Positions 1 to 49,610 of a stretch of DNA of 49,610 bases are shown here, piece by piece. The notes beneath the pieces were generated by a model. It ran no database searches. It saw only the letters and a program-made list of their open reading frames with translations, and had not been told where the DNA came from. The DNA is from Haloarcula japonica DSM 6131. GTDB taxonomy: Archaea; Halobacteriota; Halobacteria; Halobacteriales; Haloarculaceae. The translations under genes and the position numbers were made by a program. Within the stretch, counting starts at the first letter, position 1. The number at the start of each line of letters is the position of its first letter. The DNA lies in assembly GCF_000336635.1 (NCBI RefSeq), contig NZ_AOLY01000018.1:1-49610 (forward strand), read 5' to 3'.

Positions 1-155
1 TTAATCGCCTCGACGTCGTCGTGGTCGCGTTTGATGTACCATCCGACGAAGTCGTTCAACCCGATGGTTGGATAGTTCTTGACAGTCGCTAGAGCCTCGT
101 AGACGGGTTTGGCGCGACGGTAGTGCTCGCGGATGGCTGATTCGGAGAGCGTCAT
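1..155 (-). CDS. Conserved small acidic protein, cut by left edge
   Basis: The first 51 codons of a minus-strand gene run off the left edge. The protein begins MTLSESAIREHYRRAKPVYE and I do not recognise its family. The start is supported by a strong Shine-Dalgarno (GGAGG, about 164-168 on the minus strand) in the 39-base gap after the coupling-ATPase gene, so it is probably the next gene of the conjugation operon. The visible part is soluble, helical and charged, with no signal peptide. Function unknown; only its place in the operon suggests a link to DNA transfer. Confidence 0.7.
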   Translation of the reverse strand, partial: MTLSESAIREHYRRAKPVYEALATVKNYPTIGLNDFVGWYIKRDHDDVEAI

Positions 156-194
156 CTCGATTCCTCCTTCACCTCCTGAGCGGGAGCGAAACGA

Positions 195-3100
195 CTACGC
201 ACTGCCATCGCTCGGTTCCTCTAGCTCGCCGGCGTCGCGCAGCGCAATTCCGACGTAACAGCGCCGCGTCTGGCCGTCCAGCCACTGCTTGTCGCGCTCG
301 AACGCAACGTGGTCACGGAGGGCCTGTGTGAACCGATTTTTCGGCTTCACCTCGTACTCCCCGGCTGTAGCATATTGCTCGTAGGCATCGTAGACCTCGG
401 CGACAGCGACGACGCCGTCGTCGGCTTCGGTGAGCCGATCCCTGACGAATGCCTGAATGCCGTACGGATCCGCGTCGCCGTCCTCCTGTGCGTTGGAACC
501 GGCCGAGTTATCCGGGCTCTCGCCTGCCGGGTGGAGCGTCCCGTCCTGAACTGCGTCCACGAGTGCCGGAATCCTGGTGGATGTCTCCGTGTCTGGCGCG
601 TGGATTCCGAGCGTCTGGTCGCCCTCGGTGATCGCGATCGCATACGAGCGCTCCGTATAGTCAGGGACAGGCAGGTCGGAACCGGGCACAAATGGACGCT
701 TGACAGGCACCCAGTCCGATTCAAACGCTTGGCGTGACTCGTAGGACTCGGGCAGTTCTCCCGGCCTGAAGACGGTGTATGTCTCGCTCTCGGCGTCGTA
801 GCTGTACGTCGCGGGGAACTGGTCTTTTGACACGGCGTCGAACGAGTCGATCCGGGCGTGCTCGTCTCCGGCACTATCCTCGAGAACGAACGCATCGTCC
901 CGCTCGAACCAGCGGGTGTGGCGACTGCCGCCAGTCGCCGGTCGGATGGCCGTAACCCCATCCGCGGCTCGCGCACCGCCGTTGAATGTGACGTTGTGAT
1001 TCATTGTATACAGCCGTGTTTCCCCGGATGAGAGCTGATTTCGCGGCTCGCTCAGGATCTTCGCGAGCCGGTCGGCGATCTCTGCGGCTGGTTGATCGTC
1101 GTGGTCTGCGACGACGAACAGCGGGATTCGCTTCTTTTCTTGGGCCTTCCGGAGGTTCGTGAGCACCTTCGCTGGGCGGACGTGAGTGGTGGTTTCGACT
1201 TCGACCTGGAGCTCCGAGCCGAGATCCGAATGCGTCGCGATGGCGTCGGGGCGAGACTCCCCGTTTTGATCGAGGACCTCTACGGAGAACCCTGCCGTTG
1301 CGAGCGCCCGCTCAACCGTATTGAGGACTGAATCGTGGTGCTCGCCCCCGCCGGTCGGTGACGTCGACGTGTCGGCCGTGGCTGCCTGCTCCCCCTCGTC
1401 TGTGAGCCGAACCTGAACCGATGATGCACCGTCCGGGAGATCGACCTCGATGAGAGAGGATGCTTCCCGCACCTCCGGGAGCGTCTCGTAGCCCTGTGCC
1501 TCGATGGTGCCTTCCTCGATCCGAGAGAGTAGTTCCTCGTCGACGTCCTCGACGGACACCCAACCGTTCGTCTCGCGGACGTCGTTCGACAGCTGAACAG
1601 CGCGAATCGCACGAGCCATCGCGACTTCTAACGGCAGGTCGTCGGCATTCTCCAGAGCAACATCAGTCGCTGCGTCACGGCTCTCCACGGTCGTTCCGCC
1701 AGCCACCCCGTACTCCTCGCGGGTATGCTCGTGAACAGCCTCCAAGGCATCTTGGAACCGCTCGTCCTGCGCCCCGGTCAGTGGCTGCTCGCTGTCGGGG
1801 TGTCCGGGCGGAATCGGAAGCGGTTCGATACTGAACGGGTCGGGGCCGGTTTCGCCGAACTCCGGACTCGGGAGCTGGGCGATCCACTCACCACGCGGGA
1901 GCGAACTGATACGGTTCTTGAACTCGACGGGGTCCATCGCCTCGTGTGACAGCGCTTCGGCGATGTCGGCGTCGACGGCGATCTTCCCGACGAGGGGACT
2001 CCCGATGTTGTTCAGAACGTTCAGGTAGACCTCTCGGTTGCCCGCCTCCTTCATCTGCTCGGGGAACTGCGTCACGAGTTCGATGGACAGTCGGAACTCC
2101 CGCCCCTTTTCCAGCAGCGTCGTCAGCGTATCTGAGACGACGACGGAGGACGCCTCGTCGATGAGTAGGTTCGCGACGTAGTCGTCCGGCTTGCGGGCCA
2201 ACTCGTCCCCGTCGCGACGCTTGACGGCGTCGTAGAGTTGCGTCAGAATGACGCCGGTCATCACGCGGGCAGCCTCATCGCGGAGATCGCCGAGGTCGAA
2301 GATGACCACCTTCTCCTCGTCGAGGAGGTCACGGAAGTCGAACTGCGACTCGGTGTTGTTGAAGATCCGCCGAAGATGGGCGTCCTGGGTGATGTAGTCC
2401 ATCCGGTTGCTGATGCCGCTGACGACGTTCGAGAACGTCGCCGGGTTCGAGCGGAGGTGGCGCTCCAGTTTCTCGGCAACCTGTGGGTCGCTTGCCCGTG
2501 GTGCATCCTCCGGAGTGGAGTCCGGCGGGCCGGCGGCGTGGAACTGCGTGACCGCGTGTTCGAACTGGTCGTGGGTGAAGTAGTTCGTATCCTGGCGGAA
2601 GTGCCCGTTTTCGAGGCCGTACTCCTCGTCGTACATCGCCTTGATGAGGTACTTGATGAGCGTCGGCGAGGCGATGGCGTCTTCGTACCGCTCCGGCCCC
2701 ATCACGAGCTTGATGAGCTCCTCGTAGTGGTCGGCCTTGTCCTGAATCGCGTCGACGCGACGAACGCCATCTTCCAGCGCTGGCGTGATGTCGAAGAACG
2801 CGAAGCCAGGCAGGATGTCGGGCACCGAGAAGTGGAGGACGTTCTCCTCGAGGTCTGTGGTGCCGAAGCGCTTCGCGTGAGCCCGCATATAGTTCTCGGG
2901 GAGGTTCCCGCCTTTGGAGTCGATCAGGAACACAGGGCCCGTGGTCTGGTCGTACAGGGAGAGCGCGTCGTTGATCAGCGCGATTGATTTGCCGGCGCCG
3001 CTCTTCGCGAACCGACCGACGTGGAACGGCAGTAGATGTGGTGGAATCCGCATCGCCTCCGGCGTGGGCGTGCCGTCTTCCCCGAGACCGCGGCCAATAG

Positions 3101-4559
3101 CCATCCCTGCGTCCGTGAAGGCATCCATATGGTCCTGCGCGGGGAGCGGCAGAGGCGTACGGCTCTCGGGCTCGGCATCGGACCCCCGCCCACCCTCGGT
3201 CGTGAGATCGGTCGCCGGCGGGACGACAACGAAGTTCGCGAGTTCAGCTGGTCCGAGGACGAGATCGGGGCGGGTCTTCCGCCAGTCACTCTTCGTCGTC
3301 AGGCTGGCGTTGAACACGCGGTTGGCGTGCTTCTTAGCTCGCCGTTTCTTTCGGAGTCCACGTCGGACACGCTTCGGTCGCACCCGATAGTGTGGCCCGT
3401 TCAGGTGGTCGAACACCGATCCGATGTCATCGAGACGGTGGCCGACGCGCTCTTGCTGTCGGTCGGAGGTCACCAGCGAGAGCGCCCGCATATTCACGGT
3501 GAACGTCTGCTGTGGCTCTTTTTCGTCGATGGACTCGACACGTTCCCGGCCACCGATGTCGAGATACCGGCGTTGCCGTCCGGTGTTCGAGGGGCTGTGG
3601 GGTTCGTGCTCCGTATTTCCGAGAAGTTCCCCCGTGAACCAGTCGACAATCCTGTCCTCGCCTTCGCGGAGCTTCCGCTGGCGCTCGCGTGCCTCGTGCG
3701 TCCAGTCCGGCTTCCGCTGGAAAAGTACCTGAAACGCGATCGGATGTTCGGCACGGGTTAGCTGGTCGATGAGAGACGCGAGTGGGGCCCTCGCGTGGTC
3801 GTCGTCCTCGTCTTCCGTGTTCGTAAATTGAGGCAACGTCGTCATCCAGTCCTCACGACGGGTAGCCTGCCCGTGCCAGGTGATTCCGAGCGGTGTCGTG
3901 TCGTCGACGCTCATCTGTGTCTGCCTCGACTGATGATCGACGTCGTGCTCTGAGTCGGTCGGCTCACTCACCGGAGGTTTGTCACTCGATTCGGTTCCGA
4001 ACAGTAATTCGGCGTCGTCTACCGACTTGGGGTCCTCCGAGACCATACTGCCACCGTCACCGACCGGCTCCTGCCTCGTCGCGTCGAAGGGCGTTGCGGG
4101 CTCAGAGTCGGAGTGTGGGTCACCGCGGGTGTCCTCAGAGGACCTGGTATTCATCTCGTTGCGGTCGTTGCCCCTCTGACTACTGTCGTGAGGCGGCTCT
4201 GCTGGCGACGGGAGCAGCTTCGCCTCCAAGTCGAGCGTCACCCGCTCGAACGTCACCGTCGGTGGATACAGCGTCCGGAGACGCTCCTCGAGGGCATCCA
4301 TCCGGCGGTCGGCCCCATAGTAGAACTCGACCGGCTCGTCTGCCCCCTCACTCACTGCGAGAAACTCGAATACTGGCGGTGGATCGCCGAATGGCCCGAT
4401 ACTCGCGAGAAGCCCGTCGTTGCCGGCGTCGAGGCCGTGGAGGCCGGCTAGCTGCCGGACCACGGTCTCCGGCGCGAGGTCACTCCGGGACGGCGTAATC
4501 CGGATGTACTCGTCGCCGCTATCCGCAGCCGAGGGGTCTGATGAACGCTGGTCAGTCAT
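195..4559 (-). CDS. VirD4/TraG-like type IV coupling ATPase with extra C-terminal domains
   Basis: A 1454-residue protein of the HerA/VirD4/TraG ATPase group, expected to pump DNA through the conjugation channel. Visible parts: a long, low-complexity acidic region (about 100-260); Walker A with key residues SGAGKS near 518-523; a Walker B with LLIDEAS near 797-805, followed by the sensor-like VTQFPEQ. At about 1075-1160 there is a separate domain with an RPDAI strand and an EVETTT strand that resembles a PD-(D/E)XK nuclease fold, and after it further regions of unknown type. There is no clear N-terminal membrane helix, unlike classical VirD4. It overlaps the VirB4 start by 8 bases, so the two are translationally coupled. 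It is much longer than bacterial VirD4 (500-700 residues). The ATPase call is firm; the coupling-protein role is inferred from neighbours. Confidence 0.85.
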   Translation of the reverse strand: MTDQRSSDPSAADSGDEYIRITPSRSDLAPETVVRQLAGLHGLDAGNDGLLASIGPFGDPPPVFEFLAVSEGADEPVEFYYGADRRMDALEERLRTLYPPTVTFERVTLDLEAKLLPSPAEPPHDSSQRGNDRNEMNTRSSEDTRGDPHSDSEPATPFDATRQEPVGDGGSMVSEDPKSVDDAELLFGTESSDKPPVSEPTDSEHDVDHQSRQTQMSVDDTTPLGITWHGQATRREDWMTTLPQFTNTEDEDDDHARAPLASLIDQLTRAEHPIAFQVLFQRKPDWTHEARERQRKLREGEDRIVDWFTGELLGNTEHEPHSPSNTGRQRRYLDIGGRERVESIDEKEPQQTFTVNMRALSLVTSDRQQERVGHRLDDIGSVFDHLNGPHYRVRPKRVRRGLRKKRRAKKHANRVFNASLTTKSDWRKTRPDLVLGPAELANFVVVPPATDLTTEGGRGSDAEPESRTPLPLPAQDHMDAFTDAGMAIGRGLGEDGTPTPEAMRIPPHLLPFHVGRFAKSGAGKSIALINDALSLYDQTTGPVFLIDSKGGNLPENYMRAHAKRFGTTDLEENVLHFSVPDILPGFAFFDITPALEDGVRRVDAIQDKADHYEELIKLVMGPERYEDAIASPTLIKYLIKAMYDEEYGLENGHFRQDTNYFTHDQFEHAVTQFHAAGPPDSTPEDAPRASDPQVAEKLERHLRSNPATFSNVVSGISNRMDYITQDAHLRRIFNNTESQFDFRDLLDEEKVVIFDLGDLRDEAARVMTGVILTQLYDAVKRRDGDELARKPDDYVANLLIDEASSVVVSDTLTTLLEKGREFRLSIELVTQFPEQMKEAGNREVYLNVLNNIGSPLVGKIAVDADIAEALSHEAMDPVEFKNRISSLPRGEWIAQLPSPEFGETGPDPFSIEPLPIPPGHPDSEQPLTGAQDERFQDALEAVHEHTREEYGVAGGTTVESRDAATDVALENADDLPLEVAMARAIRAVQLSNDVRETNGWVSVEDVDEELLSRIEEGTIEAQGYETLPEVREASSLIEVDLPDGASSVQVRLTDEGEQAATADTSTSPTGGGEHHDSVLNTVERALATAGFSVEVLDQNGESRPDAIATHSDLGSELQVEVETTTHVRPAKVLTNLRKAQEKKRIPLFVVADHDDQPAAEIADRLAKILSEPRNQLSSGETRLYTMNHNVTFNGGARAADGVTAIRPATGGSRHTRWFERDDAFVLEDSAGDEHARIDSFDAVSKDQFPATYSYDAESETYTVFRPGELPESYESRQAFESDWVPVKRPFVPGSDLPVPDYTERSYAIAITEGDQTLGIHAPDTETSTRIPALVDAVQDGTLHPAGESPDNSAGSNAQEDGDADPYGIQAFVRDRLTEADDGVVAVAEVYDAYEQYATAGEYEVKPKNRFTQALRDHVAFERDKQWLDGQTRRCYVGIALRDAGELEEPSDGSA

Positions 4560-6639
4560 CCTCCTGTGAACCAGTACTGGGTGGGTCGCCGCCGTCGGCC
4601 CGAGCGCCGGCGGGTCGACTGTCCGGACTCGTCACGCTCGCACTCGACTCGGGTTCGAGATCGGCCACGTCCGCAGCGCCGCCGTCGATGACGTGGGCCT
4701 CGTAGTCACTTGCCCGAATCCGTAGTGGGAACCAGCCTTCCTGGTCGATACCGACGAGCGCCTCCGAGTAGCCGTCCTCGTCCTCGCCGGCCTTCGCGGA
4801 GGTGACCCAGTTCACCTGTCGCTCGCTGAGGTCGAACCACTTGGCGATCTTCTCTTTCTCCTCGTTGACGCGGTGGAGGACGGTCAGCGAACAGAGGTTC
4901 GCGATGGTCCGCGCCTCCGGCGTCAGCGCGAATTCACCCCCCGTTTGCGTGATGAATTCGAGGCTCAGATCGAAGTGGCGGCTGTGCCGGACAGCCGTCT
5001 CCAGGAAGTCCAGGGAGACGGCGTCGTTCATCAGGTAATGCGCCTCGTTGATACAGAAGACGACGCGCTTGTCGGTCTGCTTGACCCGCTCGTAGACACT
5101 ATTGAACAGCACCTGCATCATTAGGCTGGTCTCCGCTCGGCCGCGGGTGCCCTCCTCCTGATGGAGATCGAGGTAGATGACCTTCGAATCGAGGTCGAAC
5201 TCGGAAGGCCGTGCCAGATTCTCGAGTTCACCGCCCTCGCGGAACGACGGCCGGAGGTCCTTGAGCAGCGACTGGGCATCAGACTGGACGGCCTCCTGCT
5301 CTCCGTCAGTGACGTAGCCGTACTCCTCGGGGTCTTCCACCATCTCCTCGAGGACCGTAATGACATCGTGGATGGTAGGCGAGTCTCGGGTATGCGTCTC
5401 CGGGTCGCGGGTGATCCCGCGCTTCTCGTAGGCTTCCTGGACGGCCCGCCGGAGCGTCTGGTTGCGCTCGCCGAGTGGGTGGTCTGCGACGTGCTCGAAG
5501 AAGGTCGCGAAGAAGGTCATCACCCAGTTGATTTGCTCGCCCCACGGGTCGAGATCGTCGACCTCTTGGAGGACGTGGTCGGGCGTCGGTTTGATTTCCA
5601 GCGGGTTCAGGCCCCGCCGCCCACCGACCGTGATACGCTCGCCATCGAGCGCCTCGTTGACGCCGGCGAACCCCCGCATCGGGTCGAGCATAATGATGAC
5701 CGTATCCTCGTCGAACATGGCTCGCCGCACCAGCCGGAGCTTCGTCGCGAAGGATTTGCCCGCGCCGAGCCGGCCGATAACCATCATACAGTAGCCGGTT
5801 TGCCGCTTGAACCGGTCGAGAATGAGCGGGCTCGAATTCAGCGCGTACGTTCCGTACTCGATACCGGGTTCCGCAAACGCACCGGAAACGAAGGGGAACA
5901 TCGCGCCGACGGCCCCGCCGAGCATCGGCGTCTTGCTGTCGAGCGTCTCGTTGAACTGGTCCAGGGCGATCGGGCTTGCTGACGTGAAGGTCTTCAGCTG
6001 GGACCATCGGGGCGTCACCGGGGTCAGATTCGCGGGGGCCTGCCGGGCCGTCGTCGACACCGACTCAGCGTCGATGTTGTCACGCTCGTCGCCCCTGACC
6101 GTGAGATACATCGAGACGTCGAACGCCTGCATCGTCGTGTTCCGGAGGACGTCGTACATCTCTTGGTGGTCCTCGAGGTCTTTCTCGACGCCTCGCGCAC
6201 TCGCCCGATGTTTCTCGGTCAGATACTCGTAGTCGGCTTCGAGGTCCTCGATCTTGTTCTCCAGCGAATCCAGTGTCTCCCGCGTATCGCGGGGGTCGAT
6301 GTGGATACTGACATCCGTCTGCTGGGTCTCTGCTGCGGCGTACAACTTCTCGAGGAAGCCATCCATCGGCGCGTCGGGGTATTCGCCAACCCACAGACTC
6401 TGTGCCCACTGGTGGTCCGTCCTCAGAGCGCTGGGCGTGCGCTCGATACTCGACGGCGTAACGACGGTCTGGTGGATTTCGGGGATGCCATTGACCCCCT
6501 CACCGTCGGCCTCGTAGTCGACGGGGAGCTGTGATTCGGCATCATTCGGTTCTTGGTCGTCTGGAGCGTTTTCTGCGGTCGTCTCGTCGTCAGTTTCCGA
6601 GCTATTCGAGCCGGTGAAGGGGAGCAGTTTTCTAATCAT
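4552..6639 (-). CDS. VirB4/TraC-like conjugation ATPase
   Basis: A 695-residue ATPase of the VirB4/TraC family, which powers assembly of the type IV secretion channel at the inner face of the membrane. Walker A (GRLGAGKS) lies near residues 289-296, a second family block (LDPMRGFAG) follows shortly after, and the Walker B region reads VVFCINEAHYL near 522-532, with a typical ITQTGGEF sensor segment after it. The N-terminal 60 residues are acidic and disordered. The N-terminal VirB4 domain looks short; the neighbouring PrgI-like protein may supply part of it. The start ATG is at 6639. The gap upstream now contains a TnpB element on the opposite strand, which separates this gene and the coupling ATPase from the rest of the operon. 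Confidence 0.9.
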   Translation of the reverse strand: MIRKLLPFTGSNSSETDDETTAENAPDDQEPNDAESQLPVDYEADGEGVNGIPEIHQTVVTPSSIERTPSALRTDHQWAQSLWVGEYPDAPMDGFLEKLYAAAETQQTDVSIHIDPRDTRETLDSLENKIEDLEADYEYLTEKHRASARGVEKDLEDHQEMYDVLRNTTMQAFDVSMYLTVRGDERDNIDAESVSTTARQAPANLTPVTPRWSQLKTFTSASPIALDQFNETLDSKTPMLGGAVGAMFPFVSGAFAEPGIEYGTYALNSSPLILDRFKRQTGYCMMVIGRLGAGKSFATKLRLVRRAMFDEDTVIIMLDPMRGFAGVNEALDGERITVGGRRGLNPLEIKPTPDHVLQEVDDLDPWGEQINWVMTFFATFFEHVADHPLGERNQTLRRAVQEAYEKRGITRDPETHTRDSPTIHDVITVLEEMVEDPEEYGYVTDGEQEAVQSDAQSLLKDLRPSFREGGELENLARPSEFDLDSKVIYLDLHQEEGTRGRAETSLMMQVLFNSVYERVKQTDKRVVFCINEAHYLMNDAVSLDFLETAVRHSRHFDLSLEFITQTGGEFALTPEARTIANLCSLTVLHRVNEEKEKIAKWFDLSERQVNWVTSAKAGEDEDGYSEALVGIDQEGWFPLRIRASDYEAHVIDGGAADVADLEPESSASVTSPDSRPAGARADGGDPPSTGSQEDD

Positions 6640-6779
6640 TGGTTCAGGGCTTTGATCGGTTGGGGCTGGTGGTATCCGAATACCGAATCGTTGGACTCTG
6701 CGTCTTCGATATTCGAGGAAAACGATGCTCTCAGCCGAACCGCATTAATCTCATAATCATGGCGTTGTTGGCATAGGTT

Positions 6780-8012
6780 ATGGAGGTCTGCCGTACCGTC
6801 CAGGTCAAGCTTGAGGTGACCGAGGACCAAGCAGACCTGCTGCACGAAACGATCGACGAATTCCTGTGGGCAGCCAACTACGTTGTCGACGCTGCGTGGG
6901 ACGGGGAGTGGGCTGAAACCCGCTCTTCCGTACTCCACAGCGAGACCTATGAGGACGTTCGTGCTCGGACAGGCCTCCACAGTAACCACGTGCAATCCGC
7001 TCGTGACTGCGCTATTGATGCGCTCAAAAGCGTCGTCACCAAGTGGTCGGAGGGCAAGTCCGCATCTCTGCCGACCTTCACCACCCCATTTTGTGAATAT
7101 AATCAGCGAAATGCGACGTTCCACGACGATCACGCTTCGCTGAGTACTGTGGATGGACGCATCACCGCCGAGTACGTTCTGCCCGACGAAGTCCGTGATA
7201 CGCCCCACGCTGAGTACCTGCACTCTGACGATTGGGAGACGACTATCGCGACTCTTCATCATCGTCGTGGTGATTTCTACCTTCACGTCCGAACAAAGGC
7301 GGACGTGGACGACCCCAAGCCAGTCGAGAACGGAGCGGTTCTCGGCGTGGACCTTGGGGTCGAGAATATCGCCGTCACCTCGACTGGCGTGTTCTGGTCC
7401 GGCAACGAATTGAACCACTGGCATGATGAATATGCTCAGCGACGGAACTCGATCCAACGGTGTGGTTCGAGATATGCCCACGAAAATATCCAAGCAATCG
7501 GCCGACAGGAGACCGGTCGCTTCAAACAATCGCTTCATCGCATCGCGAATGGCATTATCGAAGAAGCCGTCAGTACCGGCTGCACGGTGATTGCCTTCGA
7601 GGACCTGAAGGGTATCCGAAATCGAATGCCCGGCGCCAGGGAATTCCACGAGTGGGCGTTCAACCGACTCTACGAGTACGTCTCCTACAAGGCCGAAGAA
7701 CGAGCCATCACCGTTGAAAAGGTCAACCCAAAGAATACCTCGCGCCGATGTTCCTCCTGTGGATGCTCGCGCGAGGGCAATCGCCCGTCGCAGGATACCT
7801 TTCGATGTCAGTCCTGTGGGTACGAGAACCATGCGGACTACAACGCGGCTAAGAACGTCGGGTATCGACTCCTTCGCAACCAAAATGGGGGCGAAGGAGG
7901 CGCACCCGTAGGCGTGCGCTTGAACACCGGAATGATGACCGCGAACGGCATTCAATCCGTACCGGAATCGGTTCGAGCGGGAATTCATGGTGAAATCCAC
8001 TCCACTGGGTAG
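6780..8012 (+). CDS. tnpB: TnpB RNA-guided nuclease of an IS1341-type element
   Basis: A complete 410-residue TnpB (IS200/IS605 OrfB). The RuvC-like acidic residues are all present: D191 in DLGVENIAVT, E274 in AFEDLKGIR and D353 in HADYNAAKN. The zinc finger uses C324/C327 and C343/C346. There is no TnpA, so this is an IS1341-type element that must be moved in trans. TnpB proteins cut DNA next to a short target-adjacent motif using a guide RNA from the element's right end, which helps the element persist. It lies antisense inside the conjugation operon; its stop is one base from the end of the PrgI-like gene. A TTGAT at 6652-6656 resembles the insertion motif of ISDra2-like elements and may mark the left end (inference). 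Confidence 0.93.
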   Translation: MEVCRTVQVKLEVTEDQADLLHETIDEFLWAANYVVDAAWDGEWAETRSSVLHSETYEDVRARTGLHSNHVQSARDCAIDALKSVVTKWSEGKSASLPTFTTPFCEYNQRNATFHDDHASLSTVDGRITAEYVLPDEVRDTPHAEYLHSDDWETTIATLHHRRGDFYLHVRTKADVDDPKPVENGAVLGVDLGVENIAVTSTGVFWSGNELNHWHDEYAQRRNSIQRCGSRYAHENIQAIGRQETGRFKQSLHRIANGIIEEAVSTGCTVIAFEDLKGIRNRMPGAREFHEWAFNRLYEYVSYKAEERAITVEKVNPKNTSRRCSSCGCSREGNRPSQDTFRCQSCGYENHADYNAAKNVGYRLLRNQNGGEGGAPVGVRLNTGMMTANGIQSVPESVRAGIHGEIHSTG

Positions 8013-8013
8013 C
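7860..8013 (+). ncRNA. Candidate omega (guide) RNA scaffold of the TnpB element
   Basis: The 3' end of tnpB can fold strongly. A perfect 9-bp stem pairs 7869-7877 with 7891-7899, and immediately after it a 6-bp stem pairs 7900-7905 with 7914-7919. TnpB guide RNAs are known to be derived from the 3' end of the gene and the adjacent right end, with the guide read from flanking DNA. Here the flank would be the antisense 3' end of the PrgI-like gene. The exact 3' boundary is not visible. Confidence 0.45.
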
Positions 8014-9027
8014 CTACGACTTGGTGATGACCGGAGACGTGCGGAGCACCTGTTCGGGGTCGCCGTACTCGATTTCCGTGCCTGTCCAGTATTCCGCGAC
8101 CAGGCGGGTGAGTTCGGCCGCATCGACGGGGCGGGTGTCACACCCCTCGATCCCGCGAAGGCCGCGCTCGACCCGCCGGCGCCGCTCGTCCAGTTCCTCG
8201 AGCATCGCAGCTCGCTCTTCCTCCTCCGGCGGCGCCGTGACAATCTGGACGAGGATCCCCAGCACGGGTATCCCAGCGAGCTTTTCGAGGAGGCTGGCCC
8301 GTTCGTACCGGACCTCTTCGGGCCGAACCGGGAGCAGGACGTAGTGGTCGCGAATGGTCATCTGGCGCTGCGCCAGCTCCCGGTCGTACCAGTCGACGTA
8401 GTGCTCGATGAGAGCCTGGAGTTTCTCGTTGGATTTGACATCCGGATCGCTCAGGCGATCCTCGTACCGTCCGACGTACTCGTCGGCCGGGAACGACTGC
8501 GTCGTCGAATAAATCTGAATCGGGAACTCGACGGTCGTATTGACGAAGTCCTGGAAGGCCTCCGTCTTCTGGGCCCACTCGTCGTCGGTCGAGAGCGCCA
8601 TCGTTGGCGGCGACACCTGGACCGCCCCGACGAGGGCCCGATCCGTCCGCTCGATCGCGTCGTGACGTGGGTAGACGCGCTCGACGTGGGTGTACTCTTT
8701 CGCCTCCTCGTGGGCAATTTCCGTCTCGCTACGGTGGAAGTTCACGAACAGGCCGAGCCAGTCGAGACTGTTGGTGTAGCCGGGGGTGAGATAGACGAAC
8801 AGCCCACCGAACGCAATCGCAATCGCCGCGAGGGGGATCGTGAGGGCTGACACCGGAACGCCGCGAACGCTGAGTGACGGTGGGATGACGACCTGCGTCA
8901 CTAGGACTACCAGGACGCCGGGAAGCCCGGCGACGGCAAGGTCCGTCAGCGAGTACTTCCCGAGGAACTGGGTGTCGGTACCGAGCGACTTCGGAATGCG
9001 TTTCGCGGGGTCTGTTGCGGAGCTCAT
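8014..9027 (-). CDS. PrgI/VirB3-like membrane protein of the conjugation apparatus
   Basis: A 337-residue protein with a cytosolic start (KRIPKSLG), two closely spaced membrane helices near 28-50 and 58-80, and a long cytosolic region. This layout matches PrgI-family/VirB3 proteins. The C-terminal 250 residues resemble the N-terminal domain seen in VirB4 proteins, so VirB3 and the VirB4 N-terminus may be joined here while the ATPase is separate. It starts 6 bases after the end of the VirB6-like gene. Before TnpB insertion the VirB4 gene probably followed within about 20 bases. The family call rests on topology, length and context rather than a diagnostic motif. Confidence 0.65.
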   Translation of the reverse strand: MSSATDPAKRIPKSLGTDTQFLGKYSLTDLAVAGLPGVLVVLVTQVVIPPSLSVRGVPVSALTIPLAAIAIAFGGLFVYLTPGYTNSLDWLGLFVNFHRSETEIAHEEAKEYTHVERVYPRHDAIERTDRALVGAVQVSPPTMALSTDDEWAQKTEAFQDFVNTTVEFPIQIYSTTQSFPADEYVGRYEDRLSDPDVKSNEKLQALIEHYVDWYDRELAQRQMTIRDHYVLLPVRPEEVRYERASLLEKLAGIPVLGILVQIVTAPPEEEERAAMLEELDERRRRVERGLRGIEGCDTRPVDAAELTRLVAEYWTGTEIEYGDPEQVLRTSPVITKS

Positions 9028-9033
9028 GGGTTG

Positions 9034-10380
9034 TTAGTGGATGTAGCGTGGTGGTTCATCAGCCGAATCGTGGGTTCGGTCCCTGGTTTCAGGATCTCTA
9101 AACTGATCCTGATTGCTACGGTCGTATGCGTCTCCTCCAGAGTCTGTACCGCCGGTCTCAGATGCGGATCTCGATCCTCCCCCTCCGAGATTCCCTCCGC
9201 TATTCCCACCGCTCCCATTCTCGGGATTCCGGAGGCGGGATCCAACATTGTTCAATCGCTGACCGGCTGAATGTGCTCGCGAATCTCCCGAATCGAAGAC
9301 GTATTGGCCACTCTGGGTGATTGCGGGTTCATCCCGAAGTCCTCTCACAAAGTTCCGACTGCCCTGTTTTCCTGTGTTGATTCCTTGCTTAACCCGACGG
9401 GCACGATTTTTAGCCCGTTGAGCAGAGAAGTGATGAGCCATCCGGTCGCCGATGAAAAACAGGGCTCCAGCCTGCCAGAAGAGCACTAGTGGGGACACGA
9501 GAGCCAAGAAAGGGATCACCAGCGCTGAAATCCATATTCCGATCCCACCGAGCGTCGGCCCAGCACTGGTCCCGAGTAAATCACCTAGCCGGAAGAGGAG
9601 GGCCACAGGGACCGTCATAAAGAGGAAGGGAACGTAGAAGCTGGCGAGCTTCTTCATAAACTTTGAGACGAGCTTGAACGGGCCCACACCCGGAATCCAG
9701 AGAACTATCAGCAGAGGCATCAGGAGGACATAGAGATAGAGTGCGTGCTGTCTAACCAGATAAATGAGGGCAATTAGCAGGAAGAGGATGATATCGACTG
9801 CCCAGCTCAGGACGAGCCCGATAAGGCCGATTGCGCCGAAGGATAGGGTCTGAAACCAGCTGATATTGGATAGACTCGGGGTCAGGAAACCACTCAGAGC
9901 ATCGATGAACCGGAGCGAAAGCGCAGCCATCCACCACCATGAGAGGATTCCCAATAGGCCAGCAAAGGCCCGCTTCTTGAGCTTAGATCGATGGTAGCTA
10001 CTAAAGAGATGGCTGGTCGATTCGAAGAAAATAACCAATCCAATCGACAGCCCATACAGGGAAAGTGAGAGCGGGATGATCGTGCCCCAGTAGTAATCGT
10101 AGATGTTGGGCCAAGGTCCATTGGAGGGACGACTGAATGTAGAATCTGGGTGAGGGGTCCCGACAACAAGTCTGGCAAGTGAATCACCGAGACTCCGGAT
10201 GGTTTCAATCGGACTAAATAGAGCCCGCAGTAGCTGCCGGAAGGCCTCGATAATAATGTCGACTAATGCTCCTCCACCTCCGGAACCACCGCTTTGTGCA
10301 AGCGCTGGTTGGGTGGCTAATAATAGCAGAACCACAGACGCACAGACGATCGTAGAAACCCTCCTGAGTTTAGGACGCAT
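9034..10380 (-). CDS. VirB6/TrbL-like polytopic membrane protein
   Basis: A 448-residue protein with a cleavable-looking signal (hydrophobic run ending ATQPALAQS), about six or seven membrane helices between residues 100 and 320, and a glycine/serine-rich hydrophilic tail. This is the pattern of VirB6/TrbL proteins, which form the inner-membrane DNA channel of type IV secretion systems. I chose ATG at 10380 rather than the upstream in-frame GTG at 10389, because a Shine-Dalgarno (GGAGGT) sits 7 bases before the ATG and overlaps the GTG. The start lies inside the end of the lipoprotein gene (11-base overlap). The sequence is slightly AT-richer than its neighbours. Confidence 0.65.
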   Translation of the reverse strand: MRPKLRRVSTIVCASVVLLLLATQPALAQSGGSGGGGALVDIIIEAFRQLLRALFSPIETIRSLGDSLARLVVGTPHPDSTFSRPSNGPWPNIYDYYWGTIIPLSLSLYGLSIGLVIFFESTSHLFSSYHRSKLKKRAFAGLLGILSWWWMAALSLRFIDALSGFLTPSLSNISWFQTLSFGAIGLIGLVLSWAVDIILFLLIALIYLVRQHALYLYVLLMPLLIVLWIPGVGPFKLVSKFMKKLASFYVPFLFMTVPVALLFRLGDLLGTSAGPTLGGIGIWISALVIPFLALVSPLVLFWQAGALFFIGDRMAHHFSAQRAKNRARRVKQGINTGKQGSRNFVRGLRDEPAITQSGQYVFDSGDSRAHSAGQRLNNVGSRLRNPENGSGGNSGGNLGGGGSRSASETGGTDSGGDAYDRSNQDQFRDPETRDRTHDSADEPPRYIH

Positions 10381-11284
10381 CGCTCTCACCTCCGCCGATG
10401 AGCTCTGCTGCGATCTCAGAGCAGGTGTAGGTGTCTGAAGTCCCGATAACTGACCGCTCCCCGCTGAGAGATACCTCTATCGTTTGTTCGAGTGAAGAAC
10501 TGACTACTGTTCCAACGACAGCCACGAATTCAATCGCTTGGCCGGCACAGGTCTGCTCTGTCGAATCATCGTCAGTGAATACAATCGGTGGGGTGTTACC
10601 CACAAAATCAACAGCCTCGCCCGGGACGATGATGTTCTCTACTGGATCTTCGGGAGTAATGAACTGCTGAATACCCTTCCTGTCGTTGAGTTCTGCATTG
10701 GCTGCTTCGTTAGGTGCATCTCGATAGACGATCTGATAGGGCCACGTTGGCGCAGTCCCCATATTCTCGATGGTTAACGCGAGATTTCCTCGGTTTGCTC
10801 CTTCTTCGTAATGGGATGCTTCGGTAACCTTGAGATTTGGCCGCATCTCCAGCTCTCTGCTTTGCGAGGAATCCTCTCTTACCGCGGTCAGCTCGTACGT
10901 ACCAGGATTGTAGTGTTCATAATCTCCCAGTCCAGGCTGGATATCCATTACTCGGAGTCGAACCGTCGTGGCGCCCTCTGCAACGTCGGCTTGGGTGTAG
11001 AGACTTCCATCAGGAGCGATGAGATTGAGACGGCTGACGTCGTGGTCCTGACTAAGTGTCACAACGAGTTCGGGGCCATCAAAACGGGTCTCTTCGAACA
11101 CCGAATCCTCAGACGGTGACGAAGTCGAAGCTGGCGATTCGGAGTTGTTCCCTTGATTGCCATTTCCAGCACAACCTGCTAATCCACCCACTATCGCCGT
11201 CCCATACCACGCCAAGAGACGCCGTCGGCTAACGCACTGTTCCGACTCTGAGTCGTGAGATGTGAGGTGTTTTCCCGACATCAT
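10370..11284 (-). CDS. Tat-dependent lipoprotein of the conjugation operon
   Basis: A 304-residue secreted protein. It carries a twin-arginine signal (SRRRLLAWYG near residue 20) followed by a hydrophobic stretch and a lipobox (GLAGC), then a Gly/Asn/Ser linker. Haloarchaea export most lipoproteins by Tat, so it is probably anchored outside the cell. The mature part is rich in beta strands, with two or more immunoglobulin-like segments. The chosen ATG at 11284 overlaps the previous stop as ATGA and is preceded by GGAGGT; a longer reading to 11461 would overlap the upstream gene by 180 bases and lacks such a site. It may be the surface component of the transfer apparatus, an inference from position. 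Confidence 0.75.
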   Translation of the reverse strand: MMSGKHLTSHDSESEQCVSRRRLLAWYGTAIVGGLAGCAGNGNQGNNSESPASTSSPSEDSVFEETRFDGPELVVTLSQDHDVSRLNLIAPDGSLYTQADVAEGATTVRLRVMDIQPGLGDYEHYNPGTYELTAVREDSSQSRELEMRPNLKVTEASHYEEGANRGNLALTIENMGTAPTWPYQIVYRDAPNEAANAELNDRKGIQQFITPEDPVENIIVPGEAVDFVGNTPPIVFTDDDSTEQTCAGQAIEFVAVVGTVVSSSLEQTIEVSLSGERSVIGTSDTYTCSEIAAELIGGGESDAS

Positions 11285-12984
11285 AGTGACCTCCATGGGG
11301 GCCAAATCCGCCAGCCGGTGATCCGGTCGAGGAAGAACACCGCAAGGAGGAACAACGAGACTGGGACGCCGATCCGGAACAGCGCCGACACCAACTGGAG
11401 CACTGAACCTTGCAGCAGAACGGTATCCGAGTCGCCGGTGTAGCCCGGTGGGTTGAGCCACCAGTGACCTGGCTCATATCGCGCCGACACACCGCCAGGA
11501 GGTCGCTCAATCGTCGTTGTGACGGTTCCGTTGCCGGTCGTGTTCAATCGCTGCCCGTTGATGACGACGTATCCATCCCGCCCGTTGGTGTTGATCGGTG
11601 CGTCGGTGTTCGCGTTCTGAAGGGTAACCCGGACGGTGACCGTGTCTTCACTCTGGTTCACCACCTCCAGGGTGAGATTGCTCTCGTAAATCTGGATTCG
11701 AGCGAACTCGTCTGCAGGCCGTTCCGCCTCGACACCTCTGACGAGTCCCCACGCCCGGATGGTCTCGGGCTGATCGTCGGCCGTGGACCGCGTCGCGATG
11801 CCGTAGCTGGCGGTGTACGGCTCCGTGAGGACGTCCAAGTGAACGTTCGACGGGAGTGTCGACGGGGACGTCGACGTGCCATACACGTCCAGTATCGTCA
11901 CGTTTCGCCGGGGCGACGGCGTCGGCCCCGTCTCGATGGGATAGGCGTTCACCTGGAGTGGGTGAAGAGGCGAGTGAGCGGTCCGCTGGCCATCGTCGGA
12001 GCTGTAGACCAGCGTATCCCAGTCCTTGTCCCGGGCCGAGTAGAACCGCCAGACACCTCTGACATCGCCATCGGGTAGCTGGTAGCCGAGCCACGGCTGG
12101 TTCTTGTAAACAACGAGGCCGAGGTCGCCGTTCGGATACTCGGCGATGAATCCGGAGACTGCGAGGTCGTACTTCACGACCCCGATGGAATCGGTCACCG
12201 TGACGTTCTCGGTCGGGTATGAAACGGAGCTCTCCCAGTTGGTGCAGTCACCCTCGTCGTTGTGAGCGGTACAGACTTCGACCTCCTTCCGAAGCCGGAC
12301 CGAGATATTCGCCTGGAGCGTGAGCCGATGCTCCTCACCGGCGTATCCATCCAAGGAGTATGACAGCGCCGGCGTGTGGGAACCACCAGCCGTCGTCTCC
12401 TCATTGCCGTTGACGAGGAGTTTCGTCTCCTCGATCTGGTGGCTCTCGAGACTCCAGTAGACGCGCCGGTCGCCGGAGGTGTCGTCTGGCGGCACCGCCA
12501 CACGGTAGTCGACGGTACCGCGAAGCGTCCCCTCAGGAGCAACGTAGAGCGGCTGTCTCGACGGCGACAGGCGCGCTCGCGTGGATGGCTGGACGGCGAA
12601 CACCTCAGTATACGCCTCTTTGACGAACTGACCGCTGGAGAGGTCGGCATCGGGCGGGTGGATCGACACAGAGCTGTTCGTCGTCGGGAACTCCTGGTGG
12701 TCGCCCCGGTTCCATCGCTCGACCGCCCGCGGTGGCGAATCGAACGGAACATCGGTCCCCTCGCCGAGCTGCTCGACCGCCGACCCGTTACTCAGATTCG
12801 CGCCGTCGGTCGCGCCGTCCTGATCCCCCGACCACAGTTTGTGAAAGGTCTCCTCCGGGACGCCGTGGTCGGTGCTGTTCGGAGGGTGGGCGCCCGCTGG
12901 AACGGCGGCTGTCGATGCGACGAGGACGGCGGACATGACGAGTGCGAATCCTGTTGCGCGATTAGAATCCACAACTCGTGCCAC
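11281..12984 (-). CDS. Exported, C-terminally membrane-anchored surface protein
   Basis: A 567-residue protein with an N-terminal signal (hydrophobic run ending AAVPAGAHP), a large beta-rich extracellular part and one membrane helix near residues 528-552 followed by a short basic tail (DRITGWRIWPPW). It contains a cysteine pair (CTAHNDEGDC) that could form a disulphide. I do not recognise the family. It sits between the pilin and lipoprotein genes and overlaps both, so it is likely a structural part of the conjugation machine at the cell surface. The start is uncertain: GTG at 12984 is used here, but another GTG at 12972 would reduce the overlap with the pilin gene. Confidence 0.7.
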   Translation of the reverse strand: MARVVDSNRATGFALVMSAVLVASTAAVPAGAHPPNSTDHGVPEETFHKLWSGDQDGATDGANLSNGSAVEQLGEGTDVPFDSPPRAVERWNRGDHQEFPTTNSSVSIHPPDADLSSGQFVKEAYTEVFAVQPSTRARLSPSRQPLYVAPEGTLRGTVDYRVAVPPDDTSGDRRVYWSLESHQIEETKLLVNGNEETTAGGSHTPALSYSLDGYAGEEHRLTLQANISVRLRKEVEVCTAHNDEGDCTNWESSVSYPTENVTVTDSIGVVKYDLAVSGFIAEYPNGDLGLVVYKNQPWLGYQLPDGDVRGVWRFYSARDKDWDTLVYSSDDGQRTAHSPLHPLQVNAYPIETGPTPSPRRNVTILDVYGTSTSPSTLPSNVHLDVLTEPYTASYGIATRSTADDQPETIRAWGLVRGVEAERPADEFARIQIYESNLTLEVVNQSEDTVTVRVTLQNANTDAPINTNGRDGYVVINGQRLNTTGNGTVTTTIERPPGGVSARYEPGHWWLNPPGYTGDSDTVLLQGSVLQLVSALFRIGVPVSLFLLAVFFLDRITGWRIWPPWRSL

Positions 12985-13384
12985 CGACCACGATGTTGTT
13001 CAGGATGAACTGGACGATCTCCGTCCCGAGCGGCGCGACGATCACGCCCCACAGCAGGCCCTGATTCCGGACCGACTTCATCTCCTTCTTCCAGTCCGAC
13101 CGGCGGGTGAACGGGATCGCCACCGTCGCACCGAGGGCGAGGACGCCGCCGATGAGCGGCCCGCCGAACTGGATGATGGTGAAGATGTTCTGGATGGTGT
13201 CGGCCATGTTGGAATCACAGAAGGCGCTGCCAGGATCCGACTGCGCAGCCGCCGTTCCAACGAACAGAATCAGCGGGAGGAGCGCCAGCAGAATCGGACC
13301 GATGGACCTGTGAATGATCCGAATGACGGACGTCGATTCGTCAGTACTGGCCGGCGTCTCGCCGGAGGGGACCTGAGCACACAT
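12962..13384 (-). CDS. VirB2/TrbC-like pilin subunit
   Basis: A 140-residue protein with a hydrophobic signal-like segment ending VGTAAAQS, then a short loop and two further hydrophobic helices (near 75-95 and 110-130) joined by a basic loop (RRSDWKKEMKS). Small size, cleavable signal and two mature helices with a positive loop match VirB2/TrbC conjugative pilins. Being first in the operon also fits. Two cysteines (SAFCDSN and GTSCGF) may link the ends of the mature subunit. The ATG at 13384 has no good Shine-Dalgarno, as expected for the first gene of a haloarchaeal transcript. Confidence 0.65.
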   Translation of the reverse strand: MCAQVPSGETPASTDESTSVIRIIHRSIGPILLALLPLILFVGTAAAQSDPGSAFCDSNMADTIQNIFTIIQFGGPLIGGVLALGATVAIPFTRRSDWKKEMKSVRNQGLLWGVIVAPLGTEIVQFILNNIVVGGTSCGF

Positions 13385-13451
13385 CGTGAGTGAGAAAGGA
13401 GTGATTAACCAAAAGAAGTCAGAAAATTTGGATGAATTTGGAGGTCTTCAA

Positions 13452-13500
13452 AGTTCTCCAAGTTCTCTAGAGAAGTTCCCATTCTGCGGGGATATATGCG
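13452..13500 (+). promoter_or_regulatory. Operator-like repeats and TATA box before the small regulator
   Basis: Three copies of AGTTCT/AGTTCC at 9- to 14-base intervals include a perfect 12-bp palindrome, TTCTCTAGAGAA (13463-13474). A TATA-like GATATAT follows at 13491-13497, about 27 bases before the ATG of the plus-strand gene. The repeats lie between the divergent conjugation operon and the small regulator, so one site could control both. Binding by the regulator is inferred. Confidence 0.5.
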
Positions 13501-13523
13501 ACCACATAGCCTGAGTCGAACTA

Positions 13524-13727
13524 ATGTCAGACGCCGATACAGCACCCAGCACTGGTAGCACCGGCTCCGACGTCGACGACGATGTCGCCCGGATCAATAT
13601 GCGAATCCCGCAGGGGAAATACGAGTGGTTACAGGAGGAGCTCGACTCCTTCACGAGCGATACAGCGCGATTCCAGTATCTCATCCAGTTCTACTCCGAT
13701 CATAAGGAAGACGACGCCGACTGCTGA
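13524..13727 (+). CDS. Small ribbon-helix-helix-like acidic protein
   Basis: A 67-residue protein with an acidic, disordered N-terminus and a core reading ARINMRIPQGKYEWLQEE. A short strand (INMRI) followed by two helices is the pattern of ribbon-helix-helix DNA-binding proteins such as CopG/MetJ relatives, though the strand is followed by a PQGKY turn that is less usual. It is probably leaderless, with the TATA-like box 27 bases upstream. It is transcribed away from the conjugation operon, with palindromic repeats in the gap, so it may regulate transfer genes and itself. Confidence 0.6.
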   Translation: MSDADTAPSTGSTGSDVDDDVARINMRIPQGKYEWLQEELDSFTSDTARFQYLIQFYSDHKEDDADC

Positions 13728-13750
13728 CCGACCGCGCTCGACAGGGCGAC

Positions 13751-14035
13751 TTAGGCCTGCAGTGGGGCGACGATGAGAAGCGGACAATCCTCGCCCTCGA
13801 AATAGTACTGCTTTACCGTCGTTGCGTCGTCGAACTCGTCTGCATCCTCGGGAAGGGTAATGGTCCGGGCGCTGCTGTGTTCGTGGATCGAGTAGATGCC
13901 GAGTTCGGAGAGGTCCTCGCACTCGGCGGGATCCAGTTCTCTACTGACCGCCTCTAACCACGCTTCAACTGACACGGAGGGGCGCTCGTCCGAGTCAGCT
14001 TCTGAGAGGGTACTGCGGGGACTTGCTTGTGCCAT
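13751..14035 (-). CDS. Small acidic protein, HalX-like size, unknown function
   Basis: A 94-residue acidic protein beginning MAQASPRSTLSEAD. The mid region (residues about 45-90) alternates beta strands and ends in hydrophobic LLIVAPLQ. I recognise no domain. ATG at 14035 is preferred over ATG at 14050: a TATA-like TATTTAGTAG (14064-14073) predicts initiation near 14042, downstream of the earlier ATG. It converges with the ribbon-helix-helix-like gene. No membrane segments or cysteines remain after the chosen start, apart from one internal Cys in DPAECEDL and one in GEDCPLL. Confidence 0.55.
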   Translation of the reverse strand: MAQASPRSTLSEADSDERPSVSVEAWLEAVSRELDPAECEDLSELGIYSIHEHSSARTITLPEDADEFDDATTVKQYYFEGEDCPLLIVAPLQA

Positions 14036-14158
14036 GTTACATTTACACATACTTGCGCCATATCTACTAAATATTGACGGCCAACGTATTTCTTCAAATC
14101 AGGCTACATAACCAATGAAACGGGTGTCTGACGCTAATCGAATACAGGTCGAGAACGG

Positions 14159-14533
14159 CTAGTGCGCCGCTTCGAAGCAGGCCTGGAGATCGCTGCCCGT
14201 TGGGAAAGTCAGGATGATGAGAGGAATGGCTACCAACGACCATCCAACCGGATCCAGCTGGGGAAGTGGATACGTCGAGAGATAGCCAGCGATACCAACC
14301 ATCACGAGAGGCGTATAGAGAAGAGTGGGAGCAACTGAACCGACCCGGATTGCGAGTGTAGGAGCAGTCGACTCGTAGACAGCGTCGACATAGGGACCTC
14401 GGCGATTCACGCCAAACGAAACCGAGTCCGCGTAGAGACTATGGACTGCGTAGTGCGCCGACTCATGAAGCACCCAGGCGACGCCACAGGCCACCAGATA
14501 GACACCGAACACCAGGACCGTCTCGTGTAGCAT
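14159..14533 (-). CDS. Small membrane protein with HExxH motif (putative zincin)
   Basis: A 124-residue protein with about three or four membrane helices. Near residue 23 a helix carries LHESAHYAVH, a perfect HExxH zinc-protease signature within or beside the membrane. This layout recalls site-2 protease (M50) and DUF3267-type putative zincin peptidases. It is shorter than most intramembrane proteases and I cannot see a clear third zinc ligand, although a late Asp occurs in LPQLDPVGW. It is monocistronic, with the start ATG at 14533 and no Shine-Dalgarno. It may be a small membrane peptidase or a degenerate relative. Confidence 0.55.
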   Translation of the reverse strand: MLHETVLVFGVYLVACGVAWVLHESAHYAVHSLYADSVSFGVNRRGPYVDAVYESTAPTLAIRVGSVAPTLLYTPLVMVGIAGYLSTYPLPQLDPVGWSLVAIPLIILTFPTGSDLQACFEAAH

Positions 14534-14684
14534 CGTGACTTAGTCCCGCACGTTTCGAAATGGACGAACCTCGTAGTTAAGCCTGCAGGCTGGATCGGAA
14601 CAGGCACAGTCTTAACCAACAAAACACCGCCTTTCCGGTGGAGCGTTGGTTAAGAATTAACGGCCTGTTCGAGTGTTGCGCCGA

Positions 14685-14867
14685 TCACTCGATTTCGATA
14701 ACCTCGCCGTCCCCGTCGTGGAGCAGTTCCCGGATTTCGGCCAGGAGTTCCTGACCCTCGTCGTATAGATCATAGCCGTCCTCGAGCGACACCTCGTCCG
14801 CATCGAGCCGGTCGATGATCTCCTCAACACGGTCCATCCGCCGTCTGATGTCGGGGTCTTTCGGCAT
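14685..14867 (-). CDS. xseB: Exonuclease VII small subunit
   Basis: A 60-residue, two-helix acidic protein with the family pattern: a DRVEEIIDRL helix, then SLEDGYDLYDEGQELL, matching the conserved XseB segment (usually S-L-E-x-x-x-x-L-Y-x-x-G). It binds the C-terminal helices of the large subunit in the exonuclease VII complex, which degrades single-stranded DNA from both ends. It begins 2 bases after the xseA stop, so the two are co-translated. Confidence 0.85.
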   Translation of the reverse strand: MPKDPDIRRRMDRVEEIIDRLDADEVSLEDGYDLYDEGQELLAEIRELLHDGDGEVIEIE

Positions 14868-14869
14868 TC

Positions 14870-15928
14870 TCAGATCACTCCCAACCAGAGGGCAGTGATG
14901 AGCAACAACAACAGGAGGAGGGCAGCAATCGCGGCCTTGTAGTAGACCGGTGGAAGGCCCTCGGGAGCGGTCGCCTCCTCGACTGCCTCAGCCAGTTCCT
15001 GTTCGTGTTCGTGCTCCTGCTCGAAGGTCTCGTAGGCAGCCTCGAGCTGTTGCTCCAACGGTTCGATCTCGCTAGCGAGGAAGTCATTCCGCGACTTCGC
15101 GATGTACTCGCCGGCGGCCGTCGGGGTGATCGCGGCCATATCCGCCACCCGATCCGCGATCAGCCGGTCGTCAGTATGGCCGATAGCGGTCACAATCGGC
15201 GTGTTGGCGGTGAAGATCGCTTCTGCGACTCGCTCGGTGTTGAACGCCTGAAGGTTCGAATCGCTCCCGCCACCACGGCCGACGATGATCGCGTCGACGT
15301 CCTCCGAGCGGTCGAGATGGTGAATCCCGTTCGCGATGGACGTCGGTGCCTCTGACCCCTGGACGGTCGCATCCTTCACCAGGATATCGACGGTTGGGTC
15401 CTGCTCGTGTATCGCACTCTGGATGTCGTAGCGAGCATCGCCCCGGAGTGAGGTGACGACACCGACCCGTTCCGGGAACGCCGGCGGGCGCTGTTTCTGC
15501 TCGTCGTCGAACCAGCCACGCTCTTCGAGTTCGCGTCGCAGTCGCTCGACTGCGGCCGCCTGGTCGCCGTCGCCGACGACGATCATCTCCCACGGCTTGA
15601 GGTCGATTTTCCCACCTTCAGTCCAGTAGTCGACATCGCCTTTGAGGATGACCTCGGTCCCGTCCTCGAGATCAGCATCCAGCTCCCGGTAGCGGTTCGC
15701 CCAGATCATACAGGGGAGCTCGGCATCGCCGTCGGTGAGCGTGAAGTAGAGTGCCGTACTGTTCTGGTGGAGGTCGGTGACTTCGCCGATACAGCGGACG
15801 CCGTTGAGGGCAGGCGTGTCCTGGACGACTGACGCAATCCGGTCGTTCAGCTGGGATACGCTAAGGACCTCTTTACCGTCGGGTTCGACCGCCTGCCGCT
15901 CGGTATCCGGTGCGTCCGCCATGCACAT
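14870..15928 (-). CDS. xseA: Exonuclease VII large subunit with C-terminal membrane anchor
   Basis: A 352-residue protein with an N-terminal OB-fold (about 20-115; SVSQLNDRIASVV, YFTLTD) and the catalytic domain (about 150-285) that includes VGVVTSLRGDARYDI, IIVGRGGGSDSNL and TAIGHTDDRLIAD, all typical of XseA. Bacterial XseA (about 400-450 residues) continues into long coiled coils that bind many XseB copies. Here the coiled coil is only about 40 residues (near 285-325) and is followed by a strongly hydrophobic helix (AAIAALLLLLLLITALWL), which predicts membrane attachment. Start alternatives are ATG at 15928 and 15922; the second gives the cleaner N-terminus. Confidence 0.87.
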   Translation of the reverse strand: MCMADAPDTERQAVEPDGKEVLSVSQLNDRIASVVQDTPALNGVRCIGEVTDLHQNSTALYFTLTDGDAELPCMIWANRYRELDADLEDGTEVILKGDVDYWTEGGKIDLKPWEMIVVGDGDQAAAVERLRRELEERGWFDDEQKQRPPAFPERVGVVTSLRGDARYDIQSAIHEQDPTVDILVKDATVQGSEAPTSIANGIHHLDRSEDVDAIIVGRGGGSDSNLQAFNTERVAEAIFTANTPIVTAIGHTDDRLIADRVADMAAITPTAAGEYIAKSRNDFLASEIEPLEQQLEAAYETFEQEHEHEQELAEAVEEATAPEGLPPVYYKAAIAALLLLLLLITALWLGVI

Positions 15929-15977
15929 TTCTAACTACTGGTTGGCAGTTTCAAAAAGATGCCCCAGACCCCTCTTT

Positions 15978-17411
15978 TTAAAATCTCGTGCCGCAGTTGG
16001 AACAAAATTCCTCTGAGGAATGTCTTCGGGCTCCACAGACTTCACATTCCTCTTGGATTGCTGTGCCACACTCAGGGCAATAAGGTTCGTCCGTGACACC
16101 GCGCCCGCAGACGGGACATTGTCCAAATAGTGCCGTCCCACAAGCCTCACAAAACTGTTGGTCACCAGTAACGGACTCTCCACAGACCGGGCATTCATCA
16201 ATCTCGTCATCTGGACCGGTTTCCTCCTCATCCTCCTCGTCGTCCTCTGGTTCTGGTTCGGGTTCTGGTATTGGGATAGTCCCTCCAGAGAACAAATCTT
16301 CGTCTTTTGGGATTTCAGGCGTTTGTGAGCTTTTCACGTATTTTGATAACCACTCATCCAGACGGTGGCCAACGACGTCACGAATCAAGCCTTCCAATTT
16401 CTGATGTGAGAGCGACTCATCGATGCTATTCATGTTCCGAAATACGTCCTCAAACATCTTCTCGCCGTTAGTTTCACGCCGAATCTTCGCATCAAGGGCC
16501 GCTGTAACTCGACGGCCTTTGGTGTAGTGTGCGTTTGAGGAGGTCCACTGACTTGGATCGACTAAAACAGAGCCACTGTGTCGGTCGGTAGTTACGTATC
16601 TGTGGAAGGCAGAAAAAGGGATCCGGCTTTCAAGATACGTGAGCAACGCGGCATAGTAGTTCGTCGTGCCTTCGATGAGCCACTGCGTTGAACTATCTCG
16701 GGTCCACTCTTGGCGTGTATGAACATACTCATGAACCCAGGTGTTATTGGCGTGGTCCACCCTACTCGAGTCAACAGCCCAGAAGCCATTCACGCCACTC
16801 TGAAGCCCTCCCCACCCCCAATTGATGTTTGAGGGGGCTACAACGACAACAACCCCGTCGTTCTTACCCCCCACTTTGAGGTTTTTCGCTGCGTAGCTCA
16901 ACGATTCTCGTACATCACTAAGTGACGGCCTTAGTGACGCGTGCTCTGGAATAGCGATCCGAAAGGTCTGACCACCCGCTTGAAATCGCTCTTGAGTATG
17001 GGGACCAAGGTAGACAATACTCCCATCCGAACTCACAATTCCTTCCTGTCTAATATCATGTTCCTTTTGCAGCTCAATGTTCCTACCAGAGTACCGCCAC
17101 GATGTATTGATAGGTGGATATTTTAAAAGAGCCCACCCACCCGTATCAACAAATTCGTATCCGCCTGCGTTCGTCCGATCCACGTCATAACGGAACCGAA
17201 TCCATGGGTCCTCCGTCGCCCCATCCCATTCACATTGATGTCCCTGAGAATTTGAAAACCCACTGGTAGTTTCTGGGGTGAGATAATCAGGAAACGAGAG
17301 AGTTAGTCCCCCTAAATCCGGGTGAACATCGTATTCGGCATACAGATGAACCGTCCCCTCAGAGTTGTGGTCGAGTTCCGCAGATAGTTTCTGGGTGAAC
17401 GTTCGAGACAT
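15978..17411 (-). CDS. M61-like metallopeptidase fused to three zinc ribbons
   Basis: A 477-residue protein. The N-terminal 170 residues are beta-rich, as in M61 (glycyl aminopeptidase-like) enzymes. The catalytic part has HEYVH (H227, E228, H231) and a downstream IEGTTNYYA whose E247 would be the third zinc ligand, which is the gluzincin pattern. After an acidic Pro/Glu linker (near 380-410) there are three CxxC...CxxC ribbons (CPVCG/CEACG, CPVCG/CPECG, CEVCG/CSNCG). There is no signal peptide, so it acts in the cytosol, unlike most M61 peptidases. It is transcribed divergently from the first tubulin-like gene, with 155 bases between them, which suggests shared control. Substrate unknown; processing of a partner in the tubulin locus is an inference. 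Confidence 0.8.
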   Translation of the reverse strand: MSRTFTQKLSAELDHNSEGTVHLYAEYDVHPDLGGLTLSFPDYLTPETTSGFSNSQGHQCEWDGATEDPWIRFRYDVDRTNAGGYEFVDTGGWALLKYPPINTSWRYSGRNIELQKEHDIRQEGIVSSDGSIVYLGPHTQERFQAGGQTFRIAIPEHASLRPSLSDVRESLSYAAKNLKVGGKNDGVVVVVAPSNINWGWGGLQSGVNGFWAVDSSRVDHANNTWVHEYVHTRQEWTRDSSTQWLIEGTTNYYAALLTYLESRIPFSAFHRYVTTDRHSGSVLVDPSQWTSSNAHYTKGRRVTAALDAKIRRETNGEKMFEDVFRNMNSIDESLSHQKLEGLIRDVVGHRLDEWLSKYVKSSQTPEIPKDEDLFSGGTIPIPEPEPEPEDDEEDEEETGPDDEIDECPVCGESVTGDQQFCEACGTALFGQCPVCGRGVTDEPYCPECGTAIQEECEVCGARRHSSEEFCSNCGTRF

Positions 17412-17454
17412 TGTAGATCAATTAGCGACTCGAATGAGGGTATTTTCTGCTGTA

Positions 17455-17542
17455 TAATAAATCTGCAAACTCATCGGAGTGTGTAGATCGGGTATCGTTC
17501 TGCAGGGTTTCCTTTGGTGAATTGGAAGGCCATTCTTTTTAG
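17455..17542. promoter_or_regulatory. Divergent promoters between peptidase and tubulin-like gene
   Basis: On the minus strand a TATA-like TTTATTATAC lies at 17455-17464, about 45 bases before the peptidase ATG. On the plus strand TTTTTAGG (17535-17542) lies about 27 bases before the tubulin-like ATG at 17567, predicting a leaderless transcript. The two genes share this 155-base gap. Confidence 0.45.
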
Positions 17543-17566
17543 GTATCGCGGAAGAGTTGTCGTTTA

Positions 17567-19882
17567 ATGGCGATACACCCTGTCTTGGTCGTCGGCATCG
17601 GTAGAACGGGGTGTAATATCCTTTCTGCGGTTGACGAGGTTGTTACTGCGGAAGGGGTAGAAGATCGGTTCCAATTCCTCGCAATTGATTCGAGTAATCA
17701 AGATCTTCAAGCATTTGCCCCCGAATCTGCAACCACATACGAGCTAACAATCGATAGAGAGGCCTACAATTGCGCTTCTGAGAGTTTGGCCTATCTACAG
17801 AGAGAACCTGAACTTGTCCCTGAAGCAGGGACCTCCCGTCGACGTCCACTCGGTCGTTATCTAGTTGACTCCAATGCGGACTCTTCGAGCCTGTACGACT
17901 GCCTCTTGGACCAGATTAAAACTCTGTCAGAAATTTCTTCAGATCCTAAACTACGGCAGATATGGGTTATCAACAGCCTCGGGGGTGGAACAGGATCAGG
18001 AGCATTTCCACTCGTTACCTTGTTGCTCCAGAGGTGTAGCTCTGAAATCGAAGAAACTGTCGAGATATTCGGTATCGGCTCCTTGCCGAGATTAGATCGG
18101 TTACAGGAGCAAATCGATGTCCCTGATGGTGAACCCGTTCATTATGCAAATGCCTATACGGCACTTGCAGAGCTCCGGAGACTGATGGATATCGACGGGG
18201 AAACAATGTATCCAATTGAGATCGATATCGACTCTTCGCCGGCCAGCATTAGCTCAACCTCACTCTCGATCAATCAGAACCCATTTGAAGGATATTGGCT
18301 GCTCGGGTTCAACGAAGCAAACCGATTTCATAGCGGTGACAGTTCACAGATTAATAGGTTGGCAGCGCGGTTGATATTCTACCTAGCGTCAGCTGAAGCT
18401 AATGATTGGTTCTGTCAAGGCCATCTGTATTCCGTGGCCGGCGTCTCGGTTGAGATACCGATTGAAGAACTACAGCAGCTCTATTCCCTTAATCGGGAAC
18501 TGGGCGGTCTTGATGACGAGCTTGGTACTCTTCGTAACCGGCGTGAATCCATTATCACAGCCGCCGAATGGATCGAGTCTCTACTACGAATGACGAGCCA
18601 AGTGTCTCCAGCTGATGGAAGTGAAACGGACCACTTCGGTGGAACTGCCGAGTCACTACCGATCGATGAGAATCTAAAATCCGACTGCATGGACCTAATT
18701 TCAGTAATTTCTGGTACCTCCGAGCCGGACAGTTCTCGAACGGATGTATTTGAGAATCGGGTCCAAAATCTCGTGCAGACAAACCGAGAGCGGATCCCGG
18801 ATGATGTTCCTGCAGAACCTGCGATCAGGTTTCTCTGTGCCTCTCTGCTACGGAAGCAAATCAGACAAGAGATTGCAACCCATCCACTCCCCGGCTACTT
18901 GCGCAAAGTAGGAAATAAGTGGTTCTCGGACGAGATTGATGAAACCCCCCAACCTGAGATAGTGAGTCAATGGAACTCTCAGGACGAGAATTTTCAGGAG
19001 TGGTATGAAAATCTACTTATTAGGCTTCAGGAACAGATGGAAAATCTTCAGGAACGAGTCTCTAATTCCCTCATCCCTCGCTTTGTCTCTGATTCAGGCC
19101 AACAATTAAACGAATTCGAAGACGATGTGAGACGTGCTGAGCGATTCGTTGCCGAATTCGAGAATCTACGTGATTTTGAAGCCTATCTCCATACTCAAAT
19201 AGAAGAAGTTCGTCATCAACTCAAAGAACAGCGCCGTAACTTGGAAAAGAAGGCCGAAGACAAGCAAGAGGCCTGGGAAAAAGCACAGCAGCGGTGGGCC
19301 CGTCTTTCGCAACAACGTTCTCAGCTGGAATCCTCGATGGAAGAACTAACCCATCAGGAGGGACGTGTCCGTGTACCACTCCAACTTGAAGAGGACGCCG
19401 CAGACAATGACCTACGAAATTCGAATTTTAGCTCACTACTATCCAAGGGGGTACTCAGCAAGCAAGATTTGAGAGAATCTCTCGAAAAAGGGATAGCGTT
19501 ACTTGAGGAGCCAGTAGAAGATCTGGCGGAATCACAGTTCGGGAAGACGACCGGCCGGCTCGGTATTATCGCAGCGGAAGACGACCATAGCCTTCTCAAA
19601 GGATTGCTATTGAATGGGGAGAAAAAATCGGGGTCTCTCCGGCGTGAACTCTACTACCAATTCAAAGATATCGATAATTTTGTCACCGGGAAACAGTCGA
19701 GTTCCCTCTCTCTTTTAGGATTCTACTCACCTGTTTCACTACAGTACACGAGTGAGTTCGGCACGATTCATCAGTACCACACTGATCCAGAATCTGATGT
19801 CTCCTCCCTTCTTGGGTCAATTTTTGACTCGGACTTACAGGAGCGATTCGCGTATCCAGAATTACTCAATCGACCAGACTAA
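17567..19882 (+). CDS. Tubulin/FtsZ-superfamily GTPase with long coiled coil (paralogue 1)
   Basis: A 771-residue protein. The GTPase core is clear: GIGRTG at residues 10-15 (first nucleotide loop), SLGGGTGSG at 137-145 (the tubulin/FtsZ signature loop) and, about 60 residues later, YANAYTALAELR, equivalent to the Asn-containing helix that reads the guanine. It is not FtsZ or CetZ: those are 350-400 residues, while this one has a long second half with strong coiled-coil character (about 500-600, Glu/Gln/Arg-rich) and a C-terminal segment with VSLQYTSEFGT. It shares GRYxxDS (near 96-102) and YWLLG with the second tubulin-like protein of this locus. Such Tubulin_2-type proteins are thought to form GTP-dependent filaments. 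Codon use is less GC-rich than in the conjugation operon. Confidence 0.85.
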   Translation: MAIHPVLVVGIGRTGCNILSAVDEVVTAEGVEDRFQFLAIDSSNQDLQAFAPESATTYELTIDREAYNCASESLAYLQREPELVPEAGTSRRRPLGRYLVDSNADSSSLYDCLLDQIKTLSEISSDPKLRQIWVINSLGGGTGSGAFPLVTLLLQRCSSEIEETVEIFGIGSLPRLDRLQEQIDVPDGEPVHYANAYTALAELRRLMDIDGETMYPIEIDIDSSPASISSTSLSINQNPFEGYWLLGFNEANRFHSGDSSQINRLAARLIFYLASAEANDWFCQGHLYSVAGVSVEIPIEELQQLYSLNRELGGLDDELGTLRNRRESIITAAEWIESLLRMTSQVSPADGSETDHFGGTAESLPIDENLKSDCMDLISVISGTSEPDSSRTDVFENRVQNLVQTNRERIPDDVPAEPAIRFLCASLLRKQIRQEIATHPLPGYLRKVGNKWFSDEIDETPQPEIVSQWNSQDENFQEWYENLLIRLQEQMENLQERVSNSLIPRFVSDSGQQLNEFEDDVRRAERFVAEFENLRDFEAYLHTQIEEVRHQLKEQRRNLEKKAEDKQEAWEKAQQRWARLSQQRSQLESSMEELTHQEGRVRVPLQLEEDAADNDLRNSNFSSLLSKGVLSKQDLRESLEKGIALLEEPVEDLAESQFGKTTGRLGIIAAEDDHSLLKGLLLNGEKKSGSLRRELYYQFKDIDNFVTGKQSSSLSLLGFYSPVSLQYTSEFGTIHQYHTDPESDVSSLLGSIFDSDLQERFAYPELLNRPD

Positions 19883-20136
19883 TTGGCTCTGCGAACTCTT
19901 ATTTCTCAGACAATCTATTCTTAGATAAGAAATAAACCGCGTGATAGCGGGGGCTTATCGAGGACGTACAAATGATTCACTGGTAACGGCCGATCTTACA
20001 AAATGCACTTGCTATTGCTTCACAACCGATGTGTGAGGCTTAGCTAAATACGAATGGACTACTGAATTCTCCGAATAGGCCACGTCACACTTGGGTTTCA
20101 TATCCCATCCTTGTAATGTAGCTCGTAGAGGTACTT

Positions 20137-21297
20137 ATGTCGACAGAGTCCTCCGAAGGTGACAACGGGAGAACGCTACTATCGAAGCTGAGAGCGACCG
20201 GAACGCCGCCGAGATCACCGGCGGGGACGTTAATAGTCGAACGGTTCGCACAGATGGTCGGAATCACCGATATCACATCTCGTTATGATGCGTACCTGTA
20301 CCTTGTCGTAGGTACGCTCCTCGGTGGCGTGGTGTCTTGGCTGTTCTCTCCGCAGTTCTCGATGACAGGGGCCGGTACACTCCATCCGTGGTCGGTGACC
20401 TATCACGGTTCTCTCCTGTTCGGGCTGTTCCTCACAATGCAACTTCGAGACTGGTACCAACAGGGAATTGATGATCTTCAGGTCGTGCCTAGTGTAAGGG
20501 ATCGGTTTTTGCCGCTGACACCACCCTCGATTCGATGGGGGATTTATGTTGCCGGCCTAAGTCTCCACTTTGGGTACTTTGTGGGAGTCGGAGAGATCTC
20601 AGGCGTCTATGCGTTCGAAGGAATGCTGAGCGGTTCCATCAAGTATTTATTTGTCATCCCGTTTATATATCTTCCAGTCATCGCCGATCTTCTCACCACA
20701 TTTGTCGGTATACATATGATGTTACCCTATCGGATCCACGACGAAGCGATCGATCTAGACTTCGCAGATACCATTAATTTCCACGGTCTCCGGCCAGTCG
20801 GGCAACTGATCAAACGAGGGACTCAGACCTACTTCGTAGCGTTATTGTTGTTCACTTTGTTTTTCTTGCGAAAGGTCTTCCCGATCGCAGAAGTTACTGG
20901 TGGGCGATTTGCTCTATCCGGTGGAGCGTACACCCAGCCATCGGATATGGTGTTCATTTATCTCTTCTTTGCTTGGGTCATAGGGATCCTATTCTTCGTT
21001 GTCCCCGTTGTGTGGATCCACCGGTACATGCGTCACCAAAAGCAACAGGCCCTCGAAGAACTACATGCCGATATTGAGGTTTCTGCCGTCCGACTAAAGG
21101 ACGTCACAACCAGACCCGAAGACCAACAGGAGTTCTTCGACTCGGTGTACCTATATACGGCACTCGACCGAGTTGAGAACGGACATGAATACCCAATCGA
21201 CTATCGGTTGCTCAGAGGAGTTCTGCTAATCGGGCTATTACCCTTGGTGATCAATTTAATCACGTACATTTTGACGACGTTCGTTCTCCCAGGTTGA
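20137..21297 (+). CDS. Polytopic membrane protein of the tubulin-like locus
   Basis: A 386-residue protein with a cytosolic N-terminus of about 50 residues, roughly seven or eight membrane helices (for example YLVVGTLLGGVVSWLF, IFLYLFFA-like segments near 285-305, and LLIGLLPLVINLITYIL at the C-terminus) and a cytosolic loop near 320-355 rich in charged residues. I recognise no transporter or enzyme signature. It is on the same strand as the first tubulin-like gene, 254 bases downstream. It could be a membrane receptor or anchor for the filaments (inference). Confidence 0.7.
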   Translation: MSTESSEGDNGRTLLSKLRATGTPPRSPAGTLIVERFAQMVGITDITSRYDAYLYLVVGTLLGGVVSWLFSPQFSMTGAGTLHPWSVTYHGSLLFGLFLTMQLRDWYQQGIDDLQVVPSVRDRFLPLTPPSIRWGIYVAGLSLHFGYFVGVGEISGVYAFEGMLSGSIKYLFVIPFIYLPVIADLLTTFVGIHMMLPYRIHDEAIDLDFADTINFHGLRPVGQLIKRGTQTYFVALLLFTLFFLRKVFPIAEVTGGRFALSGGAYTQPSDMVFIYLFFAWVIGILFFVVPVVWIHRYMRHQKQQALEELHADIEVSAVRLKDVTTRPEDQQEFFDSVYLYTALDRVENGHEYPIDYRLLRGVLLIGLLPLVINLITYILTTFVLPG

Positions 21298-21676
21298 TCC
21301 AAAGACGGACTGGATTTGTATTGTGTCGTCCGACGCGTGATCAAGCTAGTCGGCGTCGGTATCATAGTCTGTAGCCATTCACGGGTCGAGTCGACCTGCG
21401 GTGGTTTCAACGTCCTACCGAGTTGCATTTAGGCCTGAAAGAGATAATCCTATTTTCAAGCTCGGTCAACCAGTCATCGGCCCGGAGTAGTGTTGACTTC
21501 AGGAGGGCCAGCTTCCGGTCACACTACCCTACGGTCTCATAACTCTACGAGGATTTCAACAGATCCGACCAGTCTCATAAAACGTAGCACAGGCAGTTTC
21601 CTCACGTGCCAAACACAGGTCTCGAAGTAGGAAGTGAAAGAAATTTATTTAAAACTCATGTCCGAGGGGTTCCAAT
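21298..21676 (+). promoter_or_regulatory. Intergenic region with TATA box for the exported protein
   Basis: This 379-base stretch has no convincing gene. Near its end a strong TATA-like element, TTTATTTAAA (21644-21653), lies about 27 bases before a predicted start site just upstream of the ATG at 21677. The rest is featureless by eye, apart from a 10-codon minus-strand ORF (about 21345-21375) that is too short to call. Confidence 0.45.
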
Positions 21677-22360
21677 ATGCGCAGAAATCCGTTTTCCGGG
21701 CGGCGGACCACCATCTTGGCTATTCTGATCACTATAATCGTCCTCACAGCCGACGCCGGCATCGCTAGTGCTGCTGTGAGTGGTTCGTTCTCGAGTTCTT
21801 ATGACGGATGGAACGATGGATCGAGCTCCGACGCCCGTGGTCACGAAATTCAGGTCACTGGAACGATCGAAGTCACTGGTGATAGCGCAGTTAATCCCCG
21901 AATCGTGATTCAAGGTGCCGACAACACAGTCCTCGATCAGAGCTCTGTTCAGGTGTTCGTCGAGGGGGACCGGTCCATCAACTTCGATAGATCAACGCGA
22001 GAATCTGCAGTGGTCTATCGAGCTGACGAGGTCCCTGCAGGTACGACTCTCCGAGTCGAGTACAGAACCTACTATATCGGCGGGGCCGACTCAGGGGACG
22101 TTACAGTCGGGGAAGTCAATTTCAATTACGAAACCCCAGGCGGGAGTTCCCAACAAGAGTCATTTTCGACCCAGAACGCACTTGAAAACCGCCCCGAGAA
22201 TGTGATCGATAGCTTGGAACAGCAGACAGACCAAGGCGAAACCCTTTCGACTGCCCAAGAGATCCTCTCTTACGTCGGAATCCTCGCAGTCATCTTCGTG
22301 ATTCTGAAGCTAGGACTTTCGCTCGTTCGCGACGGAGAAGACGACGATATAGACATCTAA
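21677..22360 (+). CDS. Exported protein with C-terminal membrane anchor
   Basis: A 227-residue protein. It has a basic start (MRRNPFSGRR), a hydrophobic signal helix to about residue 32 ending IASAAVSG, a beta-rich extracellular domain (about 35-155), a flexible Ser/Gln-rich linker, and a membrane helix near 195-215 (YVGILAVIFVILKLGLSL) followed by an acidic cytosolic tail. The tail could contact a cytosolic filament. A strong promoter precedes it and the next two genes follow closely, suggesting a three-gene operon. Family not recognised. Confidence 0.7.
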   Translation: MRRNPFSGRRTTILAILITIIVLTADAGIASAAVSGSFSSSYDGWNDGSSSDARGHEIQVTGTIEVTGDSAVNPRIVIQGADNTVLDQSSVQVFVEGDRSINFDRSTRESAVVYRADEVPAGTTLRVEYRTYYIGGADSGDVTVGEVNFNYETPGGSSQQESFSTQNALENRPENVIDSLEQQTDQGETLSTAQEILSYVGILAVIFVILKLGLSLVRDGEDDDIDI

Positions 22361-22401
22361 CCGTCGGTTTACACCCGAACTTCACTGAAGAGGGGACCAA
22401 G

Positions 22402-22827
22402 ATGACCAAAGCAAAATGCCAGAAGGAAAGGACGCATCCGATGTTTACGGTCGAGACGGACCTGCAGGACACGGAGCGGGTCTGCTGCATCGGGCCCGAG
22501 ACAACGGGAACGAAGGAGGTCACCGTTACCAACTATAAGGGCTATCCGATCTACATTGACCTCCATCTGCAGAGCCTGAATGGGTGCCTCGAGTTCCTCG
22601 ATTCGGGCAAAACGGAGTACCATGTGGCACGGAAAGTCCTCCCACCTGCGGAGAGGGGAAATCCGACCCGGAAGACCTTCGCTCTCCAAGTGTCACAGTA
22701 TGCGGAGGCACTCGATGCCGAGGACAGTATCCGCGTAAATCTAACGTACTACGACCGCGAGGACGCGCTGGAGGAGTCGAAGAACGACTCCATCCCCGAG
22801 GTGTTTCCCGAGGTCGAACTGGTCTGA
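22402..22827 (+). CDS. Predicted beta-sandwich protein, unknown function
   Basis: A 141-residue, mainly beta-strand soluble protein with no signal peptide; segments such as GTKEVTVTNYKGYPIYIDLHL look like an immunoglobulin-like or MSP-like sandwich. Two adjacent cysteines (RVCCIG near residue 29) stand out for a haloarchaeal protein. An internal ATG at codon 14 (MFTVET) is an alternative start. Its stop overlaps the start of the next gene (TGATG), showing translational coupling with a membrane protein. Function unknown. Confidence 0.6.
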   Translation: MTKAKCQKERTHPMFTVETDLQDTERVCCIGPETTGTKEVTVTNYKGYPIYIDLHLQSLNGCLEFLDSGKTEYHVARKVLPPAERGNPTRKTFALQVSQYAEALDAEDSIRVNLTYYDREDALEESKNDSIPEVFPEVELV

Positions 22828-23309
22828 TGATCGGCGAGTTGGCCTCGCTCGTCGTCCAGACTGCTCCCTTCGTCAGCATCGTCATCCTCGAACTATTGCG
22901 ACCCGGATTCAACCGACGACTCGATTTAGTCCTCGAAGAATACGACGAGGTTACGCTGTTCGATGAGCGCCAAAAGACCGACATCGAACGGTTCGCCGCA
23001 TATAGTTTCGACTACGAGAATGCGATGGAGCATCTCGAACTCACGCTTCTGGCACTCATTGTCGTCTTTGTGGGGAAACTCATCGCCGCGAACGCTCGGA
23101 GGACACTCGTTCTTACTGGCATCCTGTTCGTCGTTTCTGCGCTGGTGATAGTGGCCGTCCGGTACCGGACCCGGTCGTACTTCGAGGCACTCTCACCGGA
23201 TCGATACTGGGTCGAGGGACAGATCGCCGGACATCGGTACGGGAAACTGGTTGTGGTCGGGAGCAACCTGCTGGTAATCGTGTTGATCGTCGTCAGCGAG
23301 GTGTTCTGA
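22827..23309 (+). CDS. Membrane protein coupled to the beta-sandwich gene
   Basis: A 160-residue protein with four hydrophobic segments: one at the extreme N-terminus (LASLVVQTAPFVSIVILELL), a pair near 75-110, and one at the C-terminus (LVVVGSNLLVIVLIVVSEVF). An acidic amphipathic part lies near 30-65. The ATG at 22827 overlaps the stop of the previous gene. The frame stays open further upstream, but that part is antisense-like in composition and would overlap the upstream coding region. Possibly a membrane partner of the tubulin-like proteins; family not recognised. Confidence 0.65.
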   Translation: MIGELASLVVQTAPFVSIVILELLRPGFNRRLDLVLEEYDEVTLFDERQKTDIERFAAYSFDYENAMEHLELTLLALIVVFVGKLIAANARRTLVLTGILFVVSALVIVAVRYRTRSYFEALSPDRYWVEGQIAGHRYGKLVVVGSNLLVIVLIVVSEVF

Positions 23310-23371
23310 GGGGTATCAGAAAGCAAGTGCGTCAGGCATGCCTAGGCATCCTGTTCTGGGTAAGATCTTGG

Positions 23372-24580
23372 TCAACGTGTTTTACCGAGCTGATATTCCT
23401 CAAGGACGAATCGTGTGCGCCCCATCAGTTTCTCTAGAAGATCGGTGGACAGCTCGTTTCGAAGCGTCTCCGCAAGAAGGTCGGAGACTGCCGACTCCGC
23501 CGTCTCTGATTCCGTTGTAACTGAGACTTCGAAGACTTCCTCTTGCCCGGGGTCGTCTCCCCACCGAATCTCGAAGTCAGGTCCCTCTATCACTAGGAAC
23601 CGACAGGCGTCAGGGAACCAGTCGGCGGGTTCGAGTTTCTTGACAGTTCCTGTCTCGCGTTCGACCTTGTCGTCGGAGGTCTCCCAGTTCGCCTCCATTG
23701 GGGCCGTGTCCGTGATGTCGAACATGCTGGTAATAGTCTCAACCAACTTAGTCGGTCTCATGTCTGTGGTCCACGTCGTGGACACTCTCGCGCCGTAGTC
23801 ACGGATCCTGACAGTTCGTTCGTCCGCTGCGTAGATATCGATCTCGAGCCGGTCATCGGTGGTGCGGTTGACATCTGTCGTAATTGAACCATCTGTGTCT
23901 TCGATGTTCGACAGGATATCGGGCTCGTCAATCGTGGGGGAGTCGTCGAGTACGATTTCTCCGATTCCAGGGTTGATCTCGCCGATATCCTGATCAATGT
24001 CGACAGATTCAGCGTCAATATGGCCAGCGGCGACACTATCCATGAGTGCCGCTTCGTCCGTCGCGGAGAGGGTCGATTCGGACGGGAGCACGTCGATGTC
24101 GATGCTCCGTTGTACCTCTTGCATCGTCTCCACGTCGAGGTGGTGCTGTGCCATCTGCTCCTGTAACGTTTCTCGGAGGGCACCAACGTCGGTCTCCGCG
24201 TCGGCAACGATGTTCGCGATATTAGACTCGTTCTTATCATGTCGTTCCAAGAGCTCCCGGATTCCCTCGATAGTGATCAGAGTGGCGAGAATGACGCCCT
24301 GTTTCCGGTACCTCTTTTCGATGATCTCGTACCTTCGCTTGGTGAGTTTAGCTTTCTGTGCGAATTCCTCGCGCTCGATGTCGTTAGCACCGGCCCCCTG
24401 ATCAAGGAGTCGTTTGTATTTGTTCTCGTACTTCTCCAGTTCTTTCTCGAGGCGGGTTCGTTCCTGGCTGATCCGAATCTTGTCTTCTCTGAGTTCTCTG
24501 TCGCTGTAGAATTCTGGGTCGAAAAGTGACTCGTGATCATCAGTACCGAACGTCGATTCAATCAAGTCGGTGACACCCAT
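23372..24580 (-). CDS. Coiled-coil protein of the tubulin-like locus
   Basis: A 402-residue soluble protein. Residues about 30-160 are long charged helices (RTRLEKELEKYENKYKRLL, then KAKLTKRRYEIIEKRYRK), broken by one apolar segment (GVILATLITIEGIRELL), then more helices. This helical-hairpin layout recalls ESCRT-III/Vipp1-type polymers, but I see no family motif. An acidic disordered region (about 165-235) separates it from a C-terminal alpha/beta domain (about 235-400). It lies on the minus strand between the two plus-strand tubulin-like genes, converging on the membrane-protein operon. A structural or adaptor role is inferred. Confidence 0.65.
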   Translation of the reverse strand: MGVTDLIESTFGTDDHESLFDPEFYSDRELREDKIRISQERTRLEKELEKYENKYKRLLDQGAGANDIEREEFAQKAKLTKRRYEIIEKRYRKQGVILATLITIEGIRELLERHDKNESNIANIVADAETDVGALRETLQEQMAQHHLDVETMQEVQRSIDIDVLPSESTLSATDEAALMDSVAAGHIDAESVDIDQDIGEINPGIGEIVLDDSPTIDEPDILSNIEDTDGSITTDVNRTTDDRLEIDIYAADERTVRIRDYGARVSTTWTTDMRPTKLVETITSMFDITDTAPMEANWETSDDKVERETGTVKKLEPADWFPDACRFLVIEGPDFEIRWGDDPGQEEVFEVSVTTESETAESAVSDLLAETLRNELSTDLLEKLMGRTRFVLEEYQLGKTR

Positions 24581-24878
24581 GTCAATCCCGTGCCCTGTTG
24601 TTAGACTTTCTCAACGAGCGACAAAGACGTTTCCCCCTCTTCATATCGCGAGTTTGGAGGAGAGTAGTCGATGCTCACCGCGCCATCCGCCGACTGATCA
24701 TGAACCGAGGAGTGGAAGGCGGATTATACCTGTGGCAGCCCCGTCGATGGTGAAAAGGTGACCGAGGATACTGGCCCGTCTGACCAACGCAACAACGAGA
24801 GACAATTTGGAGATATATTGATATAGGATTTGGATGGCCACCAACACTTAAGTCGAATTCGGGCTACGGTGTTCTTAT
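24581..24878 (+). promoter_or_regulatory. Promoter region of the second tubulin-like gene
   Basis: A divergent gap of 298 bases. CTTAAG at 24847-24852 is about 27-30 bases before the ATG at 24879, predicting a leaderless transcript. The rest holds an AT-rich run (near 24810-24830) and no gene that I can support. Confidence 0.4.
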
Positions 24879-27725
24879 ATGTCGGATCCGCTACCGACGT
24901 TTGCTATTGGCGTCGGACAGGCCGGTATCGCCATGATGAACACGCTCGCAGAGACGGTTGAGCGAAACGAGAGTGAGGAGTTTTTCGATTACTTTGCCAT
25001 CGATACTGACGGGGATACGCTCAGTAGCGTCCCACCAGGTACGACTCGAGTGCGTCTCAACGTTTCTGATGCCCACCTTGACGAAGATATGGCTACCTAT
25101 CCATATCTGACGGAGGATACGGAAGTGGGTGGAAAGGGGGCAGAGCGTCAACGTCCCGTCGGCCGGTACAAGCTCGATAGCCGGGGGCACGAGACGTTCG
25201 ACGATTACTTCGAGTCATTGTGGTACGATATCCTCGAACACTACCAGGAAGTCGACTACACCTTCCGGGAGGATCGGGACTCCTACAACATCTTCCTGCT
25301 CCACTCGCTCGGTGGCGGCACAGGGAGCGGAACCTTCTCGCTGCTCTCGGCGATGCTGAATCGGATCGCCCAGCGCATCGAAGATCAGAACGACAACGTC
25401 GACGTGTATGTAGGCGGTGTCGGTGTCGCTCCACAGGTCGACTTCGACCCCGAAGTCACGGATCCGCCGGGCGAAAAGATGTACTATCCCAATTCCTACT
25501 CTTCGCTGAGTGACCTGAGTAACCTGCTTGATGCTGACGACGAAGCACTCGATATCCCAATTTACTCAAAGAGTTTCGGTCAGGGTGGAACCCTCTCAGA
25601 CATCGACGAACGCGTCGAAGAGTCGTTCACGGGCGACGCGATTCCCATCGAGCGAATCCCGTACAACGATTACTGGCTGATCGGTGTCGATGAGAACCTC
25701 ATCACCAGTGGTACCGGGACTGACTTTATCGAGGGCTATCGGGAGCAGATCAACCGGCGAGTGGCAGAGAGCATATATGCACTCTCTGAGATGGAACAGT
25801 CCGTCGAAAATTGGTCCAGCCGGGCCAAAGGGACGGCACCACTCGGAACAGTAGGCCATGCCCAGCTTCAAGTCCCTCACGAGCAGGTGCGTGAGTTCTG
25901 CAAGATGAAGGACGAGCGTGAGGAGAAGAAAACGCTCGTCACGGAGACGATCCCGAGCCAGCTGGAGGACCTCCGTTCAGAGAAGAACGACCTGGAGGAG
26001 ATCAAGCAGGACCCGACAACGGTCAACGAACATCTCGACGACGTCTCCGACTGGCAGCAGAACTTCCGTGGGCGCTTCGAATCGCAGCTCGGAGCCGGCA
26101 ACGCCCTTGTCAGAAACAGCACGGCGGAGGACGTCGAACGCGTTCTCGATGCTATCGAGGCGGAAGCAAGCCCGGATGAACCGGAAGAAGAGGGTGAAGA
26201 AGCGTCGGACGAACCGGAGGACATCGACGACATTCGTGCTGACCAGCGGCCAGAGTTGCTTCTACTCGCAACGGAGATTCTGGAGGAGATGCTTCAGACG
26301 CCGAATGCTGCGCCCGCTGTCGAAGACCACTGGGAAGAAATCGTGTCGAGTCAGTGGCGGACCTACGACATGGCGGATCGGACCAAGTTCGGGGGCAGTG
26401 CTACGTCGACTCTCGAAGGGAAGGTGGAGGCACTCAAGACCTTCTACGACGAGAAAATCGATGAATTCCAGGAGGAACTCGAGAATGTGGATCTCGGGAC
26501 GATCGGACAGGTTCAGGAGTTCTTCCCGCCATGGCATCCCCTGACCGAAAGCGATCGTGAAGCAGCTGAACAGAAGCTCGATAAACTGCGCGAGAGTCGG
26601 GATGATCTTCTTGAAGCAGATGGCCGGTATCAGCGGGTTCAGGGGATGAAAGAAGCCGTGCAGAGCCGTCGCAATCGAGCGAAGAACCTCCTCGACGACA
26701 AAGTCAGTTCGGTGAACTCGCTGATTACTGCACGTGAGTCGGAGAAAGAGGAGGCGAAGAATCGGATCGAAGCACTCGACCGATCTATTGAACAGGAGAA
26801 GGACGAACTCGCCAGCGAGGGGACCGGCAAACGTCTGGGTATCTTCCCGCTCCGTCGGGACATGCTCGATGACGAGGAGCTAACTCTTCAGCGGGTCGAT
26901 GACGAGCTCAACAGTCTGGACGATTACGTGACCCAGGGCTTCATCGACGAACGGAAGGTCCGAAACGGCATCAACCAATGGCTCAGTAACGCCACGAGCT
27001 GGGAAGAGCCGGTCTTCGACATGAACTACTCGGAAACCGACCGGGGGGAAGAAAAGAACCCACGACAGGAGATGTGGCTTCTGTACCACGAGGACAACGA
27101 GCAGTATGCTGTCGAAGGCGTCGACACTATGATCGGGGGTACTACCCGGCGGTCGGGAAGCGACAATATGATCGACTATATCAACGATCCCTACTCTATC
27201 TCGTTTGTTTCCTTCCATAACCGAGGGCCAGTAGAGGCGCTCACCCTCTATCAGCGGCTTCGTGATATGGCGGATCGAGGGCAACTCGATCCAATGGCGG
27301 GGAAGTATCGGGACTACCGACAAGCATTCGCGTACCCTGAGTGGTACGACCGAAATATTCGCCTAGCATTCCAGATCAAGTCGCGAATCGAGATCCCACG
27401 GCCGCCAGAACTAGATATAGGCCGAGTGAAGAAGTCTGAGATGAGCGAGGGCGAAAAGAAGAACTTCATCAAGCAGACCGGGTTGGATACCTATATGTGG
27501 CGAGGGACGATGTGGGAAGACTACGAATTTGGTGACGAGGATGAAGTCTTCGATGGGTGGGATCGAACTCTGGAGGGAATCACATTTACCAGTCTTCAGC
27601 AGGCTACCCCCGATCCCGACCTGAAAAGTCGGTGGTTGGCCGGACAAGCCGACTGGGAAGACATCCTCCAAGCGTACCAAGAGAATTTAGAGGATAGGGA
27701 GCAGCTCCAGATCTCATTCGAATAA
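24879..27725 (+). CDS. Tubulin/FtsZ-superfamily GTPase with very long coiled coil (paralogue 2)
   Basis: A 948-residue protein. The GTPase core has GVGQAG at 11-16, SLGGGTGSG at 143-151 and YYPNSYSSLSDL about 60 residues later. It shares RQRPVGRYKLDS (90-101) and NDYWLIGVDEN with the 771-residue paralogue. After the core come acidic and coiled-coil stretches (about 340-460 and 540-660) and a C-terminal domain (about 660-940) rich in Trp and Tyr, including RGPVEALTLYQRL. The size is far beyond FtsZ, CetZ or TubZ. Having two paralogues beside dedicated membrane proteins suggests that they copolymerise or bridge membrane and filament, but this is an inference. Confidence 0.87.
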   Translation: MSDPLPTFAIGVGQAGIAMMNTLAETVERNESEEFFDYFAIDTDGDTLSSVPPGTTRVRLNVSDAHLDEDMATYPYLTEDTEVGGKGAERQRPVGRYKLDSRGHETFDDYFESLWYDILEHYQEVDYTFREDRDSYNIFLLHSLGGGTGSGTFSLLSAMLNRIAQRIEDQNDNVDVYVGGVGVAPQVDFDPEVTDPPGEKMYYPNSYSSLSDLSNLLDADDEALDIPIYSKSFGQGGTLSDIDERVEESFTGDAIPIERIPYNDYWLIGVDENLITSGTGTDFIEGYREQINRRVAESIYALSEMEQSVENWSSRAKGTAPLGTVGHAQLQVPHEQVREFCKMKDEREEKKTLVTETIPSQLEDLRSEKNDLEEIKQDPTTVNEHLDDVSDWQQNFRGRFESQLGAGNALVRNSTAEDVERVLDAIEAEASPDEPEEEGEEASDEPEDIDDIRADQRPELLLLATEILEEMLQTPNAAPAVEDHWEEIVSSQWRTYDMADRTKFGGSATSTLEGKVEALKTFYDEKIDEFQEELENVDLGTIGQVQEFFPPWHPLTESDREAAEQKLDKLRESRDDLLEADGRYQRVQGMKEAVQSRRNRAKNLLDDKVSSVNSLITARESEKEEAKNRIEALDRSIEQEKDELASEGTGKRLGIFPLRRDMLDDEELTLQRVDDELNSLDDYVTQGFIDERKVRNGINQWLSNATSWEEPVFDMNYSETDRGEEKNPRQEMWLLYHEDNEQYAVEGVDTMIGGTTRRSGSDNMIDYINDPYSISFVSFHNRGPVEALTLYQRLRDMADRGQLDPMAGKYRDYRQAFAYPEWYDRNIRLAFQIKSRIEIPRPPELDIGRVKKSEMSEGEKKNFIKQTGLDTYMWRGTMWEDYEFGDEDEVFDGWDRTLEGITFTSLQQATPDPDLKSRWLAGQADWEDILQAYQENLEDREQLQISFE

Positions 27726-27755
27726 ACAATCCAGCAACGACTGTTTGACGGGACG

Positions 27756-27780
27756 GATCTCTCCACCGGGATGAGAGATC
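27756..27780. repeat. Perfect 8-bp inverted repeat after tubulin-like gene 2
   Basis: GATCTCTC (27756-27763) and GAGAGATC (27773-27780) form a perfect stem with a 9-base loop, about 30 bases after the stop codon. No T-run follows, so it may be a 3' end structure or an operator before thyA rather than a typical terminator. Confidence 0.35.
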
Positions 27781-27938
27781 GCAATTCTCAGGAATCCCTT
27801 GTGACCCCCTACTATGGCCGCTTACGGTCGTCGAACGCCGAATCCCGTTCTCGTTCTCTCATTACCCACCCCTATCCAAGGTAATCAGCGAAAGTGACCA
27901 TAGAACTTTTTCAGTGGGCTTCTAATCTGCAAACGGCC

Positions 27939-28994
27939 ATGGAAAAGTATCATAATTTGGTACAGAGAATTCTTAGAGGCGGACATTACAAGAAAAATCG
28001 CACAAAAGTCGATACAATAGCGGATTTCGGCCACCACTACGAAATTAATCTAGCAAAGGGATATCCCCTATTAACTACTAAGAAGATGGACACTTTCCGG
28101 TGGGATTCAATGCTCCATGAGCTCGTCTGGTATTTATCTGGAGACCATCATGTCCGCAAGTTGCGTGAAAAAACAGCGATTTGGAATTCGTGGGCAGATG
28201 AAGATGGAAACCTTCCAAGCGCCTATGGGAGATTCTGGCGTCGTTTCCCAATACCGGAGAACAAAGCGCAATTACCAGGGGAAGCATGGGCAAGCGAAGA
28301 GTCTCCCTGGGTTCAGCGTGATGATGAGACGGGTACACTGGTCTTCGACCAGTTGGGTTACGTAGTGGATACACTCAAAGGAAAAAACCCCGATCGAGAC
28401 CGTCATTCCCGGCGGCTGGTCGTATCAGCGTGGCACCCAGCAAACACGGGACCCTCAGCACTCCCCCCCTGTCATTATACCTTTGTCATCAATGTCCAGG
28501 CAGGGAAGCTGAATTGTCATCTCACCCAGCGATCCGCAGATATTGCTTTAGGTGTCCCATTCAATATTGCGGCCTACGCGTTACTGGCACGAGTTCTAAG
28601 TGAGGTGACTGATATAGCTCTGGGAAAGTTTTCGCATACACTTGTGGACGCCCACATTTATTGTGGACAAGAGGAACGGGGCGAGTGGTACTCTGAGAAC
28701 CTAAGCGAGTTTCAAGATCACCTCGCTAACGTGAATAGCAAAGAAGAGTATCGAAGTGTCCGGAACTGGGTTTTAGAAAACGCTCCCCCTGAGCAGACAA
28801 CAGAGGTTGACGCAGGTAGTCACAATTACGGCTATGACCATGTTCCCGGCCTCCTTGAACAACTGGCTCGGGATCCACTTGATCGGCCCAGAGTGGAACT
28901 TGATATTGAGTCCCTCGGAGAGTTCTCTTATGAAAATGTGACCCTTCAGGATTACGATAGCCATAGTGATTTGAGATTTGAAGTTGCAGAATGA
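27939..28994 (+). CDS. thyA: Thymidylate synthase
   Basis: A 351-residue ThyA, which methylates dUMP to dTMP using methylene-tetrahydrofolate. The catalytic cysteine is in PPCHYTFV (C178), preceded by DRHSRRLVVSAWHP and followed by QRSADIALGVPFNIAA, all diagnostic; the YGRFWRRF motif lies near 96-103. I chose ATG at 27939 (MEKYHNLVQRIL), which matches the usual ThyA N-terminus; an in-frame GTG at 27894 would add 15 residues. It is longer than E. coli ThyA (264), with insertions around 105-150. It overlaps the dihydrofolate reductase gene (ATGA), which regenerates its folate. It is clearly less GC-rich than the conjugation operon, which fits acquisition by transfer. Confidence 0.93.
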   Translation: MEKYHNLVQRILRGGHYKKNRTKVDTIADFGHHYEINLAKGYPLLTTKKMDTFRWDSMLHELVWYLSGDHHVRKLREKTAIWNSWADEDGNLPSAYGRFWRRFPIPENKAQLPGEAWASEESPWVQRDDETGTLVFDQLGYVVDTLKGKNPDRDRHSRRLVVSAWHPANTGPSALPPCHYTFVINVQAGKLNCHLTQRSADIALGVPFNIAAYALLARVLSEVTDIALGKFSHTLVDAHIYCGQEERGEWYSENLSEFQDHLANVNSKEEYRSVRNWVLENAPPEQTTEVDAGSHNYGYDHVPGLLEQLARDPLDRPRVELDIESLGEFSYENVTLQDYDSHSDLRFEVAE

Positions 28995-29506
28995 ACCGTG
29001 AGAGAACTATGGACCTCGTAATTATCGCTGCAGTAGCTGATAACGGTGTTATCGGTCACAACGGTGAACTTCCATGGCACTATCCTCAAGATCTGAAACA
29101 TTTTAGAGCCGAAACCATCGGGAGCCCGGTTATTATGGGGAGAAAGACGTTTGAAAGCATAGAGAAGCGTCTGGGTCAACCACTTCCGGAACGGAAGAAT
29201 ATTGTCCTAACCCGCAACGGAGTATCTTCGGACCAAGAGAGAGTGATAGAGGTAGGGAGTATTGATGAGGCCCTTGAAGAGGCAAAAAACGAGAGTAAGG
29301 AACAGGCCTATGTCATAGGTGGTCGATCGACTTATGAGGAATTTTTAAATCGAGGAATAGTAGATTACTTACTTATTACGCATATTCCTAGAAAATATAA
29401 TGGCGATACGCAGTGGCCCGGTCCCGATTTCTCGGAACTTGATTGTATAGATTGTCGGAATATTAGTGAAGCGCTGGTTGTTTCAAAATACAGGATCAAC
29501 CCGTAG
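28991..29506 (+). CDS. folA: Dihydrofolate reductase
   Basis: A 171-residue DHFR, which reduces dihydrofolate made by ThyA. Motifs: IIAAVADNGVIGHNGELPWH near the start, with PWHYPQDLKHF (the acidic substrate-binding Asp), VIMGRKTFESI (NADPH site), and YVIGGRSTYEEFL. The ATG at 28991 overlaps the thyA stop. A second ATG at 29009 (MDLVII) gives the conventional N-terminus, so the first six residues are uncertain. Haloarchaea often pair thyA with a DHFR (hdr) gene. Confidence 0.93.
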   Translation: MNRERTMDLVIIAAVADNGVIGHNGELPWHYPQDLKHFRAETIGSPVIMGRKTFESIEKRLGQPLPERKNIVLTRNGVSSDQERVIEVGSIDEALEEAKNESKEQAYVIGGRSTYEEFLNRGIVDYLLITHIPRKYNGDTQWPGPDFSELDCIDCRNISEALVVSKYRINP

Positions 29507-29622
29507 TGGAAATTAAGAAAAGAACCATACAGTTAGCCAAAGTCGCCTTACCCTCTCAGTTGTATTTGCTTATCTTCGTCCGCTGTCTGAAGAATCGGGG
29601 CATAGTCATAGAATATTAGCAA

Positions 29623-30081
29623 CTATTCCTCTCTTACAGAAGCCCACTCCTCTCGAAGTAGGTCTTCTAAAGTCTCCTGCTCCTCAGTACTTAGATTGAT
29701 ACCATAATTCCCAAGAATCTGCTCCAACTCGTTCCGAGCCGTTTTAATCCGGAGTTCTTTATTGTGTGATAGAGCATCGCACATCAGTCTCCGCTGTCTC
29801 TCTATCTCGTCCACCAATTGGTTCACAAAAAGATCAAATGGACTTAGCCTGGCCAATATTACAGCATAATGGTTCTTTTTTGGTATTATTCCCTCCGATT
29901 CCAATTTCCGGTAAAATCTATCCCCTCTCACATACTTGATGCTTAGAAGAAAGAGTCCGAGCGTAAAGGGGATTGCCAATATCACTTTCGTATTAATCAC
30001 TAAACCTATAGTATTTAATAACAGAAGAATGCCGTTAATTTCAACTAAAGTGTCGCGATCTATATCTGAAGAGAGGGACAT
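29623..30081 (-). CDS. Two-helix membrane protein with cytosolic helical domain
   Basis: A 152-residue protein with two membrane helices near 15-50 (GILLLLNTIGLVI and VILAIPFTLGLFLLSI) and a cytosolic C-terminal part made of amphipathic helices (VDEIERQRRLMCDALSH, LSTEEQETLEDLLREEW). Family not recognised. It starts 23 bases after the DCD-like gene on the same strand and is probably in one operon with it. Confidence 0.6.
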   Translation of the reverse strand: MSLSSDIDRDTLVEINGILLLLNTIGLVINTKVILAIPFTLGLFLLSIKYVRGDRFYRKLESEGIIPKKNHYAVILARLSPFDLFVNQLVDEIERQRRLMCDALSHNKELRIKTARNELEQILGNYGINLSTEEQETLEDLLREEWASVREE

Positions 30082-30104
30082 TAGTTAAACGCTCTTCTCC
30101 TTAA

Positions 30105-30791
30105 TTATTCTATCTTATTAAGTAACTCTGCGTACTTCTCTTCAAGCTCCTCAATTCGCTCAAGAAGAATTTCTCGGTCCCGTCTAGCTGCTGACTGAAC
30201 GTCCTTTTCTCTGAATCGTGGTTCAGACAGATTACGCCCATCTTCAAGTGTTTGTTCATCCAGAGTCGTGGTCACCGAAACATATTCGAAAATCACATAG
30301 GCAATAATATCCCCCTCTTGGATCTCAATGCCTGCATCTTTTTTTCCAGTATTATTACCGGTTTTTTTGCCATCTCTTGGTTCAGTTACTCTACTTTCTT
30401 TTTTATTGTTAGATATTGCAATACGCAACGGTTCCCCTCCTTGCCAGTTTGTATCAATTGGCCCAGTCCCAACATCTTGTGCACCTCGTACAAAACTGTT
30501 CGGGGGATAAATACGGCCAAAAATGCGGATTGGATACTCTTTACCGATTTCACGAGTTGTTACGTCTTCTTTAGTAAGGAATAATTTGGTTTCTCCCGGG
30601 CGGATAGTCGCTGTAGATTCCTTTGTTCGTTCATAAGTAGAGTTCCCCTCAATAGTTTTCGTTCTCTTTTCAGTTATCCCGCCGTATCTCAAGGGCACCT
30701 TAATATCCTCGAACGGAGCGTCTTCATGAGCATTCTTCACCAATCCTTTCTCAATATAAAACTCCAGTTCTTTACCGGACAGGACGTTCAT
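30105..30791 (-). CDS. DCD/dUTPase-fold protein lacking the catalytic glutamate
   Basis: A 228-residue protein whose start (MNVLSGKELEFYIEKGL) parallels the Dcd start ([16 protein letters not shown]), and whose middle (SFVRGAQDVGTGPIDTNWQ, then GGEPLRIAIS) aligns with the Dcd active-site block ([16 protein letters not shown]). By eye the Dcd catalytic Glu position is Ala or Ile here and the DPGF turn is DTNW, so it is probably not a deaminase. The last 40 residues form a coiled coil (LLERIEELEEKYAELL). I chose ATG at 30791: the TATA-like box predicts initiation near 30803, downstream of the earlier ATG at 30815. It may be a regulatory or structural partner of Dcd, or a nucleotide sensor. Confidence 0.65.
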   Translation of the reverse strand: MNVLSGKELEFYIEKGLVKNAHEDAPFEDIKVPLRYGGITEKRTKTIEGNSTYERTKESTATIRPGETKLFLTKEDVTTREIGKEYPIRIFGRIYPPNSFVRGAQDVGTGPIDTNWQGGEPLRIAISNNKKESRVTEPRDGKKTGNNTGKKDAGIEIQEGDIIAYVIFEYVSVTTTLDEQTLEDGRNLSEPRFREKDVQSAARRDREILLERIEELEEKYAELLNKIE

Positions 30792-30825
30792 GGTTGTAAG
30801 TGATAACAGACCCAACCCCCAGAAA

Positions 30826-30834
30826 CATAATAAG
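30826..30834 (-). promoter_or_regulatory. TATA-like box for the DCD-fold gene
   Basis: CTTATTATG on the minus strand, about 27 bases before a predicted start near 30803. This decides the translational start at 30791 and implies a leader of about 12 bases. Confidence 0.45.
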
Positions 30835-30935
30835 TGTTCCGGGAAATTAATAACCGGATGGCAAACTATTTCCTGTCTTTTCTACCTTGAGAGGTCACCG
30901 CTCTTGGGGACAATCTGATAATCGAGACGATTTAA

Positions 30936-31556
30936 TTAGAACCCATCAGTATCATCAGGCGTGGAGTCTGTTTCTTCTTCAATAAATTCAGGGTCATTCT
31001 GAAGCCTTGTCGCCTGTGGGCCCAACTGATTTTGATATTTGGACTCTCGGCCGTGACCATACGGGCGCTCAGCGGGTGTTTGGAGCTTCTGGAAACTCAG
31101 TTGTGCAATACGCATATCAGGGTGCAGGGCAACCGGGGAATTGCCTAGATTAGAAAGCTCAAGTGTAAGTTCCCCTTTAAAACCGGGGTCGACGACGCCG
31201 GCTGTCGCATGGACAACCACGCCCAGACGACCCATAGAGGACCGCCCATTCAAGTGAGCAACGAGATCGCGCGGGATCTCAACTCGTTCCCTTAGCGTCC
31301 CAAGCACAAACTCACCCGCGTGAAGGATGAACTCACCATCCTCCTCAATATCAACTTCCGTGGTGTATTTTTCCGGCATTTCATCAACCGTCGGGTCCAC
31401 ACACGATATATTACCGTTATTAAAAGTTCGGAACTTCTGACCGAGACGGACATCCACCGTTGCCGGTTGAATCTGGAGATCAGGATCAGCCAGCGGTTCG
31501 ATTACCAGATCTCCGTCCTCTAGCCTGTTTTTGATATCGACATCGGAGAGCATCAT
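30936..31556 (-). CDS. dcd: dCTP deaminase
   Basis: A 206-residue DCD-family enzyme, converting dCTP to dUTP (or directly to dUMP in bifunctional forms) and so feeding ThyA. Motifs: [62 protein letters not shown] (catalytic Glu in TLEL) and [10 protein letters not shown]. The tail is acidic. I chose ATG at 31556: a TATA-like box (31583-31591) predicts initiation near 31560, excluding the longer form that starts at 31583. It is monocistronic and faces the HD hydrolase gene divergently. Confidence 0.93.
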
Positions 31557-31582
31557 TGTTGTCCAATTCGATTGGGCGCACA

Positions 31583-31591
31583 CTCATAAAG
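31583..31591 (-). promoter_or_regulatory. TATA-like box for dcd
   Basis: CTTTATGAG on the minus strand, about 27-30 bases before the dcd ATG at 31556; predicts a nearly leaderless transcript. Confidence 0.5.
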
Positions 31592-31695
31592 TTGCCTACC
31601 TCTGGGCGTAGGTAGTAGGCCAAAACGGCAGTTGGATTCGGTTCTTTCGGCCCACGCGTTTAATAACAGCAGAGCCTGTAGACACTATCCATAGC

Positions 31696-32907
31696 ATGTT
31701 CACAATAAAGGACGCGATCCATGATCATATTGATGTTAGCGGTGTCGCAGCCGATCTCCTCGATACACCTATTGTACAGCGACTAAGACGGGTCAGACAA
31801 CTGGGAACTGCCTCCCTTGTATATCCCTCCGCCAACCATTCTCGATTCGAACACAGTTTGGGCGTATATTACCTTGCAGATGAAGTAGCGAAACATTTAG
31901 ATCTCGACGAGAATCACGCAGAGTGTCTTCGGGCTGCCGCCATATTACACGATACCGGTCACGGGCCTTTCAGCCATGTCACCGAGCCGGTATTCGAGAG
32001 GCATCTCGGTAAAGATCACGACGATATTTATAATCTACTTTCCAATAGCCAAGCTCGTGAGATTCTTGAAAATCACGGGATTAATTTTGAATATATCTCA
32101 GAATTAGTTGGCGGAAATGAAAAATACGGGCAGCTGATTGCTGGGGATCTTGATGTTGACCGTATGGACTATCTTGCTCGCGATGCCCATCACACAGGTG
32201 TTCCCTACGGAACGATTGACCACGAACAGCTGATACGGTCATTAACGTTTATAGATTCACAGCTAGTGATCAAAGAAGGAAATATACAGGTTGCAGAGAA
32301 TGTCCTGACCGCCCGTGCCCTAATGGATCCAACAGTCTATCATCACCATACCGCACGGATTGCGGAATTAATGCTCCTCCGAGCAACAGAGCGCCTCATC
32401 AAGGCGAACGAACTTGCACCAAAAGACCTGAGGAGGATTGATGACTATGATCTTATAACAACTCTCCGGAGCCATCCAGAAACCTCCAAAATGGCTACAC
32501 GCTTGGACAACCGGAATCTGTTCAAGCGAGCTGTATGGCTTGAAACAGACGCAATTCCAGAAAGTCTTAGAGGTTTTAGTTACCAAGAGATAATCCAATT
32601 TGAGCGAGAAATAGCTCAAGCTGCTGGTATTAATCCGGAGACAGTATTGATAGACATCCCCCACAAAATGGGGCTCCCAGAATCAGAGACACAGATAGAA
32701 AAAAATGGGGAAGTCACTCTCCTTCGGGAACAGTCACAGATCATCGGAGCATTAGAAGGGGCTGTCAAGAATCAACGGCGCTTGGGGATTTATACTGAAG
32801 AATCCAGTATATCTGCTGTCAGAGAAGTCGCAGACGACATACTGGACATCAAGATCAATGGAAGGTACGTCAAAGAACGTGAAGGAGATAGTAATTCATT
32901 AGTCTAA
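31696..32907 (+). CDS. HD-domain phosphohydrolase (dNTPase/SAMHD1-like)
   Basis: A 403-residue HD-superfamily hydrolase. It starts with the family's IKDAIHDHIDV and LLDTPIVQRLRRVRQLG, then SRFEHSLGVYYLA (first His), AAILHDTGHGPFSHVTE (HD pair and the GPFSH block) and GDLDVDRMDYLARDAHHTG (last Asp). These match dGTPase/SAMHD1-like dNTP triphosphohydrolases (YwfO/HDIG-type). It would remove dNTPs or nucleotides. Together with thyA, folA and dcd it forms a nucleotide-balance cassette. The gene is AT-richer than the conjugation operon. Which nucleotide it cuts cannot be read from the sequence. Confidence 0.87.
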   Translation: MFTIKDAIHDHIDVSGVAADLLDTPIVQRLRRVRQLGTASLVYPSANHSRFEHSLGVYYLADEVAKHLDLDENHAECLRAAAILHDTGHGPFSHVTEPVFERHLGKDHDDIYNLLSNSQAREILENHGINFEYISELVGGNEKYGQLIAGDLDVDRMDYLARDAHHTGVPYGTIDHEQLIRSLTFIDSQLVIKEGNIQVAENVLTARALMDPTVYHHHTARIAELMLLRATERLIKANELAPKDLRRIDDYDLITTLRSHPETSKMATRLDNRNLFKRAVWLETDAIPESLRGFSYQEIIQFEREIAQAAGINPETVLIDIPHKMGLPESETQIEKNGEVTLLREQSQIIGALEGAVKNQRRLGIYTEESSISAVREVADDILDIKINGRYVKEREGDSNSLV

Positions 32908-32931
32908 ATCTGGAGAATTGCAACTGCTGCC

Positions 32932-33270
32932 TCAACGATACCGGGGGTGAAGCCACACCAGTCGCTGCCTGATTTTGTGTTCCCACACAGTCTCAGAAGT
33001 CTTTTGTCGCCACAGAGACTCTGCAAAACGATTCTGCGTTCCGTGTTTATTAAATGGGATCGCGACAATTTCTCTACGATCCTCCTGATAGAATACTGCT
33101 TTTTCTCCGCCCCGCAATATCCCTACAAGATGTTTTCGGTCTGTTTCCTCTTTGAGAAGAGCTTGGGCCATTTTGTCTATATGGACACCTCTACGGAACT
33201 GACTAAGCTCACTAAAGAGGGATTCAAAGACTAATTGTCGCTGAATAGTTGGGTTCTCCTGGTCAAACAT
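32932..33270 (-). CDS. Small basic protein, unknown function
   Basis: A 112-residue protein (start MFDQENPTIQRQLVFESLF) with an N-terminal helical part and a C-terminal part ending KIRQRLVWLHPRYR. Its net charge is less acidic than that of typical haloarchaeal proteins. The start at 33270 rests on TTATAAAG (33291-33298), about 27 bases upstream, implying a leaderless message; the frame remains open to 33384 but that would start upstream of the promoter. It converges with the HD hydrolase gene, 24 bases apart. No domain recognised. Confidence 0.6.
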   Translation of the reverse strand: MFDQENPTIQRQLVFESLFSELSQFRRGVHIDKMAQALLKEETDRKHLVGILRGGEKAVFYQEDRREIVAIPFNKHGTQNRFAESLWRQKTSETVWEHKIRQRLVWLHPRYR

Positions 33271-33290
33271 ACTAGACCCAAATCGTCGTT

Positions 33291-33298
33291 CTTTATAA
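33291..33298 (-). promoter_or_regulatory. TATA-like box for the small basic protein gene
   Basis: TTATAAAG on the minus strand, centred about 25 bases before the ATG at 33270. Confidence 0.5.
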
Positions 33299-33313
33299 CA
33301 TTCTGGGCCCGCC

Positions 33314-34047
33314 TTACATTTCTTTTGTTTCAAAATTCTGCCCTGAATTATCAACCCGGTCAAGAGCTTCCGTCGCCACATCACCTAGTTCACCTGCCTC
33401 GATATGCGAATACCGCTCCCGCACCATATCCTCGGAATTATCCAGGTATCGGGCCGCGACTGTGTACCCGAACGCGCGAACAAGAACCTCCCCCATTCCA
33501 CGTCGACCGCCGTGCGGTGCTAAATAGTCGTGTTTCGGGTGGTCGATGGCGATCTTCGCGGCCTCCGAGAGTCGCTGGAGAATGGATCGGGCGCCATCCG
33601 TCATAATCGACTGCGGTCGTGTGTCCTCATCGAGTGCCAGTAGGAGATCGCGAGCGTACTCAACACGTCGCTTGTCAATTGTCTCCGATTGCTCTCCCCG
33701 GTCGGCTAACTCCTCCCGTACAAGTTCTGCAAGCGTCCGTTGGTCGAACGTCGGAAACACCGGCCATCGCTCCGTCGGTGGGTCCATCAGCTGGCGATAG
33801 CTTCGCAGCGGCGAGATTACCGGGTCGGGGAGGCTCGCGGCGTCCCACTGCTGCTTCTTCCGGTAGACGTCCATACTCCCGTCGTCAAGGGAGAGGTCCT
33901 CCCAGCGGACTCCGCGCCGGCGCGGATCATTCGAGTCTCGGAGAAGTTCCCCGACCGGACAGCCGTGTACTCGAGGACGAACACCAGAGCCCGGTCACGA
34001 GCCACCTTCAGCGCCGCGTAGCGTGCTCGCTGCTTGATACTGAGCAT
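33314..34047 (-). pseudogene. Tyrosine recombinase/integrase remnant with one frameshift
   Basis: The catalytic domain of a haloarchaeal tyrosine recombinase is split over two frames. The first part (from 34047) reads RDRALVFVLEYTAVRSG, containing the first catalytic Arg. The second continues as ELLRDSNDPRRRGVRWED and ends with HGGRRGMGEVL (His and second Arg) and RERYSHIE (nucleophile Tyr). One missing base in the C-run at 33949-33952 explains the switch. Upstream of 34047 the frame meets a stop 11 codons earlier and I find no N-terminal arm-binding domain, so the gene is also truncated. It probably once integrated the element that contains this region. Confidence 0.8.
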
Positions 34048-34353
34048 TGCGTGTCTGCATGAGCGTGAACGCTAGAAGCACCTCCCACAGGACGTTGCTT
34101 CGCGTGAAACAGGTTTCGTAGGTGTAGGCCGGCCTGAGGTTACAGTCACGGCAGTGGAACGCGGTCGAGATGCCGCCACATTTGAGCGGAGTTTGTCCGT
34201 ATCCATGGCAGGATCTATTTCACAGAATTCCTTGAGTCGCCGCTCGATACCCACATCGAGCGGCTCAGTGTCTATCTCGACGATACCCATCAATCCGCTC
34301 GCGAAACATCGCGCCGAACGCCGACTGAGCAGAAGACATACCCCTATATCATC

Positions 34354-34500
34354 AGGGTGTCATAGAACGATTCACACACTTCAGTAGCTCCCGGAAAACC
34401 GCTGTCTGAGAGATGGATATTATCGCCGCTATTCAGAAGTAGCAACAGCGGTTCTCTCGGCCGGTATCAAAAAACCATGCCAACTGTTCTATGACACCCT
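34354..34500. mobile_element. MITE with 14-bp inverted repeats
   Basis: GGGTGTCATAGAAC at 34355-34368 is repeated in perfect inverse orientation at 34486-34499 (15 bp if the flanking A/T are counted). It contains no ORF. The flanks CCTATATCATC (34343-34353) and CCTATATGATG (34501-34511) are 11-bp direct repeats with two mismatches, like an old target-site duplication of 10-11 bp as made by IS4-group (ISH8-like) elements. It would be mobilised in trans by a transposase that recognises these ends. Confidence 0.75.
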
Positions 34501-34643
34501 CCTATATGATGGTTATCTCAGTATACTATAGGGTCTTTATAGAGTTCTACATAAGAGCGATAAAATCGACTACTTCTCCTCGACTGCTAGAGACGTATTC
34601 GCTACGTTGTCTCCCTGCAGATACACTTGTGCCCCTGTCGAGG

Positions 34644-35340
34644 GTCGTATTTAGTTAAGCGTGAAAAATGAGGCGGGAGAATTTCTTGCTGGTTCATGGC
34701 AGAAATCGCCCGCCTCAGCGGATGTAGAGAGTGGATTGATTTGGATTTGTGGAGCGCGAGCGGACACCCGAGTCAGCGATGGCGTTTGGTATTCAATCGC
34801 ACGTTGCAGGATTATCGCTGTTGAATACCGTCGAATTACTCGATTCACTGGGTGTCCAACGCAGTCGCAAAGCTGTCCACGATTGGGTTCGGAAAGCCGA
34901 GCCACAGCCAGAATCCGGGAAATCTCCGAATCAGATTACGCTCGACGAAACTGTGATTCGTATCAACGATCAGCAATTCTGGCTGTACGCCGTTACCAAT
35001 CCACAGTCGAACGACTTGCTTCACCTCCGGTTGTTTGCGACGACTACGACCACCCTCACAGAAATTTTCCTACGCGAACTTCGGCACAAACACGATGTCG
35101 AAACTGCTGTCTTTCTCGTCGATGGCGCTCAACACCTCCAAACTGCACTGCAACGAACTGGACTCCGATTTCAGATGTGTCGCCACGGAAATCGGAACGC
35201 CGTCGAACGGATCTTTCGAGAGCTGACGCGTCGAACCTCGTCGTTTTCGAACTTCTTCAGTCATGTCGACCTGGAAACCGCCGAAAACTGGTTGCAGAGT
35301 TTCGCTCGCTGGCACAATGTCACTAACTAAACACTACGGG
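34644..35340 (+). mobile_element. IS6-family insertion sequence (frameshifted)
   Basis: An element of about 700 bp around an IS6-type transposase. The left end (GTCGTATTTAGTTA near 34645-34658) and the inverted right end (GTAGTGTTTAGTTA, read from about 35338 leftwards) agree at 12 of 14 positions, so they are imperfect terminal repeats. I cannot see a clear target duplication. The size and single ORF match short haloarchaeal IS6 elements. Confidence 0.65.
34696..35330 (+). pseudogene. IS6-family DDE transposase with N-terminal frameshift
   Basis: From ATG at 34696 the reading starts MAEIARLSGCREWIDLDL, the usual beginning of haloarchaeal IS6 transposases. It then leaves the frame; the main part continues as ERERTPESAMAFGIQSH up to the stop at 35330. 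One missing T in the TTT at about 34744-34749 explains this. The body has SRKAVHDWVRKAE (helix-turn-helix), the catalytic LDETVIRI and AVFLVDGAQ (two Asp) and GNRNAVERIFRELTRR (Glu). The TATA for expression is unclear. Without the missing base the protein would be about 210 residues, the normal length. Confidence 0.82.
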
Positions 35341-35414
35341 TAGAATAGCTACAACCTATATCAGTTGCAAATCAGCTGCCCGGAATCCCACGTTCGTACC
35401 CGTTTTTCAGCAGC

Positions 35415-35993
35415 CTATTGAGCGGTCAGTTCTGTATAGATCATCACCGTATTTGTGGGCGAATGGACGACCATGATGTCAACAGTCTCGCCAACATCCA
35501 GTGAACACGCGCCATTAGTTATTCGAAGCTCGAAGGACGAGCCAGCAGCAAACGTGTTTGTCGTGTCTTCGTGCAGAACGCCTACATCCCAAGATTAACC
35601 GACCGTTCCCTCACTAAGCAGGTTCTGGTTGCCCTGGAAATTCACCTCATCGAACGGGAAATACGTCGGCGTTGACGCGGTCCCCGTCGTCGGAGCAGGC
35701 AAATTAATGAGTCTAGTTGTCTTCCCACATGCCCTGACAACGATTTCCATTTCAGATACTGCAACTGAGTCGCCAGCGATATGTGTAAATCAGATGATTT
35801 GATTGTCTGCACCCTTCCTATCGCCAATAAATTCCGCAGTAGATTGTCCGACCACCGGGCCAGCATCGTTTAGATCATCAGTCACTCCCAGAGCAAAGAT
35901 GGGAATTGTCGCTCCAAGGATCACAGCAATTGCTACCTACAAAATAGTTGAAACAACTGAAGAGACAGCGCGCGGTGACTGTGAAACCTCCAT
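35415..35993 (-). pseudogene. Type IV pilin-like gene with three in-frame stops
   Basis: One minus-strand frame of 193 codons reads as a haloarchaeal type IV pilin. It starts MEVSQSPRAVSSVVSTIL and continues VAIAVILGATIPIFALGV, the class III signal and hydrophobic core, then a beta-rich domain up to the stop at 35415. It is interrupted by TAG (35937-35939), TGA (35790-35792) and TAA (35595-35597), with no frameshift. Each stop is one substitution from a plausible sense codon (ATG-like, CGA, GAA). With three different stops, decay is far likelier than recoding. It would have encoded an adhesive surface pilus subunit. Confidence 0.8.
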
Positions 35994-36061
35994 GCTGTAA
36001 CCTTAGCTTGTTTCAATGGGATAGCTATTTTGCTTCAGCGAGAGAATTCCCCCTTCCCGTG

Positions 36062-36139
36062 AGTGACGAGTGTTGGGTATCGGAGTATCACGCAGACATC
36101 AATGCGGCGGTCAACATCGCTGACCGCCACGACCCGTGA
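36062..36139 (+). pseudogene. C-terminal remnant of a second TnpB
   Basis: The last 25 codons read SDECWVSEYHADINAAVN followed by IADRHDP and stop; HADINAAVNIADR is the end of the TnpB RuvC domain, including its last catalytic Asp. The zinc finger and everything upstream are lost. The adjacent 3' sequence still looks like the right end of an IS1341-type element. Confidence 0.75.
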
Positions 36140-36350
36140 GGTGAGAGACTGCCGCTGAAACTCGCAGGCGAGACATTTCACGGGATAGGAGCGCCTGTGA
36201 CAGCGCCACGACTCACCGGGAGGCGAGCGAGAAACCCCTCGCAGATGACCCTCTCGGCCTTCCACGAGTTGGGAACCCTCTGCCAGCAACAGCGAAACTT
36301 AGCTGGTATTCCCATGCCGGGAAGCCGCGCCGTTCACGGTGCGGAGGATG
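36140..36350 (+). ncRNA. Orphan TnpB guide-RNA (omega RNA) right end
   Basis: About 210 bases after the TnpB remnant are rich in short hairpins: CTCG/CGAG near 36154-36163, and a terminal stem CCGCGCCG (36325-36332) with CGGTGCGG (36337-36344), followed by AGGATGTCA. This resembles the conserved right end of haloarchaeal IS1341-type elements, where the guide-RNA scaffold ends just before the guide. The guide would be read from 36351 onward, the 3' end of the TRAM-protein gene. Expression and function are not shown. Confidence 0.5.
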
Positions 36351-36773
36351 TCATTCGTCGTCGCGTACCCGTGCAATAACCTCAGCGAAGGCAACGTTTG
36401 CTCTAACGTCGGAAATCTCCACAGTAACACGCTCCCCAATCTCAGTATCGGGAACAATCACTACGAACCCTCGCTCAACACGCGCGAGTCCATCGCCCTG
36501 GTCGCCGAGACTCTCGATGTCGACGGTACGTTGTTCGCCTTCCGCAACTGGCGGCGTCTGTGGCTCCTGTGACCCACGTTTTCTCCGGGGTTCTGTCTCA
36601 CTTTGTTGAGACTCGGTCTCAGTCGGATGTGAAAGCAGTGCGACGCGATACATTGCATTAGCCTGCAGAGAACCAGCCTGTAGCTCTTGCTTGGGTACTT
36701 CAATTACATACGAGTCATCGTGTTCTTCCACAGTGCCAGCAAACAGACAGTGTAGTTGAGACGGAATATCCAT
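36351..36773 (-). CDS. TRAM-domain protein
   Basis: A 140-residue protein. The C-terminal 60 residues form a TRAM domain (EQRTVDIESLGDQGDGLAR, then GFVVIVPDTEIGERVTVEI and ANVAFAEVIAR), a small beta-barrel that binds RNA, common in haloarchaea as a stand-alone or short fusion protein. The first 50 residues include EEHDDSYVIEVPKQEL, possibly a second barrel strand set, joined by a charged linker (RRKRGSQEPQ). Its 3' end abuts the right end of the dead TnpB element, which may have inserted exactly here and could have altered the last codons. Confidence 0.85.
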   Translation of the reverse strand: MDIPSQLHCLFAGTVEEHDDSYVIEVPKQELQAGSLQANAMYRVALLSHPTETESQQSETEPRRKRGSQEPQTPPVAEGEQRTVDIESLGDQGDGLARVERGFVVIVPDTEIGERVTVEISDVRANVAFAEVIARVRDDE

Positions 36774-37294
36774 CAGTCGTATTGTATGTAATGTACCTAG
36801 CTAGCGGTATTTGACTCTATTGTCTATGATCACTTCGGCGCACCGAACCGCTTGTCTGCTTCGGGCGACGCTTCTCGTACTGATTGCTCCGTTCTGTCGG
36901 TCCATGCCTCTGATACAGACCGACGCCGACTGTAACGGCGGCGTGTCGAGGCCAGATCTCACCCAGTAAGAGCCAATGCGAAGCCCACGGCCGAACGCTC
37001 ACTGCTCGTCCCCTCCCCTGTCCGTCGGTTCTGGTAACAGTTAGTGCCGCTGGATAGCATCATGACGCCGCGACGCGCTCAGTCTGCTTGCGCTCGCTGG
37101 GATCATCCTATCAGTGTGTGGGTGTCTCGCTTAGTGACTGGGGAAGCCGACGCACAAGTTGATAGTCGGTAGAGTGTCCGTTTGAGGGGCCGAAAGAGTG
37201 GAAATGCTGTCATTAGCCAAGAGTCTGAACAGCAGGAAACCGGGTGAGAATATCTAAGCACTATTCTCTGCGTCGCCACGTGTATATCAGCTTC
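36774..37294. other. Intergenic region without a supported gene
   Basis: 521 bases. The promoter region of the TRAM gene is at the left (AT-rich, 36780-36830). A 61-codon minus-strand frame (36817-37002) exists but shows no family, start signal or codon bias that I trust. I see no repeat or RNA gene. Confidence 0.4.
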
Positions 37295-37798
37295 TTAGTA
37301 CGCACCGAGTTCTTCGCGAACGCGGAATTCCAGCCAGTCTACCCGCTCCTCTAGGTCGGACACCTCTTCGTTAATCTCGTCCTCGACCTCTCGAAACCGG
37401 CCAGAAAGTGTTCCGAAAGGCGAATCTGGGTCCGGGTCTTTCACCTCGTCAATTTCTGCGATCGGGAATATACCTGTGCCGTCGGATGTAAAGTATAACC
37501 CAGCATCTGCCTCGTCTTCGGGAGACACACGCCGGAACGTAACCTTGGAACGCCAGTACATCCGCTCAAGCAGGGTTGCGACTATAGACTGGCGAGCGGC
37601 TTTGGCTCCGTCAACAGCATCTTTTCCGACGAGATCGGCTGGGAACAAATGCGCGTGGTTCTCGTGGAGGTGTGATTCGATCTCAGTAATGGATAATGCC
37701 TGATCTTGGTGATCCCGGAATAAGGAGTTGATTTCTGTCTCAAGTGGATCATACGTGGTGGCATCTTTCCATGCATCAGAATCCAGATCTATCGGCAT
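37295..37798 (-). CDS. Winged-helix-like protein with coiled-coil tail
   Basis: A 167-residue acidic protein. Residues 20-75 (LFRDHQDQALSITEIESHL, then LLERMYWRSKVTFRRV) look like a winged helix: helices followed by a short strand pair. A linker of acidic residues leads to GTGIFPIAEIDEV and a C-terminal coiled coil (FREVEDEINEEVSDLEERV). The ATG at 37798 is about 27 bases from TTATATAAGA (37819-37828), so it is leaderless. It is probably a transcription regulator of haloarchaeal type; target unknown. Confidence 0.65.
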   Translation of the reverse strand: MPIDLDSDAWKDATTYDPLETEINSLFRDHQDQALSITEIESHLHENHAHLFPADLVGKDAVDGAKAARQSIVATLLERMYWRSKVTFRRVSPEDEADAGLYFTSDGTGIFPIAEIDEVKDPDPDSPFGTLSGRFREVEDEINEEVSDLEERVDWLEFRVREELGAY

Positions 37799-37818
37799 AC
37801 TGCTGTGTAAATAGTATT

Positions 37819-37828
37819 CTTATATAAC
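37819..37828 (-). promoter_or_regulatory. TATA box for the winged-helix-like gene
   Basis: TTATATAAGA on the minus strand, centred about 27 bases before the ATG; one of the best promoter matches in the window. Confidence 0.55.
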
Positions 37829-37851
37829 AGTACCGCCGGCGTTGTGTGGTT

Positions 37852-38025
37852 TTACTGGTACTGCTGGGTAGGTGCTCGGATATCCTTGATATCCTCACCG
37901 CCCATCCACGCTACGGCTGAGACTGTCGACAGCGCCGTCGCGAGAACGAATTGGACGCCAGTCAGAACCCGGGTACTGGGCTCGGGACGAATATTCGGGG
38001 GAATTCTTTTGAATAGTTCGCATGC
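37852..38025 (-). pseudogene. Fragment encoding one membrane helix
   Basis: A 57-codon open stretch without an ATG reads FKRIPPNIRPEPSTRVLTG, a membrane helix (VQFVLATALSTVSAVAWM) and a short polar tail ending APTQQYQ. It is bounded upstream by an in-frame TAA. It looks like the C-terminal piece of a decayed membrane protein. The remaining bases to 38277 hold nothing I can call. Confidence 0.3.
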
Positions 38026-38277
38026 TTACCGAGTAGTCGTTTCAGGGTGGCAACCTAGCAATAAATGACAGTTAGAGAGCGGAGTGGGAGATAGCTAGCC
38101 AACAAAGAGAGACTGGCATTATTTTGCCGGTTAACGCTCTGTTACCACAGAACGTTGCTGCCACGTGCTCATATCCGTTTCGACGGTATCGGCTGTGCCA
38201 CCGCCTCACCGTCCACGACACAGCGACAGAGGTATGTTAGAAGTGAAATCCAAACATCGAACTCTGTAGATAGACAG

Positions 38278-40374
38278 TCAATCGACTGAGAATGTCGTTA
38301 ACCCTGTTGTCCCGTCGCTCCGACTGAAAGTTGCTGAAACCGTATCGGTAGATTGGCCCTCTGTGTCGACATCATACACGACTATTTCGATTGTTGTTCC
38401 AGTTGAAATGTCTTGGTTTGCCTGATATGTAATTCTCACTGTTCCTTCAGTTGCAGCGATTGTTGCGGTTCCATCACTGAGGCTTGAAAAAAAGTCGCTG
38501 ATCTCTGCGGATCTATAATCTGCCGGATCCGGGAATTCGTTTCCGCCTCCCTTCAGTCCCTGTGCTTCGTCGAAATTAATTGTTACAGTCTCGCCATTTG
38601 CTAGCGACTTATTGAGTGTAAAAGTAAATGTTTGTGACCCAAATACTGTCGAAGAGGGTACATTTGTAGCACTAAGACTAGAGAATCCAGGCGGACCGCC
38701 ACCACTGTCTCCGCCGCCTCCCATATCCGCCGCACCTGGGGCGACTTTTGTGCCCAGCACAGTGATCGTGGGATCATCAATGAGCCACTCATCATTCGGG
38801 TTGTCGGCGTCTACCTGTTTGAACCGGAGCCCGAAATTATCATGAATTGCTGCCTCTCCGAGTCGCACTGTTCGAATCTCTGCAGAGTCCGATCCCTGAG
38901 GGCGTTCCTGTAGTTTGCTGTCGGCTTCCACCCAATTACCGTCCTTGGACAGATATTCAGCCACTAACTGACCATTGCCGTCGGGAGTTCCTCGGTCACT
39001 GTTCACAACCCAATACTGAATGATAACTGACTCGCCACCGGTCGTATCATATCCCGTAGTTTTGATTCCACCGTCGCTTCCCCCATCAAGCAGCACTGCC
39101 CATTCACCGCTGTTTGACTGCTGTGTATTATCCCGCTTGTCCGCATCATTGCCCTCAAATGACCCAAATTTGCTATATTCTCCGAGGCCTGATTCAAAGT
39201 CCGCTGAAGAGGGTGTCGAGACCACTAGTGAATCCTTTGCGCCACCACTCTGTGTCCAGAGCGTTGTATTTCCTACTGCTCGATTGAACGTTACATTTGT
39301 TTGGGAGGCACCAGCTCGGCCTGTTACGTTCAGTCGTTCCTGTACTGTCGCGATGTTTCCATCACCCGACCCAAATCCGACCGGCGCGCCAATCTGCGTT
39401 GGATCGGTTGATGCTCTCAGAGTCACATTACAGGGAAACTGTGGACAAACCTCGCTGGGCTCTGTCGGACCTGGAACCAGTCTTGTATCAACCCACGAGA
39501 TATTATACGCTGTTCCCCCTCCGTTTTGATTGCCGTCGTTATTTTTGACGTATGCTGGATTATTGTCGGGTCTTTCTCCAACACCAACCGGAGAGCACTT
39601 AAGATTATAATCTGAGTTATCGAAGTTGATTTTCACCGCCTGCCCACTGACTGATTCAACACCACTCACATGCGTCTGCTCACTCAGCAACTGCTCCCAC
39701 TCGGTAGCTGACAGCCGTGTTGGTACAACGAGACTGAACGACCCGGAGACGGATTTGAATCCGGTTTCATTTCCTTCCACCGTAACTGAAGCTACGCTAC
39801 TTCCTCCCTGATCGGACTCACCGACAAGCGGGTAGAGGTGGACCGTTGTGTTCTGAACGAGTTGTTGGTCAGTCTGAAATGACCGACTCTCTGACCGGCC
39901 ATTGGTATAGGTAACTGTATTCTCGTAAGTGATATTCTTTACAGAGTCAAGATAATTATAATTTGGTTGGTAAGTCGCCGCCCCTGTTGTCACTGAATCA
40001 AGCCCGCAGAGCTCTTGTGTTGATGGTGTGCCTCCCTCCTGTAATTCGAACGCTTTGCTGTCCCCACCTATCGACCTCACTCGCAGTGATCCTGAAGATC
40101 GTTGTGGCTGTGCCGCAATCATTCGAGGAGGATAGCTTGTTCCGAGTTGAACCGGGGCCTGCGAGGCGTCACCATCTTGGCCAGCATTAAGAATCTCGTT
40201 CCGGAGTATCTCCATTTCGTTCTGGGCCGTGGTGAAGTGGTTAAACTCGACATCGCGGTTCTGATTTGGTACAATAACGGCTTGATGAAGGCTAAATGAG
40301 ATTACTAGAATCCCGAACAGGAGAACTGCGCCGATTTGTACCGATTGGGCGCGTGTATCCTCCAAAAATATCAT
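38278..40374 (-). CDS. Large pilin-like surface protein with jelly-roll domain
   Basis: A 698-residue protein. The N-terminus (MIFLEDTRAQSVQIGAVLLF, then GILVISFSLHQ) resembles class III pilin signals of haloarchaea: a short charged leader and one hydrophobic helix, with the rest outside the cell. The extracellular part is Ser/Thr/Gly/Asn-rich with many N-x-S/T sites. Residues about 395-545 (ADFESGLGEYSKFGSFEGN to NDEWLIDDPTITVLG) look like a MAM/laminin-G-type jelly roll. A Gly-rich linker (GGGGDSGGGPPG) follows and then a C-terminal beta domain. It is much longer than ordinary pilins (100-200 residues), so it may be an adhesin or tip-like protein. It is AT-richer than the flanking ATPase region. 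Confidence 0.7.
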   Translation of the reverse strand: MIFLEDTRAQSVQIGAVLLFGILVISFSLHQAVIVPNQNRDVEFNHFTTAQNEMEILRNEILNAGQDGDASQAPVQLGTSYPPRMIAAQPQRSSGSLRVRSIGGDSKAFELQEGGTPSTQELCGLDSVTTGAATYQPNYNYLDSVKNITYENTVTYTNGRSESRSFQTDQQLVQNTTVHLYPLVGESDQGGSSVASVTVEGNETGFKSVSGSFSLVVPTRLSATEWEQLLSEQTHVSGVESVSGQAVKINFDNSDYNLKCSPVGVGERPDNNPAYVKNNDGNQNGGGTAYNISWVDTRLVPGPTEPSEVCPQFPCNVTLRASTDPTQIGAPVGFGSGDGNIATVQERLNVTGRAGASQTNVTFNRAVGNTTLWTQSGGAKDSLVVSTPSSADFESGLGEYSKFGSFEGNDADKRDNTQQSNSGEWAVLLDGGSDGGIKTTGYDTTGGESVIIQYWVVNSDRGTPDGNGQLVAEYLSKDGNWVEADSKLQERPQGSDSAEIRTVRLGEAAIHDNFGLRFKQVDADNPNDEWLIDDPTITVLGTKVAPGAADMGGGGDSGGGPPGFSSLSATNVPSSTVFGSQTFTFTLNKSLANGETVTINFDEAQGLKGGGNEFPDPADYRSAEISDFFSSLSDGTATIAATEGTVRITYQANQDISTGTTIEIVVYDVDTEGQSTDTVSATFSRSDGTTGLTTFSVD

Positions 40375-40419
40375 ATCTCACTTCACAACTAAAGGAATAT
40401 ATGTGTTTGGACACACTAA

Positions 40420-40725
40420 ATGTATATTTCAGTGACAGACTTCGACCAAATTGTGCCATCTACTTGGCGCGAACACGTTTCGGACCCTCGTGTTCGCCGG
40501 TTTTGGCATCTCGGACTATTGGGTTTGTTTCTCCATGGCGTCGCTGATCCACTTGTTACCTATCTTGTCAGTCCAGTGTATGGCGTTGGCATAGAAACAA
40601 ATCGCTGGCTAAGTATGTATCTGCATCAGGTGCCAATCGCATTTATTCTTATCTATTTTCCCTCTATATCCTCACTATTGCCGGATTTTGTACATTCACG
40701 TACTCGATCGGGGCACGCTCGGTGA
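40420..40725 (+). CDS. Truncated small membrane protein
   Basis: A 101-residue reading with one or two membrane helices (FWHLGLLGLFLHGVADPLVTYL and VPIAFILIYFPSISSLL). The last dozen residues (VHSRTRSGHAR) come from the other side of a composition boundary near 40685 and are probably not native, so the original protein was longer. It starts at ATG 40420, 45 bases from the divergent pilin-like gene. Family unknown. Confidence 0.5.
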   Translation: MYISVTDFDQIVPSTWREHVSDPRVRRFWHLGLLGLFLHGVADPLVTYLVSPVYGVGIETNRWLSMYLHQVPIAFILIYFPSISSLLPDFVHSRTRSGHAR

Positions 40726-40948
40726 GCTCTACAAGGTCGAACCGGACTTCGACTGGAAAATCCACGATCGGCCCAGCGCCCAACGCGTGTTGCTCCGTGA
40801 TGCGGAGAAGTACGCCCGCGAGCGAGAGCTGTGGGCCGCGACGTACATCCTGCCCGCGTACAACCGCGCGGTCGAACGATGGGCTGGAGAGGCTGACGAA
40901 CACCGTGAGGACAAGAACGGCGAACACGATCCAGCGAGGACGATGTGA
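40688..40948 (+). CDS. N-terminally truncated protein before the P-loop ATPase
   Basis: An 86-codon GC-rich frame begins at a TTG right at the junction (YIHVLDRGTLGELYKVEPDF) and ends at a TGA that overlaps the GTG/ATG start area of the next gene. Acidic, soluble, helical. The lack of a good start and the abrupt change in composition indicate that the 5' end was removed by recombination. It is probably the remaining half of a gene paired with the ATPase in a plasmid or provirus. Confidence 0.5.
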   Translation: MYIHVLDRGTLGELYKVEPDFDWKIHDRPSAQRVLLRDAEKYARERELWAATYILPAYNRAVERWAGEADEHREDKNGEHDPARTM

Positions 40949-40950
40949 CC

Positions 40951-42093
40951 ATGCCTGAGCTGCATGATCCACAGGACCTGGGATTTGTGGAACCGCACTA
41001 CGGAAGCGAACAGTGGCAGGGTGACGCTCGATGTCATTCTGACGGCCGTCACCTGCGGCGCATCCACGGCATGCCGAAGTTCGATCCTGACCAGTTCGAC
41101 GAGGATAGTCTCGTCCCGGCGTTTTGGGACCACACGTGGGACGGCGGCCGGAACCAGCCCAGCGGTGGCGTCGAGTGGTTCGCTACCGGGCCGCCGAATT
41201 CCGGGAAAACGACACTCGCACTGCGGGCAGCGCAGATCGACATGGAGGTCAACAACTCCCGGGTCGTCTGGCGAGCTGCGACAGGCTCGCGGTCGGAGTG
41301 GCTTCCATACGCGCCTGTCGCACACGTGTGTCTCCCCAAGGGGTACGAGGCGACCGCCCGTGTCGTTCCGAAGGGCGGGAACCGGAACTCGATGGGCAAA
41401 GAGGTCCCGCTCAAGGATGTCGTCCGGAAGGTTACGCACTACAGTGATATCATGGACCTGAATCTCAACGTCCTGCAGGACGGCGTGTTCCACGTCGTCT
41501 ACCCTGACGCGAAAATGCGAGGCTGTCAGTGGGTCTACGAAGAGAGCGACAAAGTCATCGACGGCGTCGAGTTCCAGCATGGAGACCCGGTCGATCACTG
41601 GTGGTTCGGCTGGGCGCTATCACTCGTCGAACGCGGCCCGTTCGACTGGACGACCTGGATCTGTGACGAGGTTGCGTCGCTCGCCCGTGAGGGCGTCTCG
41701 AAGGACAAGTACGCGACACTGCAGAAAGTCCAACTTGCTGGGACTGCCGTAGAGGACTTTCGGAAGAACGGGATCATCGGCCTGTTCTTCGATCACAAGG
41801 ACAAGCACCTACACAATCTCTGGACCGACCGGATTCGCTGGCGCGTCGCGATGAACGGCACTGCGAATCCACACGGCGGGTCGGCACCGAAAGGATTCGA
41901 GTCCGTCAGGATGGAGGAAGATGTCACCTCGGATCTTGATATCGGCGAGGCCGTTCTCTACAATGAGCAGGCATTCACCTGGCCGCCGATCACATGGCCG
42001 GAGATCTCGAAGCCGATCCACGGCGACCTGAAAGTCTACCTCTCCGAGAGCGATTCGGACCGAGCTACGGTGGCGGGGGGTGCGTCGGCATGA
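40951..42093 (+). CDS. P-loop ATPase of haloarchaeal plasmid/virus type
   Basis: A 380-residue ATPase. Walker A is GPPNSGKTTLALRAA near residue 75-90. A Walker B-like strand with an acidic pair occurs at FDWTTWICDEVASLARE (about 235-250), and a sensor-like Asn/His segment (IIGLFFDHKDKHLHNLW) follows. The overall style (HerA/FtsK-related or RecA-like, single domain) resembles conserved ATPases of haloarchaeal plasmids and pleomorphic virus relatives. ATG at 40951 is used; a GTG at 40945 overlaps the previous stop and would add two residues. It may act in genome packaging or partition; this is inferred from family style only. Confidence 0.65.
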   Translation: MPELHDPQDLGFVEPHYGSEQWQGDARCHSDGRHLRRIHGMPKFDPDQFDEDSLVPAFWDHTWDGGRNQPSGGVEWFATGPPNSGKTTLALRAAQIDMEVNNSRVVWRAATGSRSEWLPYAPVAHVCLPKGYEATARVVPKGGNRNSMGKEVPLKDVVRKVTHYSDIMDLNLNVLQDGVFHVVYPDAKMRGCQWVYEESDKVIDGVEFQHGDPVDHWWFGWALSLVERGPFDWTTWICDEVASLAREGVSKDKYATLQKVQLAGTAVEDFRKNGIIGLFFDHKDKHLHNLWTDRIRWRVAMNGTANPHGGSAPKGFESVRMEEDVTSDLDIGEAVLYNEQAFTWPPITWPEISKPIHGDLKVYLSESDSDRATVAGGASA

Positions 42094-42472
42094 TCGGCCC
42101 GACCCCGTGGCCCAGTCGTTGACGATCGACGTCGACGTCCTCGTGGGTCGGTTGTAATGTTTCAGTTTTCAGAGACAAACCCAGGGGGTCGGACTGCCGG
42201 AGACCGGTCCCCGCACCGATTTCGCGGCGATCGGCGAATTTTTCGCGCGCGCGGAATTCCAAAGACATGAGTACCCCCCGTGTGGGTGGACGCATTATGC
42301 GACGCGAGCATGCGCCGCTGGCTGGTCGCAAACAATACTCGAAAATCTGAAAGCTTTCGACGAGTCGGAGGCGTCGAGCAGTGTTGATTACACCCCTCAA
42401 TTTGCTTCGGGGCAGCCTCCAGTTTCTGGTTCAGCACTTCAGGTGGACTATACGTACAACGGCGGTGAGTGA
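42094..42472. other. Palindrome-rich non-coding stretch (possible replication or packaging site)
   Basis: 379 bases with no convincing ORF. It contains an imperfect inverted repeat of G- and C-runs (GGGGGTCGG near 42184-42192 with CCGGTCCCC near 42204-42212), a 10-base alternating CG run (42244-42253) and directly beside it the palindrome GGAATTCC (42253-42260). Such a cluster between a plasmid-type ATPase and a repressor-like gene could be an origin or packaging site, but no iteron array is visible. Confidence 0.3.
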
Positions 42473-42786
42473 ATGACAGCCCACACTGACGAAGACGACC
42501 GGGGAGACGAGTTGCGTATCAGGAGCTCACGCCAGTCGCACAGACGTGCCTACTGTTGGTCGCCATGTATGGCGGCGACGCTTGGCGGAACCTGATCGCA
42601 TGAGCCGCACAGGAAGCGGTTGACGTGAGCGACTGCCACGTGCGGCGCACGCTCTCAGAACTGGAAGCAGAAGGCTTGGTCGAAGCCTCAGGGCCGACCA
42701 AGCGACGTGAGATGTACTCAGTCACTGAGGACGGGCGCAAGGTCTTGACCGGGATGCGAGACGGCTTGCAGCGGGCGCTAGAGTAG
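42473..42786 (+). pseudogene. Winged-helix regulator, frameshift plus stop
   Basis: Starts MTAHTDEDDRGDELR, then loses frame by one missing base near 42515 and continues YQELTPVAQTCLLLVAMYGG. An in-frame TGA interrupts after WRNLIA (42598-42603), and the helix-turn-helix then reads SDCHVRRTLSELEAEGLV with a wing (KRREMYSVTEDGRKVL). It was a winged-helix repressor of the type common on haloarchaeal viruses and plasmids. A shorter product from a later GTG is possible but would lack the first helices. Confidence 0.7.
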
Positions 42787-42832
42787 TTACGAGTGTCGAT
42801 AGTCTGTATAGACTATCCCTGCGGCGGCGGGC

Positions 42833-43276
42833 TCATGGACTAGACGCTGTGTAGAGATAGACAGCACAGAGGGCGAGGACGGCTTCGGCAGCTTTTGACC
42901 CAACAGCCAGCGGGTTCAGACTGCCTTGCATATAGAACGCATCAAGGCTGAATCCTTGAAATACGAATAGCGCGAGGATAGTGACAAGGGCATATCCTGC
43001 AGCGACTAAGAACAGTTCAGGCCGCCAGTAGCGGCTGCTGTACAGTACGAGTCCGCCGAGGAATCCAAGCCCGTTCAGGATGAACAGAATGCCCAGCGTC
43101 TGACTGAATCCCATGACACGTGGCCCAAGTACCAAGTGGATACCAGCAGTCGCAAGCGCGGCCACAATTGCAAGGTATCCGACTGGATGCGACGGGAGGT
43201 TGAAAAGCGAGTCCTGACCTGCAGTTGACTGTGCAGCCATATCTGCTGGCTCGGTCGCGCTATCTGTTAAATCCAT
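42833..43276 (-). CDS. Four-helix membrane protein
   Basis: A 147-residue protein with an acidic, disordered start of 30 residues and four membrane helices (VGYLAIVAALATAGIHLVL, TLGILFILNGLGFLGGLVL, ELFLVAAGYALVTILALFVF and SKAAEAVLALCAVYLY). Such small four-helix proteins are common in haloarchaea and have no known role. The ATG at 43276 is preceded by an AT-rich promoter-like segment. Monocistronic. Confidence 0.7.
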   Translation of the reverse strand: MDLTDSATEPADMAAQSTAGQDSLFNLPSHPVGYLAIVAALATAGIHLVLGPRVMGFSQTLGILFILNGLGFLGGLVLYSSRYWRPELFLVAAGYALVTILALFVFQGFSLDAFYMQGSLNPLAVGSKAAEAVLALCAVYLYTASSP

Positions 43277-43327
43277 GTGTAGTATCCTACAGGATGGGAA
43301 TCGGGTGTAATAACAGAATCACTGTAG

Positions 43328-43468
43328 ATGAGTAGCCCGCTTGCTGAGCTGGTCCACAATGCCGACATGCTCGCGTCGACGGCGAACGCTACTGTGGCTA
43401 TCCCTGGGCCGGTACCGGAAGAACCCGAAGCACTTGGTGTTACAAGGCGAATCTCTGATCAGCGATGA
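43328..43468 (+). CDS. Small protein (46 residues) coupled to the next gene
   Basis: ATG at 43328 opens a 46-codon frame beginning MSSPLAELVHNADMLASTAN whose stop overlaps the next start as ATGA (43465-43468). It is short, partly helical and resembles nothing I know. The coupling and the continuing plus-strand series support it as a real small gene. Confidence 0.5.
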   Translation: MSSPLAELVHNADMLASTANATVAIPGPVPEEPEALGVTRRISDQR

Positions 43469-43764
43469 GCGATGACTCTCCGTCCATCGGTCCGAACCCA
43501 CCAGTCACATCGTGGCCTGAATACGACCAGTTGGCCGACGCCGTTGACGCCTACCTTGGCCACGACCCAGACGACCCGGCATGGCGTGACATCTGGCGAG
43601 CGCTCGGCGCTATTATGGGCGAGTACCAGCGGCAGGCGTTCATTGATGCGTTCGGTCTCGTTGGACCAGCGGAGAAGCCGTGCATCAGTCGGCTGATCAC
43701 AGGCGAGGATTGCCGGCCCACTCATGGACACTCCGAATCGGCCGCCACACAGTCCGCCAGCTGA
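43465..43764 (+). CDS. Small plasmid-type protein
   Basis: A 99-residue acidic protein beginning MSDDSPSIGPNPPVTSWPEY, with a helical core (WRDIWRALGAIMGEYQRQAF) and two Cys (KPCISRL, EDCRPTH). Unknown family, typical of small haloarchaeal plasmid ORFs. It overlaps the preceding gene by 4 bases and the next by 41, so it is read in one message. Confidence 0.55.
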   Translation: MSDDSPSIGPNPPVTSWPEYDQLADAVDAYLGHDPDDPAWRDIWRALGAIMGEYQRQAFIDAFGLVGPAEKPCISRLITGEDCRPTHGHSESAATQSAS

Positions 43765-44017
43765 CGATCATTCGACGCTGTGGCTTGACGAGAACGGCGA
43801 GCCGGCGCTGTATGGGATGCATGTCTACCCGAGTAATATCGAGCGCTTCGATTCCGACGCTCCGCCGTACAACCAGTGGTTCGACCTCTTCCAGTTTGCT
43901 TCCGAATGGGGACTAGGGATCTCGATACTCCCGAAGTCGTGGTACGCGATTGGGAGCGCGGTTCATGTTGTCTTCTACCCACCCGAGCGGTTTCGTTCAT
44001 CAGACACGGATGAGTAA
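43724..44017 (+). CDS. Small soluble protein, unknown function
   Basis: A 97-residue protein with an alpha/beta pattern: STLWLDENGEPALYGMHVY, then NQWFDLFQFASEWGLGI and AVHVVFYPPERF. Aromatic-rich and acidic. It overlaps the previous gene by 41 bases in another frame, as in compact plasmid or virus genomes. No domain recognised. Confidence 0.55.
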   Translation: MDTPNRPPHSPPADDHSTLWLDENGEPALYGMHVYPSNIERFDSDAPPYNQWFDLFQFASEWGLGISILPKSWYAIGSAVHVVFYPPERFRSSDTDE

Positions 44018-44055
44018 TACAGATCAAGAATCTGGGCAGGGGCTGAGATACTGAT

Positions 44056-44424
44056 ATGCATCGAATAGGACACTACGGTGCATTGATCTGTTATGTACCG
44101 CTCGTCGTAGTACTGATTGTCGTCGGCACTCTCGAGATGGCTTTCGCCGGTGGGGTGTCGTCGTTGGTGGGGCAATGCTTCCAGATTTCGACCAGCGCAT
44201 GCCCGGCATTTCCCATCGCGGCCCGACACACCGTCTGGTTCGCTCTTGCTGTCGGCACTGTTCTCGACACGGCTGGGACCCTAGTAGGGGGCCCTGAGCT
44301 TGGTGCCGTTGGTGCCATCGCCGGGGCCCTTCTAATTGTCCCATACCTCTTGGCCGATGTCCTAACGCTGATGAGGATGCGAAATGCAAATCGAATAAAC
44401 CCTTTTTATGGGCCTTCTACTTGA
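44056..44424 (+). CDS. Small polytopic membrane protein
   Basis: A 122-residue protein with three or four membrane helices (YVPLVVVLIVVGTLEMAFAGG, HTVWFALAVGTVLDTAGTL, AVGAIAGALLIVPYLLADVL) and a polar tail. Two cysteines (GQCFQISTSACPAF) could pair in the first outer loop. Unknown function. The next gene starts 24 bases later. Confidence 0.6.
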   Translation: MHRIGHYGALICYVPLVVVLIVVGTLEMAFAGGVSSLVGQCFQISTSACPAFPIAARHTVWFALAVGTVLDTAGTLVGGPELGAVGAIAGALLIVPYLLADVLTLMRMRNANRINPFYGPST

Positions 44425-44447
44425 TCATGGCGGCGATATTGTATACT

Positions 44448-44747
44448 ATGTCTCAATTCGTTGACAATCGGCTGGAGGAGCGTCTCCACGTCGAGGATAT
44501 CGAATGGACTGGCGAAGAATTGCTCCACGCGATTCGTGAAGTCGACCCCGAGAAGGTACCCGACTGGAGGAACGTATACGACCCTGAAGAAGACGCAGAG
44601 TGGAGCACTATTCAGGGCCTGACGCCCTGCGTTTATCGAGCCCTCGCCCTGTTGTGCCGCCGGCTGGTTGGCCTGATTAGCGTGCAACAAATACCCCGAA
44701 ATCCGGAACAACTGCTATGGGTGCCTGATCCGAGGATCACTGAATAA
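44448..44747 (+). CDS. Small acidic protein, unknown function
   Basis: A 99-residue protein beginning MSQFVDNRLEERLHVEDIEW, helical and acidic, with a short apolar helix (YRALALLCRRLVGLISV). A TATA-like TTTTTATGG (44403-44411) favours this ATG; ATG at 44427 would add MAAILYT. Family unknown; last of the plus-strand series that begins at 43328. Confidence 0.5.
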   Translation: MSQFVDNRLEERLHVEDIEWTGEELLHAIREVDPEKVPDWRNVYDPEEDAEWSTIQGLTPCVYRALALLCRRLVGLISVQQIPRNPEQLLWVPDPRITE

Positions 44748-44755
44748 CCAATATT

Positions 44756-45856
44756 TCAACATATATCCATGTAGAGAGATTCGTATTGGGTCGCAACATC
44801 GTTTAAGTTATACTGCGACCGTATAAGTTCACTTGCACGCATTGAGAGATTCTCTCGAAGATTTTTGTCCGACAACAACTGTTCGATAGTTGACGCTAAT
44901 TCACAAGGATTATCAACAGAGTGGTATAGTGCACAGTTGTCGTATACCTCCTTGAAGGTTTTAATATCTGAGAGAACACAAGGAGTACCAAGTGCCATTG
45001 CTTCGGCAACACCAACACAATAGCCTTCCCAGCGGGATGGCATTGAATAAACATCTAACTCCGCCAACAATCGATAGAGTTTATTTTGGTCAATAAGACC
45101 AAGAAAGTGGACGTTATTTTCAATTCCCTCGTTCACAACCAGACGTTTTAATGAGTCTTGTAGAGGGCCAGTTCCAGTAATCAGAAGATTGACTTTATAT
45201 TCTTTGTCCAGTAATTCTGCAACCGCTTTGATAAGTACGTCATGCGCCTTTTGCTCAGTATGCATTGCACCAATTCCGATTAAATATTCATCACGACTTA
45301 TGTTGCAGTAATCGTATGCTGACCAGTTGGTATTCAGCGATAAGCGCACATCTTTAACCCCATTATAGATGACGTGAACGTCGCCCTTATTGACAATACT
45401 TTTTTCCCACGACTGGAATGAGTCATAGACCGATCTAGAAACGCAAGTAACTGCATCAGGGATAATATTCGTCAGTCCATTCAAGACAAGCCCTTTGCGA
45501 GAATACGCTTTGTGGTTATTATGTTCAGTAGTAATGATTTTATTATCGGCATGGAGAGCGAGTAGTTTGCTGAGAGATCCTGAGTGAGGGTGGTGCGTGT
45601 GTATTATATCATATTCTGTAAATATATCGTGAACCCTGATAGCAGTCGAGCGATTTATTCCGATTGTCGTTTGTGGAGGATTTGCACTGTGTACCTCAAT
45701 ACATTCCATATTTTCAAATTCTGTTATATCAAACCAAGAAAGAATACCAACTTGAATGTTCGTCGATTGTTGTAATTCAATTGCAATATCTGCAGGAATG
45801 CTTGTTGGACCGACACTATTTACCACATGGCAGACTCGAATTGTATCCTTATTCAT
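44756..45856 (-). CDS. GT4-family glycosyltransferase
   Basis: A 366-residue GT-B glycosyltransferase. The C-terminal half has the family order: NLLITGTGPLQDSLKRLV, VHFLGLIDQNKLYRLLAE, then DVYSMPSRWEGYCVGVAEAM (the E-x7-E nucleotide-sugar motif; here the first Glu is in WEGYCVG and the second in VAEAMALG) and PCVLSDIKTF. The N-terminal half has IIHTHHPHS. It would add a sugar to a lipid or glycan for surface glycosylation. The gene is markedly AT-rich compared with its neighbours and stands alone, suggesting recent transfer. A TATA-like GATAAAAAG (about 45881-45889) is about 27 bases before the ATG. Confidence 0.9.
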   Translation of the reverse strand: MNKDTIRVCHVVNSVGPTSIPADIAIELQQSTNIQVGILSWFDITEFENMECIEVHSANPPQTTIGINRSTAIRVHDIFTEYDIIHTHHPHSGSLSKLLALHADNKIITTEHNNHKAYSRKGLVLNGLTNIIPDAVTCVSRSVYDSFQSWEKSIVNKGDVHVIYNGVKDVRLSLNTNWSAYDYCNISRDEYLIGIGAMHTEQKAHDVLIKAVAELLDKEYKVNLLITGTGPLQDSLKRLVVNEGIENNVHFLGLIDQNKLYRLLAELDVYSMPSRWEGYCVGVAEAMALGTPCVLSDIKTFKEVYDNCALYHSVDNPCELASTIEQLLSDKNLRENLSMRASELIRSQYNLNDVATQYESLYMDIC

Positions 45857-46280
45857 AGTGTTATTTAATTATATTCTAGCTTTTTATCAATTTTGAACAT
45901 CCATGAAGTCGATCCCAGGAAAGTATCCTTCAGTCCGCGACAACAACCTATCCGGGGCTCCAGCGCTGGTTTCACTGTGGTGCCGTGTCGTTCAAACGGG
46001 CGTTTTTTTACCTGAATTAGTCTAACTCGGTGATGATTTCCGTCGCAGACCGACGATTTTATGTACTTCTCTTCAGAGGACTCGATGATTGTCGCTGCGT
46101 ACGCCCAGACGCTGGCGACACGCTGATCGTGGAAGTTGTCGGCTCAGACAAGTTGACCGCGTCTCGGCAGAAAGTCTATACCGACTCTTGGACGAGTCAC
46201 TCGCGCTCTGAGTCGAGAGTTCATTTCTTCCCGTATTCTCACGGCCATCCCAGAGTTGACAAGATTCTTTTAGAACACCA
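45857..46280. other. Region with one doubtful ORF
   Basis: 424 bases. A plus-strand frame at 46030-46284 (84 codons, beginning MMISVADRRFYVLLF) is open, but the start context is weak, the composition is neutral and there is no domain. It ends inside the 3' end of the opposing gene. I treat it as unsupported. The left part carries the glycosyltransferase promoter. Confidence 0.3.
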
Positions 46281-46580
46281 CTAGTTCGTAGTGGTAATCG
46301 AAAATTGGTCAGCGGGGGCAAACTCAACCATTCCTTGGTCTGAGAGGAGCAGGCCCAATAACTCTTCTGGCACACAATACCTAATTTGCCCGCCCTCACG
46401 TGTTCGATACTCTAATTCCGTGTTTGGGATAGAGCACGCCACGAAAATTTGCTCTTGCTGGTCGGATCGCTGATTGGTTGGCTCGGAGAGAAACTTCAGA
46501 GCATTCTCTGTGTTGACTTTTGAAAGGACACTCTTCGCCTGCTCTCGATCCTTTACCTCAAATCGCTCGGAAGTAAGCAT
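46281..46580 (-). CDS. Small acidic protein, unknown function
   Basis: A 99-residue protein beginning MLTSERFEVKDREQAKSVLS with an alpha/beta pattern (EQIFVACSIPNTELEYRTRE, then EELLGLLLSDQGMVEF). No domain recognised. ATG at 46580 is used; a TTG at 46586 is also possible. TTTATTACC near 46606-46614 is a candidate promoter. Confidence 0.5.
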   Translation of the reverse strand: MLTSERFEVKDREQAKSVLSKVNTENALKFLSEPTNQRSDQQEQIFVACSIPNTELEYRTREGGQIRYCVPEELLGLLLSDQGMVEFAPADQFSITTTN

Positions 46581-46633
46581 ATACAACGGCTTTGCTGACA
46601 GAGGGTAATAAATTCAAGTATAATCTTTTTATA

Positions 46634-46759
46634 ATGGATACCGCACAAGAGTCCACCCTCTTCAGTTTGATTGGCATGAAACAAATTAACAAAGAGTTCG
46701 AGCGACTGTTAATTAAATATTCTTGTCATATTCGCACGATACCGGTTTTGTTTCAATGA
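46634..46759 (+). CDS. Possible 41-residue ORF
   Basis: ATG at 46634 opens a 41-codon frame beginning MDTAQESTLFSLIGMKQINK and ending IPVLFQ. It lies in AT-rich DNA directly after a TATA-like run, but the box is too close for a leaderless start. The candidate terminator hairpin downstream is the only other support. Low confidence. Confidence 0.2.
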   Translation: MDTAQESTLFSLIGMKQINKEFERLLIKYSCHIRTIPVLFQ

Positions 46760-46813
46760 GTAATAGGGAGTAAGCGTTCCGAGGCCCGACAGCTGACCCT
46801 CACTGTGGGTTCT

Positions 46814-46849
46814 CATTCTGAGGGTATATCGTCTCAGAGTGGGCTTTTT
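46814..46849 (+). terminator. Hairpin followed by T-run
   Basis: CATTCTGAG (46814-46822) pairs with CTCAGAGTG (46833-46841), one G-T mismatch, followed by CTTTTTC at 46844-46850. It looks like an intrinsic terminator for a plus-strand transcript, yet no firm gene lies upstream. Confidence 0.4.
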
Positions 46850-46984
46850 CTACATCATTAGAATTCAGAAATGTGGCTTTGATGTCGACACTTCAGGCGG
46901 TGAGTCGAGCAGAGAGCAAGTACCTCGTTATCTGGGTAATCCTTCTGACAGGGACTGCCCCCATCACGCCACACCCTAGATAAT

Positions 46985-47648
46985 GTGCAGCAACTCGTCA
47001 CTGGTGGTACCGACGGTGGTACCACAGCCGAGGCTGATAAAACCGTTGAGCCTGACCCACAGCTCGTGATGGAGATCGCTGACAACCTTGGCGACCAGTT
47101 TCTTACTAACGTACTTGAATCAACCATCGCGAAGACTGCCGGTGGCGATGCGGCGAACATCGACGAGTACCGTGATGTTGTTACGAACTACAAGAACGCC
47201 GTCAAACACCCACACAAGAATCTCTAATCCCCGAAACAAGAGGAGCGACACTGTGGGGTGATCTCAACGGGGAGACGGGAGCCACCCGACTCCGTCGTCT
47301 GGCCGTGGTCAAAGCGCTTGATACGAAACAGCAGCGGCACGCCCTCACGTACAAACAGGTGCAACAGCTCTTTTAGGAGTGTCTCGAAGAGGGACCGTCG
47401 CATGATTATGCGTACCGCTGATGGAGGTGGCTGCGAATGCTGATGGGTTCACCTATGGCTCCTATCAGGGACAAAAGTATCTACGGAGCAACGCCAAACA
47501 GGTCAAGCAGGCAATCATCGACCAAGCGCTTGACATCGATGCAAGTCTTGACCCTGAGCAGCTGACCGTCGACGGCCTGATTATGTCCTACGCTGCCAGT
47601 TCGGCTCCGGGCCCGGAGGCCACAGCAGACGACTCGTGGCAGTACTGA
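46985..47648 (+). pseudogene. Decayed plasmid gene of unknown family
   Basis: Three frames together read as one protein. The first part begins QQLVTGGTDGGTTAEADKTV and includes QLVMEIADNLGDQFLTNVLE. After a one-base shift near 47220-47230 it continues ETRGATLWGDLNGETGATRL and KQVQQLF, with a TAG there. After a second shift near 47420 it ends LMEVAANADGFTYGSYQGQK ... DDSWQY. Helical and acidic; I do not recognise it. Two shifts and one stop mark it as dead. Confidence 0.55.
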
Positions 47649-47947
47649 AGCCATTGCTCGCGCACGCCAGTACGGAGCGCGGATACAGCACCGCTTACGA
47701 ATACGTCGGTGGGCCGCAGACTCCAAGCGCATCGCTCTCGCCGATCCGGAGTGCGTGTCGGCGAGCCAGACGGCTACGGGCCCACCCACCGAGACAGTGT
47801 TGATTCTACGCTCAGGCAGTAATCAACGCTGAGGATACAATCATGTGGCGAGATAGTCCTACCAACCGCGGGCTCGTGCCAATCCGTGATGCGGATCTTC
47901 ATGAACTCATAGGCCATGAGAACATATAGGAGTCTCCCCACCCTCCA
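47649..47947 (+). other. Short remnants between pseudogenes
   Basis: 299 bases. A frame following 47648 reads RARQYGARIQHRLRIRRWAA and stops near 47830; a 28-codon ORF (MWRDSPTNRGLVPIRDADL) begins near 47843. Both look like pieces of decayed plasmid genes. No RNA gene is seen. Confidence 0.3.
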
Positions 47948-48382
47948 ATGAACGCGTTCACCAAGCAGCTCGCCACATCGACAACCCGGACATCAACCAT
48001 GCGTAACTGCCCATATTCCCCCGACGATATCTTCCACGATTGCAAACATCCTAGCCCTGACGACGCGGTTGTGGTGAACACGCCGGCAGTCTTAGTCACG
48101 GACTGGAATCTCGACGGCCGTGACACGACCGTCTCGGAGGACAGCCCTGAGTACCTCGCTGATGACACTGTTGTCATCGTTGTCTATCGCCAGACGCTGG
48201 ACCACCACCGACCACAGTACGCCGGAGACCAGCCAGTTAAACTCTCCACACTACATGCCGACAACATCTCGTTCTACGCCTACCCAACGTCGCGACTCGA
48301 GACTATCGACAGCCACAGCCCGACGGCGGTCGCCCTCGATGAGATCCAGCCGACGCCGTACTATGTCTGCCTTCTACTATGA
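47948..48382 (+). CDS. Small cysteine-containing acidic protein
   Basis: A 144-residue acidic protein. It has a short N-terminal region with two cysteines (MRNCPYSPDDIFHDCKHP) and a beta-rich body (DDTVVIVVYRQTLDHHRPQY, then NISFYAYPTSRLETI). Unknown family, typical of haloarchaeal plasmids. ATG at 47999 (MRNC) is an alternative start. Its 3' end overlaps the start of the ParB-like pseudogene by about 20 bases. Confidence 0.45.
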   Translation: MNAFTKQLATSTTRTSTMRNCPYSPDDIFHDCKHPSPDDAVVVNTPAVLVTDWNLDGRDTTVSEDSPEYLADDTVVIVVYRQTLDHHRPQYAGDQPVKLSTLHADNISFYAYPTSRLETIDSHSPTAVALDEIQPTPYYVCLLL

Positions 48383-48730
48383 GGCAAACCGTGAGTTCAT
48401 CGCCAGTACCCGTGAGCGCGGTTATCCATCCCAGAGCTGGTGGTCCGTGTCGTCGACGAGGGCTACGAAGTCGTCAACGGGCATAAGCGACTGTGGGTTG
48501 CCTACGTCACTGATTTAGAGTCCATTCGGACCCACGTGGTCCATCTCGGCGAATGTGAAGCGATCAAACGCTTCGTGCCAAACCACTTCGATGGGAGTTC
48601 CTCTCAGCCCGGGGCCGACGTCGCAACAGCGAGGCTTCGTGAGCGCTGGGAAGGCCGGATAGCAGATCTTAACATTCCATCGGAGCACCTGCAGACGACA
48701 CAAGGTCAAGAGGAGCAAGCGTCAATATGA
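48363..48730 (+). pseudogene. ParB-like domain protein with frameshift
   Basis: From ATG at 48363: MSAFYYEANREFIASTRERG and YPS, then the frame is lost at about 48428-48434. The second frame continues ELVVRVVDEGYEVVNGHKRL and WVAYVTDLESIRTHVVHLGE up to the stop at 48730. The EVVNGHKRLWVA block is the G-H-x-R signature of ParB/sulfiredoxin-fold domains found in haloarchaeal plasmid partition-like proteins. One missing base restores the whole. The stop overlaps the next start (ATGA). Confidence 0.7.
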
Positions 48731-48922
48731 ATCAGGGTGGACACGCAGAGTTGTCGGATCTCCCGCCAAGTCCGTCGCTGGTGCATCGCGTACTCAAATG
48801 GTATGACGCTCCTTGAGGGAGAACGTCGCGAAGATGTGTCTGATACCGAGATTGCGAGGTCGACGATTTATTGTATAATGCACGCAGCCGCTGAGTACTT
48901 CGGAATTGGACCGGAAAACTAG
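48727..48922 (+). pseudogene. Helix-turn-helix protein fragment
   Basis: ATG at 48727 reads MNQGGHAELSDLPPSPSLVH and RVLKWYDAP then stops. The second frame carries EIARSTIYCIMHAAAEYFGI. Together they resemble the small winged-helix partner that often follows ParB-like genes on haloarchaeal plasmids, with an internal shift. Confidence 0.4.
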
Positions 48923-49118
48923 ACAGACAACAGTGGTGCGGCTCAATCTAACCGAACTTGAAATTGACCACCCGGACATGACTCAGACGACCAGATGCTT
49001 CGCGACCGTCAAAGGCGACTCGAAGCTCGCTGACAGCGGCGCGACGACGCTTGGCTCCTACAATGGCGGTCAACAGCCCTCGGTGATGACTGATGACCGA
49101 TCAAGGGACTATCGCTGA
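48906..49118 (+). CDS. Doubtful small ORF
   Basis: A 70-codon frame (RLNLTELEIDHPDMTQTTRC in the middle) overlaps the end of the preceding fragment. No domain, promoter or start signal is visible. Listed only because nothing else explains the stretch. Confidence 0.2.
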   Translation: MDRKTRQTTVVRLNLTELEIDHPDMTQTTRCFATVKGDSKLADSGATTLGSYNGGQQPSVMTDDRSRDYR

Positions 49119-49128
49119 CTGACTTCCT

Positions 49129-49430
49129 TCACCGAAATGGACTGTTGTGGGTGGAGAAACCAATATTGACATTGTAGTCAACAACATCTTCCACAACCTT
49201 CGCAGCTGCCTCGTCATACGGATTACCTATCAACTGTCCACCTGATTCGCCTGCCGCTGCAACGATCGGCACTGACACAGGCAGCGCTTCTGTCAGCTTT
49301 TTTTAGTTCTGCCTTGGCTTGTTGACTCAGTCAGCCCAACATTCGTGCTCAGCGCTGGTATTCAGATGGTCCGTGGCTTCTTCAATACGTCCAATGAAAA
49401 ATTGCAGGCGGCCACAGAATTTCTGGTGTA
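49129..49430 (-). pseudogene. Decayed gene fragment, frameshifted at an A-run
   Basis: Minus-strand frames join as HQKFCGRLQFFIGRIEEATD and HLNTSAEHECWAD, then LSQQAKAELKK, and after the seven-T run at about 49298-49304 (A-run in the gene) as LTEALPVSVPIVAAAGESGG, ending STHNSPFR at 49129. At least two one-base shifts separate the parts. Family unknown; the helical middle and C-terminal alpha/beta part are otherwise well preserved. Confidence 0.45.
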
Positions 49431-49529
49431 GCTACTGCTATCAGTATAGTCTGTCCTGAATTACCCAGTAAGGAAGACACTAGCAACACAAATAGCATAT
49501 ACTAAACATATAGATTAATCAGGCACTGT

Positions 49530-49610
49530 CTAGTTCTGAATCTCCTCAGCTGGCGTTCGTCCGTCGAGTGCTTGGTTCGGTCGTTCGTGGTTGTAGTGGT
49601 GTCTGAAGCG
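49530..49610 (-). CDS. C-terminus of a DDE transposase (cut by right edge)
   Basis: The last 26 codons read RFRHHYNHERPNQALDGRTP and end AEEIQN. The YNHERPNQALDGRTPAE block is the usual end of integrase-core (IS481/IS3-like rve) transposases. The stop codon lies within GGCACTGTCTAG (49522-49532), which may be the terminal inverted repeat of the insertion sequence. Most of the element is outside the window. Confidence 0.75.
   Translation of the reverse strand, partial: RFRHHYNHERPNQALDGRTPAEEIQN

Follow-up and report, generated by a model that had tools for sequence, protein, structure and literature searches.

How might a tubulin-type protein that resides in the cytoplasm make contact with the membrane and with the exported products of its neighbouring genes? 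A reviewer's objection printed with the 2010 paper of Makarova and Koonin on the FtsZ-like 1 (FtsZl1) tubulins held that complex formation between an FtsZ-like protein in the cytoplasm and the exported products of neighbouring genes is impossible (PMC2875224), and the same question is raised by a gene cluster of Haloarcula japonica DSM 6131 that encodes two such proteins, TubA and TubB, on either side of an exported protein. Although FtsZl1 tubulins were described in 2010, the literature searched contained no experiments on them; within the class, Haloferax volcanii and Haloarcula are hosts open to genetic work. On balance we incline to the reading, which we hold to be somewhat probable, that the locus represents a two-tubulin form, spread by horizontal transfer, of the haloarchaeal FtsZl1 (Tubulin_2) branch, in which the exported protein acts as membrane tether.

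The window analysed is the whole stretch of 49,610 nucleotides, and every ORF position and size given in a first-pass annotation of it matches our own (Table 1). Translational coupling of the 141-aa ORF to the following membrane protein is borne out by a stop/start overlap (TGATG), and the membrane protein therefore most likely starts at 22827 and is 160 aa long. Transmembrane (TM) and signal scans agree with the topologies claimed for mem386 (about 5 TM), exp227 (signal and 1 TM) and the peptidase, which has neither TM segment nor signal and is cytosolic as had been stated.

Table 1. Features of the two-tubulin locus. Coordinates are positions within the window; strand in brackets.
Feature	Position	Strand	Length	Description	Standing
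Peptidase	15978-17411	(-)	477 aa	Cytosolic zinc-ribbon metallopeptidase	Conserved core
Divergent intergenic region, peptidase/TubA	17412-17566		155 bp	42% GC; probable shared promoter region for peptidase and TubA (from ORF coordinates and composition)	
TubA	17567-19882	(+)	771 aa	Tubulin_2/FtsZl1, coiled-coil C-terminal half	Conserved core
mem386	20137-21297	(+)	386 aa	Polytopic membrane protein	Local insertion, outside core
exp227	21677-22360	(+)	227 aa	Exported bitopic protein	Conserved core
141-aa protein	22402-22827	(+)	141 aa	Soluble; beta-sandwich by the first-pass estimate	Local insertion
160-aa protein	22827-23309	(+)	160 aa	Membrane protein, about 4 TM	Local insertion
Coiled-coil protein	23372-24580	(-)	402 aa	Coiled coil	Local insertion
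TubB	24879-27725	(+)	948 aa	Tubulin_2/FtsZl1, coiled coil and extra ~100-aa C-terminal extension	Conserved core

Two paralogues of the FtsZ-like 1 type

Matches to the Pfam family Tubulin_2 (PF13809; TubA 6.3e-23, 82 bits; TubB 4.5e-19, 69.4 bits; curated cut-off 27), stronger in both proteins than those to Tubulin (PF00091), establish two genuine tubulin-superfamily paralogues, as had been proposed. The motifs SLGGGTGSG, GRYxxDS and YWL(L/I)G are indeed common to the two, and GGGTG(S/T)G, present as SLGGGTGSG in both, is kept in nearly all relatives. They do not, however, make a new type of tubulin: their architecture appears to be that of FtsZl1/Tubulin_2, on record since 2010 and described, in the text of that paper, as a GTPase-like N-terminus, a coiled coil and a helical C-terminus with an explicit link to membrane remodelling (PMC2875224). 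Like those proteins, TubA and TubB have an FtsZ-like N-terminal domain with GGGTGSG, probably followed by an extended coiled coil (in TubA, residues ~465-655 match coiled-coil proteins such as SMC and Rad50, though at low complexity) and a presumably helical C-terminal region, their neighbours are membrane-associated, an ordinary FtsZ is encoded in the same genome, and canonical T7 elements are missing.

In the phylogenetic tree the TubA and TubB clades are separate, each with 100/100 support, and are separated, also at 100/100, from a canonical-type long FtsZl1 encoded elsewhere in the same genome, which also has five ordinary FtsZ/CetZ matches. Relatives of TubA are 58% (genome G090) and 43% (G245) identical to it and those of TubB 87% (G090), 64% (G245) and 36% (G173), the C-terminal extension being common to TubB-clade members.

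The expected GTP-binding fold finds weak support, by way of FtsZ/CetZ sequence profiles and a low-confidence model. The tubulin profile aligns with the FtsZ/CetZ proteins of this genome (hhalign 97%, E 5e-11) and matches solved CetZ2/FtsZ structures. A model of TubB residues 1-381, built from two window sequences only and with a low mean pLDDT of 41, has CetZ2 as its best PDB match, and CetZ1, tubulin and TubZ are also among the top matches, with E values from 7.6e-5 upwards. Although the N-terminal nucleotide domain is detectably homologous to that of haloarchaeal CetZ/FtsZ, TubA and TubB are two to three times longer, and no FtsZ_C or CetZ C-terminal domain was recognised in them. Across 27 proteins compared, the T7 loop motif NxDxxD does not occur consistently in the expected region, which makes ordinary FtsZ-type GTPase and filament chemistry doubtful for TubA and TubB. 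The same observation would suit non-polymerising nucleotide-binding scaffolds, whose coiled coils would hold the peptidase or membrane protein at a distance as long spacers, and proteins that "do not form filaments" are among the options left open in the text of Makarova and Koonin; however, nearly all relatives in the alignment retain the glycines of T1 and T4, the same text ascribes filament formation to all characterised tubulin-superfamily proteins (PMC2875224), and we consider such scaffolds highly improbable.

A conserved core among local insertions

Four genes make up the conserved core: those for the cytosolic metallopeptidase with zinc ribbons, for TubA, for the exported protein with its single TM segment, and for TubB. 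All four genes are found again in two other genera (G090, G245), and reduced cores exist in two further genomes (G173, G252); TubA and TubB occur together in three genera. This co-occurrence and the separate clades support the suggested heteropolymers indirectly, but related loci function with one tubulin. The four-gene core is rare. The neighbour set had been expected to recur in other haloarchaea, and it does so for both tubulins, the peptidase and the exported protein, but not for the other four products, which are missing from every related tubulin locus and which we do not count as parts of the system. Among 126 genomes searched for relatives of these insertions, mem386 has distant relatives in 15 others, the 160-aa membrane protein in only three, and the N-terminal ~240 aa of the 402-aa coiled-coil protein in four, none of them at a tubulin locus; the 141-aa protein has no family match in Pfam. 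An upstream exonuclease VII-like gene (14870-15928) is likewise set aside, having no relative at other tubulin loci, as are the downstream thymidylate synthase, DHFR and dCTP deaminase genes, of which only the dCTP deaminase-like gene recurs, in G173, about 5 kb from that genome's tubulins.

The peptidase consists of an N-terminal beta-rich region, an HEYVH...WLIE site, an acidic linker and C-terminal double zinc ribbons (DZR, PF12773, 7.2e-13). At the family level the label "M61-like" is not upheld, no M61 match appearing in Pfam, NCBIfam or PDB profile searches; there is a weak match to the HExxH region of flagellinolysin. Because HExxH and the downstream WxxE (H227, E228, H231 and E247) are invariant in all nine relatives, a gluzincin-type (clan MA) metallopeptidase is a fair reading of the sequence. 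Copies at least 49% identical lie beside TubB-clade tubulins in six of the six genomes that carry them.

Pairing of an exported protein family with Tubulin_2 genes

Exp227 comprises a signal peptide, a nine-strand beta-sandwich in the predicted model, one TM segment and a short acidic tail, RDGEDDDIDI. The model (mean pLDDT 74, mostly 78-91 in the sandwich) has adhesin/pilin-type structural neighbours. Its group is homologous to a wider exported family (hhalign 98.6%, E 1.3e-15) with the same layout and a tail that is usually acidic, and all 20 clear (strong) members of this family in 391 Halobacteria genomes adjoin a Tubulin_2 gene. This pairing, a new result here, suggests how a cytoplasmic tubulin contacts the membrane. 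The two partners also co-vary: pairwise distances between tubulins and between the adjacent exported proteins correlate with r 0.80 (0 of 10,000 permutations as high), and with r 0.65 when the TubB clade is left out (5 of 10,000), and the two ORFs overlap in several loci. As a point against a fixed pairing, three short tubulins encoded on the chromosome, with mutL on one side and pfkB on the other, have no exported partner within the ~20 kb covered.

A C-in topology is indicated by the signal peptide, the single TM segment and the basic residues that most members carry directly behind this segment. In TubB-type systems the cytosolic tail has only 10-17 residues, so the exported protein offers little binding surface; a conserved acidic tail motif was considered and rejected, since acidity is a general property of haloarchaeal proteins and the tail in G173 lacks it. 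We propose from these sequence relationships that the exported family is the membrane receptor or anchor of a short-tubulin clade. A single-pass partner that is confined to tubulin neighbourhoods and co-varies with the tubulins provides a concrete, testable transmembrane link and narrows a vague prediction of membrane remodelling to one binding test. The proposed role, attachment of a tubulin-type protein to the membrane, is reminiscent of SepF, FtsA and ZipA-type anchors, none of which appeared in Pfam or PDB searches with the exported protein; unlike them, it spans the membrane and carries an extracellular beta-sandwich.

In the tethered two-tubulin system that we favour, the FtsZ-like N-terminal domains of TubA and TubB would bind guanine nucleotide, and their coiled coils would drive co-assembly in the cytoplasm. 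By direct binding, the exported protein would tether the assembly to the inner face of the cytoplasmic membrane through its single TM segment and cytosolic tail, with the adhesin-like sandwich facing the envelope, and the net effect would be to link the tubulin scaffold in the cytoplasm with a target beyond the membrane, perhaps in membrane or envelope remodelling. The metallopeptidase, read from the shared divergent region, may act on one of the components of this assembly, by processing it or taking it apart. A bolder version seems to us unlikely: here the exported family would serve an FtsZl1 clade as its dedicated transmembrane receptor and physically connect scaffold and cell surface, while in the two-tubulin form TubA and TubB would polymerise only with each other, under the control of the cytosolic protease.

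Mobility and the nearest known systems

What kind of accessory system might this be? Its nearest known counterparts are operons that combine FtsZl1 with vWA and, in Firmicutes, DO-GTPase conflict systems with two tubulins. Neighbours encoding vWA, divergent GTPase or protein kinase are described in the text of PMC2875224 as frequent, though not defining, for FtsZl1; domain searches found none of them among the core genes here. The locus differs from FtsZl1 in its two tubulins, its peptidase with zinc ribbons and its exported bitopic partner, which the main text and legends of that paper do not mention. The GAP1-N2 DO-GTPase systems of Firmicutes have two tubulin-domain proteins with C-terminal coiled coils, together with vWA and membrane or extracellular components, and related ones include HSP70 and GrpE (Kaur et al. 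2020, PMC7159879). A haloarchaeal counterpart for conflict or stress response is possible but doubtful; in it, an attacker or damage to the cell surface would be sensed by the exported beta-sandwich, which would trigger multimeric assembly of the tubulins, with the peptidase as effector. It would accord with the vWA (four loci), HSP70 (two) and GrpE (one of those two) genes that Pfam detects at haloarchaeal single-tubulin loci, with the patchy distribution on plasmids or among insertion sequences, with a cluster GC lower than that of the left flank, and with uneven divergence of the parts, the G173 peptidase being 72% identical and the tubulin 36%. Yet patchiness is equally expected for any accessory trait, the present locus is archaeal, has a peptidase added and lacks vWA, Pfam and related profile searches found no DO-GTPase or GAP1 domain among the cluster proteins, PADLOC gives only weak coiled-coil matches and no significant one, and apart from the peptidase there is no known effector domain.

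A conjugation-type operon (VirB4/TraG-like, TrbL/VirB6-like) fills 195-13393 of the window, about 2.6 kb from the peptidase, and three other tubulin loci have genes of this kind no more than about 10 kb away, as might be expected if the tubulins and their neighbours were cargo of an integrative conjugative element, serving its transfer or maintenance as TubZ does for plasmids. But a genome commonly has several VirB4-like genes, and in G090, G173 and G245 they are far from the tubulin core or on other contigs; no centromere-like or TubR-like partner was identified, and we judge this explanation very unlikely. A viral origin was also rejected, IMG/VR scans and phage records containing no relatives. 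As a separate observation, one product of the genome's other, long FtsZl1 locus is a TM protein that matches DO-GTPase below the threshold.

Tubulin family and phylogeny

What are the two long coiled-coil tubulins, and which of their neighbours belong with them? All open reading frames of the first-pass annotation were borne out at their places. Its observation that TubA and TubB carry long, probably coiled-coil halves unlike FtsZ, CetZ or TubZ holds, but these proteins are not a new type. Both score well above the Pfam cut-off for Tubulin_2 (PF13809) and have the apparent layout of FtsZ-like 1 (FtsZl1), and the central surprise is therefore a known family. In Makarova and Koonin (2010, PMC2875224), FtsZ-like 1, which is PF13809, is described as first seen in the haloarchaeon Halorhabdus utahensis and as consisting of an N-terminal FtsZ-like domain, a coiled coil and a helical C-terminus, with a proposed role in membrane remodelling.

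A tubulin-type fold is likely for the nucleotide domain, and GTP hydrolysis is at most predicted. A profile of 24 relatives matches solved CetZ2 (4b45, E 2.8e-9) and FtsZ chains, and also a profile built on four FtsZ/CetZ proteins extracted from the same genome (97% probability, E 5e-11). The T1 and T4 glycines are almost invariant among the relatives. The T7 motif NxDxxD has no consistent position among those compared, in agreement with the remark in the 2010 paper (PMC2875224) that T6-H7 was unrecognisable. The AlphaFold model of the TubB core, with TubA as sole companion sequence, was poor (pLDDT 41), and its best PDB matches were CetZ2, CetZ1, tubulins and TubZ.

The TubA and TubB clades each have 100/100 support and three genera, in a tree with some long branches and unsure deeper joins; the tubulins of G173 and G252 fall with TubB. 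The long FtsZl1 of the same genome falls into a separate group (100/100). Two genes lie beside it, one of them for a transmembrane (TM) protein whose DO-GTPase match is below threshold; the arrangement of long FtsZl1 and DO-GTPase-like TM gene recurs in another genome (G050, locus L055). Given this separate clade with its own neighbours, the genome has two different FtsZl1-type systems beside five FtsZ/CetZ matches.

Features of the window and of related contigs
Feature	Location	Strand	Remarks
Conjugation-type operon	195-13393	-	T4SS-DNA transfer-like 1454-aa protein, VirB4/TraG-like ATPase, TrbL/VirB6-like protein
Exonuclease VII large-subunit homologue	14870-15928	-	TIGR00237, 1.4e-85
Peptidase	15978-17411	-	477 aa
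TubA	17567-19882	+	771 aa
Exported protein	21677-22360	+	
TubB	24879-27725	+	948 aa
Thymidylate synthase-like, dihydrofolate reductase-like and dCTP deaminase-like genes, HD-domain protein	27894-32907		directly downstream of TubB
Long FtsZl1	window genome, contig C42, 156876-160920 region (L017:4873-9518)		about 1042-1070 aa
Transposon-like pair in G090	L018:9514-12095		between TubA and exported gene

The conserved core and its peptidase

The partner set proposed by the first-pass annotation is conserved in part: the peptidase and the exported protein stand, and the 386-aa polytopic protein, the 141-aa/160-aa coupled pair and the 402-aa coiled-coil protein do not, being missing at the related loci of G245, G090, G173 and G252. 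Their relatives are few and scattered, and these genes are insertions in the window lineage. The genome's own Haloarcula entry in the search set (G000) is near-identical to the window across the region, G212 has the region too, and a single-protein scan of genome contigs found a 100% identical TubA in Haloarcula sebkhae JCM 19018. In G245, from another family, the order is peptidase(-), TubA(+), exported protein(+), TubB(+); one more tubulin, the third at this locus, lies upstream. G090, also from another family, has the core four in the window's order, interrupted by a pair that we read from sequence as probable IS200/IS605-type TnpA/TnpB; its exported gene has an in-frame stop, and this copy may be decaying. 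G173 has the peptidase, the exported protein and two TubB-clade tubulins, and G252, on a contig of 5.5 kb, has the peptidase and the exported gene with a single TubB-clade tubulin. Identity to the window in G173 is 72% for the peptidase, about 40% for the exported protein and 36% for TubB; this uneven divergence shows that modules have been exchanged, which fits a scaffold and a conflict system alike.

The peptidase had been called M61-like, a label for which Pfam, NCBIfam and PDB profile searches gave no match. All nine relatives compared keep its HExxH and a Glu further downstream, and the protein ends in zinc ribbons. At least 49% identity is reached in six genomes (the window genome, G212, G090, G173, G245 and G252), the same six in which the peptidase adjoins TubB-clade tubulins; the next matches have 37-38%. 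Longer homologues are common in Halobacteria (a match in 315 of 391 genomes). The one examined has N- and C-terminal hydrophobic segments and a calcium-repeat-like tail, and a scan of the tubulin-linked form found no signal or TM segment, so that the latter appears to be a cytosolic branch of a family of surface peptidases.

The exported partner and possible function

Single-tubulin loci of other haloarchaea have an adjacent gene for a protein with a signal peptide, a beta-rich domain, one TM segment and usually an acidic tail, homologous to the window's exported protein by profile comparison (98.6%, E 1.3e-15, 178 columns). The family has 20 strong members in 391 Halobacteria genomes (E 1e-88 to 3e-33; next E 8e-6), from a whole-genome search whose query profile, made from tubulin-adjacent members, may favour members of that kind. 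A Tubulin_2 gene, broken in G202, adjoins all 20, each checked by position; with two near-identical Haloarcula copies and a few close kin among them, the independent cases are fewer. Tubulin distances correlate with exported-neighbour distances (r 0.80, a value reached in 0 of 10,000 permutations; r 0.65 and 5 of 10,000 when the TubB clade is removed). Inheritance of the locus as a unit would account for this no less than direct contact would. Not every tubulin has such a neighbour: for three short tubulins between mutL and pfkB no exported partner was found within the fetched stretch. The short Tubulin_2 genes of loci L043, L045 and L047, which lack the exported partner, lie between or beside a pfkB-type kinase gene and a DUF6663 gene, with mutL in two; their stable chromosomal position may reflect a different role. 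Besides the exported protein, two single-tubulin loci, L042 (G239) and L020 (G030), encode a vWA protein and a fusion of HSP70 with zinc-finger-like domains, and L042 has a GrpE homologue.

Basic residues just after the TM segment in most members are consistent with a cytosolic C-terminus. The modelled ectodomain of the window protein is a nine-strand sandwich, with weak structural matches to those of pilins and adhesins (TM-score about 0.4). We lean, if only slightly, towards the exported protein being the anchor or receptor of a membrane-tethered tubulin scaffold. The main rival, a conflict system, we consider possible but rather unlikely: it draws on Firmicutes conflict systems, whose neighbourhoods also contain two coiled-coil tubulins, with vWA and membrane proteins, or in other cases HSP70 and GrpE (Kaur et al. 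2020, PMC7159879), and on the presence of vWA, HSP70 and GrpE at some haloarchaeal single-tubulin loci, but all three are missing from the window core. Within a known tubulin family, this partner set and two-tubulin arrangement were not found described for archaea in the open-access papers searched, the supplementary tables of associated families of the 2010 paper aside.

Close copies of the conjugation-type operon occur on contigs C42 and C33 of the same genome and C4 of G333, and the operon has no specific link to the tubulins. The region downstream of TubB has low GC; its gene names, the HD domain excepted, are read from sequence. The exonuclease VII homologue ends in a hydrophobic TM-like segment, unusual for this enzyme.
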